Positions 1 to 64,000 of a stretch of DNA of 64,000 bases are shown piece after piece (within the stretch, counting starts at the first letter, position 1; each line of letters starts with the position of its first letter). The position numbers and the translations under genes are program-made. Origin of the DNA: Psychrobacter aquaticus CMS 56 (GTDB lineage Bacteria; Pseudomonadota; Gammaproteobacteria; Pseudomonadales; Moraxellaceae); NCBI RefSeq assembly GCF_000471625.1, contig NZ_AUSW01000035.1:248001-312000 (forward strand). The letters run 5' to 3'. Below the pieces are notes generated by a model, which saw only the letters and a program-made list of their open reading frames with translations, was not told where the DNA came from and did no database searches.

Positions 1-452
1 AACGTTTGGGGTTTGACGCGACGCTGCGGCAAGTGGATAGTCCACAATATTATGAGCGTATGCGCACTTTTGATTATGATATGGTGGTTGATGTATTTGC
101 TCAGAGTTTGTCACCGGGCGCAGAGCAGTTCGGATTTTGGGGCAGCGACGCCGCTGACCAAGTTGGCAATAGAAATACGGTCGGTATCAAAAATGTGGTG
201 ATTGACAGGGTAGTAGAAAAACTGGGTAGCGCCAAAAATCGCCAAGAGATTGTTCTTTATACTCATGTGCTAGATCGCTTGTTGCGCGCAGGCCATTATT
301 TGGTGCCGCTATACGGTAAGTCTGGCACCAATGTCGCTTACTGGGATCAATATCGTCATACCGAAACCTTGCCTACCAACGCTGTCGGTATTGACTATTG
401 GTGGACAGATAAAGAAGCAGAAGCACGTGTCAATCAGTACTTAAAAAAGTAA
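1..452 (+). CDS. Oligopeptide-type ABC transporter substrate-binding protein (C-terminal part only)
   Basis: The open frame enters from the left edge of the window and ends at the TAA at 450-452, so only about the last 150 residues are present. The sequence (AATLRQ-like start, a YERM stretch, a YDMV stretch, then GIDYWW near the end) is typical of the C-terminal lobe of family 5 periplasmic solute-binding proteins of the YejA/oligopeptide type. The periplasmic protein would deliver peptides to the permeases encoded from 1522 onward. The role is inferred from family resemblance and from the YejB/YejE/YejF-type genes downstream. The gene is cut by the window edge; no true start can be assigned. 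Confidence 0.8.
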   Translation, partial: RLGFDATLRQVDSPQYYERMRTFDYDMVVDVFAQSLSPGAEQFGFWGSDAADQVGNRNTVGIKNVVIDRVVEKLGSAKNRQEIVLYTHVLDRLLRAGHYLVPLYGKSGTNVAYWDQYRHTETLPTNAVGIDYWWTDKEAEARVNQYLKK

Positions 453-529
453 GTAAGCATCATTTGTAATCTATAAACATTTGCATAAAAAGCACGCGCA
501 ATAAAGACAACTACCAGTAAGGATTTTAT

Positions 530-1309
530 ATGACTATTCGTATTCACCCGATTAAGGCATTTAACGACAATTATATTTGGACATTGATTAACGAAAATAA
601 TAAACAAGCGATTGTCATTGATCCAGGTCAAGCTGAGCCTGTCATTGCTTATTTAGAAGAGAGTGAATTAGAGCTGACCTCGATTTGGACCACTCATCAT
701 CATCATGATCATATTGGCGGTGTTGCGGAGTTACAAGAGTCTTATCCCATGACGCATCTGGTTGCACATGCTGAGCATAATGTGGATGAAGATCAGACGA
801 TAAAGGACGGTAGCACGGTAAGTGCCTGGGGCTGTGCGGCACAAGTATGGGATGTATCGGGTCATACTGCCAGTCATATGGCCTATGTGTTAGATATCGA
901 TGGGCAAAAACATTGCTTTTGTGGCGATACTTTATTTAGTGCAGGCTGTGGCCGTGTGTTTACGGGCACAATTGATGGATTGTATGACAGCTTTAAGCGT
1001 TTAAACAGCTTGCCAGCTGAAACGCTACTGTATCCAGCGCACGAATATACCGCCAGTAATTTACGTTTTGGTTTGTCTATTGAGCCTGACAATGAAGCAA
1101 TGCAACAGGCATTATTACAAGCAACAGAAAAAACAGCTCAAGGCATGCCGACACTGCCAGTTACCTTAGCGCATGAGCGGGCGGTAAATGTGTTTTTGCG
1201 TACGCAAGAGCCGAGTGTGCTAGCTGGTGTTCAGTCTAAAATGAATATGGTCGACGATCAGCCATTGACTGTGTTCGCGGCTCTACGTGAGCTGAAAAAC
1301 AACTTTTAA
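530..1309 (+). CDS. gloB: Hydroxyacylglutathione hydrolase (glyoxalase II)
   Basis: Cytosolic metallo-beta-lactamase-fold enzyme that hydrolyses S-D-lactoylglutathione to D-lactate and glutathione, the second step of methylglyoxal detoxification. At residues 55-61 the protein carries the metal-binding motif THHHHDH. Further metal and active-site segments are SGHTASH, CGDTLFSAGCGR and the PAHEYT stretch, all in the order usual for glyoxalase II. Its 259 residues match the family length. The start is preceded by AAGGA at 519-523. It sits between the substrate-binding protein and the permease genes of a peptide transporter, an odd position for this gene. The identification is firm. Confidence 0.95.
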   Translation: MTIRIHPIKAFNDNYIWTLINENNKQAIVIDPGQAEPVIAYLEESELELTSIWTTHHHHDHIGGVAELQESYPMTHLVAHAEHNVDEDQTIKDGSTVSAWGCAAQVWDVSGHTASHMAYVLDIDGQKHCFCGDTLFSAGCGRVFTGTIDGLYDSFKRLNSLPAETLLYPAHEYTASNLRFGLSIEPDNEAMQQALLQATEKTAQGMPTLPVTLAHERAVNVFLRTQEPSVLAGVQSKMNMVDDQPLTVFAALRELKNNF

Positions 1310-1521
1310 GCGATCAATCATATTTTTCTTTGTCAACTGTCTTTATAGTCGATTCTAAATAAAACAGATATATTATATTTCAAGGCTGAACGGATATAAA
1401 TTTTTCTTGCTTGCTGTGTCTTCGCAGCTCGATGCGGCGAAACTTCTCGTTTAAAGATAAGCATACCAGTTCCGCTGACTCATTTTATACTGAACTTACT
1501 ATATTTTAGGAAACCGCCATT

Positions 1522-2589
1522 ATGGGTCGTTATATCTTAAAAAGGTTATTGCTGATATTACCGACGCTTTTTTTGATATTGCTGGCAAACTTTGTGATTG
1601 TACAAGCAGCCCCAGGCGGCCCAGTTGAACAGCAGCTGGCACTTATCGAACAAGGGGCAAAAGACAACGCGCTTGGCGGTAATATTGGTGCAGGTAGTGC
1701 TGGCGGCAATAGTACCTATCAAGGAACGCGCGGCTTATCGGAGGAGATGGTCTCCGCCATCAATGCCCAGTACGGTTTTGATAAATCTGCGCCTGAGCGT
1801 TTTTGGCTCATGTTAAAAAACTATGCGCAGCTGGATTTTGGTGAGTCTTTTTTTAAAGGGCAATCGGTGACAGATCTGATTATAGAAAAGCTACCTGTTT
1901 CAATTTCGCTTGGACTATGGAGTACGCTGCTCATTTATATGATTGCCATCCCACTCGGTATTTATAAAGCCATGCATCATGGATCAGGGATCGATAAAGT
2001 CACCGCCATGCTCCTAGCTATTGGCCATGCGATACCGGTATTTGTCTTTGCAGTCATACTATTGGTGTTTTTTGCTGGTGGCAGTTACTGGAATATTTTC
2101 CCACTGCAAGGATTGACCTCTGAGAATTTCGATCAATTAAGCACGCTTGGTAAGATTAAAGATTATTTTTGGCATTTGGCCTTGCCGCTTTTAGCGAGTA
2201 CAGTTGGTGGCTTTGCTGGCTTGACGTATTTGACCAAATTTAGTTTTTTAGAGGAGCTCGGTAAGCAGTACGTGCTCACTGCGCGTGCCAAAGGGTTGGG
2301 TGAGCGTCAGGTTTTGTACGGGCACGTGTTTCGTAATGCGATGTTGATTATTATCGCTGGTGTTCCAGCAGCTATCGTCGGAATTTTCTTTGCTGGGAAC
2401 TTTCTGATTGAGATTATCTTTAAATTAGACGGTTTGGGATTGCTTGGCTTTGAGGCCATTCAGCAACGTGATTATCCAGTGATATTTGGCACGCTATTTA
2501 TTTTTACATTGGTAGGACTGCTATTACAGCTAATCAGTGATTTAAGTTATCACTTAATTGATCCTCGCATTGATTTTGAGGGTCGCTAA
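1522..2589 (+). CDS. yejB: ABC transporter permease, YejB type
   Basis: Inner-membrane permease of the oligopeptide/dipeptide (binding-protein-dependent, DppB/YejB) family. It opens with a hydrophobic segment (residues 1-30), then a hydrophilic periplasmic stretch rich in Gly/Ala/Asn (about 35-75), then five or so membrane spans. The EAA-type loop that contacts the ATPase is visible around ARAKGLGERQVLYGHVFRNA. AGGA lies just upstream of the ATG. Its TAA stop shares one A with the ATG of the next gene, which implies translational coupling. The YejB assignment rests on length, the adjacent YejE-like permease and the fused ATPase; substrate specificity for peptides is inferred from the family. 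Confidence 0.85.
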   Translation: MGRYILKRLLLILPTLFLILLANFVIVQAAPGGPVEQQLALIEQGAKDNALGGNIGAGSAGGNSTYQGTRGLSEEMVSAINAQYGFDKSAPERFWLMLKNYAQLDFGESFFKGQSVTDLIIEKLPVSISLGLWSTLLIYMIAIPLGIYKAMHHGSGIDKVTAMLLAIGHAIPVFVFAVILLVFFAGGSYWNIFPLQGLTSENFDQLSTLGKIKDYFWHLALPLLASTVGGFAGLTYLTKFSFLEELGKQYVLTARAKGLGERQVLYGHVFRNAMLIIIAGVPAAIVGIFFAGNFLIEIIFKLDGLGLLGFEAIQQRDYPVIFGTLFIFTLVGLLLQLISDLSYHLIDPRIDFEGR

Positions 2590-3662
2590 TGTCAAGTCAT
2601 CCAGTATCCTCAACATCACCTGCTGTCTTTGTACAAAAAAAACGCCGTTTAAACCCTATCTGGCAGGCACGTTTACAGCGTTTTCGCCAAAATCGGCTCG
2701 GGGTGATATCGCTGTTTGTGTTTGTGATGATATTTATCATTTGTATGGCCGCCAATGTGATTGCCAATGACAAACCCCTGTTGGTGCAGTATCAAGATGA
2801 TTATTACTTTCCTATCTTAAAAGCCTATCCTGAAACGACGTTTGGGGGCGTCTTTGAGACTGAAACCAATTACAAAGACCCTGCAGTGCAAGCCTTAATC
2901 AATGATCAGGGTTATTATGTGATGCCGCCCATTCCGTTTGCCGACCAGACACCCAATGTTGAGCTGGGCATGCCATATCCAGCACCGCCTAATAGTCAGA
3001 ATTGGCTGGGTACTGATGATTTGGGTCGCGATGTGCTGGCGCGAATACTTTATGGTATGCGGGTATCATTGTTGTTTGGTCTGGCCTTGACGCTGGCGGG
3101 TGCTTTGATTGGTATTATCATTGGTGCGATGCAAGGGTATTATGGTGGTTGGGTGGATTTAGCTGGACAGCGGTTTATGGAGGTGTGGGGCGGTATGCCG
3201 CAGCTATTTATGATTATTATCCTAGTCAGCTTATTTAGCCCTAGTATCACCATGCTATTTGCCATGATGCTGTTGTTTGGTTGGATGGGATTGGTCGGTT
3301 TGGTGCGGGCAGAGTTTTTGCGTGCCCGTAATTTTGATTATGTGCGCGCTGCCCGTAATCTGGGGGTGTCGGACAGTCAAATCATGCTTAGACATATTTT
3401 ACCCAATGCGCTGGCCTCAAGCCTGTCGCAACTGCCATTTATCCTCACTGCGAATATTATAGCCTTAACGGCGCTAGACTTTTTGGGGTATGGCTTGCCG
3501 CCTGGCTCACCGTCGCTGGGCGAGCTGATGGTACAAGGAAAAAACAACTTGGATGCACCGTGGCTTGCGCTATCAGGATTCTTTAGTTTAACCTTTATTT
3601 TGTCATTGCTTATCTTCGTTGGCGAAGCACTACGTGATGCGTTTGATCCGAGGCGCTCTTAA
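2589..3662 (+). CDS. yejE: ABC transporter permease, YejE type
   Basis: Second inner-membrane permease of the same peptide transporter. The N-terminal region has a short cytoplasmic arm (RLNPIWQARLQRFRQNRLG), a first membrane span, and then a large periplasmic loop of about 100 residues before the GTDDLGRDVLARILYGMR motif, which is characteristic of DppC/YejE permeases. The EAA-like loop appears as AARNLGVSDSQIMLRHILPNA. The start overlaps the stop of the previous gene by one base. The next gene begins two bases after this stop, so the three genes form one translational unit. Confidence 0.87.
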   Translation: MSSHPVSSTSPAVFVQKKRRLNPIWQARLQRFRQNRLGVISLFVFVMIFIICMAANVIANDKPLLVQYQDDYYFPILKAYPETTFGGVFETETNYKDPAVQALINDQGYYVMPPIPFADQTPNVELGMPYPAPPNSQNWLGTDDLGRDVLARILYGMRVSLLFGLALTLAGALIGIIIGAMQGYYGGWVDLAGQRFMEVWGGMPQLFMIIILVSLFSPSITMLFAMMLLFGWMGLVGLVRAEFLRARNFDYVRAARNLGVSDSQIMLRHILPNALASSLSQLPFILTANIIALTALDFLGYGLPPGSPSLGELMVQGKNNLDAPWLALSGFFSLTFILSLLIFVGEALRDAFDPRRS

Positions 3663-3663
3663 T

Positions 3664-5334
3664 ATGACCAAGATTATGGTACAAGATAACAGTCTAAAAG
3701 AAAGCCCTAGCAATGCACCACATAAGCTAATACTGACCGTGGATAAGCTCAGTATCACTACTGTCACAGGTATCCAACTGGTCGATAAACTCTCGTATGA
3801 GTTAAGACAAGGACAAACCTTGGCCATCGTTGGTGAATCAGGCTCTGGCAAATCAATTGCGAGTCTGGCGCTGTTAGGCTTGCTCCCAGATAGCTTACTC
3901 ATTAGTGGTGATGTGAAGCTGGCAAGCTCAGCAGGAATGGCGGCACTACCCATAGCAAATGATAGGCTGCGTAATGCCGCATTACGTTCGATTCGCGGTC
4001 AGCGCATCGGCATGGTGTTTCAAGAGCCGATGACAGCACTCAACCCATTACATACGGTTGCCAAGCAAATCGCTGAATCACTGCGCCTCAGCGGTGTACC
4101 CAAAAAGCAATGGCGAGACAAAAGCATCGCTTTGTTAGAGGATGTCAACATCACTGACCCTGCCGATAAGCTGAAACGCTATCCGCATGAATTATCAGGC
4201 GGTCAGCGCCAACGTGTGATGATTGCTATGGCATTGGCACAGCAGCCTGACGTTTTAATTGCTGATGAACCAACCACTGCGCTTGATATTAGCTTGCAAC
4301 ATGACATACTTGCGCTATTAGATGATCTAAAACGCCAGCACAATATGGCGATGATACTAATCAGTCATGACCTGAATCTGGTCAGGCGTTATAGTGATGA
4401 GGTCATCGTGATGCGTCAAGGACAGACAATTGAGCAAAGTCAAACTGCTACTGTGTTTAACCAACCTAAAGCAGAATACACACGAACGCTTATTAAGCAA
4501 GATTTTGGGCAGGCGTTGAACTTATCAGTCAATGAACAAAGTCAGCATTTAAAAGTATTGGAAGTAAATAACCTTCAAGTACGATTTCCAATGGAAAAAA
4601 ACTTATTTGGTAGTACCAAACGTTGGTTCGATGCAATCAAAAACGTCAATATGACGCTACAAAAAGGGCAGGCATTGGGTATCGTTGGTGAGTCAGGCTC
4701 TGGAAAAACGACGATTGCACTTGCGCTTAGTCAGTTACTCAGTAATCAAGCACAGGTGAGTGGACAGATAGTAGTCAATGACCAAGATATTTCAGCATTG
4801 TCAAAAAGCGAGTTACGCCAGTTCCGCTCGCAGATTCAAATGGTTTTTCAAGATCCATTTGCCAGTATCAATCCGCGTATGACCGTTATGCAGACCATTG
4901 AAGAAGGGCTACTCGTACAAGGCGTCGATAAAGCTGTGCGGCAGCAAGCAGTGATAGACAGTTTGGCTACTGTATATTTGCCAGCTGAGTTTGCGCAGCG
5001 TTATCCACATGAGTTGTCAGGGGGTCAGCGTCAACGTGTGGCATTGGCGCGCGCACTTATCATGAAGCCAAGTCTCTTAATATTGGATGAGCCTACCTCT
5101 GCGCTTGACAGTACCACGCAGGTAACAGTAGTTAACTTACTCCGTGAAATTCAAGAAAAATTGCACGTCAGTTATGTCTTTATCAGTCATGATTTAAAAG
5201 TAGTACGGGCGTTATGTCAGCATATTATGGTGCTCAAAGACGGCATGTGCGTAGAGTCAGGACGTACCGAAGATATTTTCAATAACCCACAACATCCGTA
5301 TGCCAAGCAGTTATTGCAAGCAAGCATGGTTTAG
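3664..5334 (+). CDS. yejF: ABC transporter ATP-binding protein with two ATPase domains, YejF type
   Basis: Cytoplasmic energy-coupling subunit with two complete ABC domains in one chain of 556 residues. Both halves show a Walker A motif GESGSGK, a signature LSGGQRQRV and a Walker B ending in ADEPTTALD or LDEPTSALD. The first domain covers roughly residues 25-265, the second 300-545. The fused arrangement is that of YejF and DppDF-like fusions. I chose the ATG at 3664, directly after the stop of the upstream permease, over an in-frame ATG at 3619 that would overlap the permease by 44 bases. No clear terminator follows within 90 bases. Confidence 0.88.
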   Translation: MTKIMVQDNSLKESPSNAPHKLILTVDKLSITTVTGIQLVDKLSYELRQGQTLAIVGESGSGKSIASLALLGLLPDSLLISGDVKLASSAGMAALPIANDRLRNAALRSIRGQRIGMVFQEPMTALNPLHTVAKQIAESLRLSGVPKKQWRDKSIALLEDVNITDPADKLKRYPHELSGGQRQRVMIAMALAQQPDVLIADEPTTALDISLQHDILALLDDLKRQHNMAMILISHDLNLVRRYSDEVIVMRQGQTIEQSQTATVFNQPKAEYTRTLIKQDFGQALNLSVNEQSQHLKVLEVNNLQVRFPMEKNLFGSTKRWFDAIKNVNMTLQKGQALGIVGESGSGKTTIALALSQLLSNQAQVSGQIVVNDQDISALSKSELRQFRSQIQMVFQDPFASINPRMTVMQTIEEGLLVQGVDKAVRQQAVIDSLATVYLPAEFAQRYPHELSGGQRQRVALARALIMKPSLLILDEPTSALDSTTQVTVVNLLREIQEKLHVSYVFISHDLKVVRALCQHIMVLKDGMCVESGRTEDIFNNPQHPYAKQLLQASMV

Positions 5335-5401
5335 TTTATTCACCATAAAAAATGTCAAAACATAGCCGTTCATAATAATAGCGACATACTAAAAATGGCA
5401 G

Positions 5402-5410
5402 TGGTACAAT
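5402..5410 (+). promoter_or_regulatory. Possible extended -10 promoter for the iron-dependent alcohol dehydrogenase
   Basis: TGGTACAAT matches the extended -10 pattern TGn-TAnAAT, with one departure from TATAAT. It lies about 70 bases upstream of the ATG at 5484. No convincing -35 box was seen, which extended -10 promoters can do without. Motif reading only. Confidence 0.3.
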
Positions 5411-5483
5411 AAGTTTTGGCAGTCATCATTTGCTCATTAAAATGATCGTCATTGCTATTACTCACATCACTAAAAAGGATTTT

Positions 5484-6800
5484 ATGCCCATGAAAAAACA
5501 AAAAAGCATTGCTAAATTGATGAGTACAGATGGATTACAGCACGCAGGTTATTTGGCCGTTGCCAAAACTCGCGCCAAAGTGCTAAAAGTATTTTCTCAT
5601 GTGATACCTATCAGAAGACCTATGTTATTTGTCGGCGAGACTTCTTGTGAAGCGCTATGCGACATGCTCATTAGCGAAGGCAATACCAATGTTTTTATCG
5701 TCACAGACTCCGTGCTAACTAAGCTGGGTATACCTGCCAAAGTCACTGATTATCTAGACGCAAAAAATATCAGCTATAAACTCTATGATGGTGTGACGCC
5801 AGACCCTACTTTTAAGGTAATCGAAGAAGGACTGCGCCAATCTTTAGAGGCTGAGTGCGATTCGATAATCGCTATTGGCGGCGGCTCAGTGATTGATGCC
5901 GCTAAGATGATTGCTATGTCGCAAGGCAATGACTGTCAACCTAAAAAGCTCATTGGTATTCTTAAAGCAAGAAAGCCTTCAGTACCTTTATATTGTGTTC
6001 CTACCACTGCTGGAACTGGCTCAGAAGCCACGCTTGGCGCGGTCGTATCAGACGATACAACCCATCAAAAATCTCTGTCTATCGACCCACGAATAGTGCC
6101 ATTAGCGGCGGCTATCGACCCTGTTATTATGAAAGGAATGCCGGCGCATATTACGGCAGACACTGGTATTGATGTATTGACGCATGCATTAGAAGCGTGG
6201 ATGAGTGCAAACGCCAGCGTCGAGACTGATTATTATGCGGCCTCTGCGGTCAAATCTGTAATGCACTATTTACCATTGGCTTATAAAGATGGCAGTGATC
6301 TAAAAGCAAGAGAAGAGATGGGTATTGCAGCGCATTATGGTGGTATTGCCTTTAACAAAGCTGGCCTTGGGTATGTACATGCGATTGCTCACCAATTGGG
6401 CGCGTATTATAGTATTCCTCATGGTCGCGCTAACGCTATTGTGTTGCCTTATGTGCTTGATGTAAACCGTGACGCCAGCAAAAAAAGATTGGCGTCCTTG
6501 GCCAAAAAAACTGGCATGATAAAAGAGGGTCAAACTATTGGTAGTGACAGTAACATAACCGATAACTTTATCACTCAAGTACGTGATTTGATTAAAACTC
6601 TAAATATTAATCCGACTGTCAAAGGTATGAAAACTAGTGACTTTGATAGCATTGCCAAAGCCGCTGCCAAAGAAGTCAGTGATACTTATGCGGTGCCAAC
6701 TTATTTATCAGCGTCTGAGATAAAAGAGATTTTAATGAAAATTAAGCAGGTAAGTGACGAGCAGGTAGATCAAGCTAAAAATAGCGATAAGGTCGCATAA
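5484..6800 (+). CDS. Iron-containing alcohol dehydrogenase
   Basis: NAD(P)-dependent alcohol dehydrogenase of the iron-activated (group III) family, 438 residues. Visible hallmarks are the nucleotide-binding GGGSVIDAAK, the TTAGTGSEAT segment, and the metal-binding region with DTGIDVLTHALEAW followed by HAIAHQLGAYYSIPHGRANA, which supplies the Asp and three His ligands. The ATG at 5484 is preceded by AAAAAGGA at good spacing; an in-frame ATG at 5430 lacks one. It stands alone with its own terminator. The family acts on diverse short-chain alcohols or aldehydes, so the substrate cannot be named from sequence. Confidence 0.88.
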   Translation: MPMKKQKSIAKLMSTDGLQHAGYLAVAKTRAKVLKVFSHVIPIRRPMLFVGETSCEALCDMLISEGNTNVFIVTDSVLTKLGIPAKVTDYLDAKNISYKLYDGVTPDPTFKVIEEGLRQSLEAECDSIIAIGGGSVIDAAKMIAMSQGNDCQPKKLIGILKARKPSVPLYCVPTTAGTGSEATLGAVVSDDTTHQKSLSIDPRIVPLAAAIDPVIMKGMPAHITADTGIDVLTHALEAWMSANASVETDYYAASAVKSVMHYLPLAYKDGSDLKAREEMGIAAHYGGIAFNKAGLGYVHAIAHQLGAYYSIPHGRANAIVLPYVLDVNRDASKKRLASLAKKTGMIKEGQTIGSDSNITDNFITQVRDLIKTLNINPTVKGMKTSDFDSIAKAAAKEVSDTYAVPTYLSASEIKEILMKIKQVSDEQVDQAKNSDKVA

Positions 6801-6810
6801 CTGTATACAA

Positions 6811-6851
6811 AATAAAGTCTATTATCCAAAGGATAATTGGCTTTATTTTTT
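6811..6851 (+). terminator. Intrinsic terminator after the alcohol dehydrogenase
   Basis: AATAAAG...ATTATCC pairs with GGATAAT...CTTTATT around an AAA loop, with one internal mismatch, and runs into a T tract ending at 6851. It starts 11 bases after the stop codon. Confidence 0.75.
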
Positions 6852-6939
6852 GAACCGTTCAATATATAACAATTTAGGAATATTTCAGTGATACCTAACG
6901 GTTACGATGGCTACATGACATTACTTTTAGGAGCTTTTT

Positions 6940-8160
6940 ATGACACGCCAATTATCAGTGAGTTATAAGTTACAGGCCAAAGTCGTTGGTATAGTCATCA
7001 TAGCGAGTAGTGTTCTTTATGTTGGTTGTACCGTTCCCGAAAATACTTCTATTGTGAAAAATACGCCCGTCGATAATCCTTATGCGCCTACTGATCCAAA
7101 TTTGGCAGTAGCTACGGTTGCTGGTGGCTGTTTTTGGTGTGTGGAAGCTGGTTATGAAAAAATACCTGGTGTTGTTGAAGTGGTTTCAGGCTATACAGGT
7201 GGTCAGTCCACCAATCCAACTTATAGTACCGTGTCAGCGGGTAGTACGGGTCATACTGAAGCGGCACAAGTATATTATGATCCAACGAAAATTACCTACA
7301 ATGGTATCGTTCAGGCATTGTGGCGAATGGCAGATCCTACCGATGATCAAGGTCAATTTGTAGACCGCGGGACGCAGTATCGTCCTGCAATTTTTTATAA
7401 CAATGCGCAAGAAAAGCAGATAGCGGAAGCTGCTAAGCAATCGTTACAAGACGCTGGTGTCTATGATAAGCCAGTCGTGATTGAGATTGTACCTGCCAGC
7501 ACTTTTTATCCAGCAGAAGAATATCATCAAGATTATTACAAAAAGAACCCACTGCGCTATAAGGCTTATACTTTCAATTCTGGTCGCTATCAGTTTATAG
7601 AAAGTGTCTATGGCAAAAACTACGAGCTGGATTTTAGTCAATTCAAGCCTACTACGGCCACTGGTGAACAAGTAGCATCGAGCAATGCGCCAATCATTAA
7701 TGCTAGCTCAGGATTTAATCCAGATACTTTTGTGAAGCCGACGCAGGATGAGCTAAAGAAATCACTCAGTGACATTCAATACGAGGTCACTCAAAAAGAC
7801 GGTACTGAGCGCGCTTTCGATAATGAATATTGGGATAATAAAGAGCCTGGTTTATATGTTGACGTGATCTCGGGGGAGCCACTATATTCTTCTCGGGATC
7901 AATACAAGTCCGGAACTGGTTGGCCAAGCTTTACTCGTCCATTGAGCGCTGATAGTGTGGTTGAAAAGGAAGATCGGGGAATATTTGGCACTCGTACAGA
8001 AATTCGTAGCCGCTACGCTGATTCACACGTGGGTCATGTGTTTGACGATGGGCCAGCACCGACTGGCAAGCGTTATTGCATGAATTCAGCAGCGATGCGT
8101 TTCATTCCACTGGCGCAAATGGAGGCAGAAGGCTACGGTAATTGGGTTGATGAAGTATAG
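6940..8160 (+). CDS. msrAB: Lipoprotein-type MsrA-MsrB fusion, methionine sulfoxide reductase
   Basis: Repairs oxidised methionine. The MsrA domain (about residues 56-215) reduces the S-epimer and carries GCFWC with catalytic Cys64. The MsrB domain (about 265-400) reduces the R-epimer and ends with RYCMNSAA, catalytic Cys380. The N-terminus has a hydrophobic segment and a plausible lipobox LYVGC at residues 26-30, so the enzyme is probably exported and lipid-anchored, acting on envelope proteins. The structural CxxC zinc pairs found in many MsrB proteins are absent: the segment before SGTGWPSF reads [12 protein letters not shown] with no cysteines. Preceded by TTAGGAGC. Fusion order MsrA then MsrB is common. 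Confidence 0.92.
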
Positions 8161-8313
8161 TCGTCCAATTAAACCTTGTTATATCAAACCAAAAAATACG
8201 ATTAGCCGTGTCAAACTCGTGTAGCTTACCTGCGTAGTACAGGCGCTGGTTTTTCTTGCTACTCTGATTTTTGGGATTGGTATGAATCACGGCTACGTTG
8301 AACGATGCGCATA

Positions 8314-8341
8314 AAAAAAGGATACCTAAGTATCCTTTTTT
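8314..8341. terminator. Two-way intrinsic terminator between msrAB and folE
   Basis: A perfect 12-bp stem, AAAAAAGGATAC with GTATCCTTTTTT, around a CTAA loop. T runs occur in both directions, so it can end transcription of the converging msrAB and folE genes. Confidence 0.85.
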
Positions 8342-8365
8342 CTTTATTTATTGTTTTTTAAAGCG

Positions 8366-8977
8366 TTAAAACGCTGGTTGACGTCTAGGTATCGCGCTCA
8401 AAAACTCAGTGCGCGCCTGATTATCATGGACAAACTCGCCCAGCATTGATGTCGTACGGGTGGTGGAGTGTTGCTTATTCACACCGCGCATCATCATACA
8501 CATATGCGCCGCATCCATCACTATGGCAACACCGCGGCAGCCAGTCACATCCATAATGGTTTGGGCGACTTGATCGCTTAAATTTTCTTGAACTTGTAAA
8601 CGACGGGCGAACATATCGACAATACGGGCAAATTTTGATAACCCCAATACTTGACCGTTGGGCAAATAACCCACGTGCGCGACACCATGAAAAGGCAACA
8701 TATGATGTTCGCACAACGAATAAAATTCAATATTTTGTACCAATACTAGCTCGCGATTGTTCGATGGAAAGAGGGCATCATTGACGACTTCGTCCAAGCT
8801 TTGATGATAGCCTTGGGTCAAATGAGCAAAAGCTTTTGCGGCACGCAGCGGCGTCTCTGCAAGACCAGGACGTTCTAAATCTTCGCCAGTTGAGAGAATC
8901 AATTGACGATATGATTCGACGCTTTCTTGGTAATCTGATGTTATGATTGGGGTGTTACTCATAAGTTTGGCAGCCAT
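8366..8977 (-). CDS. folE: GTP cyclohydrolase I
   Basis: Cytosolic homodecameric enzyme that converts GTP to 7,8-dihydroneopterin triphosphate, the first step of folate synthesis. The zinc-binding region [10 protein letters not shown] and the later [20 protein letters not shown] are both present, as is KQHSTTRTT near the active site. Length 203 residues is in the usual range. A second in-frame ATG exists at codon 6 (8962) and could be the true start. The gene is divergent from fabI, separated by about 310 bases. Confidence 0.94.
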
Positions 8978-9288
8978 CCAAAATGTGGGTGTAGCTTAAC
9001 GCTAAATCCTATTATGTAAGGATTCTTATAAAAATTGTGCAAGCTGGAAGGGCTGTGATTATACTTGAAATCTCCTGAACTTCATACTGCTGTAGCAAGC
9101 AGTTGAGCGTTTAATCGTTATTAAGCGCTACGGTAAGTGAATAGAGTTTACGACTGTTTACTTAAATGAATTCGTGTATAATGTTATTTTTTAATTTGTA
9201 TTTGGTCACTACGTGATATCTATCATATCTGACCACGCTAGATCATTTTATAATTCAAATAATCTTGTTCGATTCAAAAGGAAACACT
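8978..9288. other. Divergent intergenic region between folE and fabI
   Basis: About 310 bases with no convincing gene. It holds a small inverted repeat, ACTGCT (9086-9091) with AGCAGT (9098-9103), and a TATAAT hexamer at 9177-9182, about 107 bases before the fabI ATG, that may be its -10 box. No good -35 box accompanies it. Confidence 0.5.
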
Positions 9289-10095
9289 ATGCTACTGCAA
9301 GGACAACGGTTTGTCGTAACTGGCATCGCAAGCAAACTTTCTATCGCTTGGGCAATCGCTGAAGCGCTACACCGTGAAGGCGCATCATTGATTCTGACGT
9401 ATCCAAACGATAAAATCAAAAAACGTGTGGATATGGCCGCAGAGAAATTTGAAGCGGATTTGGTATTAGAGTGTGACGTCGCATCGGATGACTCTATTAC
9501 TGCTTGCTTTGAGCAAGTGACTGCACATTGGGGTGATGGTATTGATGGTGTGGTACATGCCATTGGCTTTGCGCCGATGGATCAGTTGGATGGCGATTTT
9601 GTTAACGCGACGACTCGTGAAGGCAGTCATATCGCACATGATATCTCAAGTTATAGCTTTGTCGCATTGGCTAAAGAATCGCGTGCGTTGCTTGCGATGC
9701 GTCATGGTTCTATGTTGACGTTGACTTATGAAGGCAGTATTTCGGTATTGCCAAATTATAATGTGATGGGTATGGCAAAAGCCAGTCTTGAAGCCAGTGT
9801 TCGCTATCTTGCGACCTCTATGGGCGGTGAAGGCATTCGTGTTAATGCCATCTCGGCAGGTCCTATCCGTACGCTTGCTGCTAGTGGCATCAAATCATTC
9901 CGCAAAATGCTTGATATTAGCGAAAAGATTGCGCCATTACAGCGTAATATCACGCAGACGGAAGTAGGCAATGCCGCTTTGTTCTTACTGTCACCATGGG
10001 CTTCTGGTATCACAGGTGAGATTATGTTTGTTGATGCCGGTTTTAATACCGTTGCCATCAGTGAGCAGTTAATGATGCTCGATGAGCCGAAATAA
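9289..10095 (+). CDS. fabI: Enoyl-[acyl-carrier-protein] reductase (NADH)
   Basis: Short-chain dehydrogenase-fold enzyme for the last reductive step of each fatty acid elongation cycle. The N-terminal nucleotide-binding segment [14 protein letters not shown] is the FabI form of the motif. The catalytic Tyr-x6-Lys is visible in [13 protein letters not shown], preceded by LTYEGS, and the C-terminal [18 protein letters not shown] closes the fold. Starting at the ATG at 9289, which follows AAAAGGA, it has 268 residues. An in-frame ATG at 9265 lacks such a site. It has its own terminator. FabI is the usual target of triclosan-type inhibitors. Confidence 0.94.
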
Positions 10096-10136
10096 TGACT
10101 CTTGATTATTGATTGTATAGTTTGAGACACAAGGAT

Positions 10137-10160
10137 GGCAGCCAACGGGCTGTCTTTTTT
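10137..10160 (+). terminator. Intrinsic terminator after fabI
   Basis: GGCAGCC pairs with GGCTGTC (one G-T pair) around an AACG loop and is followed by TTTTTT. Confidence 0.85.
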
Positions 10161-10195
10161 GGTTATACTGGTCGCTGTTTTGAGACGACTCTTAG

Positions 10196-10900
10196 GTGAC
10201 AGATGTGATAACCAAATTACCAAGATGGATATTGTGGGGCGGCGCGGTACTGGCCTTTAGTGCAGGCTGTGTTAATACGGCAGCGTTGATGGGTTTTGCC
10301 AATTTGTCGGTCTCGCATGTCACTGGTAATGTGAGCTTATTTGCAGCGGCTATTGCCTACTTAGATACCCGCAGTATTTTGTATATCGGTGCGCTGTTGT
10401 TGTCCTTTTTGGCAGGCGCGATATTGAGCGGTTTTATCATAGGACAAGTCTCATTGAAATTGGGAAGCCGCTACGGACGCGCCCTATATATAGAAGCAGC
10501 ACTGCTGTTGATTAGCTATTGGTTATATCAGCAGCATGATTATTTGGGACAGCTAGCAGCAGCGATGGCATGCGGATTACAGAATGCTATGGTGGCAACT
10601 TATAGTGGGGCAGTTATTCGTACCACCCATTTGACAGGGCTAACGTCAGATATGGGTGCTGCCATCGGCAATTGGCTGGCAGGTCGACCTATCAGTAAAC
10701 CCACACTAGGTTTTCAGGCCATTATTTGGTATTGTTTTTGCGGAGGCAGTACAGTAGGAGCATTCTTATTTGCTAAAGTCGGTTATGAAGCTTTATTTGT
10801 ACCGATTGCGATTGTACTGACGGCAGCATTTTTATATAACCATGCTTCAGATCACTTACCAGAAAAAAGAGTGCCAAAACATGAAAGGCACTCATCATAG
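10196..10900 (+). CDS. DUF1275 (YoaK-type) membrane protein
   Basis: Predicted inner-membrane protein of 234 residues with about six hydrophobic segments, of the DUF1275/YoaK family, whose biochemical role is not established. Recognisable family segments are AGCVNTAALMGFANLSVSHVTGN near the N-terminus and MACGLQNAMVATYSGAVIRTTHLTG in the middle. There is no ATG near the start. GTG at 10196 and GTG at 10205 are both possible; the AGG at 10194-10196 is better spaced for the second. The stop codon lies inside the left side of a long terminator hairpin. Confidence 0.8.
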   Translation: MTDVITKLPRWILWGGAVLAFSAGCVNTAALMGFANLSVSHVTGNVSLFAAAIAYLDTRSILYIGALLLSFLAGAILSGFIIGQVSLKLGSRYGRALYIEAALLLISYWLYQQHDYLGQLAAAMACGLQNAMVATYSGAVIRTTHLTGLTSDMGAAIGNWLAGRPISKPTLGFQAIIWYCFCGGSTVGAFLFAKVGYEALFVPIAIVLTAAFLYNHASDHLPEKRVPKHERHSS

Positions 10901-10922
10901 TGATAAGTGCCTTTCATGTTTT
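10876..10922. terminator. Long two-way terminator hairpin overlapping the end of the DUF1275 gene
   Basis: A perfect 17-bp stem, AAAACATGAAAGGCACT with AGTGCCTTTCATGTTTT, encloses a 13-base loop that contains the stop codon. It is placed to end both the DUF1275 gene and the minus-strand 54-codon ORF that comes toward it. Confidence 0.75.
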
Positions 10923-11007
10923 ATCTTATATTTTAAAGCTATGTGTTTAGCTGATACTTTTAACGTTTAATCTAATAATAGTTTTACCTTAAATTTGAGG
11001 CAAGGTT

Positions 11008-11172
11008 TTAGTTTTTGCCTTCTTCTTTATGGTCTTCATGTTCGTGCAAACCTTGCATCATATCCAGCGCAGAGTCATCAGTACGCTGTTGGTCTTTTTT
11101 GGCCAAACCATCTTGATTGATATCTTTTGGTGCCATTTTGGTGGTTGCATCAGTTTTGTTTGCGTCTGTCAT
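11008..11172 (-). CDS. Small acidic-basic hypothetical protein, 54 residues
   Basis: The reverse strand has an ATG at 11172 and a TAA at 11008 that give a 54-residue, highly charged protein. It opens MTDANKTDATTKMAPKDINQ and ends with HEHEDHKEEGKN. AAAGGA lies about nine bases before the start. It has no cysteine, signal peptide or membrane segment and looks largely unstructured. Codon use is ordinary and a terminator-like hairpin lies beyond the stop at 10876-10922. I do not recognise the family. The plus-strand frame over the same bases is read as a shadow, since it lacks a ribosome site and has an unlikely composition. Confidence 0.6.
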   Translation of the reverse strand: MTDANKTDATTKMAPKDINQDGLAKKDQQRTDDSALDMMQGLHEHEDHKEEGKN

Positions 11173-11550
11173 AACGTCATTCCTTTTGTTTTTATTGATG
11201 ATTTTCTATTTAACCTTTCGATTATGTGGTATCAGTTTTTGCTTGTATAGTCCCAAATGATGAATGTTTAGGGGCTTTATGTAATTTTTTATCAATCAGG
11301 GTCTTCATACAAAGCGGTGAGAGAACCATTGTTGAAAAATCGAACAAAGTCGAGAGGTAATTACTGTTAACGAATCAAACAGATATCTTAAAAAAACAAA
11401 ATTAATCAAAATGTATTCATATATAAGTTATTCTGATATGATATTTTCGCGCGTAATGTTCGCTATATGAATATCATGATGTTTTATAACAAGTATGTGT
11501 TGCAATAATTTTCGACTTCATACTCACTCTGGATGCGATAAGGATAATTT
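11173..11550. other. Intergenic region between the 54-residue ORF and the DASS symporter
   Basis: About 380 AT-rich bases with no supported gene. It must hold divergent promoters for the small ORF and for the symporter at 11551. The symporter ATG is preceded by AAGGATAA. No operator could be named. Confidence 0.4.
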
Positions 11551-12972
11551 ATGTCAGAGAAAAAACTGGATAGCCATCTGCCTGATGATGGTAACGAGTA
11601 TTTATTTACGGATACGTTCCCAAAGGGAACGGGAAAAGGATTGATTGTTGTCGCCATTGCAGCAATTATTAGTTTTATTATTTATAGCGTATTACCATTT
11701 GAGGTCAGTGCCAATAAAGGGCTCGCATTGTTATTTTTTATTGGTGTGCTATGGCTCACTGAGGCAATACACGTCACTATCACTGCAATCTTAGTGGTTG
11801 TGGTTGGGACATTGATTGGCATTCCTGATTTTAATGCTGAAGTAGGTCTGCAAAGCTTTGCTAGCCCCATTATTTATCTTTTCTTTGGTGGCTTTGCCTT
11901 GGCTGCCGCATTGCATGTACAAAAGCTTGATAGAAAGATCGCTCTAAAGATTCTATCGTTATCAGGTGGCAAGCTAAGTACCGCTGTATTATTAATTTTT
12001 GGTGTCACTGCGTTTTTGTCAATGTGGATTTCAAATACGGCAACAACGGCAATGATGCTACCACTTGCACTCGGTATTTTAACGCAAGTAGATAGTAAAG
12101 AAGACCGCGGTACATTTGTATTTGTACTACTTGGTATTGCTTATTCAGCAAGTTTGGGTGGTTTGGGTACGATTGTTGGCTCGCCACCCAATGCGATTGC
12201 CGCAAAAGCCTTGGATATTGCGTTTGTTGATTGGATGAAGTTTGGTATTCCAATGATGCTGGTCCTATTACCAGTATTATTGGGTGCGATGTATTTGTAT
12301 CTAAAGCCCAACCTAAACCGTACTATGAAGCTAGAGCAAGATGAGTTCATTCCTTGGAACAAGACACGCATATTGACAATTACAGTTTTCATTGTAACGG
12401 CAGTCAGTTGGATACTTTCTAAACAAATTGGTGCTGCAGTTGGTATCGAAGATACGGATGCAGTTATTGCATTGCTTGCAGCAGTGGCGGTCGTGAGTTT
12501 GGGTCTAGTATCTTGGAAACAAGTGTCGGACAACACGGATTGGGGCGTATTGATGTTATTCGGTGGCGGTATTGCGCTATCGAATATCCTAAAAGTATCA
12601 GGTGCGTCATTAGTACTGGGTGAGACGGTTGCTAATGGCTTACAAACAGCACCACTATTGGTTGTGATGCTTGCGATCTCCGCTTTTATTATTTTCTTGA
12701 CAGAGTTTGCATCAAACACGGCTTCAGCAGCGCTCTTGGTACCTGTATTTGTGGCAATTGCTGAGCACATGGGTATACCGAGCGAGGTCTTAGTACTTAT
12801 CATCGGTATTGGCGCTTCTTGTGCCTTTATGCTACCTGTTGCCACGCCGCCAAACGCTATTGTGTTTGGTACGGGTCTGATTAAGCAAACAGAGATGATA
12901 CGTGTTGGTGTTATTCTTAATATCATCGCCACATTTATTGTGGGTCTATGGGCTTACTTCTTCTTGTTGTAA
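11551..12972 (+). CDS. DASS/SLC13-family sodium-coupled anion symporter
   Basis: Polytopic inner-membrane transporter of 473 residues with about 11-12 hydrophobic segments. The two inverted halves of the family each show an SNT motif: WISNTATTAMMLPLALGI in the first half and FASNTASAALLVPVFVAI in the second. A GTIVGSPPNAIA segment and its counterpart PVATPPNAIVFGTG mark the two substrate/sodium sites. Known members carry dicarboxylates, citrate or sulfate with sodium; the substrate here cannot be told apart from sequence alone. It is a single gene with its own terminator. Confidence 0.88.
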   Translation: MSEKKLDSHLPDDGNEYLFTDTFPKGTGKGLIVVAIAAIISFIIYSVLPFEVSANKGLALLFFIGVLWLTEAIHVTITAILVVVVGTLIGIPDFNAEVGLQSFASPIIYLFFGGFALAAALHVQKLDRKIALKILSLSGGKLSTAVLLIFGVTAFLSMWISNTATTAMMLPLALGILTQVDSKEDRGTFVFVLLGIAYSASLGGLGTIVGSPPNAIAAKALDIAFVDWMKFGIPMMLVLLPVLLGAMYLYLKPNLNRTMKLEQDEFIPWNKTRILTITVFIVTAVSWILSKQIGAAVGIEDTDAVIALLAAVAVVSLGLVSWKQVSDNTDWGVLMLFGGGIALSNILKVSGASLVLGETVANGLQTAPLLVVMLAISAFIIFLTEFASNTASAALLVPVFVAIAEHMGIPSEVLVLIIGIGASCAFMLPVATPPNAIVFGTGLIKQTEMIRVGVILNIIATFIVGLWAYFFLL

Positions 12973-13004
12973 AAAAGTTGTTTATTAGAATTTTATGGTT
13001 AAAT

Positions 13005-13046
13005 AAAAACCCGATTCCTCACGACTGTTGAGAGATCGGGTTTTTT
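13005..13046 (+). terminator. Intrinsic terminator after the DASS symporter
   Basis: AAAAACCCGAT pairs with ATCGGGTTTTT (11 bp) and ends in a six-T run. Confidence 0.85.
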
Positions 13047-13094
13047 ATTCACTTTTATTTTTGATATATGTATTTGTAAGGAAAAATAAATCTC

Positions 13095-13890
13095 ATGATG
13101 CACTCTAATACTAAACATCTGAATACAATCGCTGCTATTTCGGATATTCACAGCAATGTCTTTGCTCTTGAAGCCGTCATGGCTGACATCAAAAATCGCG
13201 ATGTCGATCAAGTTGTCAATCTTGGTGATATCTTATACGGGCCAATTGCTCCTAAGGCAACTTATAAGCTACTGATGACGTACCGAGACGATATTGTTAC
13301 CATTTGCGGTAATCAGGATAGACAGATTTATGAGGCGACTGAAGCGGATATTGCTGCTAATGCAACGCTGGATCTTATTGTCAAAAAATTTGCCTAAAGA
13401 GGCGCTGGACTGGATGCGCTCTTTGCCATTTGATTATCAATTAAGTGAAGATGTCTATCTATGCCATGGATCACCAACTGATGACATGATGTATTTGCTG
13501 GAGAATATAGAAACGGGTCAGCCGATAGTGCGTGGTGATGCAGATATCCTGGCATTGCTTGACGGTATTGATAGTGCTGTTGTCATCTGTGGTCATACGC
13601 ATATCCCGCGTACAGTAAAGCTGTCATCAGGACAAACTATTATCAACACAGGTAGCGTTGGTTATCCGGCTTATGAAGATGATTTGCCGATTGTTCATAA
13701 AATGCAAACCTATTCTCCCCATGCCAATTACGCCCTTATTAGTTATGTTGAGACCCAGCAGGGTAAACGCTGGCAGACTGAGCATATCAATGTGGCTTAT
13801 GATCATGAAGCCGCGGCAACACTGGCTTTACAAAATGGGCGTGAAGATTGGGCATTTGCCTTAAAGACAGGGCGAGTATTGTCATTGTGA
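13095..13890 (+). pseudogene. Calcineurin-like metallophosphoesterase, split by a single-base frameshift
   Basis: Two overlapping frames together make one phosphoesterase of about 264 residues. The first (from 13095) supplies SDIHSN, NLGDILYGP and GNQD; it stops at 13395-13397. The second supplies CHGSP, GHTHIP and NTGSVGYPAYEDD and ends at 13890. They join exactly if one A is removed from the six-A run at 13383-13388, giving VKNLPKEALDW across the join. All metal-ligand motifs of the family survive, so the damage is recent, or it is a sequencing error in the homopolymer. Likely YfcE-like cytosolic phosphodiesterase; the substrate is unknown. AAGGA at 13078-13082 precedes the start. Confidence 0.8.
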
Positions 13891-13975
13891 TACTGTTAAA
13901 ATGTTTTCGGATAAGGCGACAAAGGCCATCAAATAAATACTATCTATGATGAGTTGCTAATAAGGACTGCGTAAT

Positions 13976-14569
13976 ATGCTAACGCTATATATGGTTCAAC
14001 TTGGCGGTCGCCCCAAAGGCCGTTTGATTGAACAGCACGATATTTTTTTTGGCGTTGCCAATCATGTCAGCGGGCTAATAGCGGATATCAATAGTCACTG
14101 GCCTGAAGTAAAAAATAAGTGGCATATTGATTCGTACCGAGCGATTACCAGAGTAGACAATTATGCTATTCGTTTGGTTGAGTCAAGTAACCGAACAGAG
14201 AATAATCCAGATTTAAAGTTATTCTTTATCAACTTAGGTGGCTATCAGCAGGGCAGCTTTGAAGAATTTCATTACAAATTACTTATTGTCGCCACCAGTC
14301 AGGCAGCTGCTATTAAACAAGCAAAACAAAGCGCGTTTTATAAGCAGTTTACGTTTAAAGATAAAGACTCATCTTTCAATGCCGCCTCGCATATCGATGA
14401 TAAGTTTGAGGTCGACATAGATGAGATATACAACGTAAACGATCTTATCTCAAACGCTCAGCTTTTGATTGAGCCTATTTGCGATGCAATTAATGAGAGT
14501 ATCAGTACTAGTGAAGATAAAGAATACGTGGGATACTTGAGTATTAAGAATTTAAGGAAGTTATCGTAA
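13976..14569 (+). CDS. DUF1543 protein with two repeat halves
   Basis: Cytosolic-looking protein of 197 residues. The N-terminal stretch LYMVQLGGRPKGRLIEQHD matches the DUF1543 pattern, and a second copy of it appears about 90 residues on as LFFINLGGYQQGSFEEFHYK, so the protein is an internal duplication. The family has no established function. The next gene begins two bases after this stop codon, which suggests the two are translated together. Confidence 0.72.
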   Translation: MLTLYMVQLGGRPKGRLIEQHDIFFGVANHVSGLIADINSHWPEVKNKWHIDSYRAITRVDNYAIRLVESSNRTENNPDLKLFFINLGGYQQGSFEEFHYKLLIVATSQAAAIKQAKQSAFYKQFTFKDKDSSFNAASHIDDKFEVDIDEIYNVNDLISNAQLLIEPICDAINESISTSEDKEYVGYLSIKNLRKLS

Positions 14570-14570
14570 T

Positions 14571-14888
14571 ATGTCACTAGATATGTACTACAAAATTGGA
14601 ATGATTCGCAAAAGGCGCTGCCAAATCTCTGATGAGATACTACCCACCTTTTATCAAATTCACGATAATGTTAACTTTCCACAATTGACGTGGTTGATTG
14701 ACAATCTTTATGATAATCCGCAGATTCAACCTGAAACAGCTAGAGCTTTAGCTAATGAGGTGGTAGCGTTTGAAAAACTAATACTTTCGTTACATCTTCC
14801 TTTTCCTAGGCTGGCACTACAGAAAATACATACCTTTTTTGAGGGAGCTGCTACCAGCCAACAGATCATTTATACCAGTAGTGACTGA
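14571..14888 (+). CDS. Hypothetical protein coupled to the DUF1543 gene
   Basis: A 105-residue protein with no signal peptide or membrane segment, opening MSLDMYYKIGMIRKRRCQIS. It is rich in predicted helix and contains an ETARALANEVVAFEKLI helix. I do not recognise the family. It begins one base after the stop of the DUF1543 gene and lies in a different frame, so it is likely translated by re-initiation and to work with that protein. Confidence 0.6.
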   Translation: MSLDMYYKIGMIRKRRCQISDEILPTFYQIHDNVNFPQLTWLIDNLYDNPQIQPETARALANEVVAFEKLILSLHLPFPRLALQKIHTFFEGAATSQQIIYTSSD

Positions 14889-15111
14889 CTTTATTATTTA
14901 GGCCATCTATTTAGCTTTGAATATATGTAACTCAATGTTCATAACCAGGCTACTTCATTTAATACTATTTATTAAATCTAAGAAAGATATTTTATTGCCC
15001 AGTGGTTGTGGAACAAAATGTAGGTTCGCAACCAAAAATAACCCGCTTGAATCACACTCAAATTACCCCCATAATCTAAGCACTTCCAAATAATAAATAG
15101 CCTAAGTAAAT

Positions 15112-18100
15112 ATGCCCAATACTTCCAAGAATAACACTTTAAACAAATCTACTACAGCGGATAATCACGATACAAATAAGTCAACGCTACAAGACTATGA
15201 GCATTCAGTTATTGAACCAAATAATGAAAGAATATCTTCGATAGATGATACTACTGATTTGCCAGTGCTTGCCAAAGACAGCTATTTACTGAGTCGTCTT
15301 GAGCGAGAGTTGGCACGCGCAGCTGTGTCTAGTAAGAAATCTAAAGATAATAGTGATAATAATGTAGGCAAAAGTGACAAAGCAGATGATGTCCTTACTA
15401 AAAAACGCGCGCAATACGACAAAATAAAAACTCGCTCACAGCAAGCAGTGCAGGCGCGTATGGATAGTATTCCGAGTGATTTACCTGCCAAATTAAACCT
15501 TGATTTACCTGTTAGTCAACGGGCAGAAGACTTAGTACAAGCCATCATTGATAACCAAGTCATCATTGTCGCGGGTGAGACCGGCTCTGGTAAGACAACA
15601 CAATTACCCAAGCTGGCGATGCTGGCAGGACGTGGTATCACGGGGCAAATAGGGCACACGCAACCGCGCAGATTGGCAGCACGCAGTGTGGCAAACCGTA
15701 TTGCAGAAGAATTGGGCGAACAATTGGGTAATACGGTTAGTTTCAAGATTCGTTTTAATGAGCAAGGCACAGCGCAATCCGTCGTTAAGCTCATGACTGA
15801 CGGTATTTTGCTGGCTGAGTTGGGCCATGATCGCTTCTTAAGTAAATACGACACCATTATCATTGATGAAGCCCATGAGCGCAGCTTAAATATTGACTTT
15901 ATTATGGGCTATCTCAAAAAGTTACTGCCCAAACGTCCTGATTTAAAAGTCATTATTACTTCAGCCACGTTAGATACCAAGCGCTTTAGTGAATACTTTA
16001 GTCGCTACGATACTAAGCTAAAACGTCAAGTACCTGCGCCTATCTTTAATGTTGAAGGGCGCAGCTTTCCAGTAGAAGTTCGTTATCGTCCGCTGACCGA
16101 TGAGCCTGTGACCAGCTCGGACGATGACAGCTACGATGACTTTGAAGAAAATTTGCCTCGCGCAGTGGTTGCGGCGGTAGAAGAATGCTTTAGCGATGCA
16201 CAAAATAAAGGTCATGCCGACCAAGCGGATATTTTGATATTTGCGGCGACTGAAGCTGAGATTCGTGAGTTACAAGAAGTGCTTGAGCGTCATGGCCCCA
16301 AGCATACAGAAGTACTGCCGCTGTTTGCACGGCAAACCTATGAAGAGCAGCAGCGTATCTTTCAGCCATCAGGTCGCGGTCGACGGATTGTCATCGCGAC
16401 CAACGTTGCCGAAACCGCATTGACTGTCCCCGGTATTCGCTATGTGATTGACTTGGGATTTGCGCGGATTTCGCGTTACTCGTATCGCTCACGCGTGCAG
16501 CGTTTACCGATTGAAGCAATCTCACAAGCTGCCGCCAACCAGCGTAAAGGTCGCTGTGGTCGTGTTGCACCAGGTGTTTGTATTCGTCTTTATAGCGAAG
16601 AAGACTTTAGTGGTCGTCCTGAGTTTACGGAGCCTGAGATTTTACGTACGAATTTGGCGTCTGTTATTTTACAGATGGCGAACTTACGTTTGGGCAGTGT
16701 CGATGACTTTGAGTTTATCGAGCCGCCTGATAGCCGATTGGTGACGGATGGGCACAAATTGCTTGATGAATTGGGCGCGATTACGGTCAAAAGTGAATCC
16801 GCTCCTGTTAATCAAACCAGCAAGCCGAAATCTAAAAAAGGACTTGATCACCTAAGTCTGACAGCGACAGGTCAAAAAATGGCGCGTATGCCAATTGATC
16901 CAAGGCTGGCACGTATGTTGGTTGCTGGCTCTGATTTTGACTGTATTCGTGAAATGCTCATTGTGGTGGCCGCGCTTGCCGTACAAGACCCACGTGAGCG
17001 TCCTGCTAATAAACGCACCCAAGCCGATCAAAAGCATGCCATCTTCCGTCAAGATGACTCTGACTTTTTATTCTATTTAAGTCTCTGGAAAGCCTTATTT
17101 GAAAAAGATGAAGACGGTAATAAGTTGTCTGGTAATCAGCGCAAGCAGTTTGCTAAGAAAAACTATCTGAGCTTTCCGCGTGTGCGTGAATGGCATCAGA
17201 CGCATCGGCAATTGGTACAAATGGTGACCGAGCTGAATCTTACCGATGTTAATGAGGTAAAAATTGCTGATAAAGGCACTGACAAAAGTACCTCTATAGA
17301 AAATGTGACCAGCGACCCTACAGCAATCGATGATGAAGAACTGCGCGCTGTTAAGTATGCCAATTTACACCGAGCATTGTTAACAGGCTTGTTATCTATT
17401 ATTGCTCATAAAACTGAAAATCGTGGCGAATATTTAGCAGCTCGTCAGCAAAAAGCCAAAATATTCCCAGCCAGTACAGTATTTAAACAAATACCACCTT
17501 GGGTCATGGCGTTTGAGATGGTCGAAACCTCGCAAGTGTTTATGCGTACCGTTGCCAAGATTGAACCAGAATGGATCATTTCAGCAGCAGGCAACTTGTT
17601 AAAGTATCACTATTTTGAGCCGCATTGGTCGAAAAAAACCGGCCGTGTCAAAGCCTATGCTCAGATCAGCTTGTTTGGTCTTATTATTATCAGTAAGCAG
17701 CTGACCAATTATGAACAAGTCAATCTCAGCGAATCACGGGAAATTTTTATCCGCGATGGTTTGGTAACGGGCAATTTGGGTCGGCAAGCGCCATTTTTGC
17801 AGCATAATATGGACAAAATCGCCGACATCGAACGCATTGAAGACAAATTACGCCGCCGTGATTTATTGGTTGATGAAGAGTCACTGTATCAGTTTTATGA
17901 TAAGAAAATCCCTGAACATATTGCCAGTCGCAAAGCCTTTGAAGACTGGCGTGCCGAGGTTGAAAAAACGGACACCAAGCATTTATTCTTTACTGATGAT
18001 GACGTGCTCAATAGCCAAGCACCGACCACAGGCGATTTTCCAGAAGTGTGGAAATTGGGTGATCTAAAATTACCATTACGTTATGTCTTTGATCCAGCGA

Positions 18101-19419
18101 GCGATGACGATGGTGTGACCATTCGTGTGCCACTTGCTGCATTACCGCAGTTAGATGCGATTGAGCTGCTTTGGGGCGTACCCGGTTGGCGCTTTGAGCT
18201 GGTATTGCAATTACTCAAGTCATTACCAAAAGATATTCGCCGTCAGATTGTACCGATTCCTGACACTGCCGATAGCTTGTTTGACGAGTTACAGCCTGCT
18301 GTTGGCCAGGGGTTGCTAAAACAATTGTGCCAAGCGCTAAACCGTCGCGGCATCATATTAGTGACGCCAGAGAATTTTAATCCAGCTACGATTGATCGTT
18401 ATTTGCAGCCTCAAATCTGTGTGGTCGATGATAAAAACCGTATTATCGAAAAAGGCCGTGATTTGCAGACGCTACAGATTCGTCATGCCTCAGAGACCAG
18501 TCAAGCGGTAAATGAGCAGCAAGGGGTACACACAGAATTTCCTGAGCATTTTGCCTTTAGTAAAAACCATCATAGCGCAGGCGTGGTGATGAAGCAGTTT
18601 GCGGCGCTCGTCGCTGATGAGGCAGGCGAAGCGGTATCGATTCATCAATATACGGACGTTAATGCAGCATTACAAGCGCACCGAATCGGTGTCTTAACCT
18701 TAATAAAAAGCAAGCTTGGTGCCAAGAAAAAACAGCTAACCAGTCAAATTGACAATATATTCAAGCTGGCATTTGCGCCACTCGGTGATATGGAAAAGCT
18801 TAAAACCATCGTCATTGATGCGGCATTAGATGCGGCGCTTGAAGAACACTATGTATTGTTTGATCACAGTATGGATTTGCCTGAAAGCGCTGATAGCATT
18901 GCCGTTGGTCTGGCTGAAGAATTGCCTTTTACCCCAGCGGAGTATGAGCAAACTTTGGAAGTAGTGGCTGGCAACTTCTTATTGACGGGACAAAGTGTGA
19001 TAAAAACGCTCAAAAACGTCTATACCCGCTGGCAGCGTATCCGCCAAGGGTTATTGATGCTTGATCGTGAGATATTCGGTGAATCTATCGAAGATATCGA
19101 AGATCAGCTAGAAGATCTGCATTTGGCTGATTTTGTTTATCGGATGGATTATAGCCACTGGCAACAGTATCCGCGTTATCTTGAAGCACTAGAGATACGT
19201 CTTGAGCGCCTCGAGCACAATTTGGATGCTGACCTTGATGGTGTCTATGCGTTGGATTTACATATGGAGCGGCTGGCAGGGCGTGCGGACAAAGAAGCCA
19301 TCAGTGAGTATCGCTGGATGGTGGAGGAGTACCGTATTCAATTATTTGCGCAACCGATGAAAACTCGTATGGCGGTATCGCCGAAACGTCTGAGTAAAGT
19401 GTGGGATAAGGTGGGTTAA
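15112..19419 (+). CDS. hrpA: ATP-dependent RNA helicase HrpA
   Basis: Large DEAH-box helicase of 1435 residues. After a charged, low-complexity N-terminal tail of about 130 residues come Walker A GETGSGKTTQ (about residue 155), the DEAH box (about 252), SATLD, and the second RecA domain with NVAETALTVPGIRYVIDLG and QRKGRCGR (about 475). The HrpA-type C-terminal extension follows (DUF3418-like region ending near the stop). HrpA of Escherichia coli is about 1300 residues; the extra length is in the N-terminal tail and a Lys/Ser-rich insertion near residues 560-580. HrpA proteins have been linked to mRNA processing and rescue of stalled ribosomes. Single gene with a terminator. Confidence 0.93.
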   Translation: MPNTSKNNTLNKSTTADNHDTNKSTLQDYEHSVIEPNNERISSIDDTTDLPVLAKDSYLLSRLERELARAAVSSKKSKDNSDNNVGKSDKADDVLTKKRAQYDKIKTRSQQAVQARMDSIPSDLPAKLNLDLPVSQRAEDLVQAIIDNQVIIVAGETGSGKTTQLPKLAMLAGRGITGQIGHTQPRRLAARSVANRIAEELGEQLGNTVSFKIRFNEQGTAQSVVKLMTDGILLAELGHDRFLSKYDTIIIDEAHERSLNIDFIMGYLKKLLPKRPDLKVIITSATLDTKRFSEYFSRYDTKLKRQVPAPIFNVEGRSFPVEVRYRPLTDEPVTSSDDDSYDDFEENLPRAVVAAVEECFSDAQNKGHADQADILIFAATEAEIRELQEVLERHGPKHTEVLPLFARQTYEEQQRIFQPSGRGRRIVIATNVAETALTVPGIRYVIDLGFARISRYSYRSRVQRLPIEAISQAAANQRKGRCGRVAPGVCIRLYSEEDFSGRPEFTEPEILRTNLASVILQMANLRLGSVDDFEFIEPPDSRLVTDGHKLLDELGAITVKSESAPVNQTSKPKSKKGLDHLSLTATGQKMARMPIDPRLARMLVAGSDFDCIREMLIVVAALAVQDPRERPANKRTQADQKHAIFRQDDSDFLFYLSLWKALFEKDEDGNKLSGNQRKQFAKKNYLSFPRVREWHQTHRQLVQMVTELNLTDVNEVKIADKGTDKSTSIENVTSDPTAIDDEELRAVKYANLHRALLTGLLSIIAHKTENRGEYLAARQQKAKIFPASTVFKQIPPWVMAFEMVETSQVFMRTVAKIEPEWIISAAGNLLKYHYFEPHWSKKTGRVKAYAQISLFGLIIISKQLTNYEQVNLSESREIFIRDGLVTGNLGRQAPFLQHNMDKIADIERIEDKLRRRDLLVDEESLYQFYDKKIPEHIASRKAFEDWRAEVEKTDTKHLFFTDDDVLNSQAPTTGDFPEVWKLGDLKLPLRYVFDPASDDDGVTIRVPLAALPQLDAIELLWGVPGWRFELVLQLLKSLPKDIRRQIVPIPDTADSLFDELQPAVGQGLLKQLCQALNRRGIILVTPENFNPATIDRYLQPQICVVDDKNRIIEKGRDLQTLQIRHASETSQAVNEQQGVHTEFPEHFAFSKNHHSAGVVMKQFAALVADEAGEAVSIHQYTDVNAALQAHRIGVLTLIKSKLGAKKKQLTSQIDNIFKLAFAPLGDMEKLKTIVIDAALDAALEEHYVLFDHSMDLPESADSIAVGLAEELPFTPAEYEQTLEVVAGNFLLTGQSVIKTLKNVYTRWQRIRQGLLMLDREIFGESIEDIEDQLEDLHLADFVYRMDYSHWQQYPRYLEALEIRLERLEHNLDADLDGVYALDLHMERLAGRADKEAISEYRWMVEEYRIQLFAQPMKTRMAVSPKRLSKVWDKVG

Positions 19420-19444
19420 AATCAGAAAGTATTTTTGATTTTTT

Positions 19445-19478
19445 AGGCTGGATTGGTAATTACTAATCCAGCCTTTTT
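19445..19478 (+). terminator. Intrinsic terminator after hrpA
   Basis: A 15-base arm AGGCTGGATTGGTAA pairs with TTACTAATCCAGCCT (one G-T pair) and is followed by five T residues. Confidence 0.85.
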
Positions 19479-19554
19479 ATTTGAAAAAATTAAGGCGGGT
19501 TTGATATTCATAAATAGTCTCTGTCAGTGTCATGTTTGAATGTTCCAACATGCC

Positions 19555-19884
19555 CTAATGACTGATTTTTTCTGTCAGCACACCCACGCTATAGAATATA
19601 AATGCAATCGCGGTGAGCGCCACGATAAATGGCGTAAATATCCAAATGACAATATTAATCAACATCGAAAGTAATAAGCCATTAAATAATACATTTTTTG
19701 ATGTGAAAAAATCTGTCATCGTATCGATGGCACGCTTAGCAATGGGAAATAATAAAGTGCTGAGTGCCAGCATATAAAGATATTTGCTAAAGCTTGGATC
19801 ACTCATAACCACCATAAAATAAAAAACCAAGAAAAAAGTGACACCTAATGCCCAGCATTTGAGAGTGTAGCTTAAATACATCAT
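19555..19884 (-). CDS. Small hypothetical membrane protein
   Basis: A 109-residue protein with three or four hydrophobic segments (about residues 8-28, 37-50, 68-84 and 85-102), so probably an inner-membrane protein. The start ATG follows GGAGG at seven bases, a strong ribosome site. An ATGATG double start exists; the first is better spaced. I do not recognise the family, and there is no clear functional neighbour. It belongs to a patch of accessory-looking genes from 19.5 to 21.9 kb. Confidence 0.65.
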   Translation of the reverse strand: MMYLSYTLKCWALGVTFFLVFYFMVVMSDPSFSKYLYMLALSTLLFPIAKRAIDTMTDFFTSKNVLFNGLLLSMLINIVIWIFTPFIVALTAIAFIFYSVGVLTEKISH

Positions 19885-20211
19885 GTTGGTTCCTCCATAG
19901 TTCTTCTTATGAGCGTGCCTAGAAAAAAGAGTATCTCATTATATTCAAAATAACGAATATTATATATGTTATAATATGAATTTATGCATTAAGTCAACTA
20001 TTTTTTTCTTTTTATCCTTATCATGGCTAACGACAATCAACAGAACGTACCATCGAGACATTAATAGCTATACTATTTATAAAAATGTGACTAGCACTGA
20101 GTTAGGAAAAAAAGACAATAAAAAATCCAGTGTCAGACGTTTTATGCAAACATCTAACACTGGATTTATGGTGCCTTTAGCCTAAAACGAATAGACTGGG
20201 CAAGTGGCTGA
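19885..20211. other. AT-rich intergenic region between the small membrane protein and the repeat protein
   Basis: About 330 bases with no supported gene, apart from the terminator at 20120-20167. An open plus-strand frame at 19976-20185 has no ribosome site and its end reads through that hairpin, so it is not called. Confidence 0.45.
20120..20167 (-). terminator. Terminator of the repeat-protein gene
   Basis: AAATCCAGTGTCAGACGTTT and AAACATCTAACACTGGATTT form a 20-base stem with two G-T type pairs. On the minus strand it is followed by a run of T (plus-strand A tract 20120-20125). It lies about 45 bases beyond the stop of the gene at 20212-21069. Confidence 0.8.
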
Positions 20212-21069
20212 TTAGCTTTCTAATTGATCGATCATACCTTGGTATTTTTCTTTTTTATCGACAAGCTTACTGCGTTCTTCTTTTGCATTAGGTACTGATT
20301 CTTCAGAATCTTCTACCTTTTTATCAAAGGCCTCTAATTCAGCATCTACGCCAACTAAGAGTTTATTTAATAGTAATGCAACTGCTTTTTCAGAAACCCC
20401 ATGAGTCATACCAGAAGCTTCAGACTTAAGATCGTCTTTAAGCTTAGCAGCCCATTGGTAAATATTGGCTACTGTGGCACTGTACTTGTCATCTTTGTCA
20501 GACTTATCGCTGTCTGATCTATCATCATTAGAGTTGTCACTATCGGATGACTTATCAGACTTATTGTCGTCAGACTTATCGCTTTTATCAGACATAAAGT
20601 CATCTTTGAGTTTAGTAGCCCACTGATAGATATTGGCTATCGTCACGCTTTTATCAGACTTGTCATCTTTATCAGACTTGTCATCTTTATCAGACTTGTC
20701 ATCTTTATCAGACTTGTCGTCTTTATCAGACGTGTCGTCTTTATCAGACGTGTCGTCTTTATCAGACTTGTCATCTTTATCAGACTTGTCATCTTTATCA
20801 GACTTGTCATCTTTATCAGACGTGTCGTCTTTATCAGACGTGTCGTCTTTATCAGACGTGTCGTCTTTATCAGACGTGTCATCTTTATCAGACGTGTCGT
20901 CTTTATTAGACTTATCGTCTTTATTAGACTTATCGTCTTGATGATCAGAATGTTCGTCATCAGAAATGACATCATCACCCTTTAAGACTTCTACAGATGT
21001 GACAGGACTGTTTTTACGAGTTTCTGGTGAGTCATTTTCTACGTTATTATTAGGGGAGTTGTTTGACAT
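20212..21069 (-). CDS. Asp/Lys/Ser-rich repeat protein with two copies of an ANIYQWA motif
   Basis: A 285-residue, extremely hydrophilic protein that I cannot assign to a family. Residues 45-140 are sixteen perfect or near-perfect copies of a six-residue unit DD(K/T)S(D/N)K. Two copies of ANIYQWA(T/A)KLKDD lie at about 145-157 and 201-213, on either side of another Asp/Ser-rich linker. The C-terminal 70 residues contain a hydrophobic helix (about 229-241) and a charged coiled-coil-like tail. No signal peptide or membrane segment is seen. The start is preceded by AAAGGG at about ten bases. The repeat could be a flexible spacer or cation-binding tract; that is speculation. Confidence 0.75.
   Translation of the reverse strand: MSNNSPNNNVENDSPETRKNSPVTSVEVLKGDDVISDDEHSDHQDDKSNKDDKSNKDDTSDKDDTSDKDDTSDKDDTSDKDDTSDKDDKSDKDDKSDKDDKSDKDDTSDKDDTSDKDDKSDKDDKSDKDDKSDKDDKSDKSVTIANIYQWATKLKDDFMSDKSDKSDDNKSDKSSDSDNSNDDRSDSDKSDKDDKYSATVANIYQWAAKLKDDLKSEASGMTHGVSEKAVALLLNKLLVGVDAELEAFDKKVEDSEESVPNAKEERSKLVDKKEKYQGMIDQLES
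20650..20937 (-). repeat. Tandem array of sixteen 18-bp units inside the repeat-protein gene
   Basis: The 288 bases encode residues 45-140 of the protein at 20212-21069. Each unit reads close to TCATCTTTATCAGACTTG on the plus strand, with only a few positions varying (A/G, T/G). Because the unit is a multiple of three, copy-number change would keep the frame. Two other frames also stay open over the array for the same reason. Confidence 0.95.
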
Positions 21070-21439
21070 GGTTTATAGCCCTTTTTAAATTATTCATTGA
21101 AAGATATCAATACTCGATATTAAGCTAGTCACTTCTTTTATTCAGTATCTTAATGTAAATAAAGGGCCTGAGATCTTGGGTTTTCAACCGTTATACTCGA
21201 TAAATCAAATTTTATAACGGCTATGACAACCCCTATAAGGTTATATACAGTAGTTATCATTCATCGATAAAGCCTTTATCGTTAAGGGTTGTAGAGAACT
21301 GCTGCTTTACAGTGGTATAAATCGTAATAGTCGTTTTACTCAAAATCGGGCTTGTGACCTTTCTTAACAGGATTGAGATAAAAGTCGAGTAACCCCTATG
21401 CTAAAATTCTTGAATTCCATCATAGCTACGAGGTGTCAT
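21070..21439. other. Divergent intergenic region with a compact palindrome
   Basis: About 370 bases between the repeat-protein start and the LprI-like gene, with no supported gene. At 21265-21281 it has CGATAAAG and CTTTATCG around a single C, a perfect 8-bp dyad that could be an operator or a small stem. It could serve either gene. Confidence 0.4.
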
Positions 21440-21838
21440 ATGCAATTGATTAAAAATAATTTGAAAAAAATGTCTGGTATTGCACTGTTTTCAGTTGGAC
21501 TATTCGCTACTGCGCAAGCATCAGCAGCCAATGCCTGCGACAATGCTTATACGCAGGCAGATATGAATAAATGCACAGCAACTGAATTGTCAGCTGAAGA
21601 CAAGAAACTGAATCGTTCATACAGTGATCTACAGCGTCTATTAAATAGCAGTGAGAAAAAGCAGTTAAAGACAGTGCAACTAGCATGGATTGACTTTAGA
21701 GACAAAGCCTGTAAATTTTCTGCTCGCAATTTTACTGGTGGCAGTGCCTACTCAATGGCGCTCAATGGCTGTTTAACAACGTATACACATCAACGACGCG
21801 TGCAGCTTGATGAAGAAATTCAGAATCTTAAAAAGTAG
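21440..21838 (+). CDS. LprI-like (DUF1311) secreted protein
   Basis: A 132-residue protein with a clear signal peptide: a lysine-rich start, a hydrophobic core ending ATAQASA, and mature sequence from about residue 26. The mature part has ACDNAYTQADMNKC, the KLNRSYSDLQRLL helix and WIDFRDKACKF, in the order typical of DUF1311 domains, some of which (LprI) inhibit lysozyme. Four cysteines are placed as in the family, so disulfides in the periplasm are likely. I prefer the ATG at 21440, which follows GAGG, over the one at 21398, because it gives a normal signal peptide. Confidence 0.8.
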   Translation: MQLIKNNLKKMSGIALFSVGLFATAQASAANACDNAYTQADMNKCTATELSAEDKKLNRSYSDLQRLLNSSEKKQLKTVQLAWIDFRDKACKFSARNFTGGSAYSMALNGCLTTYTHQRRVQLDEEIQNLKK

Positions 21839-21908
21839 AGACATAGAACATAGCTAATAAAAAGGTTCAGTATAAACACAGGTCAGTCAGCAAGAGTACA
21901 CCATGTTA

Positions 21909-22370
21909 TTAAGCGATTTTGGGTTCTGATTTGCTACTAGAATGAATAAAATAAAGGGCAATAGCGAGACAGATTAAAGCACTGATACGACTACCAGATA
22001 AGCTGATTGCTTCATTGCCCAACCAACCAAAGTTATCGATTAACACGCTCATACTCAGTTGCCCAAAAATAACGGCTACAGTTGCTACTGCCGTACCAAT
22101 ACGTTGTACTGCAACCACCATAATGACAATATAAGGAACGCCGCACAATGCGCCCAAAAGCTGCCACTTGGGCACATCCATCAAGGTAACAGGATGATTT
22201 GGTTCAAAGAAGAAGATAAGTAAGGCTGTCACGACAGCGCCCACAGAAAAGGTTAAAAAAGCACTTTTGAACACGCCCACGTTGCCGCCAAGGCGACCAT
22301 TTAATGCTGCTTGAACGCTCAAAGTAGCGCCGCCAATTATTGCTAATATAATCATCAAAAAAAGCGTCAT
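21909..22370 (-). CDS. DUF606 (YdcZ-type) small DMT-superfamily transporter, second of a pair
   Basis: A 153-residue inner-membrane protein with five hydrophobic segments, of the DUF606/YdcZ branch of the drug/metabolite transporter superfamily. GGATLSVQAALNGRLG and the GALCGVPYIVIMV segment are typical. It is the second gene of a pair; the first ends six bases upstream. DUF606 proteins often occur as two adjacent five-span copies or as a fusion, and the pair probably assembles together. The substrate is unknown. Confidence 0.8.
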   Translation of the reverse strand: MTLFLMIILAIIGGATLSVQAALNGRLGGNVGVFKSAFLTFSVGAVVTALLIFFFEPNHPVTLMDVPKWQLLGALCGVPYIVIMVVAVQRIGTAVATVAVIFGQLSMSVLIDNFGWLGNEAISLSGSRISALICLAIALYFIHSSSKSEPKIA

Positions 22371-22375
22371 TTATT

Positions 22376-22810
22376 TTACCCCTTTGCCATGAAAAACAGT
22401 GCTGCAATAATAAACAACAAAGCAATAATTCTTCTCTTGTCTATTTTTCTTTCCGTAGTACCAAATAGCCCGTAGTGATCTATTATCAAACTCTTAGATA
22501 CCTGCCCAGCAAGTATGCCAATCATGGTCATCGCCACCCCAATGACAGGAGTCACCACCGTCAATATCACAACGTAAATAGGGCCTAAAACACCACCCAC
22601 GAGCAATAAAGGCGGCTGTGAGAAGAACGAAGGGCTGTCTCGTGGACTAAAAAACAACATTAAAAAGAATGTCAGTGCTGCACCTACACCAAAAATACTC
22701 AGTGTCGCCCACAGCTCACCAACCTGACTCCCTAAGGGTCCAAGTAGTCCCGCTTCTACAGATAAACCCATGCCGCCTAAAACGACAATAAGCACTAATA
22801 ATATTTGCAT
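22376..22810 (-). CDS. DUF606 (YdcZ-type) small DMT-superfamily transporter, first of a pair
   Basis: A 144-residue inner-membrane protein with five hydrophobic segments and the DUF606 landmarks GGMGLSVEAGLLGPLG and GGVLGPIYVVIL. The ATG at 22810 follows AAGGA at good spacing; an in-frame ATG at 22831 lacks one. It is paralogous to the gene just downstream on the same strand, and the two are likely cotranscribed. They face a LysR regulator divergently, across about 100 bases. Confidence 0.78.
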   Translation of the reverse strand: MQILLVLIVVLGGMGLSVEAGLLGPLGSQVGELWATLSIFGVGAALTFFLMLFFSPRDSPSFFSQPPLLLVGGVLGPIYVVILTVVTPVIGVAMTMIGILAGQVSKSLIIDHYGLFGTTERKIDKRRIIALLFIIAALFFMAKG

Positions 22811-22871
22811 GAAAAAATCCTTAATGAGCAATAGCGTGTAGTCTACAGCAGCTTATCCCCACAAAAAACGC

Positions 22872-22877
22872 TATAAT
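22872..22877 (+). promoter_or_regulatory. Possible -10 box of the LysR gene
   Basis: TATAAT, about 30 bases upstream of the LysR start at 22908. No good -35 box was seen. Confidence 0.35.
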
Positions 22878-22891
22878 ATGGAAATGACCTT

Positions 22892-22904
22892 TGCATAAGT
22901 TGCA
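22892..22904. promoter_or_regulatory. Possible LysR-type binding site (T-N11-A)
   Basis: TGCATAAGTTGCA is a T-N11-A dyad, the core shape of LysR-family sites. It lies between the divergent LysR gene and the DUF606 pair, just before the LysR start codon. This fits autoregulation but is a motif match only. Confidence 0.35.
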
Positions 22905-22907
22905 CAA

Positions 22908-23843
22908 ATGAATACGGTAGATAGCATCAGCATAAAAACCTTACTTTTTTATATCAATGTTTTTAATGCTCAGAGTTTTTCGGTGGTGGCTCGAAAAGAA
23001 GGCGTGTCGGCCTCTAAAGTGTCCCGTATTATCAAGCAATTAGAAGACTCGTTGGGGCAACAGCTTTTTTATCGTAATACCCGTGCCGTTATCCCAACTG
23101 AAGCGGGTCGCGTATTTATGATCTATGCACAGTCCATTACCGAAAGCATGGACGCGGCAAAAAAGGAGTTGCAAGATAGGACATTAGAGCCGGGTGGGTT
23201 ACTAAGAATCAATGCTCCCGTATTTTTTGGACAACGACATATCGCGCCTTGGTTGCCAGAGCTTAGTGCGCAGTATCCCAAATTACAGCTAGACTTGACG
23301 TTGACTGATGACTTTATTGACCCTCATCATGATGCGACAGACGTTATTTTTAGAATTGGAACTTTGAATGACTCGGCCTTTCATGCACGTATTTTTGGTG
23401 AGCAAACTTATCATCTTGCCGCCGCTCCAGAGTACATAAACAAACACGGTAAACCGCAAACGCCCGCAGATTTGATCCATCATAAAGGGTTGGTATATAA
23501 AGGTTCGTCGGGCCCAAATCGTTGGCTGTTTAAGACAAAAAACGAAGACTGGATTTCTTGCTTGGCGCCTGCCTTACTTATGTCCAATAATGCAGAATCC
23601 TTATTGGTATCCGCCCTAAAAGGCATGGGTATTGTCCTATTCCCTGATTGGCTAATTGGCGATCACTTAAAAGACGGTACATTAGTGAAATTACTGCCCA
23701 ACTATAATACCGCCGTGAAAACAACGCCCCAACATATAGCTGCTATCTATCCCAACACTCGTCATGTTTCACTAAATGTTAGAACGTTGATTGATTACTT
23801 TGCCAAAGTGTATGGAAATCCGCTTTATTGGCAGCTGCATTGA
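22908..23843 (+). CDS. LysR-family transcription regulator
   Basis: A 311-residue regulator with an N-terminal winged helix-turn-helix (about residues 10-68: FSVVARKEGVSASKVSRIIKQLED) and a C-terminal substrate-binding domain. The HTH and the RNTRAVIPTEAGRVF segment place it in the CrgA-like LysR branch. It is divergent from the DUF606 transporter pair, so it is likely to control that pair and itself. The effector is unknown. Confidence 0.88.
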   Translation: MNTVDSISIKTLLFYINVFNAQSFSVVARKEGVSASKVSRIIKQLEDSLGQQLFYRNTRAVIPTEAGRVFMIYAQSITESMDAAKKELQDRTLEPGGLLRINAPVFFGQRHIAPWLPELSAQYPKLQLDLTLTDDFIDPHHDATDVIFRIGTLNDSAFHARIFGEQTYHLAAAPEYINKHGKPQTPADLIHHKGLVYKGSSGPNRWLFKTKNEDWISCLAPALLMSNNAESLLVSALKGMGIVLFPDWLIGDHLKDGTLVKLLPNYNTAVKTTPQHIAAIYPNTRHVSLNVRTLIDYFAKVYGNPLYWQLH

Positions 23844-24172
23844 GGACTCGTCGTTTAAATACAATAAACAGTCATACGCTACTTGCAGAGCCTAATATAA
23901 AAACAAGTCACTTGTTTAGTAGGGCGATTAGCATTAGCAATACCTATTAGTGTTACTTCAATATGCTTGATAAAGAATAAAAATTCGTTAAGACTGTTTG
24001 AATCGGTTTTTTAGGTTATAGCTAGTAGAGAGTGGTCACTATTGATCATAAACAACTAAATAATGTAAATAGGTTTTATAAAATGCTTAAATGCAGAATG
24101 AGTTAGCCTTGTCTTGATCAATTATTTGATACGTTATTTAATTAAATTTTAGCCAAGCCACGGGGGAGTTTT
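23844..24172. other. Intergenic region upstream of the BLUF gene
   Basis: About 330 AT-rich bases without a gene. At 23901-23917 there is a perfect 8-bp dyad, AAACAAGT and ACTTGTTT, around a single C. It is followed by no T run, so it looks more like an operator than a terminator. Confidence 0.4.
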
Positions 24173-24682
24173 ATGGAGCAGTCTGAGCTTTTCGCAAAAG
24201 GAGACTCAAATATGCCTCAAGGCGAGCATATTATTTTACGTTTGACTTATGTTAGCCGTCATAACGCAAGTAACAAAAATGTGGAAGTGACTCGTATCCT
24301 TGCACAAGCACATAGAAATAATCAGAGCAATGGTGTTACTGGTGCTTTAGTAATCAGTGAAGACTATTTTCTCCAAAGTATTGAAGGTCCAAGACCTGTT
24401 ATTAATGAGTTGTTGAGAAAGTTGTTTAAAGATGAAAGGCATTTTTCGTTACAAGTTATAGAATGCACTGAAGTTAAACAGCGACGCTGGGGTAAATGGT
24501 CAATGAAGCATCTAAGTCTTAGCGATCAGGATAGAGAATACGTGCGTAAGTTTTCGGTAGGCACTAACTTTGATCCTTATCTAATAAATAGCGCACAAAT
24601 CATAGAGTTTATTGAGATATTATCAAGAATTGAAGAGGAAAGAGAAAAGCATAAGTCTGCAACAAAACATCGTAGTTTTTGA
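24173..24682 (+). CDS. Short BLUF-domain blue-light photoreceptor, BlsA-like
   Basis: A 169-residue protein made of a BLUF domain (FAD-binding, blue-light sensing) and a short C-terminal tail, with no output domain. Using 1 as the first Met, the key residues fall at Tyr26, Asn50, Gln68, Trp109 and Met111. Those spacings are the same as Tyr21, Asn45, Gln63, Trp104 and Met106 of AppA, so a light-active flavin site is expected. Family members of this size, such as BlsA of Acinetobacter, act by binding other proteins. Two starts are possible: ATG at 24173 after GGGGGAG, and ATG at 24212 (codon 14) after AAGGAG. Confidence 0.9.
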   Translation: MEQSELFAKGDSNMPQGEHIILRLTYVSRHNASNKNVEVTRILAQAHRNNQSNGVTGALVISEDYFLQSIEGPRPVINELLRKLFKDERHFSLQVIECTEVKQRRWGKWSMKHLSLSDQDREYVRKFSVGTNFDPYLINSAQIIEFIEILSRIEEEREKHKSATKHRSF

Positions 24683-24775
24683 TAAGGCAGTTTGACTGAA
24701 TGTTGTTGATAAGGGTGAATTGTCGTTTATTGCAAGGGCAATAGACAAAACTGTTGTTGTCGAGTATTAGTCGGT

Positions 24776-25714
24776 CTACATTATTTTTTTAGTTGCTGCT
24801 ATCGGTACTTTTTTATTTAAAATAAACACCAAAACAGCGCCTAAGATGACTGCGCTTGCTACAACGAACCGCATCGTTAATGGCTCAGATAAAAATACCA
24901 CGCCGAGTGTCGCTGCAAGCACGGGCACACACAGTTGTACAACGGCAGCTTGTGTGGTTTTTAATAAAGGCATTGCGGTATACCAAATACTGTAGCCCAT
25001 GCCAGAGGCGATCGCCCCTGACACAGATGCTAGTACTATTCCCTTGGTTGTTATATGGTCTAAACTGAAATTATTGATGGCTACATCACCCAGATAAATT
25101 CCTACAAATGCCAGTATCGGAATCGCTGTTAGACTTCTAATAAAATTAAAACCTGTGGCTCGTAGCGGTGACACGCACGATTTACCGCGTATACTGTACA
25201 CGCCCCAAGCCACACCACTCATGGCCATGAGTGTCGCAGCCATCAGTGAAGGGACAGCGGCTGAAGGTAGCATTAGATAAATAAATCCTATTACTGCTAC
25301 GATAAATGCCATCCATTGTAAGGCGCTTAATTGCTCTTTTTTGTAAATACCCCAACCAATCATAGTGAGCTGAACAGCTGAAAATAGAATCAACGCGCCT
25401 GTGCCAGTGTCAAGTGCCACATAAGCAATCGAAAAGCACAATGCATAAACTACCAAGCTGCTGCTGCTCAACCAGCTGCCTTTATCGTTTAAAATGGCCT
25501 CCGTCGAGATGATACTACCAAGCTCTGCTGCTTGACGCCGTAAGTGGTAAGTATGGATTGTCATGATAATACCCAGACAGGCGGCAGCACTTAAGAGCCG
25601 AATGATGGTAAAGCTCCATGCATCTATATACCCCTCTGCCAATGCCATTCTACAAAACAAAGAGTTCGCGGCAAATGCAACCAATGCAATGACGGTATAA
25701 AGCGTGGCTTTCAA
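24776..25714 (-). CDS. EamA-family transporter (DMT superfamily)
   Basis: A 312-residue inner-membrane protein with about ten hydrophobic segments arranged as two EamA repeats (about residues 1-150 and 160-305). Family-like stretches include SLFCRMALAEGYIDAWSFT and the second-repeat end SEPLTMRFVVASAVILGAVL. EamA proteins export amino acids or other metabolites; the substrate cannot be read here. It is a single gene, divergent from the DUF421 gene. Confidence 0.82.
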   Translation of the reverse strand: MKATLYTVIALVAFAANSLFCRMALAEGYIDAWSFTIIRLLSAAACLGIIMTIHTYHLRRQAAELGSIISTEAILNDKGSWLSSSSLVVYALCFSIAYVALDTGTGALILFSAVQLTMIGWGIYKKEQLSALQWMAFIVAVIGFIYLMLPSAAVPSLMAATLMAMSGVAWGVYSIRGKSCVSPLRATGFNFIRSLTAIPILAFVGIYLGDVAINNFSLDHITTKGIVLASVSGAIASGMGYSIWYTAMPLLKTTQAAVVQLCVPVLAATLGVVFLSEPLTMRFVVASAVILGAVLVFILNKKVPIAATKKIM

Positions 25715-25794
25715 AATAATTCCTACAATTGGTAAGTGAGTTTTCGCATAAAATACGCGAACTTTTTCTTAAATGATACATAGGAAACAAAAAT

Positions 25795-26478
25795 ATGGAT
25801 TGGGCAAGTATTTTTATTTACGACACGACTTGGGCGTTTGCCGTTGAAATTTTAATACGTGTCATAGTGATGTTCGTGCTGATTATTACGTGTTTACGGT
25901 TCACAGGCAAGCGCGGTGTCCGTCAACTGTCTATCTTTGAGCTGACGATTATTTTATCTCTAGGATCTATCGCTGGTGATCCTATGTTTACTGAGGACTT
26001 GCCGATTATTCAGGCAGTGCTTATTATGAGTATCGTTATCTTTCTTTATCGTTTGTGCACTTGGGCTATGACGAGTTTTCAGGCGTTTGAAAATCTTTTG
26101 GAGGGTCAATCGCTTTATATTGTAGAGGAAGGTAAGCTGGTACTTGATAAGATTAAAAAAGGCAAAATGTCACATGATGAATTTTTTGCTGAAATGCGCC
26201 AACAAGGTGTTGAACATCTGGGGCAAGTGCGTACTGGACTGCTAGAGACAGATGGTAACTTTAGTGTATTGTTATATGCACCTGAAAAAACTCGCTATGG
26301 CATGCCGCTTTTCCCTAAACAATATCAGCCAGTCGAAAAGATAGAGTCGGGGGTTTATTACGCGTGTATGCATTGTGGCTATGTGGATCATATCTCTGAG
26401 CCCGACCAGCTCTGTGAACGTTGTGAGAACAACTGTAAAGAATGGGCAAAGGCGTTAAATAGCCAGATTGTTAGATAA
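25795..26478 (+). CDS. DUF421 (YetF/YcaP-type) membrane protein with a cysteine-rich tail
   Basis: A 227-residue protein with three N-terminal membrane segments (about residues 8-35, 48-62, 68-92) followed by a cytoplasmic DUF421 domain that includes FAEMRQQGVEHLGQVRTGLLETDG. After the usual domain, the last 40 residues carry C191-x2-C194 and C207-x2-C210 plus Cys214, a zinc-ribbon-like arrangement. DUF421 proteins have no settled function. I regard the tail as the notable feature. Confidence 0.85.
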   Translation: MDWASIFIYDTTWAFAVEILIRVIVMFVLIITCLRFTGKRGVRQLSIFELTIILSLGSIAGDPMFTEDLPIIQAVLIMSIVIFLYRLCTWAMTSFQAFENLLEGQSLYIVEEGKLVLDKIKKGKMSHDEFFAEMRQQGVEHLGQVRTGLLETDGNFSVLLYAPEKTRYGMPLFPKQYQPVEKIESGVYYACMHCGYVDHISEPDQLCERCENNCKEWAKALNSQIVR

Positions 26479-26527
26479 CAAACATTCAAAGAGCACTAAG
26501 CAAACGGGTTGTATAAGACAAGTAATG

Positions 26528-27052
26528 CTAGTGCTTTTTGGTATCGCCAACCACTTTATCCATTACTGCAAACAATAAACCAGAAAATACAAAAGTCATA
26601 TGAATAATTACCTTCCACATCAGTTTATCCGCTTCAGCATCACTTAATTCATCAGGGATATCCATAAATGATTTTAAAAGATCAATAGCAGAAATAGCGA
26701 CGATGGCTCCAATGACTTTTAATTTTAGACCAGAAAAATCTACTTTTCCCATCCAACTAGGTCGATCAACGTGATCACCCGTGTCAATTTTTGAGACAAA
26801 TATCTCATAGCCACTAAATATGATAATTAATAATAAACTGGCTACTAAGGAGAGATCGACTAACACCAATATATTAACAATGACATCTGATACAGAAGCG
26901 TTCACTACAGTAGTGAACATCATGATTGTTTTTTGAATGAATTTTATAAATAATAAAATAATCCCTAAGACGAGCCCTAAATAAAAAGGCGCTAGTATCC
27001 AGCGACTATTAAATATGGTTCTTTCTAAGTAGCGTTCAAGGTTTTTTAGCAT
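26528..27052 (-). CDS. yqhA: YqhA/UPF0114-family membrane protein
   Basis: A 174-residue inner-membrane protein with four hydrophobic segments. The opening LERYLERTIFNSRWILAPFYLGLVLG and the later DLSLVASLLLIIIFSGYEIFVSK are characteristic of UPF0114. The molecular role is not established. The stop codon lies only about 50 bases from the converging DUF421 gene. Confidence 0.85.
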   Translation of the reverse strand: MLKNLERYLERTIFNSRWILAPFYLGLVLGIILLFIKFIQKTIMMFTTVVNASVSDVIVNILVLVDLSLVASLLLIIIFSGYEIFVSKIDTGDHVDRPSWMGKVDFSGLKLKVIGAIVAISAIDLLKSFMDIPDELSDAEADKLMWKVIIHMTFVFSGLLFAVMDKVVGDTKKH

Positions 27053-27093
27053 GGATATCTCTTAAGATTTCTAAAAATAGAAGGATAAGTTGT

Positions 27094-27705
27094 CTACTTC
27101 ACAGATGATATATTAGTTATTTCAGCAAGCCATTCAACCACTTGTTGTACTCGCTCAACTCGTCCGCCGCTAATACGCCTAAATGGTTTTTGATGCCTAT
27201 TTAGCTGACTGGCAAAATACTGGCTGATTTCTTCACGCTGGTGCGGACTGTCACGTAGATCATCAGCGACCCATGGGACATCAACGTCAGTCAATAGTAT
27301 CAGATCATAATGATGCGCCAATGCTGCATGAGTTAACGCTTTTGGGCAGTCGCCATAATACCAGTTGGCGTAAACCATCAGTTCAAACAGACTGGTATCA
27401 CAAAACAAATAATGATGTTTGTCTGGCATTTGCGCCGCTTGTTTGGCCAGTTGGTTCTCTAACGCTATTTGGCCTTGCGCGATAGGAAGTAGATCCTCCC
27501 GCGTACAAGTTAATTGCTCGTCATCCCATTTCGCTTGCAGGTAAGTGCGCATGTATTCTGCGACCCAAGGGCTGCCAAAATGGCTCGCCAAATCACGGCA
27601 CAGCGTGGTCTTGCCAGTACTTTCTGCCCCTAATATCGCTACATTGACGACAGATTTAGGCGTATGCTGGATGAGATTGGAGGCGATAGCGACGTTGCCA
27701 TTCAT
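27094..27705 (-). CDS. NadR-type nicotinamide riboside kinase
   Basis: A roughly 203-residue P-loop kinase that would phosphorylate nicotinamide riboside to NMN. It shows GAESTGKTTLCRDLA (Walker A), WVAEYMRTYL, and DTSLFELMVYANWYYG, all as in the C-terminal kinase domain of NadR. The N-terminal repressor and NMN adenylyltransferase domains of Escherichia coli NadR are absent. The start is uncertain: I chose the ATG at 27705, inside the end of pnuC. Earlier in-frame ATGs at 27741 and 27804 would lengthen the overlap. It follows pnuC, so uptake and phosphorylation are linked. Confidence 0.82.
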   Translation of the reverse strand: MNGNVAIASNLIQHTPKSVVNVAILGAESTGKTTLCRDLASHFGSPWVAEYMRTYLQAKWDDEQLTCTREDLLPIAQGQIALENQLAKQAAQMPDKHHYLFCDTSLFELMVYANWYYGDCPKALTHAALAHHYDLILLTDVDVPWVADDLRDSPHQREEISQYFASQLNRHQKPFRRISGGRVERVQQVVEWLAEITNISSVK

Positions 27706-28417
27706 AATAAGCCCAGATTGCGATGAAAGTAAAAACGACATATTGTAGCGCGGTAAAGGTGAGACCTTTATAAAAGTATAAAGGGACGGAGATAGCATCG
27801 GCAATTATCCAAAGTATCCAATGCTCAATTTTACGCCGCGCCATGAGCCACATCGCCATTAAGAATAAGGCAGTGGTTAGCATATCGGTATAGTCAACCC
27901 ATGTAAATAAATGCAGACCCAGGGTCGCACCATCGAAGCTAAAACCATTATTAATCACTGGCCGAAAGTAATAAACACCCGCGACAAAGGCGATAGTCGC
28001 CGTGGCTAGAGCCGTTAATATCGGTATGTCTTTTGCATTTAGGTGAGTCACCTCAATAGTATGTTGGGTGTTCACGCTTGTTGATATCTGGTTTTTTTGT
28101 TGTCCAGTTGGGTGTATATGATCTTGATATTGCTTATATTCTTTATCTTTCTTACTTTTCGACCAATTCACCCAGCCATAAATGCTCATGATAGTGTAAT
28201 AGGCATTGATAAACATATCGCCAAACAGCTGCCATTTCCATAACAGATAAACAAAAATAGCGGTACTAACTAGGCCAATAGGAAAGACCAAAATATTGGT
28301 TTTGCTTGCGAGCAGGACGCTTGCCACACCGAATATAACAGCAATCAACTCAAGCATTATGAATAGGGTTGAATAATCAGCGTATTGACCAAATAACCAG
28401 TGAACAAGTTCTATCAT
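27656..28417 (-). CDS. pnuC: Nicotinamide riboside transporter PnuC
   Basis: Inner-membrane facilitator of nicotinamide riboside, 253 residues with seven hydrophobic segments. FINAYYTIMSIYGWVNW is the family hallmark, and WILWIIADAISVPLYFYKG forms the last conserved region. A hydrophilic loop of about 45 residues between spans 3 and 4 is longer than usual. I chose the ATG at 28417, which follows GGAA, over one at 28438. The gene overlaps the kinase downstream. Together they form a niacin-derivative salvage pair. Confidence 0.88.
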   Translation of the reverse strand: MIELVHWLFGQYADYSTLFIMLELIAVIFGVASVLLASKTNILVFPIGLVSTAIFVYLLWKWQLFGDMFINAYYTIMSIYGWVNWSKSKKDKEYKQYQDHIHPTGQQKNQISTSVNTQHTIEVTHLNAKDIPILTALATATIAFVAGVYYFRPVINNGFSFDGATLGLHLFTWVDYTDMLTTALFLMAMWLMARRKIEHWILWIIADAISVPLYFYKGLTFTALQYVVFTFIAIWAYYEWQRRYRLQSHPAYA

Positions 28418-28719
28418 TGCATTTCCAAATGTGAGCATTGATTGTATTTAGTAGAAAATGGTATTTAGCAGAAATCAGGCGAGCTGATGGTTACTGAACC
28501 GTGCTAATTATAACGTAGCTGCCTAAAAATGAGGCAATCTTTGCTAATTTTTCGCAACAAACAGGTTATTTGTAACAAAGTATTAGAAAAATAATAATAT
28601 TCAGGCATAATAAAGGCACTGATTTTAAGTTTACAGTTATTCACTGAAAACGAATGACGGTTATTTTTCCACCTTTATGCTTATCCCAAGCCCTATAGTA
28701 GTAGACAAGGAAGCTTATC

Positions 28720-29865
28720 ATGACGACTTGTATCACAGGCACAGGCCTGTATATCCCACCTTATAGTATTAGTAATGAAGAATTGGTAGAGTCATTTAAC
28801 CAGTATGTTGATAATTATAATACAGAGCATGCTGATGAGATAGCAGCAGAGACTGTGACGGCACTTCAACCTTCATCAGCGGCCTTTATCGAAAAGGTAT
28901 CTGGTATCAAATCACGTTATGTGATGGAAAAAGAGGGTATTTTAAACCCTGAGATTATGGCACCTGTTATTGCTTACCGTAATTTGGGCGAAGAGCTGTC
29001 TGTCATGGCAGAAATGGGTGCTGCAGCGTTGAAAGACGCACTGGCTGACGCAGGGCTTGAGGCCAATGATTTAGATGGTATCATTCTTGCTTGTTCAAGC
29101 TTTCAGCGCACTTATCCTGCCGTTGCCATCGAAATTCAAAATGAGATTGGTATGGTCGGCGGTTTTGCTTATGATATGAACGTCGCCTGTAGTGCGGCAA
29201 CTTTTGGTCTATCACAAGCGCATGGTTCTATTGTTTCTGGTCTTGCCAAACGTGTTGCTGTGGTCAACGTTGAGATTACCTCAGCGCATCTAAACTGGCG
29301 CAATCGTGATAGCCATTTCATTTTTGGTGATGCAGCGACGGCTTCTATTGTTGAAGATTTAGATACGCCAAGAGGCTATGAAATCCTTAATGCTAAGCTA
29401 TTTACAGAATTTTCGACAAATATCACCAATGAATATGGGTTTATGGATCGTTCTGAGTATTTGGCCGCGCAGACTGAGATGTATGCTGATATCAATGAAC
29501 CTGTCACACCTAAGTTATTTTTGCAAAATGGCCGTAAAGTATTCCGCGAAGTTTGTCCCAAAGTATCAGAGATTATCACCGAGCATTTGCATGAGAATGA
29601 ACTGCAAGCCAGCGATGTGAAGATGATGTGGCTACACCAAGCCAATGCTAACATGCTTGATCTGATATTGCGTACAGTAGTTGGCAAAGACGCAGATAAA
29701 TCAATTGCGCCGAGCGTCATTGCTGAGTTTGCCAATACCAGCTCAGCCAGTCCGATGATTGTTTTCCACCGCTATAAAGATGAGTTAGCATCAGGTGATT
29801 TGGGTGTTATTTGCTCATTTGGCGCTGGTTACTCAATCGGCTCGGTACTGGTTCGTAAAGTTTAA
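28720..29865 (+). CDS. FabH-like beta-ketoacyl-ACP synthase III, long form
   Basis: Thiolase-fold condensing enzyme of 381 residues. The Cys-His-Asn triad is visible as Cys157 in MNVACSAATFGL, His306 in LHQANANM and Asn339 in FANTSSASPMIV. It is longer than housekeeping FabH (about 317) and resembles the longer FabH-like enzymes, some of which condense medium-chain acyl-CoA with malonyl-ACP. The start is preceded by AAGGAAG. It stands alone with a terminator. Whether it is the sole FabH of the cell cannot be told from this window. Confidence 0.85.
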   Translation: MTTCITGTGLYIPPYSISNEELVESFNQYVDNYNTEHADEIAAETVTALQPSSAAFIEKVSGIKSRYVMEKEGILNPEIMAPVIAYRNLGEELSVMAEMGAAALKDALADAGLEANDLDGIILACSSFQRTYPAVAIEIQNEIGMVGGFAYDMNVACSAATFGLSQAHGSIVSGLAKRVAVVNVEITSAHLNWRNRDSHFIFGDAATASIVEDLDTPRGYEILNAKLFTEFSTNITNEYGFMDRSEYLAAQTEMYADINEPVTPKLFLQNGRKVFREVCPKVSEIITEHLHENELQASDVKMMWLHQANANMLDLILRTVVGKDADKSIAPSVIAEFANTSSASPMIVFHRYKDELASGDLGVICSFGAGYSIGSVLVRKV

Positions 29866-29893
29866 TTTTTATCCTGAGTTTTTTGTAGTAACC

Positions 29894-29927
29894 AAAATAG
29901 CTAAGAATGTTCTTAGCTATTTTTTTG
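29894..29927 (+). terminator. Intrinsic terminator after the FabH-like gene
   Basis: AATAGCTAAGAA pairs with TTCTTAGCTATT across a two-base centre (in practice a longer loop) and is followed by seven T residues. Confidence 0.8.
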
Positions 29928-30079
29928 TGTCAGTATTTTTTGATGATTAGCATGTTATAAACATAAGATGATACGGATGACAATATATCAGTACAAGGAG
30001 AGGTGCGAGGTTTATGCTGGCCCGATTGTCCACAATAACCACAAGATTGCTCAGAGGTTTTAATTTACCCCGAAAAATT

Positions 30080-30088
30080 TGCTATAAT
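30080..30088 (+). promoter_or_regulatory. Extended -10 promoter of prfA
   Basis: TGCTATAAT is a perfect extended -10 element, about 40 bases before the prfA ATG. Confidence 0.5.
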
Positions 30089-30126
30089 CACGCTCTTATT
30101 CCTCTTATCTAATTAAAAGTCCTTTT

Positions 30127-31218
30127 ATGAAAGAATCCTTACGCCTGCGTTTAGACCAGATGGTAGACCGTTATGAAGAGGTCACCGCCTTATTATCAGA
30201 TCCTAGCGTCATCAGTGATAATAATAAATTCCGTGAACTGTCTGTCGAACACAGCGACTTGATGGACATCACTACTTTATGGCAGAACTATGTGCGTGCA
30301 GAAACGGATCAGGCCGATGCAGAGGCCATGCTAAAAGAAGCCTCAGATCCTGACATGAAAGAGATGATGCAAGAAGAGATTGATAATGCACGTGACACCA
30401 TCGTAGAGATGGAAGAAGCGCTCAACCTCATGATGCTACCAAAAGACCCCAATGACAAAGTGCCAGCGTTTTTGGAAATTCGTGCAGGTACAGGCGGTGA
30501 CGAAGCGGCAATTTTCTCCGGCGATTTGTTCCGTATGTACCAAAAGTACGCACAGACTCAGGGCTGGACGGTGGAAGTGCTGTCAGCCAGTGAAGGTGAG
30601 CACGGTGGTTATAAAGAAATCATTACTCGCGTCTCGGGTAATAGCGTCTATGGTCGTCTCAAGTTCGAATCTGGTGTGCACCGTGTTCAGCGTGTGCCTG
30701 AAACGGAAAGCCAAGGCCGTGTGCATACATCAGCTTGTACCGTCGCCGTCATGCCTGAAGTTGAGATTGATGATACGGTTGACCTTAATCCAGCAGACAT
30801 TCGTTTTGACACCTTCCGCTCATCAGGTGCGGGTGGTCAACATGTTAACACCACGGACTCAGCTGTACGTTTGACGCACATTCCTACTGGTACCGTGGTA
30901 GAGTGTCAACAAGAACGCAGCCAACACAAAAACCGTGCCCAAGCCATGAAAATGCTGGTATCCAAAATTCAGCAAGTTAAGGTACAAGCGCAGGTTGATG
31001 CCGCCGACACCATACGTCGTGATTTGGTAGGTAGTGGCGACCGTTCAGAGCGTATTCGCACTTACAATTTCCCGCAAGGTCGTATGACCGATCATCGAAT
31101 TAACCTAACGTTGTACAAGCTCGATGCTATTATGGAAGGCGATTTGGATGAAATCCTTGATGCGCTATTGCGTGAGCATCAGGCTGACTTGATGGCCAGT
31201 ATCGGCGGTGACCAGTAA
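30127..31218 (+). CDS. prfA: Peptide chain release factor 1
   Basis: Translation factor that recognises UAA and UAG stop codons and triggers peptide release. The 363 residues include [20 protein letters not shown], with the methylated Gln of the GGQ motif at residue 238, and [20 protein letters not shown] near the C-terminus. Its hemA and prmC partners, often next to it in other gammaproteobacteria, are not here: the neighbours are a FabH-like gene and a lipoprotein. Confidence 0.95.
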
Positions 31219-31305
31219 TATTTTATTAGTGAGTGCAGCAGCAAAAACCAGTATTGTCCTAAATCGTCCTATAAATCGATCCATATTTTACCTGTGAGCA
31301 CTATT

Positions 31306-31695
31306 ATGAATAATCGTTTGGCTTTGTTTTTTATGGGTTTGTTTTCTTTATTGTTTATATCTGCCTGTCAGACACCAGCAATGACTAGTGAACAAAGCGA
31401 CGCCACCTATCCCTCCAAAAGCGTAGAGATACTGGCAAAAGAATGCCTTGCAAAAGGTGGTAAGTACACCAAAGAAGGTCGACTACAAGCATATCGCTGT
31501 GTACAGCAGTTTTCAGATGCCGGAAAATCTTGTAGTAATAGTTCTGAGTGCCAAGGCAAATGTACCAATTCGGATACTGCTATTGAGGCTGGCACGGCAA
31601 ACGTAAAAGGAACGTGCGCGGCCAATGATAGCCCTTTTGGTTGCAGTCAAACCATTGAAGGTGGCGTTGCTAAAGGATTTTTGTGTGTAGATTAA
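31306..31695 (+). CDS. Cysteine-rich lipoprotein of unknown function
   Basis: A 129-residue protein with a lipoprotein signal: a hydrophobic core followed by LFISAC. The mature part has seven further cysteines arranged in pairs (for example SCSNSSECQGKC), which suggests a disulfide-knit small domain in the periplasm. I do not recognise the family. I prefer the ATG at 31306 over an in-frame GTG at 31294. It lies between prfA and lysS, about 50 bases ahead of lysS. Confidence 0.65.
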   Translation: MNNRLALFFMGLFSLLFISACQTPAMTSEQSDATYPSKSVEILAKECLAKGGKYTKEGRLQAYRCVQQFSDAGKSCSNSSECQGKCTNSDTAIEAGTANVKGTCAANDSPFGCSQTIEGGVAKGFLCVD

Positions 31696-31746
31696 TCTTA
31701 TAAATTTTTAAATATAAAAACTAACTTATCAAAATTTGAGAGCGTT

Positions 31747-33279
31747 ATGTCAAAAGCCAATAATCAAAATCAAGAACAAACTCCAGTACAAGATACCAAT
31801 GAGCTGATTGCACAGCTGCAAGCCAAGCTAGACGATATCAGCGCGTCAGGTAAACAGCCGTATCCGAATACATTTAAACGTACGGATTATGCGCAAGATT
31901 TACAAACGGCTTTTGATGGCGTCTCAAAACAAGAAATCGAAGAAAAGGCTGCTAATGGCGAAAAAACAGAAGTAAACGTAGCGGGTCGCGTCATGCTGAA
32001 CCGTGGATCATTTATTGTGATCCAAGACATGACGGGCCGTATTCAGCTATATGTGGCACGCAAAGAGCTTGATGACGAGACACGTGCAAGCATTAAGTCA
32101 CTAGATTTGGGAGACATCGTTGGTGTTTCAGGATATATCGGTCGCTCGGGCAAAGGTGATTTGTATGTGCACATCGAAGAAATCAGTCTTCTGACCAAAT
32201 CCTTACGTCCAATGCCGAATAAGTTTCATGGTTTGGCTGATGTGGAAGCTCGCTACCGTAACCGTCATCTTGATTTGATGACCAATGAGACGACCCGTGA
32301 TACCTTTATGGTGCGTAGTCAAGTCATTAGCGGTATTCGTAAATTTATGTTGAATGAGCGTTTTATGGAAGTCGAAACGCCAATGATGCACCCCATTCCA
32401 GGTGGTGCGGTGGCGCGTCCGTTTGTGACCCATCATAATGCGCTTGATATGCCGTTGTATCTGCGTATCGCTCCTGAGCTTTATCTCAAGCGCTTAGTCG
32501 TTGGTGGTTTTGAAAAAGTATTTGAGATTAACCGTAGTTTCCGTAATGAAGGCGTATCAACCCGTCATAACCCTGAATTTACCATGATTGAGTTTTATCA
32601 AGCGTATGCTGATTATCATGATTTGATGGACTTGACTGAGCGCTTATTTAACGAGTTGGCGACGGATATATTGGGAACCACTGAGATCACTTATCAAGAA
32701 GAAGCCATTAGCCTAAAAGCGCCATTTGCACGTCTGTCTATGTCGGATGCGATTGCAACATATGCAGAAAACTTTGATATGACCCGTATTAATGATCGTG
32801 AGTATCTAGCAGAGTACGCAGCAACAACTCTTAAGCAACAAGTCAAAGATGTCTTTGGGGTGGGTAAGTTGCAGACCATTATTTTTGAAGAAACCGCTGA
32901 GCATCAATTGCGCCAGCCAACTTTTATTACTGAATATCCAGCAGAAACGTCACCATTGGCACGCCGTAGTGATGACAACCCTGAGATTACGGATCGCTTC
33001 GAGCTGTTTGTCGGCGGTCGTGAATTGGCTAATGGCTTTAGCGAGCTTAATGATCCAGCAGATCAGGCTGAACGCTTCCGCGGACAAGTCGCTGAAAAAG
33101 ACGCTGGTGATGATGAAGCCATGCATTTTGATGAAGAGTACATTGAAGCCTTGTCTTACGGCCTACCGCCAACAGCAGGTGAGGGTATTGGTATTGATCG
33201 TTTGGTGATGTTGTTGACTGACTCTGCCAGTATTCGTGATGTAATCTTATTCCCGCATATGCGCCGTAAACATGACTAA
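31747..33279 (+). CDS. lysS: Lysyl-tRNA synthetase, class II
   Basis: Cytosolic enzyme charging tRNA-Lys, 510 residues. The N-terminal anticodon-binding OB fold (about residues 70-180) is followed by class II motifs: motif 2 [20 protein letters not shown] and motif 3 [14 protein letters not shown]. The sequence ends with [12 protein letters not shown], the usual LysS C-terminus. Length and motifs match the family. Confidence 0.95.
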
Positions 33280-33345
33280 TAGTTAGTCAGTCTTTAATTA
33301 AAATGGCTTATTATTCGTGAGATAAGCTATTATAGAATCGGTAAG

Positions 33346-33371
33346 AAGCCAGACGAATGCGCTGGCTTTTT
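33346..33371 (+). terminator. Intrinsic terminator after lysS
   Basis: AAGCCAG pairs with CTGGCTT around a nine-base loop and runs into four T residues. An outer CTATTATAG / CTATAATAG pair embraces it, and that outer right arm also holds the dnaX -10 box. Confidence 0.65.
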
Positions 33372-33379
33372 GCTATAAT
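33371..33379 (+). promoter_or_regulatory. Extended -10 promoter of dnaX
   Basis: TGCTATAAT, a perfect extended -10 element, is placed right against the T tract of the lysS terminator and about 60 bases before the dnaX ATG. Confidence 0.5.
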
Positions 33380-33437
33380 AGGCATTCAAAAATACACTTA
33401 AAATAAGCACTTTAACTACTTGGCACAATGGATAGCT

Positions 33438-35366
33438 ATGTCGCAGCAATATCAAGTTTTGGCTCGCAAGTACCGTCCCAAAAACTTTCATGAGTTGATT
33501 GGACAAACGCACGTCTCGCAAGCGCTGATCAATGCGATTGATTATAATCGTCTGCATCATGCCTACCTTTTTACTGGTACGCGCGGTGTGGGTAAAACGA
33601 CGATTGCGCGTATTTTATCTAAATGTTTGAACTGCGATACGGGTATTACCAGCACGCCTTGCGGTGTGTGTGATAACTGTGTGGCTATCGATCAAGGGCG
33701 TTTTATTGATCTTATTGAAATTGATGCCGCCTCTCGTACTAAGGTTGAAGACACGCGTGAGCTGCTAGACAACGTTCCTTATGCGCCAAGCCAAGGGCGT
33801 TATAAGGTATATCTCATTGATGAAGTGCATATGCTGTCGACGCATAGTTTTAACGCGCTACTTAAAACGCTAGAAGAGCCGCCGGAGCATGTGAAGTTTC
33901 TGCTCGCGACGACTGACCCACAGAAATTACCGATTACCATTATATCTCGCTGTTTGCAATTTGTGCTGCGCCCGCTGCCGCAAACGCTACTCAGCGAGCA
34001 TTTAGCAAACATCCTTACCCAAGAGCACGTCGCGTACACACAGCCCGCGCTTTGGCAGTTAGCGAGTGCGGCAAAAGGCTCGGTACGTGATGCCTTGTCA
34101 TTGACCGATCAAGCCATCGCTTTTGGTCAAGGGGCGCTAGATGATGCCACTGTTAATGCGATGCTTGGACTGATTGATGCCGCGGATTTGGTGCGTTTAA
34201 TTACAGATATTTATAACCATGACAAATCTGCCGTCGCCGCTCATATTGAGCAAATGCGTGCGCAGATGGTCGATGCCACCAGTATGTTTGATGGACTCGC
34301 TGAGCTATTACATCAATTGGCTTTGACTCAATTATTACCTGACGTTGCCCTTAATGTGAATGAGGCACAGGCACAAGATATCAATGCGCTTGCACAGCAT
34401 ATCAGCCCTGATGTATTACAGCTCTATTATGAGATTGTTGTGCAAGCCCGAGAGGGCGTTAAGCTGGCCAGTACGCCAATGCAAGCGCTCGAAATGTGTA
34501 TTTTGCGCTTATTGGCCTTTCGTCCACTACCTGTAGACGAAGTGCTCAGCCCTACTTATGAGCATTCTGGTTCATCTGAAAAAACACCAGCGATAGAACA
34601 TACGCCTTCTGCGCCGCAGCCTGCAAACGTTCAGGCACATCTGGCTTCAGTGCCACCATTACAGCCTTATGATGTCGATTATCAAGTACAAAGCAGTGAA
34701 GTGTTGAAAAACACCAACTATGATGATAATGAGTCAAGCATAGATGAGATTTATGGCCAAGAGCCTGAACCGATTGTTGAGCCTGAACCGATTGTTGAGC
34801 CTGAACCGATTGTTGAGCCTGAACCGATTGTTGAGCCTGAACCGATTGTTGAGCCTGAACCGATTGTTGAGCCTGAACCGATTGTTGAGCCTGATGTAAA
34901 TGATTCTCAATTATTATCAGAATCTGATGATCCCCGTACTTTACTGCGTTGTCCTCCTCAAGAGTTGATAGGTGAGTGGACACCAGAGAAATGGGATTAT
35001 TGGCTACAAACGGCGCGTGAAGCCGATGTGCTTGCTCAAGATGAATTGGCGCTGGCGCGTCAAGGTATGATGACAGGCCTGTGTAATGGTAAAGCCACTT
35101 TTATTACAAGTGTGGACAGTCGGCATCTGCAAGTTACTTTTCAACAATTAGCAGCAAAGTTACAACAGCAATTTATGCAAGCAGAAATTGACCTAAAAAT
35201 TGATGGTAGTGTTATGCAAGCTGATGATAAAACACCTGAACGCCGCCAACAAAAACGTTTGGTACAGGCCAAAACTGTGGCAGAATCCAAGCTGCTTAAT
35301 ACGCCAGTGATGCAATATCTGACTGAGCGCGGCGAAGGGAAAATGGGTAAGATTCAGTTGTATTAA
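33438..35366 (+). CDS. dnaX: DNA polymerase III subunit gamma/tau
   Basis: Clamp-loader ATPase of the replisome, 642 residues. Walker A is GTRGVGKTT (about residue 47), four clamp-loader zinc cysteines follow (CLNCD...CGVCDNC), then DEVHML and the SRC box. After the conserved domains, about residue 370, the protein has a low-complexity linker with seven EPEPIV repeats (442-483) before the tau-type C-terminal region. I chose the ATG at 33438; a TTG in frame at 33420 is less likely. No slippery A6-type frameshift signal sits in the right frame near the gamma/tau junction. Confidence 0.92.
   Translation: MSQQYQVLARKYRPKNFHELIGQTHVSQALINAIDYNRLHHAYLFTGTRGVGKTTIARILSKCLNCDTGITSTPCGVCDNCVAIDQGRFIDLIEIDAASRTKVEDTRELLDNVPYAPSQGRYKVYLIDEVHMLSTHSFNALLKTLEEPPEHVKFLLATTDPQKLPITIISRCLQFVLRPLPQTLLSEHLANILTQEHVAYTQPALWQLASAAKGSVRDALSLTDQAIAFGQGALDDATVNAMLGLIDAADLVRLITDIYNHDKSAVAAHIEQMRAQMVDATSMFDGLAELLHQLALTQLLPDVALNVNEAQAQDINALAQHISPDVLQLYYEIVVQAREGVKLASTPMQALEMCILRLLAFRPLPVDEVLSPTYEHSGSSEKTPAIEHTPSAPQPANVQAHLASVPPLQPYDVDYQVQSSEVLKNTNYDDNESSIDEIYGQEPEPIVEPEPIVEPEPIVEPEPIVEPEPIVEPEPIVEPEPIVEPDVNDSQLLSESDDPRTLLRCPPQELIGEWTPEKWDYWLQTAREADVLAQDELALARQGMMTGLCNGKATFITSVDSRHLQVTFQQLAAKLQQQFMQAEIDLKIDGSVMQADDKTPERRQQKRLVQAKTVAESKLLNTPVMQYLTERGEGKMGKIQLY
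34761..34886 (+). repeat. Seven tandem 18-bp units in dnaX
   Basis: GAGCCTGAACCGATTGTT is repeated seven times without a mismatch and encodes EPEPIV each time. The 126 bases lie in the linker between the ATPase/collar part and the C-terminal part of tau. Confidence 0.97.
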
Positions 35367-35435
35367 ACAATCAAAAAGATTTTTGTTAAAACTATTTAAA
35401 AGTATATATAGTTATTAGACACAATCCTCATATAG

Positions 35436-35474
35436 AATATCAAGGTGATCTGTTACCATCGCCTTGATATTTTT
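35436..35474 (+). terminator. Intrinsic terminator after dnaX
   Basis: AATATCAAGGTGAT pairs with ATCGCCTTGATATT (one G-T pair) and ends in a T run. It lies about 70 bases beyond the dnaX stop. Confidence 0.8.
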
Positions 35475-35599
35475 GCTTTTATTATAGGTAAAATAAGTCT
35501 ATCCCAATCATAGCAAAGTATTTAATATCAATGAGGTATTTAAAATCCGTTATAATGGTTAAGTTATATTAAAAATTAAAACGTAGCTTAGGTGAGAAT

Positions 35600-36499
35600 A
35601 TGTTAGATAATTTACGCGGTATGGCTGTGTTCGCCAGTGTGGTTGGACATGGTTCTTTCAGCGGCTCTGCTCGTGAGCTTGGTATTACAACAAGTGCAGT
35701 GAGTCAACAAATTCGTTCATTAGAGAATGAGCTGGGCGTGGTGCTATTGCATCGCTCAACTCGTAAGCTGAGCTTAACAGAAGCTGGTGAGAGCTTTTAT
35801 GAGGCCGCCAAAGATGTGGTCAGTGCTGCCGAGCAAGGTCGAATTAAGGTCAATCAGTTGCGTGACGAGCTAGCGGGCAGTTTGCGCGTGGCGACCACGC
35901 CCGAGCTTGGTGTCAATCATATTTTGCCAGCACTCTCTACATGGATGGCGGCTCATGATGATCTCAGTATCACTTATTTGGCGGACAATCATTATATTGA
36001 TATGATTGATGAACGCATCGACATCGCCATTCGTATGAGTCCTACTATTAATGACTCTAATCTAAGCAATCATCCATTGACGGATGTGCGTCAGATGCTT
36101 GTCGCCTCACCGCAGTATTTACGTCAGCATACCAAGCTGCAAACGCCCAAAGATTTGGCCGATCATCAACTGATTTGTATTGAAATCATGAAAGACGCCA
36201 ACCAGATTGATTTGGTTCAAACAGAAACGGGTAAAAAAACCCGCACCAAAATGAATTCGCGCATTTATACCAATAACGTCTTTATGGCTACGACATTGGC
36301 CAAAGAAGGTCATGGTTTGGTTAGAATGATGGAGATGGATATCAAAAAGGAGCTTGAAAGTGGCGATTTGGTCGAAGTATTGACTGGTTATCAGCTGCCA
36401 AGCTTTGTGCTCTACGCGGTTACCTTAAATCGCGAACAACAGCCAGCCAAAATCACTCGCTGTTTAGAAGTATTAAAAAAATATTTTCATGCGAACTAA
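35600..36499 (+). CDS. LysR-family transcription regulator
   Basis: A 299-residue regulator with an N-terminal HTH (GSFSGSARELGITTSAVSQQ, about residues 19-40) followed by the LysR dimer helix and substrate-binding domain. It converges on argD across a two-way terminator, so there is no positional clue to its target. A TATAAT at 35551-35556 could be its -10 box. The effector is unknown. Confidence 0.88.
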   Translation: MLDNLRGMAVFASVVGHGSFSGSARELGITTSAVSQQIRSLENELGVVLLHRSTRKLSLTEAGESFYEAAKDVVSAAEQGRIKVNQLRDELAGSLRVATTPELGVNHILPALSTWMAAHDDLSITYLADNHYIDMIDERIDIAIRMSPTINDSNLSNHPLTDVRQMLVASPQYLRQHTKLQTPKDLADHQLICIEIMKDANQIDLVQTETGKKTRTKMNSRIYTNNVFMATTLAKEGHGLVRMMEMDIKKELESGDLVEVLTGYQLPSFVLYAVTLNREQQPAKITRCLEVLKKYFHAN

Positions 36500-36544
36500 A
36501 TAGTGATTTGATGACAGGCTGATAACAGTTAATTAGCACCAAGC

Positions 36545-36582
36545 AAAAAGCCGATAGATAATGTATATCTATCGGCTTTTTT
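36545..36582. terminator. Two-way terminator between the LysR gene and argD
   Basis: AAAAAGCCGATAGATA pairs perfectly (16 bp) with TATCTATCGGCTTTTT around an ATGTA loop, and T runs occur in both directions. Confidence 0.88.
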
Positions 36583-36614
36583 AGCTTAAGAATGGCTGAC
36601 TCTCAAGATATGTT

Positions 36615-37796
36615 CTAAAAAGACGGTTTTAATAAATCGATCAAACGTTCAGCCACTTGTGTGCTTTCATCACGGCTCATATTAAGCGGCGGTAATAAGC
36701 GTACAACATGACCACCAGTGATGTTGATGATGAGTTTTTGTTCATCACGCGCACGATCTACCAGCTGGCTACAATCCATGTTTTCAGGTAATGAGATACC
36801 AATCATCATGCCAGCACCGCGGCTACTCACACCATATTGCCCTAATGCATCAACTATGGTCTCACGGATGAATAGCCCTTCAGTGACGGCATTGTCCATG
36901 ATGTCACTGTTTGCTAGCACGTCATAGACGCTATGTACCACGCGACTGGCGAGTGGCGTACCCCCATAAGTAGAGCCGTGACTGCCAGCACCGAATAAGC
37001 CATTTGCGCGGCCACGTACCATACAAGCACCGATTGGAAAGCCGTTACCTAAGCCTTTGGCTGTCGTCAATACATCAGGGCGCGCCTTGCTGTGCTGATA
37101 AGCAAAATATTTACCTGTACGTCCATTGCCTGTTTGTACCTCATCCAGCATAAATAGCCAATTATGCGCCTCACATTCTGCTTGTAATTCTTCAAGATAA
37201 GTAAAACCATTGGCAGCCGTATTGAGGCCACCTTCACCTTGAATAGGCTCTACAAAGATGGCACAAATATCGTCATGATCTTGCGCAGCTTGCTTAATCA
37301 CGGCAATGTCACCAAAAGGTACACGGATAAAGTCATCATCTAAGGTATAAAATCCTTCACGCGCTTTCGGATTGGCAGTGGCTGATAATGACAGTAATGT
37401 ACGACCGTGAAATGACTGTTCCATAACAATGACTTTAGGACGTTTAAAACCTTGTTTATGGGCATACAGACGAGCGAGTTTTAACGCCGCTTCGTTTGCT
37501 TCAGCACCACTATTGGCAAAAAACACGCTATCCATTTGGGCAGAAGTACAGAGTATTTCTCCAGCACGCTCTTGCCAATCGATGCCAAATAGATTACTCG
37601 TATGTACTAAGGTCGCCGCTTGCTGCTGAATGGCGTCAGTCACTTGTGGATGGCAATGCCCCAGTCCACACACCGCAATGCCGGTCAATGCATCTAGGTA
37701 AGGGGTTTCGTCTTTGGTGTACAGCCAACTGCCTGAACCACGCGTAAAGCTGATTGGTTGACGGTTATAAGTGGGCATCAGGTAAGTAGCAGACAT
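36615..37796 (-). CDS. argD: Acetylornithine aminotransferase (class III PLP enzyme)
   Basis: Cytosolic PLP enzyme of 393 residues, most like acetylornithine/N-succinyldiaminopimelate aminotransferase in arginine synthesis. The PLP lysine is in TTAKGLGNGFPIG; FFANSGAEANEAALKLAR and the GEGGLNTA stretch are also characteristic. Related 4-aminobutyrate enzymes share much of this, so the exact substrate is probable rather than certain. It follows yacG by about 40 bases on the same strand. It ends with a terminator shared with the converging LysR gene. Confidence 0.85.
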   Translation of the reverse strand: MSATYLMPTYNRQPISFTRGSGSWLYTKDETPYLDALTGIAVCGLGHCHPQVTDAIQQQAATLVHTSNLFGIDWQERAGEILCTSAQMDSVFFANSGAEANEAALKLARLYAHKQGFKRPKVIVMEQSFHGRTLLSLSATANPKAREGFYTLDDDFIRVPFGDIAVIKQAAQDHDDICAIFVEPIQGEGGLNTAANGFTYLEELQAECEAHNWLFMLDEVQTGNGRTGKYFAYQHSKARPDVLTTAKGLGNGFPIGACMVRGRANGLFGAGSHGSTYGGTPLASRVVHSVYDVLANSDIMDNAVTEGLFIRETIVDALGQYGVSSRGAGMMIGISLPENMDCSQLVDRARDEQKLIINITGGHVVRLLPPLNMSRDESTQVAERLIDLLKPSF

Positions 37797-37834
37797 ATAA
37801 AATATCCTTGGTGTGGTAGATTGAAAAGTAGGGG

Positions 37835-38041
37835 TTATAGTTCGTCAGAGAAGGGCGTGGTTTCTGCAGGTAAGGTGTAATCTTCATTTGCCCATGCACC
37901 TAAGTCAATCAGTTTGCATTGACTACTACAAAATGGCTTGTATTTATTGTCTTGCCATGCCGTTTGCGTACCGCAACGTGGACAAGGGTAAGTCTTGGGT
38001 GAGGTCTTGGAAGTAGAGTCATTCATAATAAAGGTGAGCAT
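37835..38041 (-). CDS. yacG: DNA gyrase inhibitor YacG
   Basis: Small zinc protein of about 68 residues. The four zinc cysteines are CPRC and CSSQC, and they are followed by [11 protein letters not shown], the YacG signature. In Escherichia coli YacG binds gyrase B. Two starts are possible: ATG at 38041 and ATG at 38026. It is the first of a pair with argD. Confidence 0.85.
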
Positions 38042-38372
38042 ATCCTTGAGGTTGCTTGAACAATTGGTATCATCAGCGAATGGCGGCTTGTATGTCTCTA
38101 TCTACGTTACAATTAATATAGTTGATCCATTTTAAAGAGGTTAAAGTTCTGCTGGTGTAAATTTTATGAAGCATCTGTCACGTTTGCGAACAGCCAGCGA
38201 AAAAAATTTATACCAGTAGAACACAATTCACGTATGCACCATTTCTATTGTGGTTTGACTATAGACTATAGTAGCGGGTTGCGCGTGATCGCTTATTACT
38301 ATCGAAATCGATTGTCTATATAATAGCATGTGGCCGAATAATGACAAAAGACAAATACCCTAAGGACAGTAG
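38042..38372. other. Divergent intergenic region between yacG and the TrmB-like gene
   Basis: About 330 bases without a gene. It holds a 77-base imperfect palindrome at 38146-38222 (separate entry) and a TATAAT at 38319-38324 that could be the -10 box of the TrmB-like gene. Confidence 0.5.
38146..38222. repeat. Imperfect inverted-repeat element, possibly one of an intergenic family
   Basis: The arm GTTCTGCTGGTGTAAATTTT (38146-38165) matches the reverse complement of 38203-38222 at 18 of 20 positions, with 37 bases between. It lies well away from both neighbouring stop codons and has no T tract, so it is not a terminator. A related but more degraded arrangement occurs at about 1388-1471. Confidence 0.55.
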
Positions 38373-39053
38373 ATGACTGACAATATCGAGCTTACGCATC
38401 AACAAGCGCGAGCATTTCGACCAGACAAACTATCGCCACCGCGTGATTTTTTGGTTCCAAACATAATTGGTGAAAATAAAGACAATGTGCCTTTGATATT
38501 AGAGGTTGGTGCAGGGAAGGGCAAGCATGCGCTTAGCTTTGCAGCACAAAACGCAGATAAGCATTTGATTGCGATTGAGCGTACGCGCAATAAGTTTGAG
38601 GCTTTTGCAAAATTGGCAACGATGCAAAACGCATCAAATTTGGATGCTATCCATGCTGATGCAATCGCTTGGATCGTTCATGCGATCGCGCCTAATAGTG
38701 TGGCGAAAATTTTTATTCTTTATCCCAATCCCGAACAGCACAACCCAAACCAACAATGGTTGAATATGCCTTTTTTTGAATTCCTATTATCACGCTTACA
38801 AGTAGGCGGGGAAGTGACGCTAGTAACCAATATCGAAGCATATATGGACAACGCTGAGCAGCAAGCAACTGATACATGGTCATTACCTAATGAGCGCTAT
38901 CAAGTCATTGATGACAGCCAACGTACGCACTTTGAGGTTAAGTATTTAGCACGCGGCGAGACCTGTTGGGAGCTGTGCATGCAAAAACCGGAAGGTTATA
39001 AAACAAGATTTGACGATTGGCAGGTTGATGCTGTTAATCAAAAAATAGCCTAA
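38373..39053 (+). CDS. TrmB-family SAM-dependent methyltransferase, divergent
   Basis: A 226-residue protein of the tRNA (guanine46-N7)-methyltransferase fold family. The SAM-binding segment is ILEVGAGKGKHALSFA and the FILYPNPEQHNPNQQW stretch corresponds to the FPDPW catalytic region of TrmB, but with the pattern altered. These changes suggest a TrmB-like paralogue, possibly with a different substrate; a second, standard trmB would have to be elsewhere in the genome to support this. A possible -10 box lies about 50 bases upstream. Confidence 0.7.
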   Translation: MTDNIELTHQQARAFRPDKLSPPRDFLVPNIIGENKDNVPLILEVGAGKGKHALSFAAQNADKHLIAIERTRNKFEAFAKLATMQNASNLDAIHADAIAWIVHAIAPNSVAKIFILYPNPEQHNPNQQWLNMPFFEFLLSRLQVGGEVTLVTNIEAYMDNAEQQATDTWSLPNERYQVIDDSQRTHFEVKYLARGETCWELCMQKPEGYKTRFDDWQVDAVNQKIA

Positions 39054-39141
39054 GTACTTATTATATAAAAATAATCACGTCATATACTAATACCTAATGT
39101 TATTATATATAAAATAGCCTAAGCAGACAAAAGATAAACTA

Positions 39142-39166
39142 TAAAAACCGCTCCTAAAAGAGCGGT
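39142..39166 (-). terminator. Terminator of the ABC1/UbiB-family gene
   Basis: ACCGCTC pairs with GAGCGGT around CTAAAA; on the minus strand it is followed by five T residues. It lies just beyond the stop at 39190. Confidence 0.8.
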
Positions 39167-39189
39167 CAAAAAATCGGTAGCCATCTGCA

Positions 39190-40596
39190 TTATAAGTACG
39201 GCTTTACCAACTTATTAGAATTCGTATATGCGTCTAAAACCGTCAAAAAAGTATAAGCGCCAATGAACTTACGGCTGATAAACATAAACTCTTTTGGTGG
39301 GAGATTAAATTCAAAAGATTGCATCGCTCGTGTGGCTTTGGTAGAAAGGCGCGAGTGCAGCTTACTGTTTGCCCAAATATAACGATTGTTCTCATCCAAA
39401 CAATCAGCAGGAATATCAGGGTTTATTGCAGGGTCACTAAAAGGCTCCGTAGCCAATAGAAACAACGAAGCAATATCAAAACGTACCTTGTCACTCATAC
39501 TATCGAAAAAATCATAACCAGTCATTGCCAACATCATTGCTTGATGGTCATGGCGATAACCCGCTTTTAATAAGCCATGAGCGATAGTTAACAGATGATT
39601 ATCAAACTCACGAATAGCACCAAAATCTAACAATACTAATTTGTCGATATCGTCTTCATTATCACTCACACGAACCAAATAATTACCAAAATTTGGATCC
39701 GTCTGCATCTCACCCCACACAAAAATCTCTTGCATCATGATTTCAATGGCCGCTTGACCGATAGCATTACGGCGCTCATGAGGCAGCAATTGCAGCGCAT
39801 CAGAGATCACCGTAATACCTGGCTCATAAGACATGCACAGTAGACGTTTTGTAGAATAAGTACGGTTAATTTTAGGAACTATATAACGTGGATCATTGAT
39901 TAAACGTTCATAGAAGCGTTCTGTCGTCGCGGCTTCCGCTTCGTAATCAACCTCGTGATGTAGGAGGTCGCGTATCTCTTCAAACCACGCATCGAGTGAG
40001 CGGGTTTGCGGAACGATATTACTCACTTTTAATAGTTGCTTAAATAAAGCAAGGTCTGAGTTGATCGCATCTGCCACACCCGGATATTGGATCTTCAATA
40101 CGACTTGTTCACCAGTTGCGATGACTGTAGCACGGTGGACTTGGGCGAGAGAAGCGGTTCCAATAGGAGTAGGGTCAACGTCAAGATCATTTAACTTATC
40201 ACCCAACAACTGACGTAATGTGAGTTCCATCGTTGGCCATGATAAGGTCGCTGTATCATCATTCAGCGTCTGCAGCGCACGTGTGATTTCGGGTGGCAAT
40301 ATATGCTCACCATAGATCGCCAGCATTTGACCAATTTTAACGACCGAACCTTTTAACTTACCAAGCTCTGACGCAAGATAATTGGCCTGTGCTTCCATAA
40401 ATATTTGGTTACGTGCTGTACGCGCTTCTTTATTTAAGAACATACCAGACACACTATTGCCCGCCCAACGGCGACCAATATTTAAGGAAGTTTTGGCAAT
40501 CGACATTCGACGCTCAAATCCTGAGGTTTTTAAATTATCAATTGATTGCTTATTGCTAACAGGTTTAGACGTATCATTTGCCATAAATATAATCAT
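39190..40596 (-). CDS. ABC1/AarF/UbiB-family atypical kinase
   Basis: A 468-residue protein kinase-like protein of the ABC1 family. It shows the KxGQ motif in SVVKIGQMLA, the Ala-rich nucleotide loop IGTASLAQVHRA, the VVLKIQYPG lysine strand and LLDFGAIREF. No membrane segments at the C-terminus are obvious, unlike UbiB itself, so I do not use that symbol. Members assist ubiquinone synthesis or lipid metabolism. A second ATG at codon 5 (40584) is an alternative start. Confidence 0.85.
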   Translation of the reverse strand: MIIFMANDTSKPVSNKQSIDNLKTSGFERRMSIAKTSLNIGRRWAGNSVSGMFLNKEARTARNQIFMEAQANYLASELGKLKGSVVKIGQMLAIYGEHILPPEITRALQTLNDDTATLSWPTMELTLRQLLGDKLNDLDVDPTPIGTASLAQVHRATVIATGEQVVLKIQYPGVADAINSDLALFKQLLKVSNIVPQTRSLDAWFEEIRDLLHHEVDYEAEAATTERFYERLINDPRYIVPKINRTYSTKRLLCMSYEPGITVISDALQLLPHERRNAIGQAAIEIMMQEIFVWGEMQTDPNFGNYLVRVSDNEDDIDKLVLLDFGAIREFDNHLLTIAHGLLKAGYRHDHQAMMLAMTGYDFFDSMSDKVRFDIASLFLLATEPFSDPAINPDIPADCLDENNRYIWANSKLHSRLSTKATRAMQSFEFNLPPKEFMFISRKFIGAYTFLTVLDAYTNSNKLVKPYL

Positions 40597-40759
40597 TCAT
40601 CCAGTTGCTATTGATGTGTGGGTTCGAAACCTACAATACAAGGGAGATGTGATGCACAGGTACAAAATTGTACCATATAAAGCACATTTGGTTGATGAGC
40701 CTTAGCTGAACGATGGCTGTGACTTTGTAAGCTGAAGTATGATTGTAAATAATGATGAT

Positions 40760-40788
40760 AAAAATAAGACCTAGCATAAGGCTAGGTC
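40760..40788 (-). terminator. Terminator of purD
   Basis: GACCTAGC pairs with GCTAGGTC around ATAAG, and the minus strand then reads TTATTTTTATC. It lies about 60 bases after the purD stop. Confidence 0.8.
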
Positions 40789-40845
40789 GAATAAGAACAA
40801 GGATATAAATCAGCCCAAATAATTTATCGACTGACTGCTAATAGT

Positions 40846-42174
40846 TTATTTAGCATTTTCACGAGCGATGGCATGATGACCAATATCGCGACGATACTGC
40901 GCACCATCAAAACTAATCGCCCCTGTGACGGCTAATGCGGCTTGTTGAGCATCCAAGATACTATCTGCCAACGCGGTGACACACAATACACGTCCGCCAT
41001 TGGTTATCACTTCTTTTTCATTATCTACAGCATCACTGTCAGAAAATGCAGTGCCAGCGTGGAATACTTTAACGGCATTGGAGTTAGAGTTTTCAAGTTC
41101 TGGCAAGCCAGCGATCACATCACCTTTTGATGAGGTTTCTGGATAACCCTTTGAGGCAACAACGATACCTAGAGCTGGGCGCGTATCCCATTTAGCATCA
41201 CTAGGCAATTGACCTGCCAGCCCTTGGGTGACCAAATCAACCATCGAAGATTGCAAACGCATCAAAATAGGCTGTGTTTCTGGGTCGCCAAAACGGCAAT
41301 TGAATTCAATCACATAAGGGTCGCCTGCTTTATCAATCATCAAACCTGCATACAAAAACCCAGTATAAGGGTGACCAGCCTCTTTCATCGCATCAACCAC
41401 TGGCTGGATAACTTGGGTCATCACCTTGTCATGGACTGCTTGCGTCACGACTGGAGCAGGAGAGTATGCGCCCATGCCGCCTGTGTTCGGGCCTGTATCA
41501 CCTTCAAATGCACGTTTGTGATCTTGGCTGGTTGCCATTGGTAAAATGTTTTCGCCATCGATCATACAAATAAAGCTGGCTTCTTCCCCTTGCAAAAACT
41601 GCTCAATCACCACACGGCTACCAGCATCACCGAATTTATTGTCCGCAAGCATGTCATCTATTGCTTCATGCGCCTGTTCGATAGTTTCGGCAACGATGAC
41701 GCCTTTACCTGCGGCGAGTCCATCTGCTTTGATAACGATTGGGGCGCCTTGCTCATCGATATAAGCTTTGGCAGCATCAGCATCCGTAAAACCTTGGTAA
41801 GCCGCCGTTGGAATATTATTCTTTTCCATAAATTCTTTGGCAAATGTTTTTGAGCCTTCTAACTGCGCACAATATGCCGTTGGCCCCCATGCTTTGATAC
41901 CAGCATCACGGCAAGCATTGATGATGCCAGTAACTAACGGCGCTTCTGGACCAACGATGACCATATCAATAGCGTTGTTTTGACAAAATTCGATGACCGC
42001 ACTGTGTTCGTTAGCATCATCGCTTGTTTCTAAAACAACGTTTTGGCATTTAGGTTCAAGGGCAGTGCCTGCATTACCCGGCGCGACGTAGATATTTTTT
42101 ACATTGTTATCTTTTGCACATTGCCATGCTAGTGCGTGTTCGCGACCACCTGAACCAATCACCAAAATATTCAT
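40846..42174 (-). CDS. purD: Phosphoribosylamine-glycine ligase
   Basis: ATP-grasp enzyme that joins glycine to phosphoribosylamine, the second step of purine synthesis, about 442 residues. The N-terminus is ILVIGSGGREHALAW, followed by GPEAPLVTGI and, in the ATP-grasp part, VIKADGLAAGKGVIVA. EFNCRFGDPETQ is also characteristic. The start is the ATG at 42174 or the one immediately before it at 42177; in-frame codons further upstream do not resemble the family. It is not next to purH here. Confidence 0.93.
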   Translation of the reverse strand: MNILVIGSGGREHALAWQCAKDNNVKNIYVAPGNAGTALEPKCQNVVLETSDDANEHSAVIEFCQNNAIDMVIVGPEAPLVTGIINACRDAGIKAWGPTAYCAQLEGSKTFAKEFMEKNNIPTAAYQGFTDADAAKAYIDEQGAPIVIKADGLAAGKGVIVAETIEQAHEAIDDMLADNKFGDAGSRVVIEQFLQGEEASFICMIDGENILPMATSQDHKRAFEGDTGPNTGGMGAYSPAPVVTQAVHDKVMTQVIQPVVDAMKEAGHPYTGFLYAGLMIDKAGDPYVIEFNCRFGDPETQPILMRLQSSMVDLVTQGLAGQLPSDAKWDTRPALGIVVASKGYPETSSKGDVIAGLPELENSNSNAVKVFHAGTAFSDSDAVDNEKEVITNGGRVLCVTALADSILDAQQAALAVTGAISFDGAQYRRDIGHHAIARENAK

Positions 42175-42637
42175 CATACATCTGACCCTTAAAGTTAATA
42201 ATGAGTTATTCACACACTTTTCAGTACATCGGCATATTCTAACAAAAAGTGTGTACCGATTGCCATGAGTATCCACTTGCTAGCTATGAATCCCCAATAA
42301 AACGTCAAAACGTCGGCATGTCTCATTAGCAAATGTTATCGAAGTGTTGCTGATTCATGAAATGATGTTGTACGCTTTAGCTGGCGGCCCATGTGCGTTA
42401 AACTTCACTAGATTAATGGTGTTAAATCCTGATTGCTAAATATTCCTAAAATATAAGAGTAAAACAAGGAGAAAAACTTAAAAAACCAAGAAAAATTAGA
42501 ATAATTTGCATGAATGGATAGACTGCTTCGCCTCATAAATAACATTTAATATATTGATGCGGTGTGAGTAGGTAATACCGATTAATAAACTCAAATAAAT
42601 AAATGACAAACCAAACTTGTAAAAAAGGACGAAGGAC
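42175..42637. other. Intergenic region between purD and the glutamate dehydrogenase
   Basis: About 460 AT-rich bases that must hold divergent promoters. No convincing gene, terminator or named operator was seen. The dehydrogenase ATG is preceded by AAGGACGAAGGAC. Confidence 0.4.
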
Positions 42638-45600
42638 ATGCCAAACTCCCTCAGTATCGCAAAAGAGCGCATCAGCCAAATAAGCGATATTGCTACCAGT
42701 TATGTACAAAAAGACAAATCGTTATTTGACCATTTTATTCATAGCTATTATCAGCCGCTGCATCAAGAGACAGCAAAAGCCATCAGCAATGCTGACTTGG
42801 CAGGCATGGCACTCCATCATTTTACGCTCCTTAAAGCCTATGATGGTAGCAAGCCGCAATTGTCGGTGTTCAATCCAAAGGCAGAAGAGCAACATTTTCA
42901 TAGCTCGCATACTGTTATTCAAATCGTGGCTTATGACAGACCATTTTTAGTCGACACGATCCTAATGAGTCTGGAAGCAGAAGGGATTGATGTACACCGT
43001 ACTTATAACATCATTGTTAGCGTTAAGCGTGACGATAATAGACAAATTACGCATGTCGAAGGCGCACATGAAAGTGCGACCTCTCATTTGTCTTTGATTC
43101 ATTGCGAAATTGCGTATCAAGATAATGAAAATTTGGACACGCTGCAACAAACGCTGCTGGCCAAAATCGATACCCTAGATACGGTCGTTGGTGATTGGAA
43201 ACAAATGCGTGCGCAGCTGACTGATATCAAAGCTGAACTGGCCAATAAGCCGTTGCCAGAAGTGTTTTATTCACAGCAAGAGATACAAGCGTTTTTAGAT
43301 TGGATATTGGACGACCATTTTATCTTCTTGGGTTACCGTGAATACCGTTTAGAAGGCGGTCAGTCTATCGAAGTAAAAACCAATGCTGAACCTGTCGACT
43401 TGGATTTATTTGCCATTGGCAATAGCGGTCTCGGTTTGTTGCGTGGTGCTGAAGAAGATAAGTTGTCAGCAAGCTTTAGTCAGTTGCCTAAAGTATTAAA
43501 GCAGTTATTGACTGAGCCTCGTGTACTGATGCTCTCGAAATCAAGCCGTGTATCACCCATACATCGCTCGGTATATATGGACTTTTTGGGTATTCATAAG
43601 TTTGATGACAATGGCAAGCTGGTCGGTGAATATCGATTCATTGGTTTACTGACGTCACAAGCCTATCAACTTACTGTACAACAAATACCTTTGTTACGTG
43701 ACAAAGCCAATAAAATTATGATGATGGCAGAATTGCCACGTGATGGTCATGCTCATCATAAATTGATGCATGTGATTAACACACTGCCACGTGATGACTT
43801 ATTTCAAGCCAGCGTCGAGGAACTGTATCCTATCGTTTCTGGTATTAGCCAATTGCAAGACAAGAAAAGTCTGCGCCTGTTCAGCCGTGTCGATCATTAT
43901 CAGCGTTTTGTCTCGTGTTTGGTCTATATTCCACGCGATAAGTTCAACACTGAGCTGCGTATCAAGGTACAAAACGTCCTAAAAGAAGCTTATGGTGGGA
44001 CATCATCAGGATTTACGACTGAGTTCAACGAATCTGCTCACGCTCGCGTCCATGTGCATGTACGCACGGTGCCAGGTCAAGTGAATGACGTTAATACAGA
44101 AGCGCTTGAAGCTAAGTTGTCTGCATTAATGCAATCATGGAGTGACAGCTATCAAAAAATGCTACTCGATAATGTGGGTGAGCAGCAAGCCAATGCGTTA
44201 AACCGTCGCTTTTTGAACTATATTCCTGCCGCTTATCAAGAAAGTTTTGATGCCCGTACTGCCGTTGAAGACACCAAACGCTTGGCCAAACTGACAGCAG
44301 AGCAGCCAATGATTTGGCATTTGTATCAGTCAACGGGTGATGCCAGAAACCAGCTACACCTCAAACTGTATGGTCGTGAGCAACCGGTCATCTTATCCAA
44401 AGTATTGCCAATCCTCGAAAACTTTGGGGTATCGGTCATTTCAGCCCAGACTTATGAGTTCGACCTACCAGAGCAACCTATCTGGATGCAAGAGTATGAG
44501 CTGACGCTAGAGCATGTTGATACTGTCAATATGCAAGTGGTACGTGGTCAGTTTGAAGACAGCCTTAAGCAGATTTGGGCAGGACAGGTCGAAAGCGATT
44601 CTTTCAATGAGCTAATATTGACGACCAATCTTGATACTTATGATGTGGTGTTGCTACGGGCATTATCGCGTTATATGATGCAAGCAAAAGCACCATTCTC
44701 TAGTACCTATATTCAACAAACGGTTGTAAAAAACAACGATATCAGTGTAGCGCTGGGTAGTCTGTTCGATGCACGTATGAATCCTAAATATAGTACGAAT
44801 GAGCGCCAAGAAAAAACCGCTCAGTTTCAAGCACAGATCAATGCAGCACTCGCAGATGTGGATAGCCTAGATGAAGACCGTATCTTGCGTTGGTATTTAG
44901 ACTTAATTAACGCCATGATTCGCACCAACTTTTATCAAACGGATGCAAATGGTCAGCGTAAAGACCGTTTGTCATTTAAATTTTTGGCAGCAGACATTCC
45001 AAATCTCCCATTGCCCAAGCCGATGTTTGAGATATTTGTCTATTCACCACGTGTTGAAGCGGTGCATTTACGAGGCGGCAAAGTGGCTCGCGGTGGTCTG
45101 CGCTGGTCGGATCGCATGGAAGATTTCCGTACCGAAGTGCTGGGTTTGGTCAAAGCACAGATGGTCAAAAATGCGGTCATTGTCCCTGTCGGTTCAAAAG
45201 GTGGCTTTATTGTCAAAAATAAAACTATGGCAGATGGCCGTGAAGTATTCCAAGCTGAAGGTATCGCCTGTTATCAGACGTTCTTAAGAGGTATGCTTGA
45301 TATTACCGATAATATTATCGATGGTAACATTGTCCCGCCAGCCAACACCGTGCGCCATGATGAAGACGATCCGTATTTGGTGGTTGCTGCAGACAAAGGC
45401 ACCGCGACTTTTTCTGATATCGCCAACGCATTGGCTGCCGAATACAATTTTTGGCTGGATGACGCCTTTGCTTCAGGTGGCTCGGTAGGCTACGATCATA
45501 AGGCAATGGGTATTACGGCACGCGGTGGTTGGGAGTCTGTCAAGCGTCACTTCCGTATGCGCGGTATGGATATCCAAAACCGTGATGACTTTACCGTGGT

Positions 45601-47491
45601 TGGTATTGGTGATATGAGTGGCGACGTATTCGGCAACGGTATGTTGCTCTCAACCCATACCAAGCTGGTTGCAGCCTTTAACCATCTACATATTTTTATC
45701 GACCCCAATCCAGATACTGCTAGCTCTTATGCAGAGCGCGCCCGCTTGTTTGAGATGCCGCGCTCATCGTGGGAAGATTATGAGCAATCATTAATCAGCC
45801 AAGGCGGTGGTATATTCTCTCGTCAAGACAAAACCATCATAATTAGCCCAGAGATGAAGGCCGTTTTTGATATTAGTGAAGACAGCCTGACGCCTAACGA
45901 TTTGATTAGTGCCTTACTACGGGCACCTGTTGATCTGCTTTGGAATGGCGGTATCGGCACCTATGTCAAAAGCGTTAATGAAACGCATGCTGATGTTGGA
46001 GACCGTGCCAATGATGCGCTGCGTATCAATGGTAATGAGCTGCGTGCTGCCATCGTTGGTGAAGGCGGTAACTTAGGCTTTACCCAGCAAGGGCGTATCG
46101 AATACGCACAAACAGGTGGCCGCATTTATACCGATGCCATTGACAACTCAGGCGGTGTTAATTGTTCAGATCACGAAGTCAATATCAAAATCCTACTTGG
46201 CAAGGTCGTTGAGCAAGGGGATATGACGCTAAAGCAGCGCAATGAGCTGTTAGAGAGCATGACCGATACAGTGGCAGAGTTGGTATTGCGCCAAAACTAC
46301 CTACAACCGCAAGCGCTTGAGCTTAGCCATATCCTTGCAACAGCAAATTTGAGCGAGCATCAACGTTTTATTCAAATGTTAGAAAGTGAAGGCCGTCTTG
46401 ACCGTGCGATCGAATATCTGCCATCAGATGAAGAAATTGCAAAACGTCAAAAAGTAGATACCGGTCTGACCAATCCTGAATTGGCCGTTGTCATGGCTTA
46501 TGGTAAAATGTGGGTTTATGACAACTTGCTATTATCCGACTTACCAGATGACCCATATTTCATCAACGAGTTGCGTAAATACTTCCCTGATGAGCTGGCG
46601 TCGCGCTTCTTTGATGAGATGACTGAACACCGCTTGCATCGTGAAATAATCAGTACTTATTTGACCAACAGTGTCGTCAACCGTTTGGGTATTGAAGCAC
46701 TGTTCCGTCTCTATGAAGAGACCGATCAATCATTGGCAACCATCGTTCGTGGTTATGCCATTAGCCGTGATGTCTTTAATGTATCAAAAGCTTGGAATAC
46801 GCTTGAAGCGTTGGACAATCAAGTCGATGCCAAGTTGCTGCTAAATCTTGAGCTACGTCTGCGTGATGCGCTTGAGCGCGGTGTCGTGTGGTTCATCAAT
46901 GCCTTTGGTCAAGACCTCCAAGTCGCTGATATGATTAGCCGCTTTGGCAATAGTGTCGAAAAACTGACCAAATCAGGCGGTTTCATCGAACAGCAATTTG
47001 CGCAGTATTTGCAAGAAGACACCACAAGCTTGATGCAAAATGATCTGTCCAATAATGATGCTGCCTTGTTTGCCATGCTGCCATATCATGTCGATGCGCT
47101 AGATGCCGCTCTTTTGGCTGAGCAATATGCGCGTCCTGTCGATGAGATTGCAACGCTATACTTTGAGGCCTATCAAGTATTGCAGTTAGATTGGATGATG
47201 GACCATATCGCCATTTTACCGCAGCAAGATTATTGGGATCGCCGTGCCCGCCATGCTTTAGTGAACGAGCTGTCACGTAGCTTGCGCCTATTGATGGATG
47301 CGGTACTGTCAAAACCTGATGCGAAGCAAGCGTTTAGCGAGTGGCGCTCACGCCATTTAGATCAGCTGGCGTCAGTAGAGGCAGAAATGCACAAACTTGA
47401 TGAGCTTCATAGCAATAATGAAAACACTCAAGTGGGGCTATCAACTCTTTCAGTATTGATGAGTGAGTTAAGTGGTCTGGTCACTAAGTAA
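42638..47491 (+). CDS. gdhB: NAD-dependent glutamate dehydrogenase, large (180 kDa) type
   Basis: Very large catabolic glutamate dehydrogenase, 1617 residues, that deaminates glutamate to 2-oxoglutarate. The N-terminal 700 residues are regulatory in the family. The catalytic core shows VHLRGGKVARGGLRWSDR and the PVGSKGGFIVKN stretch, with the substrate lysine region, followed by GDMSGDVFGNGML. The whole length is one frame. It is a single gene with a strong ribosome site and its own terminator. The gene symbol is used in several species; the enzyme type is firm. Confidence 0.94.
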   Translation: MPNSLSIAKERISQISDIATSYVQKDKSLFDHFIHSYYQPLHQETAKAISNADLAGMALHHFTLLKAYDGSKPQLSVFNPKAEEQHFHSSHTVIQIVAYDRPFLVDTILMSLEAEGIDVHRTYNIIVSVKRDDNRQITHVEGAHESATSHLSLIHCEIAYQDNENLDTLQQTLLAKIDTLDTVVGDWKQMRAQLTDIKAELANKPLPEVFYSQQEIQAFLDWILDDHFIFLGYREYRLEGGQSIEVKTNAEPVDLDLFAIGNSGLGLLRGAEEDKLSASFSQLPKVLKQLLTEPRVLMLSKSSRVSPIHRSVYMDFLGIHKFDDNGKLVGEYRFIGLLTSQAYQLTVQQIPLLRDKANKIMMMAELPRDGHAHHKLMHVINTLPRDDLFQASVEELYPIVSGISQLQDKKSLRLFSRVDHYQRFVSCLVYIPRDKFNTELRIKVQNVLKEAYGGTSSGFTTEFNESAHARVHVHVRTVPGQVNDVNTEALEAKLSALMQSWSDSYQKMLLDNVGEQQANALNRRFLNYIPAAYQESFDARTAVEDTKRLAKLTAEQPMIWHLYQSTGDARNQLHLKLYGREQPVILSKVLPILENFGVSVISAQTYEFDLPEQPIWMQEYELTLEHVDTVNMQVVRGQFEDSLKQIWAGQVESDSFNELILTTNLDTYDVVLLRALSRYMMQAKAPFSSTYIQQTVVKNNDISVALGSLFDARMNPKYSTNERQEKTAQFQAQINAALADVDSLDEDRILRWYLDLINAMIRTNFYQTDANGQRKDRLSFKFLAADIPNLPLPKPMFEIFVYSPRVEAVHLRGGKVARGGLRWSDRMEDFRTEVLGLVKAQMVKNAVIVPVGSKGGFIVKNKTMADGREVFQAEGIACYQTFLRGMLDITDNIIDGNIVPPANTVRHDEDDPYLVVAADKGTATFSDIANALAAEYNFWLDDAFASGGSVGYDHKAMGITARGGWESVKRHFRMRGMDIQNRDDFTVVGIGDMSGDVFGNGMLLSTHTKLVAAFNHLHIFIDPNPDTASSYAERARLFEMPRSSWEDYEQSLISQGGGIFSRQDKTIIISPEMKAVFDISEDSLTPNDLISALLRAPVDLLWNGGIGTYVKSVNETHADVGDRANDALRINGNELRAAIVGEGGNLGFTQQGRIEYAQTGGRIYTDAIDNSGGVNCSDHEVNIKILLGKVVEQGDMTLKQRNELLESMTDTVAELVLRQNYLQPQALELSHILATANLSEHQRFIQMLESEGRLDRAIEYLPSDEEIAKRQKVDTGLTNPELAVVMAYGKMWVYDNLLLSDLPDDPYFINELRKYFPDELASRFFDEMTEHRLHREIISTYLTNSVVNRLGIEALFRLYEETDQSLATIVRGYAISRDVFNVSKAWNTLEALDNQVDAKLLLNLELRLRDALERGVVWFINAFGQDLQVADMISRFGNSVEKLTKSGGFIEQQFAQYLQEDTTSLMQNDLSNNDAALFAMLPYHVDALDAALLAEQYARPVDEIATLYFEAYQVLQLDWMMDHIAILPQQDYWDRRARHALVNELSRSLRLLMDAVLSKPDAKQAFSEWRSRHLDQLASVEAEMHKLDELHSNNENTQVGLSTLSVLMSELSGLVTK

Positions 47492-47516
47492 CATATATTA
47501 AATCAGTTTATTCGTT

Positions 47517-47553
47517 TAAAAAAACCACCGTTATTGATTAACGGTGGTTTTTT
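47517..47553. terminator. Two-way terminator between gdhB and sbcC
   Basis: AAAACCACCGTT pairs perfectly (12 bp) with AACGGTGGTTTT, with further A-T pairs at the loop edge. T runs occur on both strands, so it can end both converging genes. Confidence 0.87.
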
Positions 47554-47634
47554 ATATTCATAAATGTTGAAATACTTTAAAGTCGCACCAGCAGTATGCG
47601 TGGTATCGATATCACTTTTCACCGACCATAGGTT

Positions 47635-50600
47635 TTAATTGATGACTTTTTGGCAACCTTGACCAGTAATCTGACTGAAACCGCCTGAGATTTTTTCTAC
47701 TTTTATTTGAGTTAAAATACGATCTTTTAAAGCCTGTACGTGCGAGATGATGCCGATCAATTTTCCTTCTTGTTGCAAGCTGGTTAAGGTATCAAGCGCA
47801 ATATCAAGCGATTCTTCATCAAGTGTGCCAAACCCTTCATCCAAAAATAGCGAGTCCACACGAATATTATGGCTGGCCATCTGTGACAGTCCGAGTGCGA
47901 GCGCTAAGCTGATAATAAAACCTTCACCGCCTGATAGATTTTTGGTACTGCGAACATCGCCGCCTTGATAATTATCAATGACATTGAGCTCAAGCGGGCT
48001 GTCTTCATCATGAATGAGTAAATAGCGATCACTCATTTTTTGTAGTTGGCTGTTGGCATGTTTGATCATGACCTGAAACGTCAGTCCTTGTGCAAAGGTA
48101 CGGTATTTTTTGCCATCTGCTGAGCCGATTAACGTATGTAATTGCTGCCACACTTGCAATTTTTGTTTTTGTTCATCAATCGCAATCAGCTGCGTGGCCT
48201 GTTGTCCTTTTTGGTTGTCGTTATCCTTGAGCTTTTGATCAAGCGCACCGATTTTTTGACTTAACCCATCAATATCTGTCTGTATTTGATGGTACTTGCC
48301 AGCAAGTGTTTCTCGGTCTTCATCTGTCATAGGTGTGGCAATTTTTTGCTCTAACGCTTGCTGGGTATTGTCTAACTGTACCTTAGCCTGTTGTAGCGCG
48401 CTATCAATTGCCAGTTTACGTATATGTAGTGCCTCACGCGCTTCTTTAGGCAGACGCGCACTAACAAAAGCGGCTTCATCTACGAAATGTGACTCTACCA
48501 GTAAGTCAGTAAAGATGTGTTGCTGAGTATGTAGTATAGCCGCCGCCGATTTTAGCTCTGTGGCTAGCTGTTGTTCTCTAATCTTTAACTGCGCGAGAGA
48601 CTGTTGTATAGTATCTAGCTGTCTTTGCGCTATGACTTGTTTGGCATTAGCTTCATCAGCAGCACCACGTAACTGGTTTTCTTCGTGGTCTGTCTCTTTA
48701 TCTGCGAATAGCGCCTTTCTGTTTGTCTTTAGTTTTTCGATGTCATCTGTTTTATTATCAATCAACTCCTCTAAGTCTGTGAGCGCTGTCTCATCATCGG
48801 TGAGCTGTGTCTGCTTGCTACCAATATTTGCCGTCAGACTGCTCAAAGTATTTATGAATTGCTGTTGGCTGTTCTTCTGCTCATTAAACTGTTGTTTTAG
48901 CTGATTCAAAACGCTGCGCTGCTGACGAAGTTTTTCAATATGACTGTCATAGTCTGCGCTGTCTATTACCGTTTGTTTATCAAAACTATTATCCAGTTGC
49001 TTCAATGCGTCTTGAATGTCTGTCGATTTGAGCGCCATAGTTAAACAATTTTTATATTTATCCGTTGGGTATTTACTCACTAAAGATGAAATATTGGTAG
49101 TTATGGGTATTAGTTCAGAAAAATTAGTGGTGATCTTGTCTTCGACACTTTCAATTTTTTGAGTATTAAGCTTGATATCAGTCGTCAGATTATTAATGTC
49201 ACGACTAAGTAGCTGTTGCTGCCTTTCATCGGCTTCGATGTTAGTGCTGAGTGTTACAGCACTTTCAGTTAGATTGTCATATTTGACCACTATCGTTTTA
49301 AGAGACTGTTTATGCTCAGTCAGTTTGTGTTTTACGGTGTCTAATAAGGATAAACAGTGATTGATATTAATATCGGTTGTATTGATATCACTGCTCATCT
49401 GTGCAAGCGGATGGATAATCGCCATAGTCAATTCAGAATAACTATTCTCAGTATCAAATAGCGAGGAGAAGTAAGACTGAATATCAGCGTGTAATATTTT
49501 AGATTGCTGCTGTAAGGGCGCTAACTGCTGCTGTTGATTTTTGATGGCTTCTTTTTTGGTGGCATGATCGATATGATGTTTGGATAAAGCCTGTTCAAGG
49601 TTATCAATAACGGTTTTTATTTCAGCTATGTGTTGCTGAGTTAATTGCGTCTTAGACGGTTGTTTTTGGGCAGCATTGGCGTCGGTATCTTTGTCTAATA
49701 ACGGGTGCTGTTTACCATAAGGATGCTCATGCGCACCGCAAAGTGGGCAGGGCGACCCATCCTCTAGCTCTACTATATAATCTTCAAGCTTAGCGACCTT
49801 TTGCAGTAAATTCAGATGATCGTTTTTTTCTTGTCGTTTACTCTTAGCGTCTTCAATATCTATCTTGCGACTGACAATCAAATCTTCTAAAGTCTTAAGC
49901 TCTTGGTTCAGTTTGGGTAACGTTGCATTGATATATTCAATTTGGCTAGTACGCTCCAACAGCTGTTCTAACTTTATATTGGCTTGCACAATCTGAGTAC
50001 AGCTTCGATCAATTTGCTCTTGCTCGCTACGCATATTAGCAATGGGCTGATGTTGAATGAGTGTGGCTTTCTGCTGCTGTAGGCTGGCAAGTTGCCCGCG
50101 TTGCTGCGTTATTAATAACTTCTCTGCATCTTGCTGCTTAGATAATTTATCAAGATCAATCTGTAGCTGGCGAGCTTGATTGCTATAGGCAATTTTGTTG
50201 GTCGTTAGGTTGGAATTATCTTCTAACAGCATCTTTAATTGGCGACAGCTGTTATCAAATTTCTCCATATCTTTATCAAGATCGTTTAGCTCTTGATGAT
50301 CGCGAAAGTACTTTTCTATACTGGTAAGCTGAGCCTTTGTTTCTTGTTCTTTTTGCCGGTGGCTAGCTATTTCTTGGCGTAATCGTTTCGTACTATTGAC
50401 TAATATGTCTTTACGTTGATTATCGTTGGTTAAAGAATGGGATTGCTGTTTTATCTCAGCATCCAAGGCACGTGTCTTTGCAATGACAGGCAAGGTGGTC
50501 TGGAGGCGGTCCGTGGCTTGCTTTGCAGTGGTATTGATATTCTCTAGATGGGTTGAAGCTTGTGTCAGTACTTCTTGCTGAGTTGGAATCTTATTAAGTA

Positions 50601-51552
50601 AATCTTGCTGCTCAAGACCCATTCTCTTGACCGTATCTCGGCTATAGCTAAGCTCTCGAAATTGGCTGTCAATCTCTAAGGCTTTATTAGCCACTTCTAA
50701 GCGCTGCGCTTCTGGAATAAAGGTTTTCTGTGCTTGCTGTGCTGCTGAAAATTCGGTCTGGTAAGTTAAGAGATTTTGCTGCAACTGCTGCACATTATCC
50801 AACCATTGAAGTTGCGCACTCAAGGCATTAAAGGTTTGGCGCTGCCTGCTTTGCTGCTCGTTAAGGTCTTCTAGCTCTGCTGATAATAGGGTTTCGTCTT
50901 CAAGGTTTAACAAGGATAAGCCATTCACACCCGCCTGCAATTGACCAAGCACTTCTTCCTCAGTGCGTTTTTTTTCATGAACATTTAATGAGATTTTGGC
51001 ATAGATGTCTGTACCCGTTATTTTTTCTAAAATGGCGGCTCTGTCGCCAATATCTGATTTTAAAAAGGCGGCAAAACTGCCCTGTGCGAGCATGATGGAG
51101 CGAGTAAATTGGTTAAAATCCATACCTATTAACTCTTGGATATAGGCCGATGTTTTGGATTTTTTTTCCTCCAAGATTTTACCCGTTTTCACCTCACTGA
51201 TTTCATGCTTGATCGGTAGTAGGTTGCCTTTGGCTTTTTTGTGAGCGCGATGCTGATACCATGAGCATTGATAACGTATGGCATCTATCTCAATGATGAC
51301 TTCTGCCGAACATTCACCTGTGCCTTGTGTCATGATCTCATTTGTCGACCCAGTGATATCACCCAATCTTGGCGTTTGGCTATAGAGTGCCAAGCAAATA
51401 GCATCCAATATGGTGGTTTTGCCAGCCCCAGTCTGTCCTGTGATTGCAAATATCCCTTCATTGGTAAAAGCCGTGTCAGCAAAATCAATATGCCATTCAC
51501 CTTTTAGCGAGTTGAGGTTTTTGAGTCTGAGTTCAATTAAGCGCATGGGCAA
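47635..51552 (-). CDS. sbcC: Exonuclease subunit SbcC
   Basis: SMC-like ATPase subunit of the SbcCD nuclease that cleaves hairpins and DNA ends, 1305 residues. The N-terminal half-ATPase has ITGQTGAGKTTILDAICLAL. A long coiled coil carries a zinc hook, Cys602 and Cys605 in CPLCG. The C-terminal half has the signature NLSGGEGFIISLALALGLSQ and LFLDEGFGTLDEESLD. It is longer than the Escherichia coli protein (1048) because of a longer coiled coil. It follows sbcD on the same strand by about 107 bases. Confidence 0.93.
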   Translation of the reverse strand: MPMRLIELRLKNLNSLKGEWHIDFADTAFTNEGIFAITGQTGAGKTTILDAICLALYSQTPRLGDITGSTNEIMTQGTGECSAEVIIEIDAIRYQCSWYQHRAHKKAKGNLLPIKHEISEVKTGKILEEKKSKTSAYIQELIGMDFNQFTRSIMLAQGSFAAFLKSDIGDRAAILEKITGTDIYAKISLNVHEKKRTEEEVLGQLQAGVNGLSLLNLEDETLLSAELEDLNEQQSRQRQTFNALSAQLQWLDNVQQLQQNLLTYQTEFSAAQQAQKTFIPEAQRLEVANKALEIDSQFRELSYSRDTVKRMGLEQQDLLNKIPTQQEVLTQASTHLENINTTAKQATDRLQTTLPVIAKTRALDAEIKQQSHSLTNDNQRKDILVNSTKRLRQEIASHRQKEQETKAQLTSIEKYFRDHQELNDLDKDMEKFDNSCRQLKMLLEDNSNLTTNKIAYSNQARQLQIDLDKLSKQQDAEKLLITQQRGQLASLQQQKATLIQHQPIANMRSEQEQIDRSCTQIVQANIKLEQLLERTSQIEYINATLPKLNQELKTLEDLIVSRKIDIEDAKSKRQEKNDHLNLLQKVAKLEDYIVELEDGSPCPLCGAHEHPYGKQHPLLDKDTDANAAQKQPSKTQLTQQHIAEIKTVIDNLEQALSKHHIDHATKKEAIKNQQQQLAPLQQQSKILHADIQSYFSSLFDTENSYSELTMAIIHPLAQMSSDINTTDININHCLSLLDTVKHKLTEHKQSLKTIVVKYDNLTESAVTLSTNIEADERQQQLLSRDINNLTTDIKLNTQKIESVEDKITTNFSELIPITTNISSLVSKYPTDKYKNCLTMALKSTDIQDALKQLDNSFDKQTVIDSADYDSHIEKLRQQRSVLNQLKQQFNEQKNSQQQFINTLSSLTANIGSKQTQLTDDETALTDLEELIDNKTDDIEKLKTNRKALFADKETDHEENQLRGAADEANAKQVIAQRQLDTIQQSLAQLKIREQQLATELKSAAAILHTQQHIFTDLLVESHFVDEAAFVSARLPKEAREALHIRKLAIDSALQQAKVQLDNTQQALEQKIATPMTDEDRETLAGKYHQIQTDIDGLSQKIGALDQKLKDNDNQKGQQATQLIAIDEQKQKLQVWQQLHTLIGSADGKKYRTFAQGLTFQVMIKHANSQLQKMSDRYLLIHDEDSPLELNVIDNYQGGDVRSTKNLSGGEGFIISLALALGLSQMASHNIRVDSLFLDEGFGTLDEESLDIALDTLTSLQQEGKLIGIISHVQALKDRILTQIKVEKISGGFSQITGQGCQKVIN

Positions 51553-51659
51553 CTCTTATTTTTATGAGAATTATTGTGAAGAATAATTATGAAACATATG
51601 GTAGCAATGGTGCTGATGATGATGGAAAAACGGAGTAAGCGGTTTGTAAGCAACTTGTA

Positions 51660-53249
51660 TTATTCGGCCTGTTTATCTTCGTGATGCAAGCCATGAACGA
51701 TTTGCTCATAAGCATCTCGTAAGGTTGGTTTTTGTTCATCAGGGACATTATGAGCCATCAAGCACCGCTCAAAAACTTCTTGCTCGTCTAGGTCTTGTAG
51801 CGTCTCAGAGTTTTGTTGTTGATTAAGGACTTTATTATACGTGCGCGTATTTTTGATTTTTAACACTTCACACGGCAGCCCATCTATCATTGCTTGAATA
51901 TGCTCACGCAACTCACTAATAACGTCATCACCTGTATAAATAATCTCCAACCAAATGGATTCATTTTTGGTAAGTGCGTCAATGGTTTGGGCAATCGTTG
52001 TTAAGTCACCAGATATTTGCGCCAATTGTTGAAATTTTGGAATGGGTAAGGAAGTGACTTGCATCTGATTCGAGCCATCTTGGTGCAGTACTTTGTTAGA
52101 AGTCTTGTTAGAAATAGTCAAATCAGTAGGAGTTGATTGGATATCTTCATTACGCTGATCGATATTGCTCTCTTTGGCAGCAATATTTGCCAATTCACTA
52201 TCTTCTAATGGCTCATCGAAACCAAATAAATCATCCATAAAGTCAGTTGCTTGATTCACAGCTTTTCTAGCTGTTTCTTTCATCGGCACAATTGCAGCTG
52301 TAGCATTTTCAATGATTGTGTTTGACGCTATTTCTTCTTTATCAAAAAAAACGTCCGCTGCTGCCCCAAACTGTACGAGCAATACTTGTTTTTGCTGCCG
52401 CGCTTCACCAAAGCCCATAGCAATGGGTGAGCCTGAGTAGCGAATGTGCTCACGACCACCCACGCGCTGCGGAACATGTAAATGGCCAAGCGCCACATAA
52501 TCAAAACCAGCATCAAACATGTCGGCTGAGACCTTGCCAAGTGAACCAACATAAAGCTCGCGTACCCCATCATCATCGGTCGTTTGACCACCAGCAGCGA
52601 ATAGATGGCCTGTGGCAATAATGGGAATATGACGTTGATGTGCTTCGATTAATTCGACTTGCTTCACTTTGGCGATGTCTGCAACTTTGTCATAGTGCGC
52701 GCGGATACCAGCAATGACATTGGCATCTTTGATTTGACCGGACTCGCCAGCCTGACTGCTACGTACATCACGGTCACGCAGGTAGGGCACAGCGGCAATG
52801 ATGCAATGCGGCGTACCATTTACATCATCTAAAACCAATACCTCATCGTTTAAGTCTTCACAAGCAGTACCAATCACATGAACGTTTAAAAACTTTAGGA
52901 CATGGCTTGGTGCATCCAAAAATGTCGGTGAATCATGATTGCCAGCCACGATGACCACATGTTGACAGCATGATTTTGACACTTTACCCAAAAACTCATA
53001 ATACAGCGCTTGGGCTTTATTGCTTGGCGTCATAGTATCGAAGACATCACCAGCGACGATTAATACGTCCACATGCTGCGCGCTAATAGTGTCTTGTAGC
53101 CAATTTAAAAATGCGGCAAATTCATCATAGCGCAGTCGCCCGTAAAGCCTTCGCCCCAAATGCCAGTCGGATGTGTGCAAAACGTTTAACGCTTTGGTGG
53201 GCATGGATTTTAAGACGGTAGGTGTGGGCATAGGTGCGCTTAATGACAT
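51660..53249 (-). CDS. sbcD: Exonuclease subunit SbcD, long form
   Basis: Nuclease subunit partner of SbcC, 529 residues. The phosphoesterase motifs are HTSDWHLG, VAGDVFDTM, VAGNHDSPTF, ATGHLF and ALGHLHVPQ. Between the catalytic domain and the C-terminal capping part lies an acidic, low-complexity insertion (about residues 335-410) that explains the length beyond the usual 380-410. Several in-frame ATGs lie near the start; the most upstream is given. It precedes sbcC, the usual order. Confidence 0.9.
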   Translation of the reverse strand: MSLSAPMPTPTVLKSMPTKALNVLHTSDWHLGRRLYGRLRYDEFAAFLNWLQDTISAQHVDVLIVAGDVFDTMTPSNKAQALYYEFLGKVSKSCCQHVVIVAGNHDSPTFLDAPSHVLKFLNVHVIGTACEDLNDEVLVLDDVNGTPHCIIAAVPYLRDRDVRSSQAGESGQIKDANVIAGIRAHYDKVADIAKVKQVELIEAHQRHIPIIATGHLFAAGGQTTDDDGVRELYVGSLGKVSADMFDAGFDYVALGHLHVPQRVGGREHIRYSGSPIAMGFGEARQQKQVLLVQFGAAADVFFDKEEIASNTIIENATAAIVPMKETARKAVNQATDFMDDLFGFDEPLEDSELANIAAKESNIDQRNEDIQSTPTDLTISNKTSNKVLHQDGSNQMQVTSLPIPKFQQLAQISGDLTTIAQTIDALTKNESIWLEIIYTGDDVISELREHIQAMIDGLPCEVLKIKNTRTYNKVLNQQQNSETLQDLDEQEVFERCLMAHNVPDEQKPTLRDAYEQIVHGLHHEDKQAE

Positions 53250-53308
53250 ATATTAAAAGACTGTCATTCTAGCAAGATTTGTAGCGGTTTGCTCTGTTGC
53301 AACGTATT

Positions 53309-53342
53309 AAAAAAGCCCTACCAATATTCTGGTAGGGCTTTT
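53309..53342 (-). terminator. Terminator after cysG
   Basis: AAAAGCCCTACCA pairs perfectly (13 bp) with TGGTAGGGCTTTT around ATATTC, and a T run follows on the minus strand. It lies between the cysG stop and the sbcD start. Confidence 0.87.
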
Positions 53343-53402
53343 GGGAAATACTTGAAATTAATGATAAACGTTTTCTAGCCTACTGTCTCAAACCTTATCT
53401 TA

Positions 53403-55001
53403 TTACTCTGCAAGATTTGCAACCATAGACAGCGCATGGGCTTGCTGACGTGTAGATGTCTTTTTGTCTTTATTGATAGCAAAAACGCCTTCACGTAGCC
53501 AGTTGTCCGCTGTGTGATCACTATTTTGATTGTGCTGATTATACCAAGACAAATCGTGCTGAAGACTGACCACATCGCCCATAATAAGTAGGGCAGGCGT
53601 TGGTAATTGTGCCTCTTCTTGCTGAGCAACAATGGTTGCAAGCGTTCCAGTCAATACTTGCTGGTTTGGCATACTGGCATTAGAGACAATGGCGATGGGC
53701 GTGTCCGCACTGCGCCCTGCGTCAATCAACCCTTCTATCAAACGTGGCAGCGAATGCAGCCCCATATAAAACACCACTGTCTCATCGGTATTTAAAAAGC
53801 TCTTAAAGTTGTTATTCGGTGCGCCCGCCTTCAAAAATCCAGTGACAAAGCGCACTGACTGCGAATGATCACGGTGGGTTAGGGGGATTCCTGCATAGCT
53901 GGCAGCGGCATTAGCAGCAGTGATACCGGGTACGACTTGATAAGGAACGCCATGTGCGCGCAGACTTTCAATCTCTTCGCCGCCGCGGCCAAAGATGAAC
54001 GGATCGCCACCTTTTAGGCGTACCACACGCCGACCTTCTTTGGCACTATTGACCAATAATTCATTGATACCAAGCTGTGCCACTGTATGGTTGCTGCGTT
54101 TTTTGCCGACAAACACTTTGTCAGCGTCACGGCGGCATAGATCTAATACTTGCGGTGATACCAGCGCATCATAATAAACAATATCCGCTTGCTGCATCAA
54201 ACGCAGCGCTTTAAAAGTGAGGAGCTCGGGATCGCCTGGGCCTGCACCGACAATATATACCTCTCCCACCGCCGAGGTCTCTTCTATAGACTCATCTGAC
54301 ATTATAGGATTGATCGTAGTGGCTTCTTTTGCTACTGGTTCAGCGTCATTTTTTTTGTGAATGGCGGCCGCTGTACTATCTAAGTCAGCTTGCAGTTGTG
54401 CGGCCGCTTCTTTTTCATTACCAGCAAACATCAGCTGACTGACTTGACCTTCAAATGCGCGCTCCCAAAACTGCCGACGTCCAGTCAAAGTCGGAATTTT
54501 GGCTTTCACTTCAGCGCGAAAATCGCCAGCAAGCTTGGCCAATTTTCCATAACCCTGCGGGATCAATGTCTCAAGACGTGCCCGCAATAGACGGGCGAGC
54601 ACAGGCGCTTTGCCATTGGATGAGATACCAATCACAATGGGATTGCGATCTATAATTGCTGGAAAAATAAAATCGCATAAAGGAGGGGTATCGACCACGT
54701 TTACGGGAATATTTAGATCAGTGGCGTCGGCATGAATTTGATGGTTTAGGGTCTCATCATCGGTCGCTGCAATGATAACGCGCGAGCCTGACATATGCGC
54801 TTTATCGTAATTCTCATAAATCAGTTCGTGCTTGCTATCACTTAACAGCTCTTGTATCTCATGACTAATATCTGGTGCAAGAATAGTGATACAAGCCCCT
54901 GCACGGCTGAGTAAATCAGCTTTACGCAGCGCCACTTCACCGCCGCCCACGATAAGTACTTTGCGATCTTCTAGTTTAAAAAATAGCGGGAAGGTGTTCA
55001 T
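53403..55001 (-). CDS. cysG: Siroheme synthase CysG (multifunctional)
   Basis: Makes siroheme, the cofactor of sulfite reductase, from uroporphyrinogen III. The N-terminal 200 residues are the precorrin-2 dehydrogenase/ferrochelatase part with VLIVGGGEVALRKADLLSRAG. The C-terminal 280 residues are the methyltransferase part with GAGPGDPELLTFKALR and VRLKGGDPFIFGRGGEE. A linker of about 50 residues joins them and a 60-residue C-terminal tail is added. Its product would serve the CysI encoded at 58755-60440. Confidence 0.93.
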   Translation of the reverse strand: MNTFPLFFKLEDRKVLIVGGGEVALRKADLLSRAGACITILAPDISHEIQELLSDSKHELIYENYDKAHMSGSRVIIAATDDETLNHQIHADATDLNIPVNVVDTPPLCDFIFPAIIDRNPIVIGISSNGKAPVLARLLRARLETLIPQGYGKLAKLAGDFRAEVKAKIPTLTGRRQFWERAFEGQVSQLMFAGNEKEAAAQLQADLDSTAAAIHKKNDAEPVAKEATTINPIMSDESIEETSAVGEVYIVGAGPGDPELLTFKALRLMQQADIVYYDALVSPQVLDLCRRDADKVFVGKKRSNHTVAQLGINELLVNSAKEGRRVVRLKGGDPFIFGRGGEEIESLRAHGVPYQVVPGITAANAAASYAGIPLTHRDHSQSVRFVTGFLKAGAPNNNFKSFLNTDETVVFYMGLHSLPRLIEGLIDAGRSADTPIAIVSNASMPNQQVLTGTLATIVAQQEEAQLPTPALLIMGDVVSLQHDLSWYNQHNQNSDHTADNWLREGVFAINKDKKTSTRQQAHALSMVANLAE

Positions 55002-55220
55002 AGCATCACCAGTTATTCAGTCAATGTAAATGTATTCTCATTATGAGGTATCACAGGCGCACGCTCACGTAGTGAATTGGCATTAGTATATTCGTTTTTG
55101 ACATGATAATGACAGTTTTTGCTGAGAAACGGAATAGTAAATTTATAAAAATAGATAATTGTTTGCTAATGACTTTATATGATAGTATCAGTTTTAAAAT
55201 AGGCAGTTTAGGATAAGACC

Positions 55221-55367
55221 ATGGCAGCTTATATCACCGTGGGTGCAAAGACCACTCACGGCGGCAAGGTCATTACAGGTTCACCGCATACCACGCACAA
55301 CGGCGTTCAAGTCGCTCGCATGGGCGATAAGGTGATATGTAAAAAATGCAAACTATCGACATGTTGA
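55221..55367 (+). pseudogene. Truncated PAAR-domain protein
   Basis: A 48-codon frame with AGGATAAG before the ATG. It encodes the first half of a PAAR domain: AKTTHGGKVITGSPHTTHNG and VARMGDKVICKKCK are diagnostic. PAAR proteins cap the tip spike of type VI secretion systems and carry effectors. A full PAAR domain is about 85-95 residues; here the frame ends just after the CxxC, with its second half missing. The downstream bases in another frame encode what looks like an effector end (next entry). I read this as a decayed secretion-cargo gene rather than a functional small PAAR. Confidence 0.65.
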
Positions 55368-55692
55368 AACATTCGTTCTAGATAGACCAACAAACATCAT
55401 AAAAATAAACAGCTATCAGAGTAATCCTAATTATCACGTCATCTCTTTGGTGAACTCTGGGTTTATTTCAGGGCAAGACTTACCGACTATTAATCTCCCT
55501 AACCATTGGATAATGTGGACTGACCAGCTACGCAATAGTGACGGCATCCCTATAAGGACTGACATAAAATCCTCTGATACTGTCAAGCTAAAATTATTTA
55601 CATGGGGAGAAATAGCCAGACCTATAAAATTGAACTTGAGTTTCGCAGAATTTCAAAAATACCATTTTCAAGCGATTGTGATTGGAAAATAA
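55357..55692 (+). pseudogene. Out-of-frame C-terminal remnant, possible former effector domain
   Basis: A frame +1 to the PAAR fragment stays open from before 55357 to the TAA at 55690-55692, about 110 residues, with no proper start codon (only TTG/GTG inside). It contains VISLVNSGFISGQDLP and LPNHWIMWTDQLR, then KLKLFTWGEIARPIKLNL. The NHW segment could be the catalytic-histidine region of a papain-like effector, but that is a guess. The likely history is a deletion that joined the PAAR start to the end of a longer effector out of frame. Confidence 0.5.
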
Positions 55693-55693
55693 A

Positions 55694-56059
55694 ATGATAA
55701 AAAAATATATAATATTTGTGTCAAGCTTGTTAGTAATAGGATGCAGCGATCCTGTGAAAGTATCGCCTGATAGATTGCCTGATGCTTACCTAAATCAGCC
55801 TTATGAGACGAATATAGATATTTCAGGCGGTGTGGTGGTTGGAGTTGGTTTTTACTCTGAAGTGTCTGATGCTAATTTTATAATTATTCCAAGTATTGCA
55901 GAGGGAGGCTATAAAGACTATAACCTTTTGACCGTTACTGGCACACCTACAACATCAAATCCTATCTATATTTATATTGCAGGAGATACATATGGAACCA
56001 ATTTCCCTGGTAAACAATTTGAAAAGAAATATACGATTGAAGTGATGCCCAGTAAATAA
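55694..56059 (+). CDS. Small lipoprotein, possible immunity protein
   Basis: A 121-residue protein with a lipoprotein signal ending LVIGC at residues 14-18, so it is probably exported and lipid-anchored. The mature part looks like an Ig-like beta-sandwich: LPDAYLNQPYETNI and TVTGTPTTSNPIYIYI are typical of such folds. The ATG at 55694 follows the remnant frame's stop by one base. Small lipoproteins after PAAR-linked effectors are often their immunity proteins. The role is inferred from position. A broken copy follows at once. Confidence 0.6.
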   Translation: MIKKYIIFVSSLLVIGCSDPVKVSPDRLPDAYLNQPYETNIDISGGVVVGVGFYSEVSDANFIIIPSIAEGGYKDYNLLTVTGTPTTSNPIYIYIAGDTYGTNFPGKQFEKKYTIEVMPSK

Positions 56060-56089
56060 ATGGACATCATATTATGAATATGAATTTTA

Positions 56090-56182
56090 AGCGTTTATAT
56101 ATCAGGCAACACCTACGGCACGAATTTTTCTGGTAAAAATTTTGAAAAGACATACACAATTGAGGTGAAAGTGACAAAATAG
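56090..56182 (+). pseudogene. Broken second copy of the small lipoprotein
   Basis: The frame here encodes SVYISGNTYGTNFSGKNFEK and then TYTIEVKVTK before a TAG. This matches the last 29 residues of the lipoprotein just upstream (AGDTYGTNFPGKQFEKKY and so on) at most positions. Everything before it is missing. It is therefore a truncated tandem duplicate. Confidence 0.75.
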
Positions 56183-56231
56183 TGTATGTCTTATTCAAGA
56201 AAATAAATAATATTTAACCGCTACCAACAAG

Positions 56232-57182
56232 TTATGCAAACTCACTCAGCATCTTAGTAATACGCGCATCTTTTTGTTGCCAAATGTTCTCTAACCAATC
56301 AAACATCATCTTTTTGGTGGCTTCATCACGGTCATAACCGCCATCCATAATCGCAGCAAATAGTTCATCTGGAATCTTCAAACGCGTCACATCGACGCCC
56401 AAACGACGAATATTACCTTTCCACAAATCATCATAGTCAGGAGTGCCATCGGGATATACGATAGTAACGTCTAAGATCGAGTCTAGTTGCTCGCCCAGCG
56501 CATTAATCGCTAATGACAAACCGCCAGCCCGTGGTTTTAATAAATGCTGATAAGGTGAGCCTTGCTTGTCGTGTTTTTCTGCAGTAAAACGCGTCCCTTC
56601 TAAATAGTTAAGTAAGGCAAAAGGTTTGTTTTTTAATTGACGACACGCGCGCTTGGCCTCAATTAAATTTTTATTTTTAAGTTCTGAGTTCTTCGCCATC
56701 GCTTTGGGAGAAAAGCGCTTAATCATTGGGAAGTCTAAGAAGTAAAAGGCTTGGCCGATAACGGGAATATAAATCAAATTAAACTTAGTAAAGAACCGCG
56801 TTAAAGGCAACCTGTCTTGGCTTATGTATTGCACAATACTGGTATCGACCCAAGACTGATGGTTACTGACCAGCAGATATTGCTTGTCTTCGCTAAGGTC
56901 TTCAGGAAGGTTGATGCGCCAGTCTTTATGGGGTAGCGCATGGTCAATCACGGCATTATTACTATTAATCCAGTATTTGGTAATCTCAACCAAGGCATCG
57001 TCAGCGAGCTTTGATCCGGTCAATACTTTAGCAGCGCCCAAAGTCCAGATGGGTAGACCAACGGCCATACTATTGGCAGTGAGGACACCAGCGCCTGTCA
57101 AAAAAGAGGCGGCTTTGCCTACTGAAGGCAATTTATCATGAAGCTTTTCGTACAGTGAATCGATTTTTTTTATAGAGCGCAT
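56232..57182 (-). CDS. YihG-type lysophospholipid acyltransferase
   Basis: Membrane-associated acyltransferase of 316 residues in the PlsC-like LPLAT family. The catalytic HxxxxD is in SNHQSWVDTSIV, and the second conserved block is YLEGTRFT. The C-terminal WLENIWQQKDARITKM stretch resembles YihG rather than housekeeping PlsC. I chose the ATG at 57182; an earlier in-frame ATG at 57218 is also open. It is a single gene with no functional link to the flanking sulfur genes. Confidence 0.83.
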   Translation of the reverse strand: MRSIKKIDSLYEKLHDKLPSVGKAASFLTGAGVLTANSMAVGLPIWTLGAAKVLTGSKLADDALVEITKYWINSNNAVIDHALPHKDWRINLPEDLSEDKQYLLVSNHQSWVDTSIVQYISQDRLPLTRFFTKFNLIYIPVIGQAFYFLDFPMIKRFSPKAMAKNSELKNKNLIEAKRACRQLKNKPFALLNYLEGTRFTAEKHDKQGSPYQHLLKPRAGGLSLAINALGEQLDSILDVTIVYPDGTPDYDDLWKGNIRRLGVDVTRLKIPDELFAAIMDGGYDRDEATKKMMFDWLENIWQQKDARITKMLSEFA

Positions 57183-57378
57183 AACAGATATCCATATTGA
57201 TGAAGGCGACAACATCATTCATTGTTTAACGTAAAAAATGGGTCAATGACGTGCAGGTTTTGAAGATAAGCCATAAAGTGACTCAATGTTATACGATAAA
57301 ACGTAAAAAGTAATCTCTGATTTTTTGAAAATATTACTTTTTATGTCTTATTTAAATCAGATGGGCAATACCAAATGC

Positions 57379-57418
57379 AAAAAAGAAGCGGTGATTTTAA
57401 TGTCAGCGCTTCTTTTTT
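57379..57418 (-). terminator. Terminator after cysH
   Basis: AAAAAAGAAGCG pairs perfectly with CGCTTCTTTTTT (12 bp) around a 16-base loop. On the minus strand the T run comes last, as expected for the end of the cysI-DUF934-cysH operon. Confidence 0.8.
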
Positions 57419-57447
57419 CTTAAAACTGTTGATTGCTCGGTGTTTGT

Positions 57448-58086
57448 CTACAACTGTGTATGCAAACCACATTCACGGCTTTCTTCTACTTTAGTTGGAT
57501 CAAAGTAATCAAACTCATTTGGCAAGTTATGCTCTTCAAGATAAATATCCAAATCAGCATCTGTTTTTTCGAACAACGGCGCTACTTTTAAGACACCATC
57601 TTTTGACAAACTAAGCACGTCAAGACCTTGGCGGAACTCTGTTTGATCTTTGCGAATCGCATTAAACCAAACGTCAGGCTTTAATTCATCTAAGGCACGG
57701 CGGAATGGCTCAAGTTTTACCTGATCAGTGAACGCATCGTGCTGTGGATTGTCGATACCTGGGATACCGTTCATGGTCGAATCACGATGCGCAGCCGTTT
57801 GCTTAGGAATGTACGTGACAACGTTTAAGTTCAAATCACGGATGACCTTATTGGCAAACTGATAGGTGGCATCAGTGTTATAGCCTGAATCAACCCACAA
57901 TACGGTAATGTCAGGACGTTGCTTGGCGACCAAATGCAATATCGCTGACTCGTAAGGGCGGAAATTGGTGGTGATAATTGGGTTTTTTGCTTGAGTCAAT
58001 GCCCACGCGACGATTTCTTCTGGCGACTTGCCTTGTAGTTCTTGGTTGGCTTGATCGATATCTAGATTTGGGTGTAATTGGCTCAT
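57448..58086 (-). CDS. cysH: PAPS reductase, thioredoxin-dependent type
   Basis: Reduces 3'-phosphoadenylylsulfate to sulfite, 212 residues. The nucleotide-binding region TTNFRPYESAIL and the VLWVDSGYNTDATYQFA stretch fit the family. The sole cysteine is Cys206 in the C-terminal ECGLH. The CC...CxxC iron-sulfur cysteines of APS reductases are absent, so PAPS rather than APS is expected as substrate; this would need an APS kinase encoded elsewhere. It is the last gene of the minus-strand sulfur operon. Confidence 0.88.
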   Translation of the reverse strand: MSQLHPNLDIDQANQELQGKSPEEIVAWALTQAKNPIITTNFRPYESAILHLVAKQRPDITVLWVDSGYNTDATYQFANKVIRDLNLNVVTYIPKQTAAHRDSTMNGIPGIDNPQHDAFTDQVKLEPFRRALDELKPDVWFNAIRKDQTEFRQGLDVLSLSKDGVLKVAPLFEKTDADLDIYLEEHNLPNEFDYFDPTKVEESRECGLHTQL

Positions 58087-58165
58087 AATATATTCCTTAA
58101 TAATGGTTCATATAAAAGGTAGTAAGAATAAAATTTTTATAAAAATTGGTTCATAGCAATACGTA

Positions 58166-58762
58166 CTAAACGTTTGAGAACATTGGTAACGCTGAGGCAT
58201 CTCGACCATCGTAACTGCTGGCAAGCGCGTTAAAGGCTTGACTGATATCGGAGATAGAATGCATATCATGCTCACTGAGCACAAAGCTATCGACACCCGC
58301 ACGCAACAGGTAGGCAATTTGATCACGACCAAACTTGCCTGCCATGCGAATCTCCCCTTGATAGCCGATTTGACGCAGCGTTTGGGCATAACTAAAGCCG
58401 CGACCATCAGTAAAGGCGGGGACATGAATGACGATTAAGTCTTGCTGTAATAAAAACTCAGGCAAGCCAGCCAATACATCGGCATCGCTATCAGATGTCA
58501 CCCAAACGCCGACTCGGCTGGCATGTTGGCTAACCAGTTCACGTACTTGTTGTAGTAGCCCGCCAGCTATTTTTCCTTCATTATCGAGCAAATCAGCAAA
58601 CGGCAAAACAATCTCAAGCTTTTCTTGTTTTTGCAGCAGCTCAAGTAATGATATATGGGTTAGGGCAATGCCATCGGGCACCTCATTGGTGCTCAGGGCC
58701 AACCATGTGTCGTCTTGACTGATATCGATACCATCGCTGTTTAATACATGATGATTACCCAT
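58166..58762 (-). CDS. DUF934 sulfite-reductase-associated protein
   Basis: A 198-residue cytosolic protein of the DUF934 family, which is regularly found next to CysI. The family signature here is PAFTDGRGFSYAQTLRQIGY. The ATG at 58762 lies in the end of cysI and overlaps it by eight bases, with AAGGAG as the ribosome site inside cysI. The function is not established; a role in sulfite reduction or electron supply has been supposed from gene context. Confidence 0.85.
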   Translation of the reverse strand: MGNHHVLNSDGIDISQDDTWLALSTNEVPDGIALTHISLLELLQKQEKLEIVLPFADLLDNEGKIAGGLLQQVRELVSQHASRVGVWVTSDSDADVLAGLPEFLLQQDLIVIHVPAFTDGRGFSYAQTLRQIGYQGEIRMAGKFGRDQIAYLLRAGVDSFVLSEHDMHSISDISQAFNALASSYDGRDASALPMFSNV

Positions 58763-60440
58763 AGACCTTCTCCTTAAATGGGGCGATACCAACACGATCG
58801 ACCAAATCACCAAAGCGCTCTACGTCGTTATCGTTACTCACACGCTGCTCTAAATAGACGTCTAATATTTTTTGTAGGGTAACAGCTACGTCATCAGCTG
58901 GTACGGCTTTGCCCAATATCTTACCGATTTTTGCATCGTTACTGGAGTTGCCACCAAGGCTGATTTGATACCAATGCTCACCCTTTTTATCGACACCAAG
59001 GATACCGATATCACCTGTATGGTGATGCGCACAGGCGTTCATGCAGCCTGACATATTGAGGCGAATCTCACCCAAGTCATAAAGATAGTCGAGATCATCA
59101 AACTGTTTTTCGATTTGCTCAGCGATATTATGAGTGGTGGCATTGGCCAGTGAGCAATAGTCCCAACCTGGGCAAACAATCATGTCTGTTAGCGTATTGA
59201 TGTTGGCGCGGGCCAAGTGTAGATCAGACAGCTGTTGCCACAACTCGTACAAATGATTAGCTTGCACGTCAGCAAATACCAAGTTCTGCTGATAAGTACC
59301 GCGCAGCTCTCCAAAACTGTATTTATCAGCAAGATCGGCTAAGGCATCCATTTGTGATTCGCTAACATCACCTGAAGGCACGTAGCGACCATCCACCAAA
59401 CCTGCTTTTAAGGAAATCACCACAGCACGATAGCCAGCGATTTTATGCGCCACAGTGTTTTGGTTATACCAATTGGCAAAGTCTTTATCTGCATTGAGTT
59501 GCTGCTGCAATTCAGACTGCGTTTGTAGTGCATCAAAGGCCACATAATCAGGTTCAGTGAAAAAACTACTGGCAGTCGCAAAATTGGCATCGGTTAAGGT
59601 AAGTGGGCCATCTTTGGTATGCGCTTGCCACTCGGCATCGACCAATTTAGCAAAGGCGGGGCCGCCCATGCTTTCAACCAATATCTTGATACGGGCTTTG
59701 TACTTATTATCGCGGCGACCGTGCAGATTATAGACGCGTAGAATCGCATCCAAATAGCTGAGCAAATGCTGACGCGGCAAGAATTCGTTAATGACCTTAC
59801 CAATCACTGGCGTACGCCCCAGTCCGCCACCAACCAACACTTCAAAACCAAGCTCGCCTTCGTCATTGGTTTTTACGTGCAGTCCGACATCATGTACTTG
59901 TGTCGCAGCACGGTCATTGGCAGTACCAACGACGGCAATCTTAAACTTACGTGGCAAAAAAGCAAACTCAGGGTGAAACGTTGACCACTGGCGAATAATC
60001 TCGCAATAGGGGCGTGGGTCGGCAATTTCTTCTTGGTGAATACCCGCATAAGGATCGGTCGTGGTATTACGAATACAGTTGCCCGACGTCTGAATCGCGT
60101 GCATCTGTACGGTGGCCAACTCCGCCAAAATATCTGGCACTTCTTCGAGTTTTGGCCAGTTCAGCTGAATGTTGGTACGAGTGGTAAAGTGCCCGTAACC
60201 TTTATCATATTTACGGGTAATTTCTGCCAACTTGCGCAATTGGTAACTGGCAAGTAATCCATAAGGAATAGCAATGCGCAACATTGGCGCATAACGTTGA
60301 ATATAAAGACCGTTTTGCAGGCGCAGCGGTAAAAACTGTTCTTCTGGCAATTCACCTGCCAAAAACCGTTCGGTTTGGTCGCGAAATTGCGCAACTCGTT
60401 CCTCTACCAAGGTTTGGTCAGCGTAATTATATTGATACAT
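58755..60440 (-). CDS. cysI: Sulfite reductase hemoprotein (CysI/nitrite-sulfite reductase family)
   Basis: Siroheme and 4Fe-4S enzyme that reduces sulfite to sulfide, 561 residues. The cluster and siroheme cysteines are in VCPGWDYCSLA and MSGCMNACAHHHTGDIG. The two ferredoxin-like repeats of the family are apparent in both halves. There is no CysJ flavoprotein nearby, so electrons may come from ferredoxin or an unlinked partner. It heads an operon with DUF934 and cysH and is divergent from sat. Confidence 0.9.
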   Translation of the reverse strand: MYQYNYADQTLVEERVAQFRDQTERFLAGELPEEQFLPLRLQNGLYIQRYAPMLRIAIPYGLLASYQLRKLAEITRKYDKGYGHFTTRTNIQLNWPKLEEVPDILAELATVQMHAIQTSGNCIRNTTTDPYAGIHQEEIADPRPYCEIIRQWSTFHPEFAFLPRKFKIAVVGTANDRAATQVHDVGLHVKTNDEGELGFEVLVGGGLGRTPVIGKVINEFLPRQHLLSYLDAILRVYNLHGRRDNKYKARIKILVESMGGPAFAKLVDAEWQAHTKDGPLTLTDANFATASSFFTEPDYVAFDALQTQSELQQQLNADKDFANWYNQNTVAHKIAGYRAVVISLKAGLVDGRYVPSGDVSESQMDALADLADKYSFGELRGTYQQNLVFADVQANHLYELWQQLSDLHLARANINTLTDMIVCPGWDYCSLANATTHNIAEQIEKQFDDLDYLYDLGEIRLNMSGCMNACAHHHTGDIGILGVDKKGEHWYQISLGGNSSNDAKIGKILGKAVPADDVAVTLQKILDVYLEQRVSNDNDVERFGDLVDRVGIAPFKEKVYG

Positions 60441-60754
60441 GACGTAATCTCAATTTTGTTTTTTGGCTTAAAGGCAGCGACGAAAATGATTTGCGTGTGT
60501 AATAGGTTTTATTGCCAATCGCATTATGAATAATTCAGTTTACCATCATATAAGCTTGGCGCTTGAAACATAAATTCCTTTCAGACATATCCATATCCAA
60601 ACACAGCATAAATTTTCATAACGAAAGTTAGGTAGCCTATGCTTATCGAATGTAATCCATAAATTCAAAAAATTGTTCTGACGCTATTTAATCATTCATT
60701 TACCAGTTATTCATCAATTTTTTTCATATCATCCTTTGAGGTTTTAAAATCAAT
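60441..60754. other. Divergent control region between cysI and sat
   Basis: About 314 bases with no gene. It faces both halves of the sulfate pathway and is the place to expect a CysB-type activator site. I could not pick out a confident site or promoter pair by eye. Confidence 0.4.
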
Positions 60755-62008
60755 ATGACATCTACCACTAATAATCAAGCATCATCAAAACTCGTACCTC
60801 CGCACGGTAGCTCAACGCTTAAGCCTCTGTTGTTAAATGGTGAGGCTCGTGATCAAGCATTGACACTTGCCAGCACATTGCCGACCATTACTCTAAGCTC
60901 TCGTGAGCGTGGTGATTTGATCATGTTTGGTATTGGCGGTTTTACGCCGTTGAATGGTTTTATGAATCAAGCCGACTGGCAAGGCGTGGTAGATAACATG
61001 CGCTTGCAAAGTGGTGACAATGCTGGCTTGTTTTGGCCAATTCCTATTACCTTGTCATCGCCTAAAGCCACTGCCGACAGTTTGACTCAAGGTGACAAAG
61101 TGGCCTTGGTCGCACAAGATGGCGAAATCATGGGCATCTTAACGGTAGAAGAGACGTATACGATTGATAAAGCACATGAGTGCCAACAAGTATTTACCAC
61201 GACCGATCCAGAGCATCCGGGCGTTCAGCAAGTACTGAATCAAGAAGCGGTCAATGTCGCTGGCAGTGTTGAAGTATTGAGTGAAGGCGAGTTCCCAGCG
61301 CTATATCCAGAAATCTACAAAACGCCCGCCGAAACGCGCGAGATTTTGGATGCCAAAGGCTGGAAAACGGTCGCGGCCTTTCAAACTCGTAACCCGATGC
61401 ATCGCTCGCACGAATATTTGGCCAAGATTGCCATCGAGATTTGTGATGGCGTATTGATACATTCATTACTAGGCGCATTAAAGCCGGGCGATATTCCAGC
61501 AGAAGTACGCCAAGAAGCGATCAAAACCCTGATTGATAACTACTTTAGAAAAGACACAGTGATTCAAGCGGGTTACCCATTAGATATGCGTTACGCTGGA
61601 CCACGCGAAGCATTATTGCATGCAGTCTTTCGCCAAAACTATGGCTGTAGCCATTTGATTGTTGGCCGTGACCACGCAGGCGTTGGTGATTATTATGGCG
61701 CATTTGACGCGCAGACTATCTTTGAATATGTCGGTAAAGACGATCTGATTACCCAACCATTAAAAATCGGCTGGACATTCTGGTGCAACGCTTGTAACGC
61801 AATGGCTTCTGACAAAACTTGCCCACATGATGCCACTGAACATGTCAAAGTGTCAGGGACAAAGCTGCGTAAAGCGCTATCAGAAGATGAAGACGTGCCA
61901 GAGAACTTTAGCCGTCCAGAAGTGTTAGAGATACTGCGTGCTTATTATGCTGGTATCGCTCGCGAGGAACGCGCTGAGGTCAAACTAACGGGTGCCTCTG
62001 CTGTATAA
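60755..62008 (+). CDS. sat: Sulfate adenylyltransferase (ATP sulfurylase, homo-oligomer type)
   Basis: Activates sulfate to APS, 417 residues. The PUA-like N-terminal domain is followed by the catalytic domain with [15 protein letters not shown], where RNPMHRSH is the HxxH-type ATP-binding motif, and [16 protein letters not shown]. This is the single-chain Sat/MET3 type, not the CysD-CysN pair. The [19 protein letters not shown] tail is usual. It is divergent from cysI and has its own terminator, followed by the sulfate-binding proteins. Confidence 0.93.
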
Positions 62009-62324
62009 AAACCTGCCAAATAGCTAAGTATCAAGAACATTGAGCAGTAAAAAAAGGAACTAGGAAAAAGGGATTAGGCTTATCGTCTAATCCCTTTTTT
62101 TGTGAAAAATTCAAGAATAAGGACACGCTTCAACATGAGACCAAATACCACACTGACTTATGCCAAGTTAAACACTCGATAAGCGGATTCATCATTAAGA
62201 CTTTGTCAAACAAACTGCTAGCATGGTTCTCATTATCCATAGAGCCGCACTCAAGGCGTTATCGGTTTTATATTTTTATCGGTATGTTGAAAAAATGGTT
62301 CTATTCACTTTATTGAGAACACCT
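62009..62324. other. Intergenic region between sat and the first sulfate-binding protein
   Basis: About 316 bases; it contains the sat terminator (62065-62101) and must hold a promoter for the binding protein. An open frame reaching back to 62223 has no family resemblance and is not taken as coding. Confidence 0.4.
62065..62101 (+). terminator. Intrinsic terminator after sat
   Basis: AAAAAGGGATTAG pairs perfectly with CTAATCCCTTTTT (13 bp) around a nine-base loop and ends in T7. Confidence 0.87.
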
Positions 62325-63407
62325 ATGCAACCAATGAGCAAAAAAATGACTAACACAGGCGTGCAAACGCGCATTCTTAGTATTAGTAGCCTACTGGCTG
62401 TTACTTTGTTTACGATCGGCTGTAGCTCCAACGACACCAATGCAGCAGGCGAGCAGCAAAATATCGAGCTATTAAATGTCTCTTATGATGTGTCACGTGA
62501 TTTTTATAAAGAATACAACGTACTGTTTAGTGATGACTATCAAAAAGCAAATTCAAACAGTAAAGTAAATATCAATCAATCGCATGGTGGCTCGAGCAAA
62601 CAGGCGCTATCCGTTGCTAACGGCTTGCAAGCGGATGTGGTGACTTTTAACCAAGAAAGCGATGTAAACCTGCTGGTCGAAAAAGGCTTGGTCGCTGATG
62701 ACTGGCAACAAGCATTACCAAACAATGCCGTACCCTATACCAGCACCATGGTGCTATTGGTGCGCGATGGCAATCCAAAAAACATCAAAGATTGGTCAGA
62801 CTTAGCACGCAGTGACATTGATGTGGTCATCCCCAACCCAAAAACCAGTGGTACTGCACGCTATGCCTTCTTAGGCGCTTATGGCTATGGCTTGCACCGT
62901 TTTAAAGAAGACAGCAACCAAAACCCTGTCCAAACCAATGCCTTTATCCAAAAACTGCTAGCAAATGTGGTCACTTATGACAATGGGGCGCGGGCCGCGA
63001 CGACCAGCTTCGCCCAGCGCGGCCTAGGTGATGTGCTGATTACTACCGAAAATGAAGCACATCTGGTCGCCAATCAATTTGCCAAGGGACAAGTTGATAT
63101 CGTTTATCCAAGCTATTCTATTTTGATTAGCAATCCAGTTGCAGTCGTGACTGCGGTCACTGATAAAGGTGGCAAGACGACGGCAGCCAATGCGTATTTA
63201 AAAGGCCTATGGGAGGCACCTGCACAGGAGTTGCTGGCACAGATGTATATGCGTCCTAGTAATGAGCAAATTCTCGCGGCCCACAAAGACACTTTACCTG
63301 CCATCACTACTTTTGAGCCAACAACTGTCTTTGGCTCGTGGGATCAGATTATGGAGACATTCTTTGTCGATGGGGGACGTTTTGATCAGCTGGCACGAGT
63401 AAAATAG
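62325..63407 (+). CDS. Sulfate ABC transporter substrate-binding lipoprotein, first copy
   Basis: Periplasmic sulfate-binding protein of the CysP/Sbp family, about 360 residues. After a lipoprotein-like signal ending FTIGC come LLNVSYDVSRDFYKEYN and INQSHGGSSKQALSVANGLQ, the oxyanion-binding segments. NPKTSGTARYAFLGAYGYG is also typical. I favour the ATG at 62325 (or 62334) because the signal peptide then has normal length; the frame is open further upstream. Permease and ATPase genes are not in the window. A near-copy follows 109 bases later. Confidence 0.9.
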   Translation: MQPMSKKMTNTGVQTRILSISSLLAVTLFTIGCSSNDTNAAGEQQNIELLNVSYDVSRDFYKEYNVLFSDDYQKANSNSKVNINQSHGGSSKQALSVANGLQADVVTFNQESDVNLLVEKGLVADDWQQALPNNAVPYTSTMVLLVRDGNPKNIKDWSDLARSDIDVVIPNPKTSGTARYAFLGAYGYGLHRFKEDSNQNPVQTNAFIQKLLANVVTYDNGARAATTSFAQRGLGDVLITTENEAHLVANQFAKGQVDIVYPSYSILISNPVAVVTAVTDKGGKTTAANAYLKGLWEAPAQELLAQMYMRPSNEQILAAHKDTLPAITTFEPTTVFGSWDQIMETFFVDGGRFDQLARVK

Positions 63408-63516
63408 CCGCTGGTTATTCCTTTTTGGCAATAACATACGCATATTCATCATTAAACATAATAAGACGACGCTGTTAGCATACTTGTATTACTCAACAGA
63501 TACCTTCGAGGGACTC

Positions 63517-64000
63517 ATGACATACGCCACGCGTTATCAACAAAAAAGCAAAACACTTAACGTCTTGAGCATTGCTGGCGTTGCATTGACCTTGGGACTT
63601 GCTGGCTGTAGCAACAATGAACAGGCAGAGGCGGGTGCGGATGGTACGGCAACAGGTCAAAATATCGAGCTACTAAACGTTTCTTATGATGTATCCCGTG
63701 ACTTTTATAAAGACTACAATCCACTATTTGTTGAGCACTACAAAGCTGAAAATCCAGACAGCGAGATTCTCATCAAGCAGTCACATGGTGGCTCCAGTAA
63801 ACAAGCACTATCGATTGCTAGTGGTCTGCAAGCAGATGTCGCAACCATGAACCAAGGCTCTGACATTGAGCTGCTTGAGAAAAAAGGCTTGGTTGAATCC
63901 GATTGGGCAAGCAAATTCCCTGATAATGCCGTGCCATTTACCAGTACTATCGTCTTGTTGGTGCGTAAAGGTAATCCAAAAGGCATCAATGACTGGCAGG
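63517..64000 (+). CDS. Sulfate ABC transporter substrate-binding lipoprotein, second copy (5' part)
   Basis: The frame runs off the right edge of the window, with 161 codons present. GAGGG precedes the ATG. The signal ends LGLAGC, and the mature part repeats the sulfate-binding segments of the gene before it: LLNVSYDVSRDFYKDYN and IKQSHGGSSKQALSIASGLQ. The two proteins are clear paralogues by tandem duplication, with diverged signal peptides. Confidence 0.9.
   Translation, partial: MTYATRYQQKSKTLNVLSIAGVALTLGLAGCSNNEQAEAGADGTATGQNIELLNVSYDVSRDFYKDYNPLFVEHYKAENPDSEILIKQSHGGSSKQALSIASGLQADVATMNQGSDIELLEKKGLVESDWASKFPDNAVPFTSTIVLLVRKGNPKGINDWQ

Follow-up and report, generated by a model that had tools for sequence, protein, structure and literature searches.

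Which part of a strongly acidic, repeat-rich bacterial protein is kept constant, and what might such a protein do? The question is raised by a gene in a 64,000-nucleotide stretch of the genome of Psychrobacter aquaticus CMS 56, which we call the window. The gene is alone on the reverse strand at this place and encodes a 285-residue protein that consists of 26% Asp, 17% Lys, and 15% Ser, with only 1.8% Gly and a GRAVY of −1.74. The parts of the gene are as follows.

20212–21069, reverse strand: gene of the 285-residue acidic protein (net charge −39, pI about 4.3).
20965–21012, reverse strand: N-terminal conserved motif NSPVTSVEVLKGDDVI, residues 20–35.
20650–20937, reverse strand: array of 16 × 18 bp encoding DD(K/T)S(D/N)K, a predicted unstructured polyampholyte spacer.
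20566–20649, reverse strand: first YQWA helix segment, residues 141–168.
20485–20565, reverse strand: second linker, irregular, acidic, and made of Ser/Asp/Lys, between the YQWA copies, residues 169–195.
20215–20484, reverse strand: C-terminal 90-residue module with the second YQWA helix and a helical hairpin, the region that defines the family.
20218–20391, reverse strand: the helical hairpin, with predicted helices at 227–254 and 262–284.

A sequence-only reading of this DNA had described a 288-bp array of sixteen 18-bp units, two YQWA copies, a coiled-coil-like end, and no signal peptide. All four were confirmed, the third in that the C-terminus is predicted to be helical. By hydropathy, the protein has neither a hydrophobic N-terminus nor a transmembrane-like stretch (the best 10-residue Kyte–Doolittle mean in the first 40 residues is 0.61, and the best 19-residue mean over the whole protein is 1.33). 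The lack of a signal peptide had been called odd. It is not once the family described below is considered, for none of its 56 distinct members has a 19-residue mean above 1.33.

Tandem Repeats Finder reports the array at 20650–20939 with a period of 18, 16.1 copies, 95% matches, and a score of 454. The uninterrupted hexapeptides (residues 45–140) comprise two DDKSNK, seven DDTSDK, and seven DDKSDK units. The array lies in the middle of a contig in a draft genome of 38 contigs, and the count of 16 is that of the assembly. Two further open reading frames span the array, at 20633–20941 (forward strand, 102 residues) and 20643–20978 (reverse strand, other frame, 111 residues); they are by-products of the 18-bp unit. 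A second 18-bp array is present elsewhere in the window, at 34761–34894 (7.4 copies, 100% matches). It encodes EPEPIV and lies within the open reading frame 33420–35366, which looks like DNA polymerase III tau/gamma (dnaX).

The possibility that the repeats are an assembly artefact was not borne out. The unit number varies widely among many independently sequenced genomes, one of which (G089) is a single contig and carries 21.7 units; the repeats as such are therefore not a product of assembly. A six-residue array of at least four units is found in 19 of the 56 members, with a maximum of about 22 units. Both the sequence and the length of the unit vary: KSEKDD, DDKSSK, and DTEDKS occur, and L025 has an array of a 5-residue unit that the six-residue test missed. 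Linker length ranges from 10 to 195 residues in the 51 of 56 members that have the start pattern used for measurement (L012, L019, L028, L050, and L072 do not). Linker composition is steady in the same 51 members, with a charged fraction of 0.61 ± 0.09, a net charge per residue of −0.17 ± 0.08, and a hydrophobic fraction of 0.04.

Plasmid 1 of P. urativorans R310.10B (L077, NZ_CP012707.1) provides a pair of closely related copies. This circular record of 24,169 bp is largely a tandem dimer of 11.7 kb with 99.35% identity. Over first-half positions 74–9266 (9.2 kb), the halves are identical except for one 18-bp unit and a single substitution, both of which fall in the family gene. Apart from one base at position 73, the remaining differences cluster past 9266, in and after the mobilisation gene, where one half shows scattered single-base gaps and substitutions. 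As the two copies differ by one unit, it appears that units are gained or lost over short times and without a frameshift, although the difference was read from an assembled record and may be explained by a repeat-length error in it. The wide variation in unit number among genomes stands independently of this record. By these comparisons of sequence, the array is the least conserved part of the family. It is a dispensable spacer, and the conserved helix and hairpin are the core of the protein.

The family is confined to one genus in our searches. When the C-terminal 81 residues served as the query, 50 of 105 whole Psychrobacter genomes had a match. A profile built from 54 modules hit 50 genomes out of 299 from the Moraxellaceae, and all of these belong to one of the 16 genera. 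(The profile holds 54 of the 56 distinct members; the C-termini of the other two repeat those already included.) All 15 named relatives are Psychrobacter, and the carriers include the species glacincola and glaciei and an Antarctic isolate. The 61 stretches fetched gave 58 family genes (56 distinct after two identical copies were dropped), three genes for proteins of a helix-turn-helix (HTH) type (L073–L075), and one stretch without a match (L076). Decayed fragments of the family with stop codons are seen at G103:C36 and in the second match of G015. The median net charge of the family is −22.5, and mean Gly is 2.8%, with 6.1% in the highest member.

The full-length protein matches no Pfam family at E ≤ 1, no NCBIfam model at E ≤ 0.1, and no PADLOC model at E ≤ 0.01. 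With the 54 C-terminal modules, the best Pfam matches among 25 of the 44 families obtained at E ≤ 0.1 were Phage_Mu_Gp48 (2.4 × 10−4, 8 of 54 members) and SPAM (0.0017, 15 of 54). NCBIfam gave Rad50 (0.003, 1 of 54), PHROGs gave family 2658 (1.6 × 10−4, 15 of 54), and the PDB searched by sequence gave 0.016 at best. These matches are weak and scattered, with different members hitting different coiled-coil-like families, and were judged to be coil resemblance and not a known domain. A fold search of the PDB with the C-terminal module gave a best value of 0.48 and nothing at E ≤ 0.001. In the literature searched, the listed titles and opening parts of abstracts contained no description of the family, and the string IYQWA occurs in none of the papers covered. 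We also considered whether the gene is phage cargo. Phage records contained no match to the family, and of 120 viral-contig stretches picked out by a pattern-based scan none was confirmed as a relative; the idea was rejected. The C-terminus, searched on its own, turned out to be no known domain, and in the libraries searched the earlier statement stands: no described family is laid out in this way. Judged by these searches, the family is real and found here only in Psychrobacter, and nothing in Pfam, NCBIfam, PHROGs, PADLOC, or the PDB matches it convincingly.

The earlier interpretation is supported in part. What stays constant in the family is the N-terminal motif, together with the YQWA helix and the C-terminal hairpin. 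The N-terminal motif has the consensus VxxVEVxKxDxV. E27, V28, and D32 are invariant in the 44 aligned members, and N20, V26, K30, and V34 are conserved in at least 90% of them. A GDFEDYNAE-like half of the motif is present in many members and absent from the subgroup to which the protein in the window belongs.

The two YQWA segments of the protein are ANIYQWATKLKDD and ANIYQWAAKLKDD. The first is a separate match to the family profile (profile positions 2–29, E 3 × 10−8). Two YQWA segments are present in 32 of the 56 members and only one in the other 24. Two of the 24 are special cases: L028 begins close to the end of a contig, and the 5′ end of L019 is rearranged. When the first copies of the 32 two-copy members are located by the profile, I, Y, Q, W, K, L, and K (columns 5, 9, 10, 11, 14, 15, and 16) are identical in all 32. 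First copies located by a pattern show the same identity, where the pattern itself fixes K and L and limits Y, Q, W, and A. In the second YQWA helix, W206, K209, and L210 are invariant in the 44 of 56 members aligned over their full length. Within the 32 two-copy members, conservation is no weaker in the tethered first copy than in the second. The dN/dS (ratio of sums, 18 codons) is 0.11 over 276 pairs of copy 1 and 0.16 over 416 pairs of copy 2, with pairs chosen by divergence and conditioned on the search pattern. Copy 1 is therefore constrained like copy 2, although it is flanked by disordered linkers.

The hydrophobic positions of the YQWA consensus are −4, −1, 3, 6, and 10, which we read as the 3–4 spacing of a coiled coil. 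The amphipathicity of the segments is barely above that of shuffled sequences (p = 0.025 and 0.057 in one test, 0.081 and 0.038 in another). Over 88 YQWA segments, the mean lipid-binding score is 0.52 and the net charge is near 0. The usual threshold for lipid binding is 0.68. A helix that binds membranes was rejected on account of this low score, which favors packing against protein.

Structure prediction for the C-terminal module gave three helices (2–25, 32–59, and 67–89) with a mean pLDDT of 77.8. Block means are 80–93 for residues 31–90 and only 54–65 for residues 1–30, which include the YQWA helix. The full-length prediction is of low confidence (53.2) and shows helix both at the two YQWA segments and at the hairpin, with coil elsewhere. 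Across 54 members, twelve columns of the module never vary, and the same holds for several hairpin positions in the 44 aligned. The 210 pairs that fall in the chosen range of divergence have a median dN/dS of 0.14 over the C-terminal 81 codons, with no value exceeding 1, and comparison with the P. vallis copy gives 0.036. The C-terminal hairpin is, to judge from these ratios, under purifying selection.

The same hairpin is seen at the C-terminus of HTH-like Psychrobacter proteins (hhalign probability 96.6, E 6 × 10−10, 53 columns), in a comparison of shallow alignments of coil-like sequence with Neff of about 2 and 1.8. Such sharing is expected of an oligomerisation module. Full-length proteins of this type (L073, L074, L075, and L129) occur in 4 of 249 genomes, with a shorter HTH-like relative in G031. 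The best hint for their N-terminal part is a sub-threshold match to IS66 TnpA. G037, G038, G039, and G046 carry both the acidic family and HTH-type proteins, and the genome of the window has no match to the HTH type. The HTH-like protein at L129 3962–4681 adjoins genes that presumably belong to a urease operon, and genes of the same clusters as these neighbours flank the HTH-like protein in L073 and L074. A shorter protein with an HTH-like part and a coil lies at L166 1489–1926, next to what we take to be ExbB/ExbD-like genes, in a genome where the acidic family finds no match.

A tree of the C-terminal end (93 columns, many forks unresolved) separates a clade of 18 rows (support 100/99) from one of 38 (100/99). 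Every member of the smaller clade has a single YQWA segment and, by the test used, no six-residue array. All 32 two-YQWA members fall within the larger clade, whose outermost rows (L015, L048, L012, and L052) have a single segment. This suggests that the second YQWA was gained once; the relevant fork is weak (82/73).

The surroundings of the gene contribute two further features.

21117–21159, reverse strand: conserved upstream element TTTACATTAAGATA followed by CTGAAT-N17-TAATAT, promoter-like, recurring before family genes at unrelated loci.
20123–20167, reverse strand: intrinsic-terminator-like stem (20 pairs) and T-run, 44 bp past the stop codon.

The consensus of the upstream element is TTTACATTAA-NN-TACTGAATAAAA, then CTGGCTTA(A/G)TAT, from an alignment of 53 of the 56 regions (without L019, L028, and L072). 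The element has diverged in many members, chiefly in the single-YQWA clade, and the L048 gene has no match within 4 mismatches. Matches with 0 or 1 mismatch occur only before family genes (15 loci). By our count, the two hexamers agree with the promoter consensus at 3 of 6 and 4 of 6 bases, and a simple promoter scan did not list the element; it is termed promoter-like for its conservation. At up to 3 mismatches, the P. aquaticus genome has 21 sites against 10 for the reversed control. One is perfect and lies before this gene, two have 2 mismatches, and 18 have 3. A brief look at 300 bases around the two sites with 2 mismatches revealed nothing recognisable, and a convincing second gene with the element was not found in this genome. 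The window itself holds three sites against 0.59 expected, the other two with 3 mismatches. No Rfam match was obtained at 19000–22500 of the window.

Family genes lie in an hrpA/DMT-type interval (the window and seven others, with G025 seen from one side), on plasmids, and at other sites, one of which adjoins genes that we take to be glutaminase and pnp. A single chromosomal site accounts for most of one clade. The family also occurs in four plasmid records, one of which has a cytosine methyltransferase gene. No partner gene recurs at all family sites. In the window, the hrpA–DMT interval (20015–24800) contains this gene, LprI, and two YdcZ genes, along with genes that presumably are LysR-like and BLUF-like. 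Of the 55 Psychrobacter genomes without a family match, eight were examined. In all eight, both flanks, that of hrpA and that of the DMT-type gene, align, and between them lie AraC-type and OsmC-type genes (assigned by Pfam for L152 only), joined in six by a small lipoprotein-like open reading frame. G042 and G069 have the family gene together with AraC and OsmC in this interval. The gene is distributed patchily: it is missing from some genomes whose HrpA fragment is 95% identical and present in G037, G038, G039, G044, and G046, at 83–84%. A small acidic Ser/Thr-rich lipoprotein-like gene adjoins the family gene in L046 (3879–4202), L108, L113, L115, L118, L119, and L121, on plasmids and chromosomes.

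Two gene partnerships were considered and rejected. Downstream of the gene, a 109-residue membrane protein (19555–19884) has a sub-threshold match to Pfam Microcin (colicin E1 immunity; 17.7 bits against a cut-off of 25). A pair of bacteriocin and immunity gene is contradicted by the DNA of the 109-residue gene, which persists in all eight examined genomes without the acidic protein and is near a family gene at the hrpA interval only (7 loci). AraC-type genes are near family genes on plasmids and at one chromosomal site, and the two tested differ (Cupin_6 and AraC_N).

We tentatively propose that the protein is a cytosolic, self-associating scaffold of stickers and spacers, an account that we favor over its rivals but consider less likely than not. 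The YQWA segment would form an amphipathic helix of coiled-coil type and pack against the C-terminal hairpin. Where a member has a single YQWA segment, helix and hairpin would close into a three-helix module. In members with two, the extra tethered helix could reach the hairpin of another molecule and build larger assemblies. Reach and solubility would be set by hydrated, disordered spacers, namely the DD(K/T)SDK array and the other acidic linkers, and gain or loss of 18-bp units would alter spacer length without a frameshift. A partner probably docks on the short N-terminal VxxVEVxKxDxV motif. The likely role would be that of a soluble stress- or crowding-related scaffold that cells gain or lose. 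Counted against this scaffold are the low model confidence of the YQWA helix, the shallow profile alignments, and an amphipathicity near that of shuffles. Further points against it are that no partner gene is shared by all sites and that the search for a second gene with the upstream element yielded nothing convincing. As 24 of the 56 members have a single YQWA segment, the family as a whole cannot have cross-linking by an extra copy as its function.

The main rival, possible but clearly less probable than the scaffold, is a dehydrin- or LEA-like protectant whose repeated amphipathic helices coat membranes or proteins during freezing, salt stress, or drying. Dehydrins have a similar layout, in which helix segments recur between disordered hydrophilic linkers; the strongly negative family charge (median −22.5) and carriers such as glacincola, glaciei, and the Antarctic isolate fit as well. 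However, the full protein has no Pfam match even at E 1, the YQWA segments score low for lipid binding and carry no net positive charge, and Gly (1.8% here, family mean 2.8%) is far from the more than 6% of the hydrophilin rule. A conserved hairpin is unexpected for a pure protectant, and 55 of 105 genomes, some with 95% HrpA-fragment identity, have no match. An adapter is slightly less probable still: a client on the N-terminal motif would be brought to a protein or surface bound by YQWA, with the array as a mere tether. Conservation of the N-terminal motif across a disordered region of variable length and the invariance of YQWA in the first copy are what one would expect of it, whereas the subgroup of the window lacks the GDFEDYNAE-like half of the motif and no partner gene is found at all sites.

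An acidic protein of mobile elements (a DNA mimic, an anti-restriction factor, or a plasmid-upkeep factor) seems improbable to us. The strong acidity, the four plasmid records, including the one with a cytosine methyltransferase gene, and the patchy chromosomal presence at a swapped interval agree with it, but 17% lysine and polyampholyte linkers do not make a dense negative surface. Nor did PADLOC, the phage records, or the viral-contig scan yield a match or confirmed relative, and one clade is mostly at a single chromosomal site. We give very little credence to a partner or dominant-negative inhibitor of HTH-hairpin proteins acting through the shared hairpin. The hairpin similarity and the four genomes with both proteins (G037, G038, G039, and G046) would suit it; the genome of the window has no HTH-type match, and the full-length type is present in only 4 of 249 genomes, besides the shorter G031 relative.

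Returning to the self-associating scaffold, its interest lies in a family outside the standard libraries searched, in which spacer length and unit sequence vary freely and the binding helices are fixed. If the helices drive self-association, the members form a natural series for the effects of linker length and charge pattern on the assembly of disordered proteins. Two natural copies only one repeat unit apart are part of this series, and many species of the genus are cold-adapted. A wider claim, which we consider unlikely as it stands, is that this is a genus-specific, plasmid-spread protein with a conserved, tethered pair of helix and hairpin, that its cross-linking reach is tuned as 18-bp units are gained and lost in frame, and that it is an evolvable intracellular scaffold or condensate for cold-adapted bacteria.

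Among the closest known systems are the HTH-hairpin proteins, with which the C-terminal hairpin is shared over 53 columns (probability 96.6 from shallow alignments). They have an HTH-like N-terminus, whereas the N-terminal two thirds of the 285-residue protein hold an acidic linker and YQWA and match no domain. Plant dehydrins (group 2 LEA proteins) are likewise disordered and hydrophilic, with short repeated helices and variable linkers. The dehydrin family model was not matched (no Pfam family at E ≤ 1 with the full protein), and the near-neutral YQWA helix, the conserved hairpin, and the very acidic linkers are unlike dehydrins. Hydrophilins are defined by more than 6% glycine and high hydrophilicity; the GRAVY of −1.74 fits this definition, but the 1.8% Gly does not. 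Phasins and coat proteins of granules or lipid droplets are also soluble, helical, and in principle self-associating. They differ from the family in its long acidic disordered linkers and low lipid-binding score, and no phasin model was matched by the full protein at E ≤ 1 or was among the 25 of 44 families seen with the 54 modules at E ≤ 0.1. Sdr-type SD-repeat surface proteins carry a Ser-Asp-rich tandem array of variable length as a spacer, and in this the array is alike. In contrast to them, the 285-residue protein shows no signal peptide or surface anchoring by hydropathy. The family has no hydrophobic N-terminus and no surface domains that we found, has Lys in every unit, and is presumably cytosolic.
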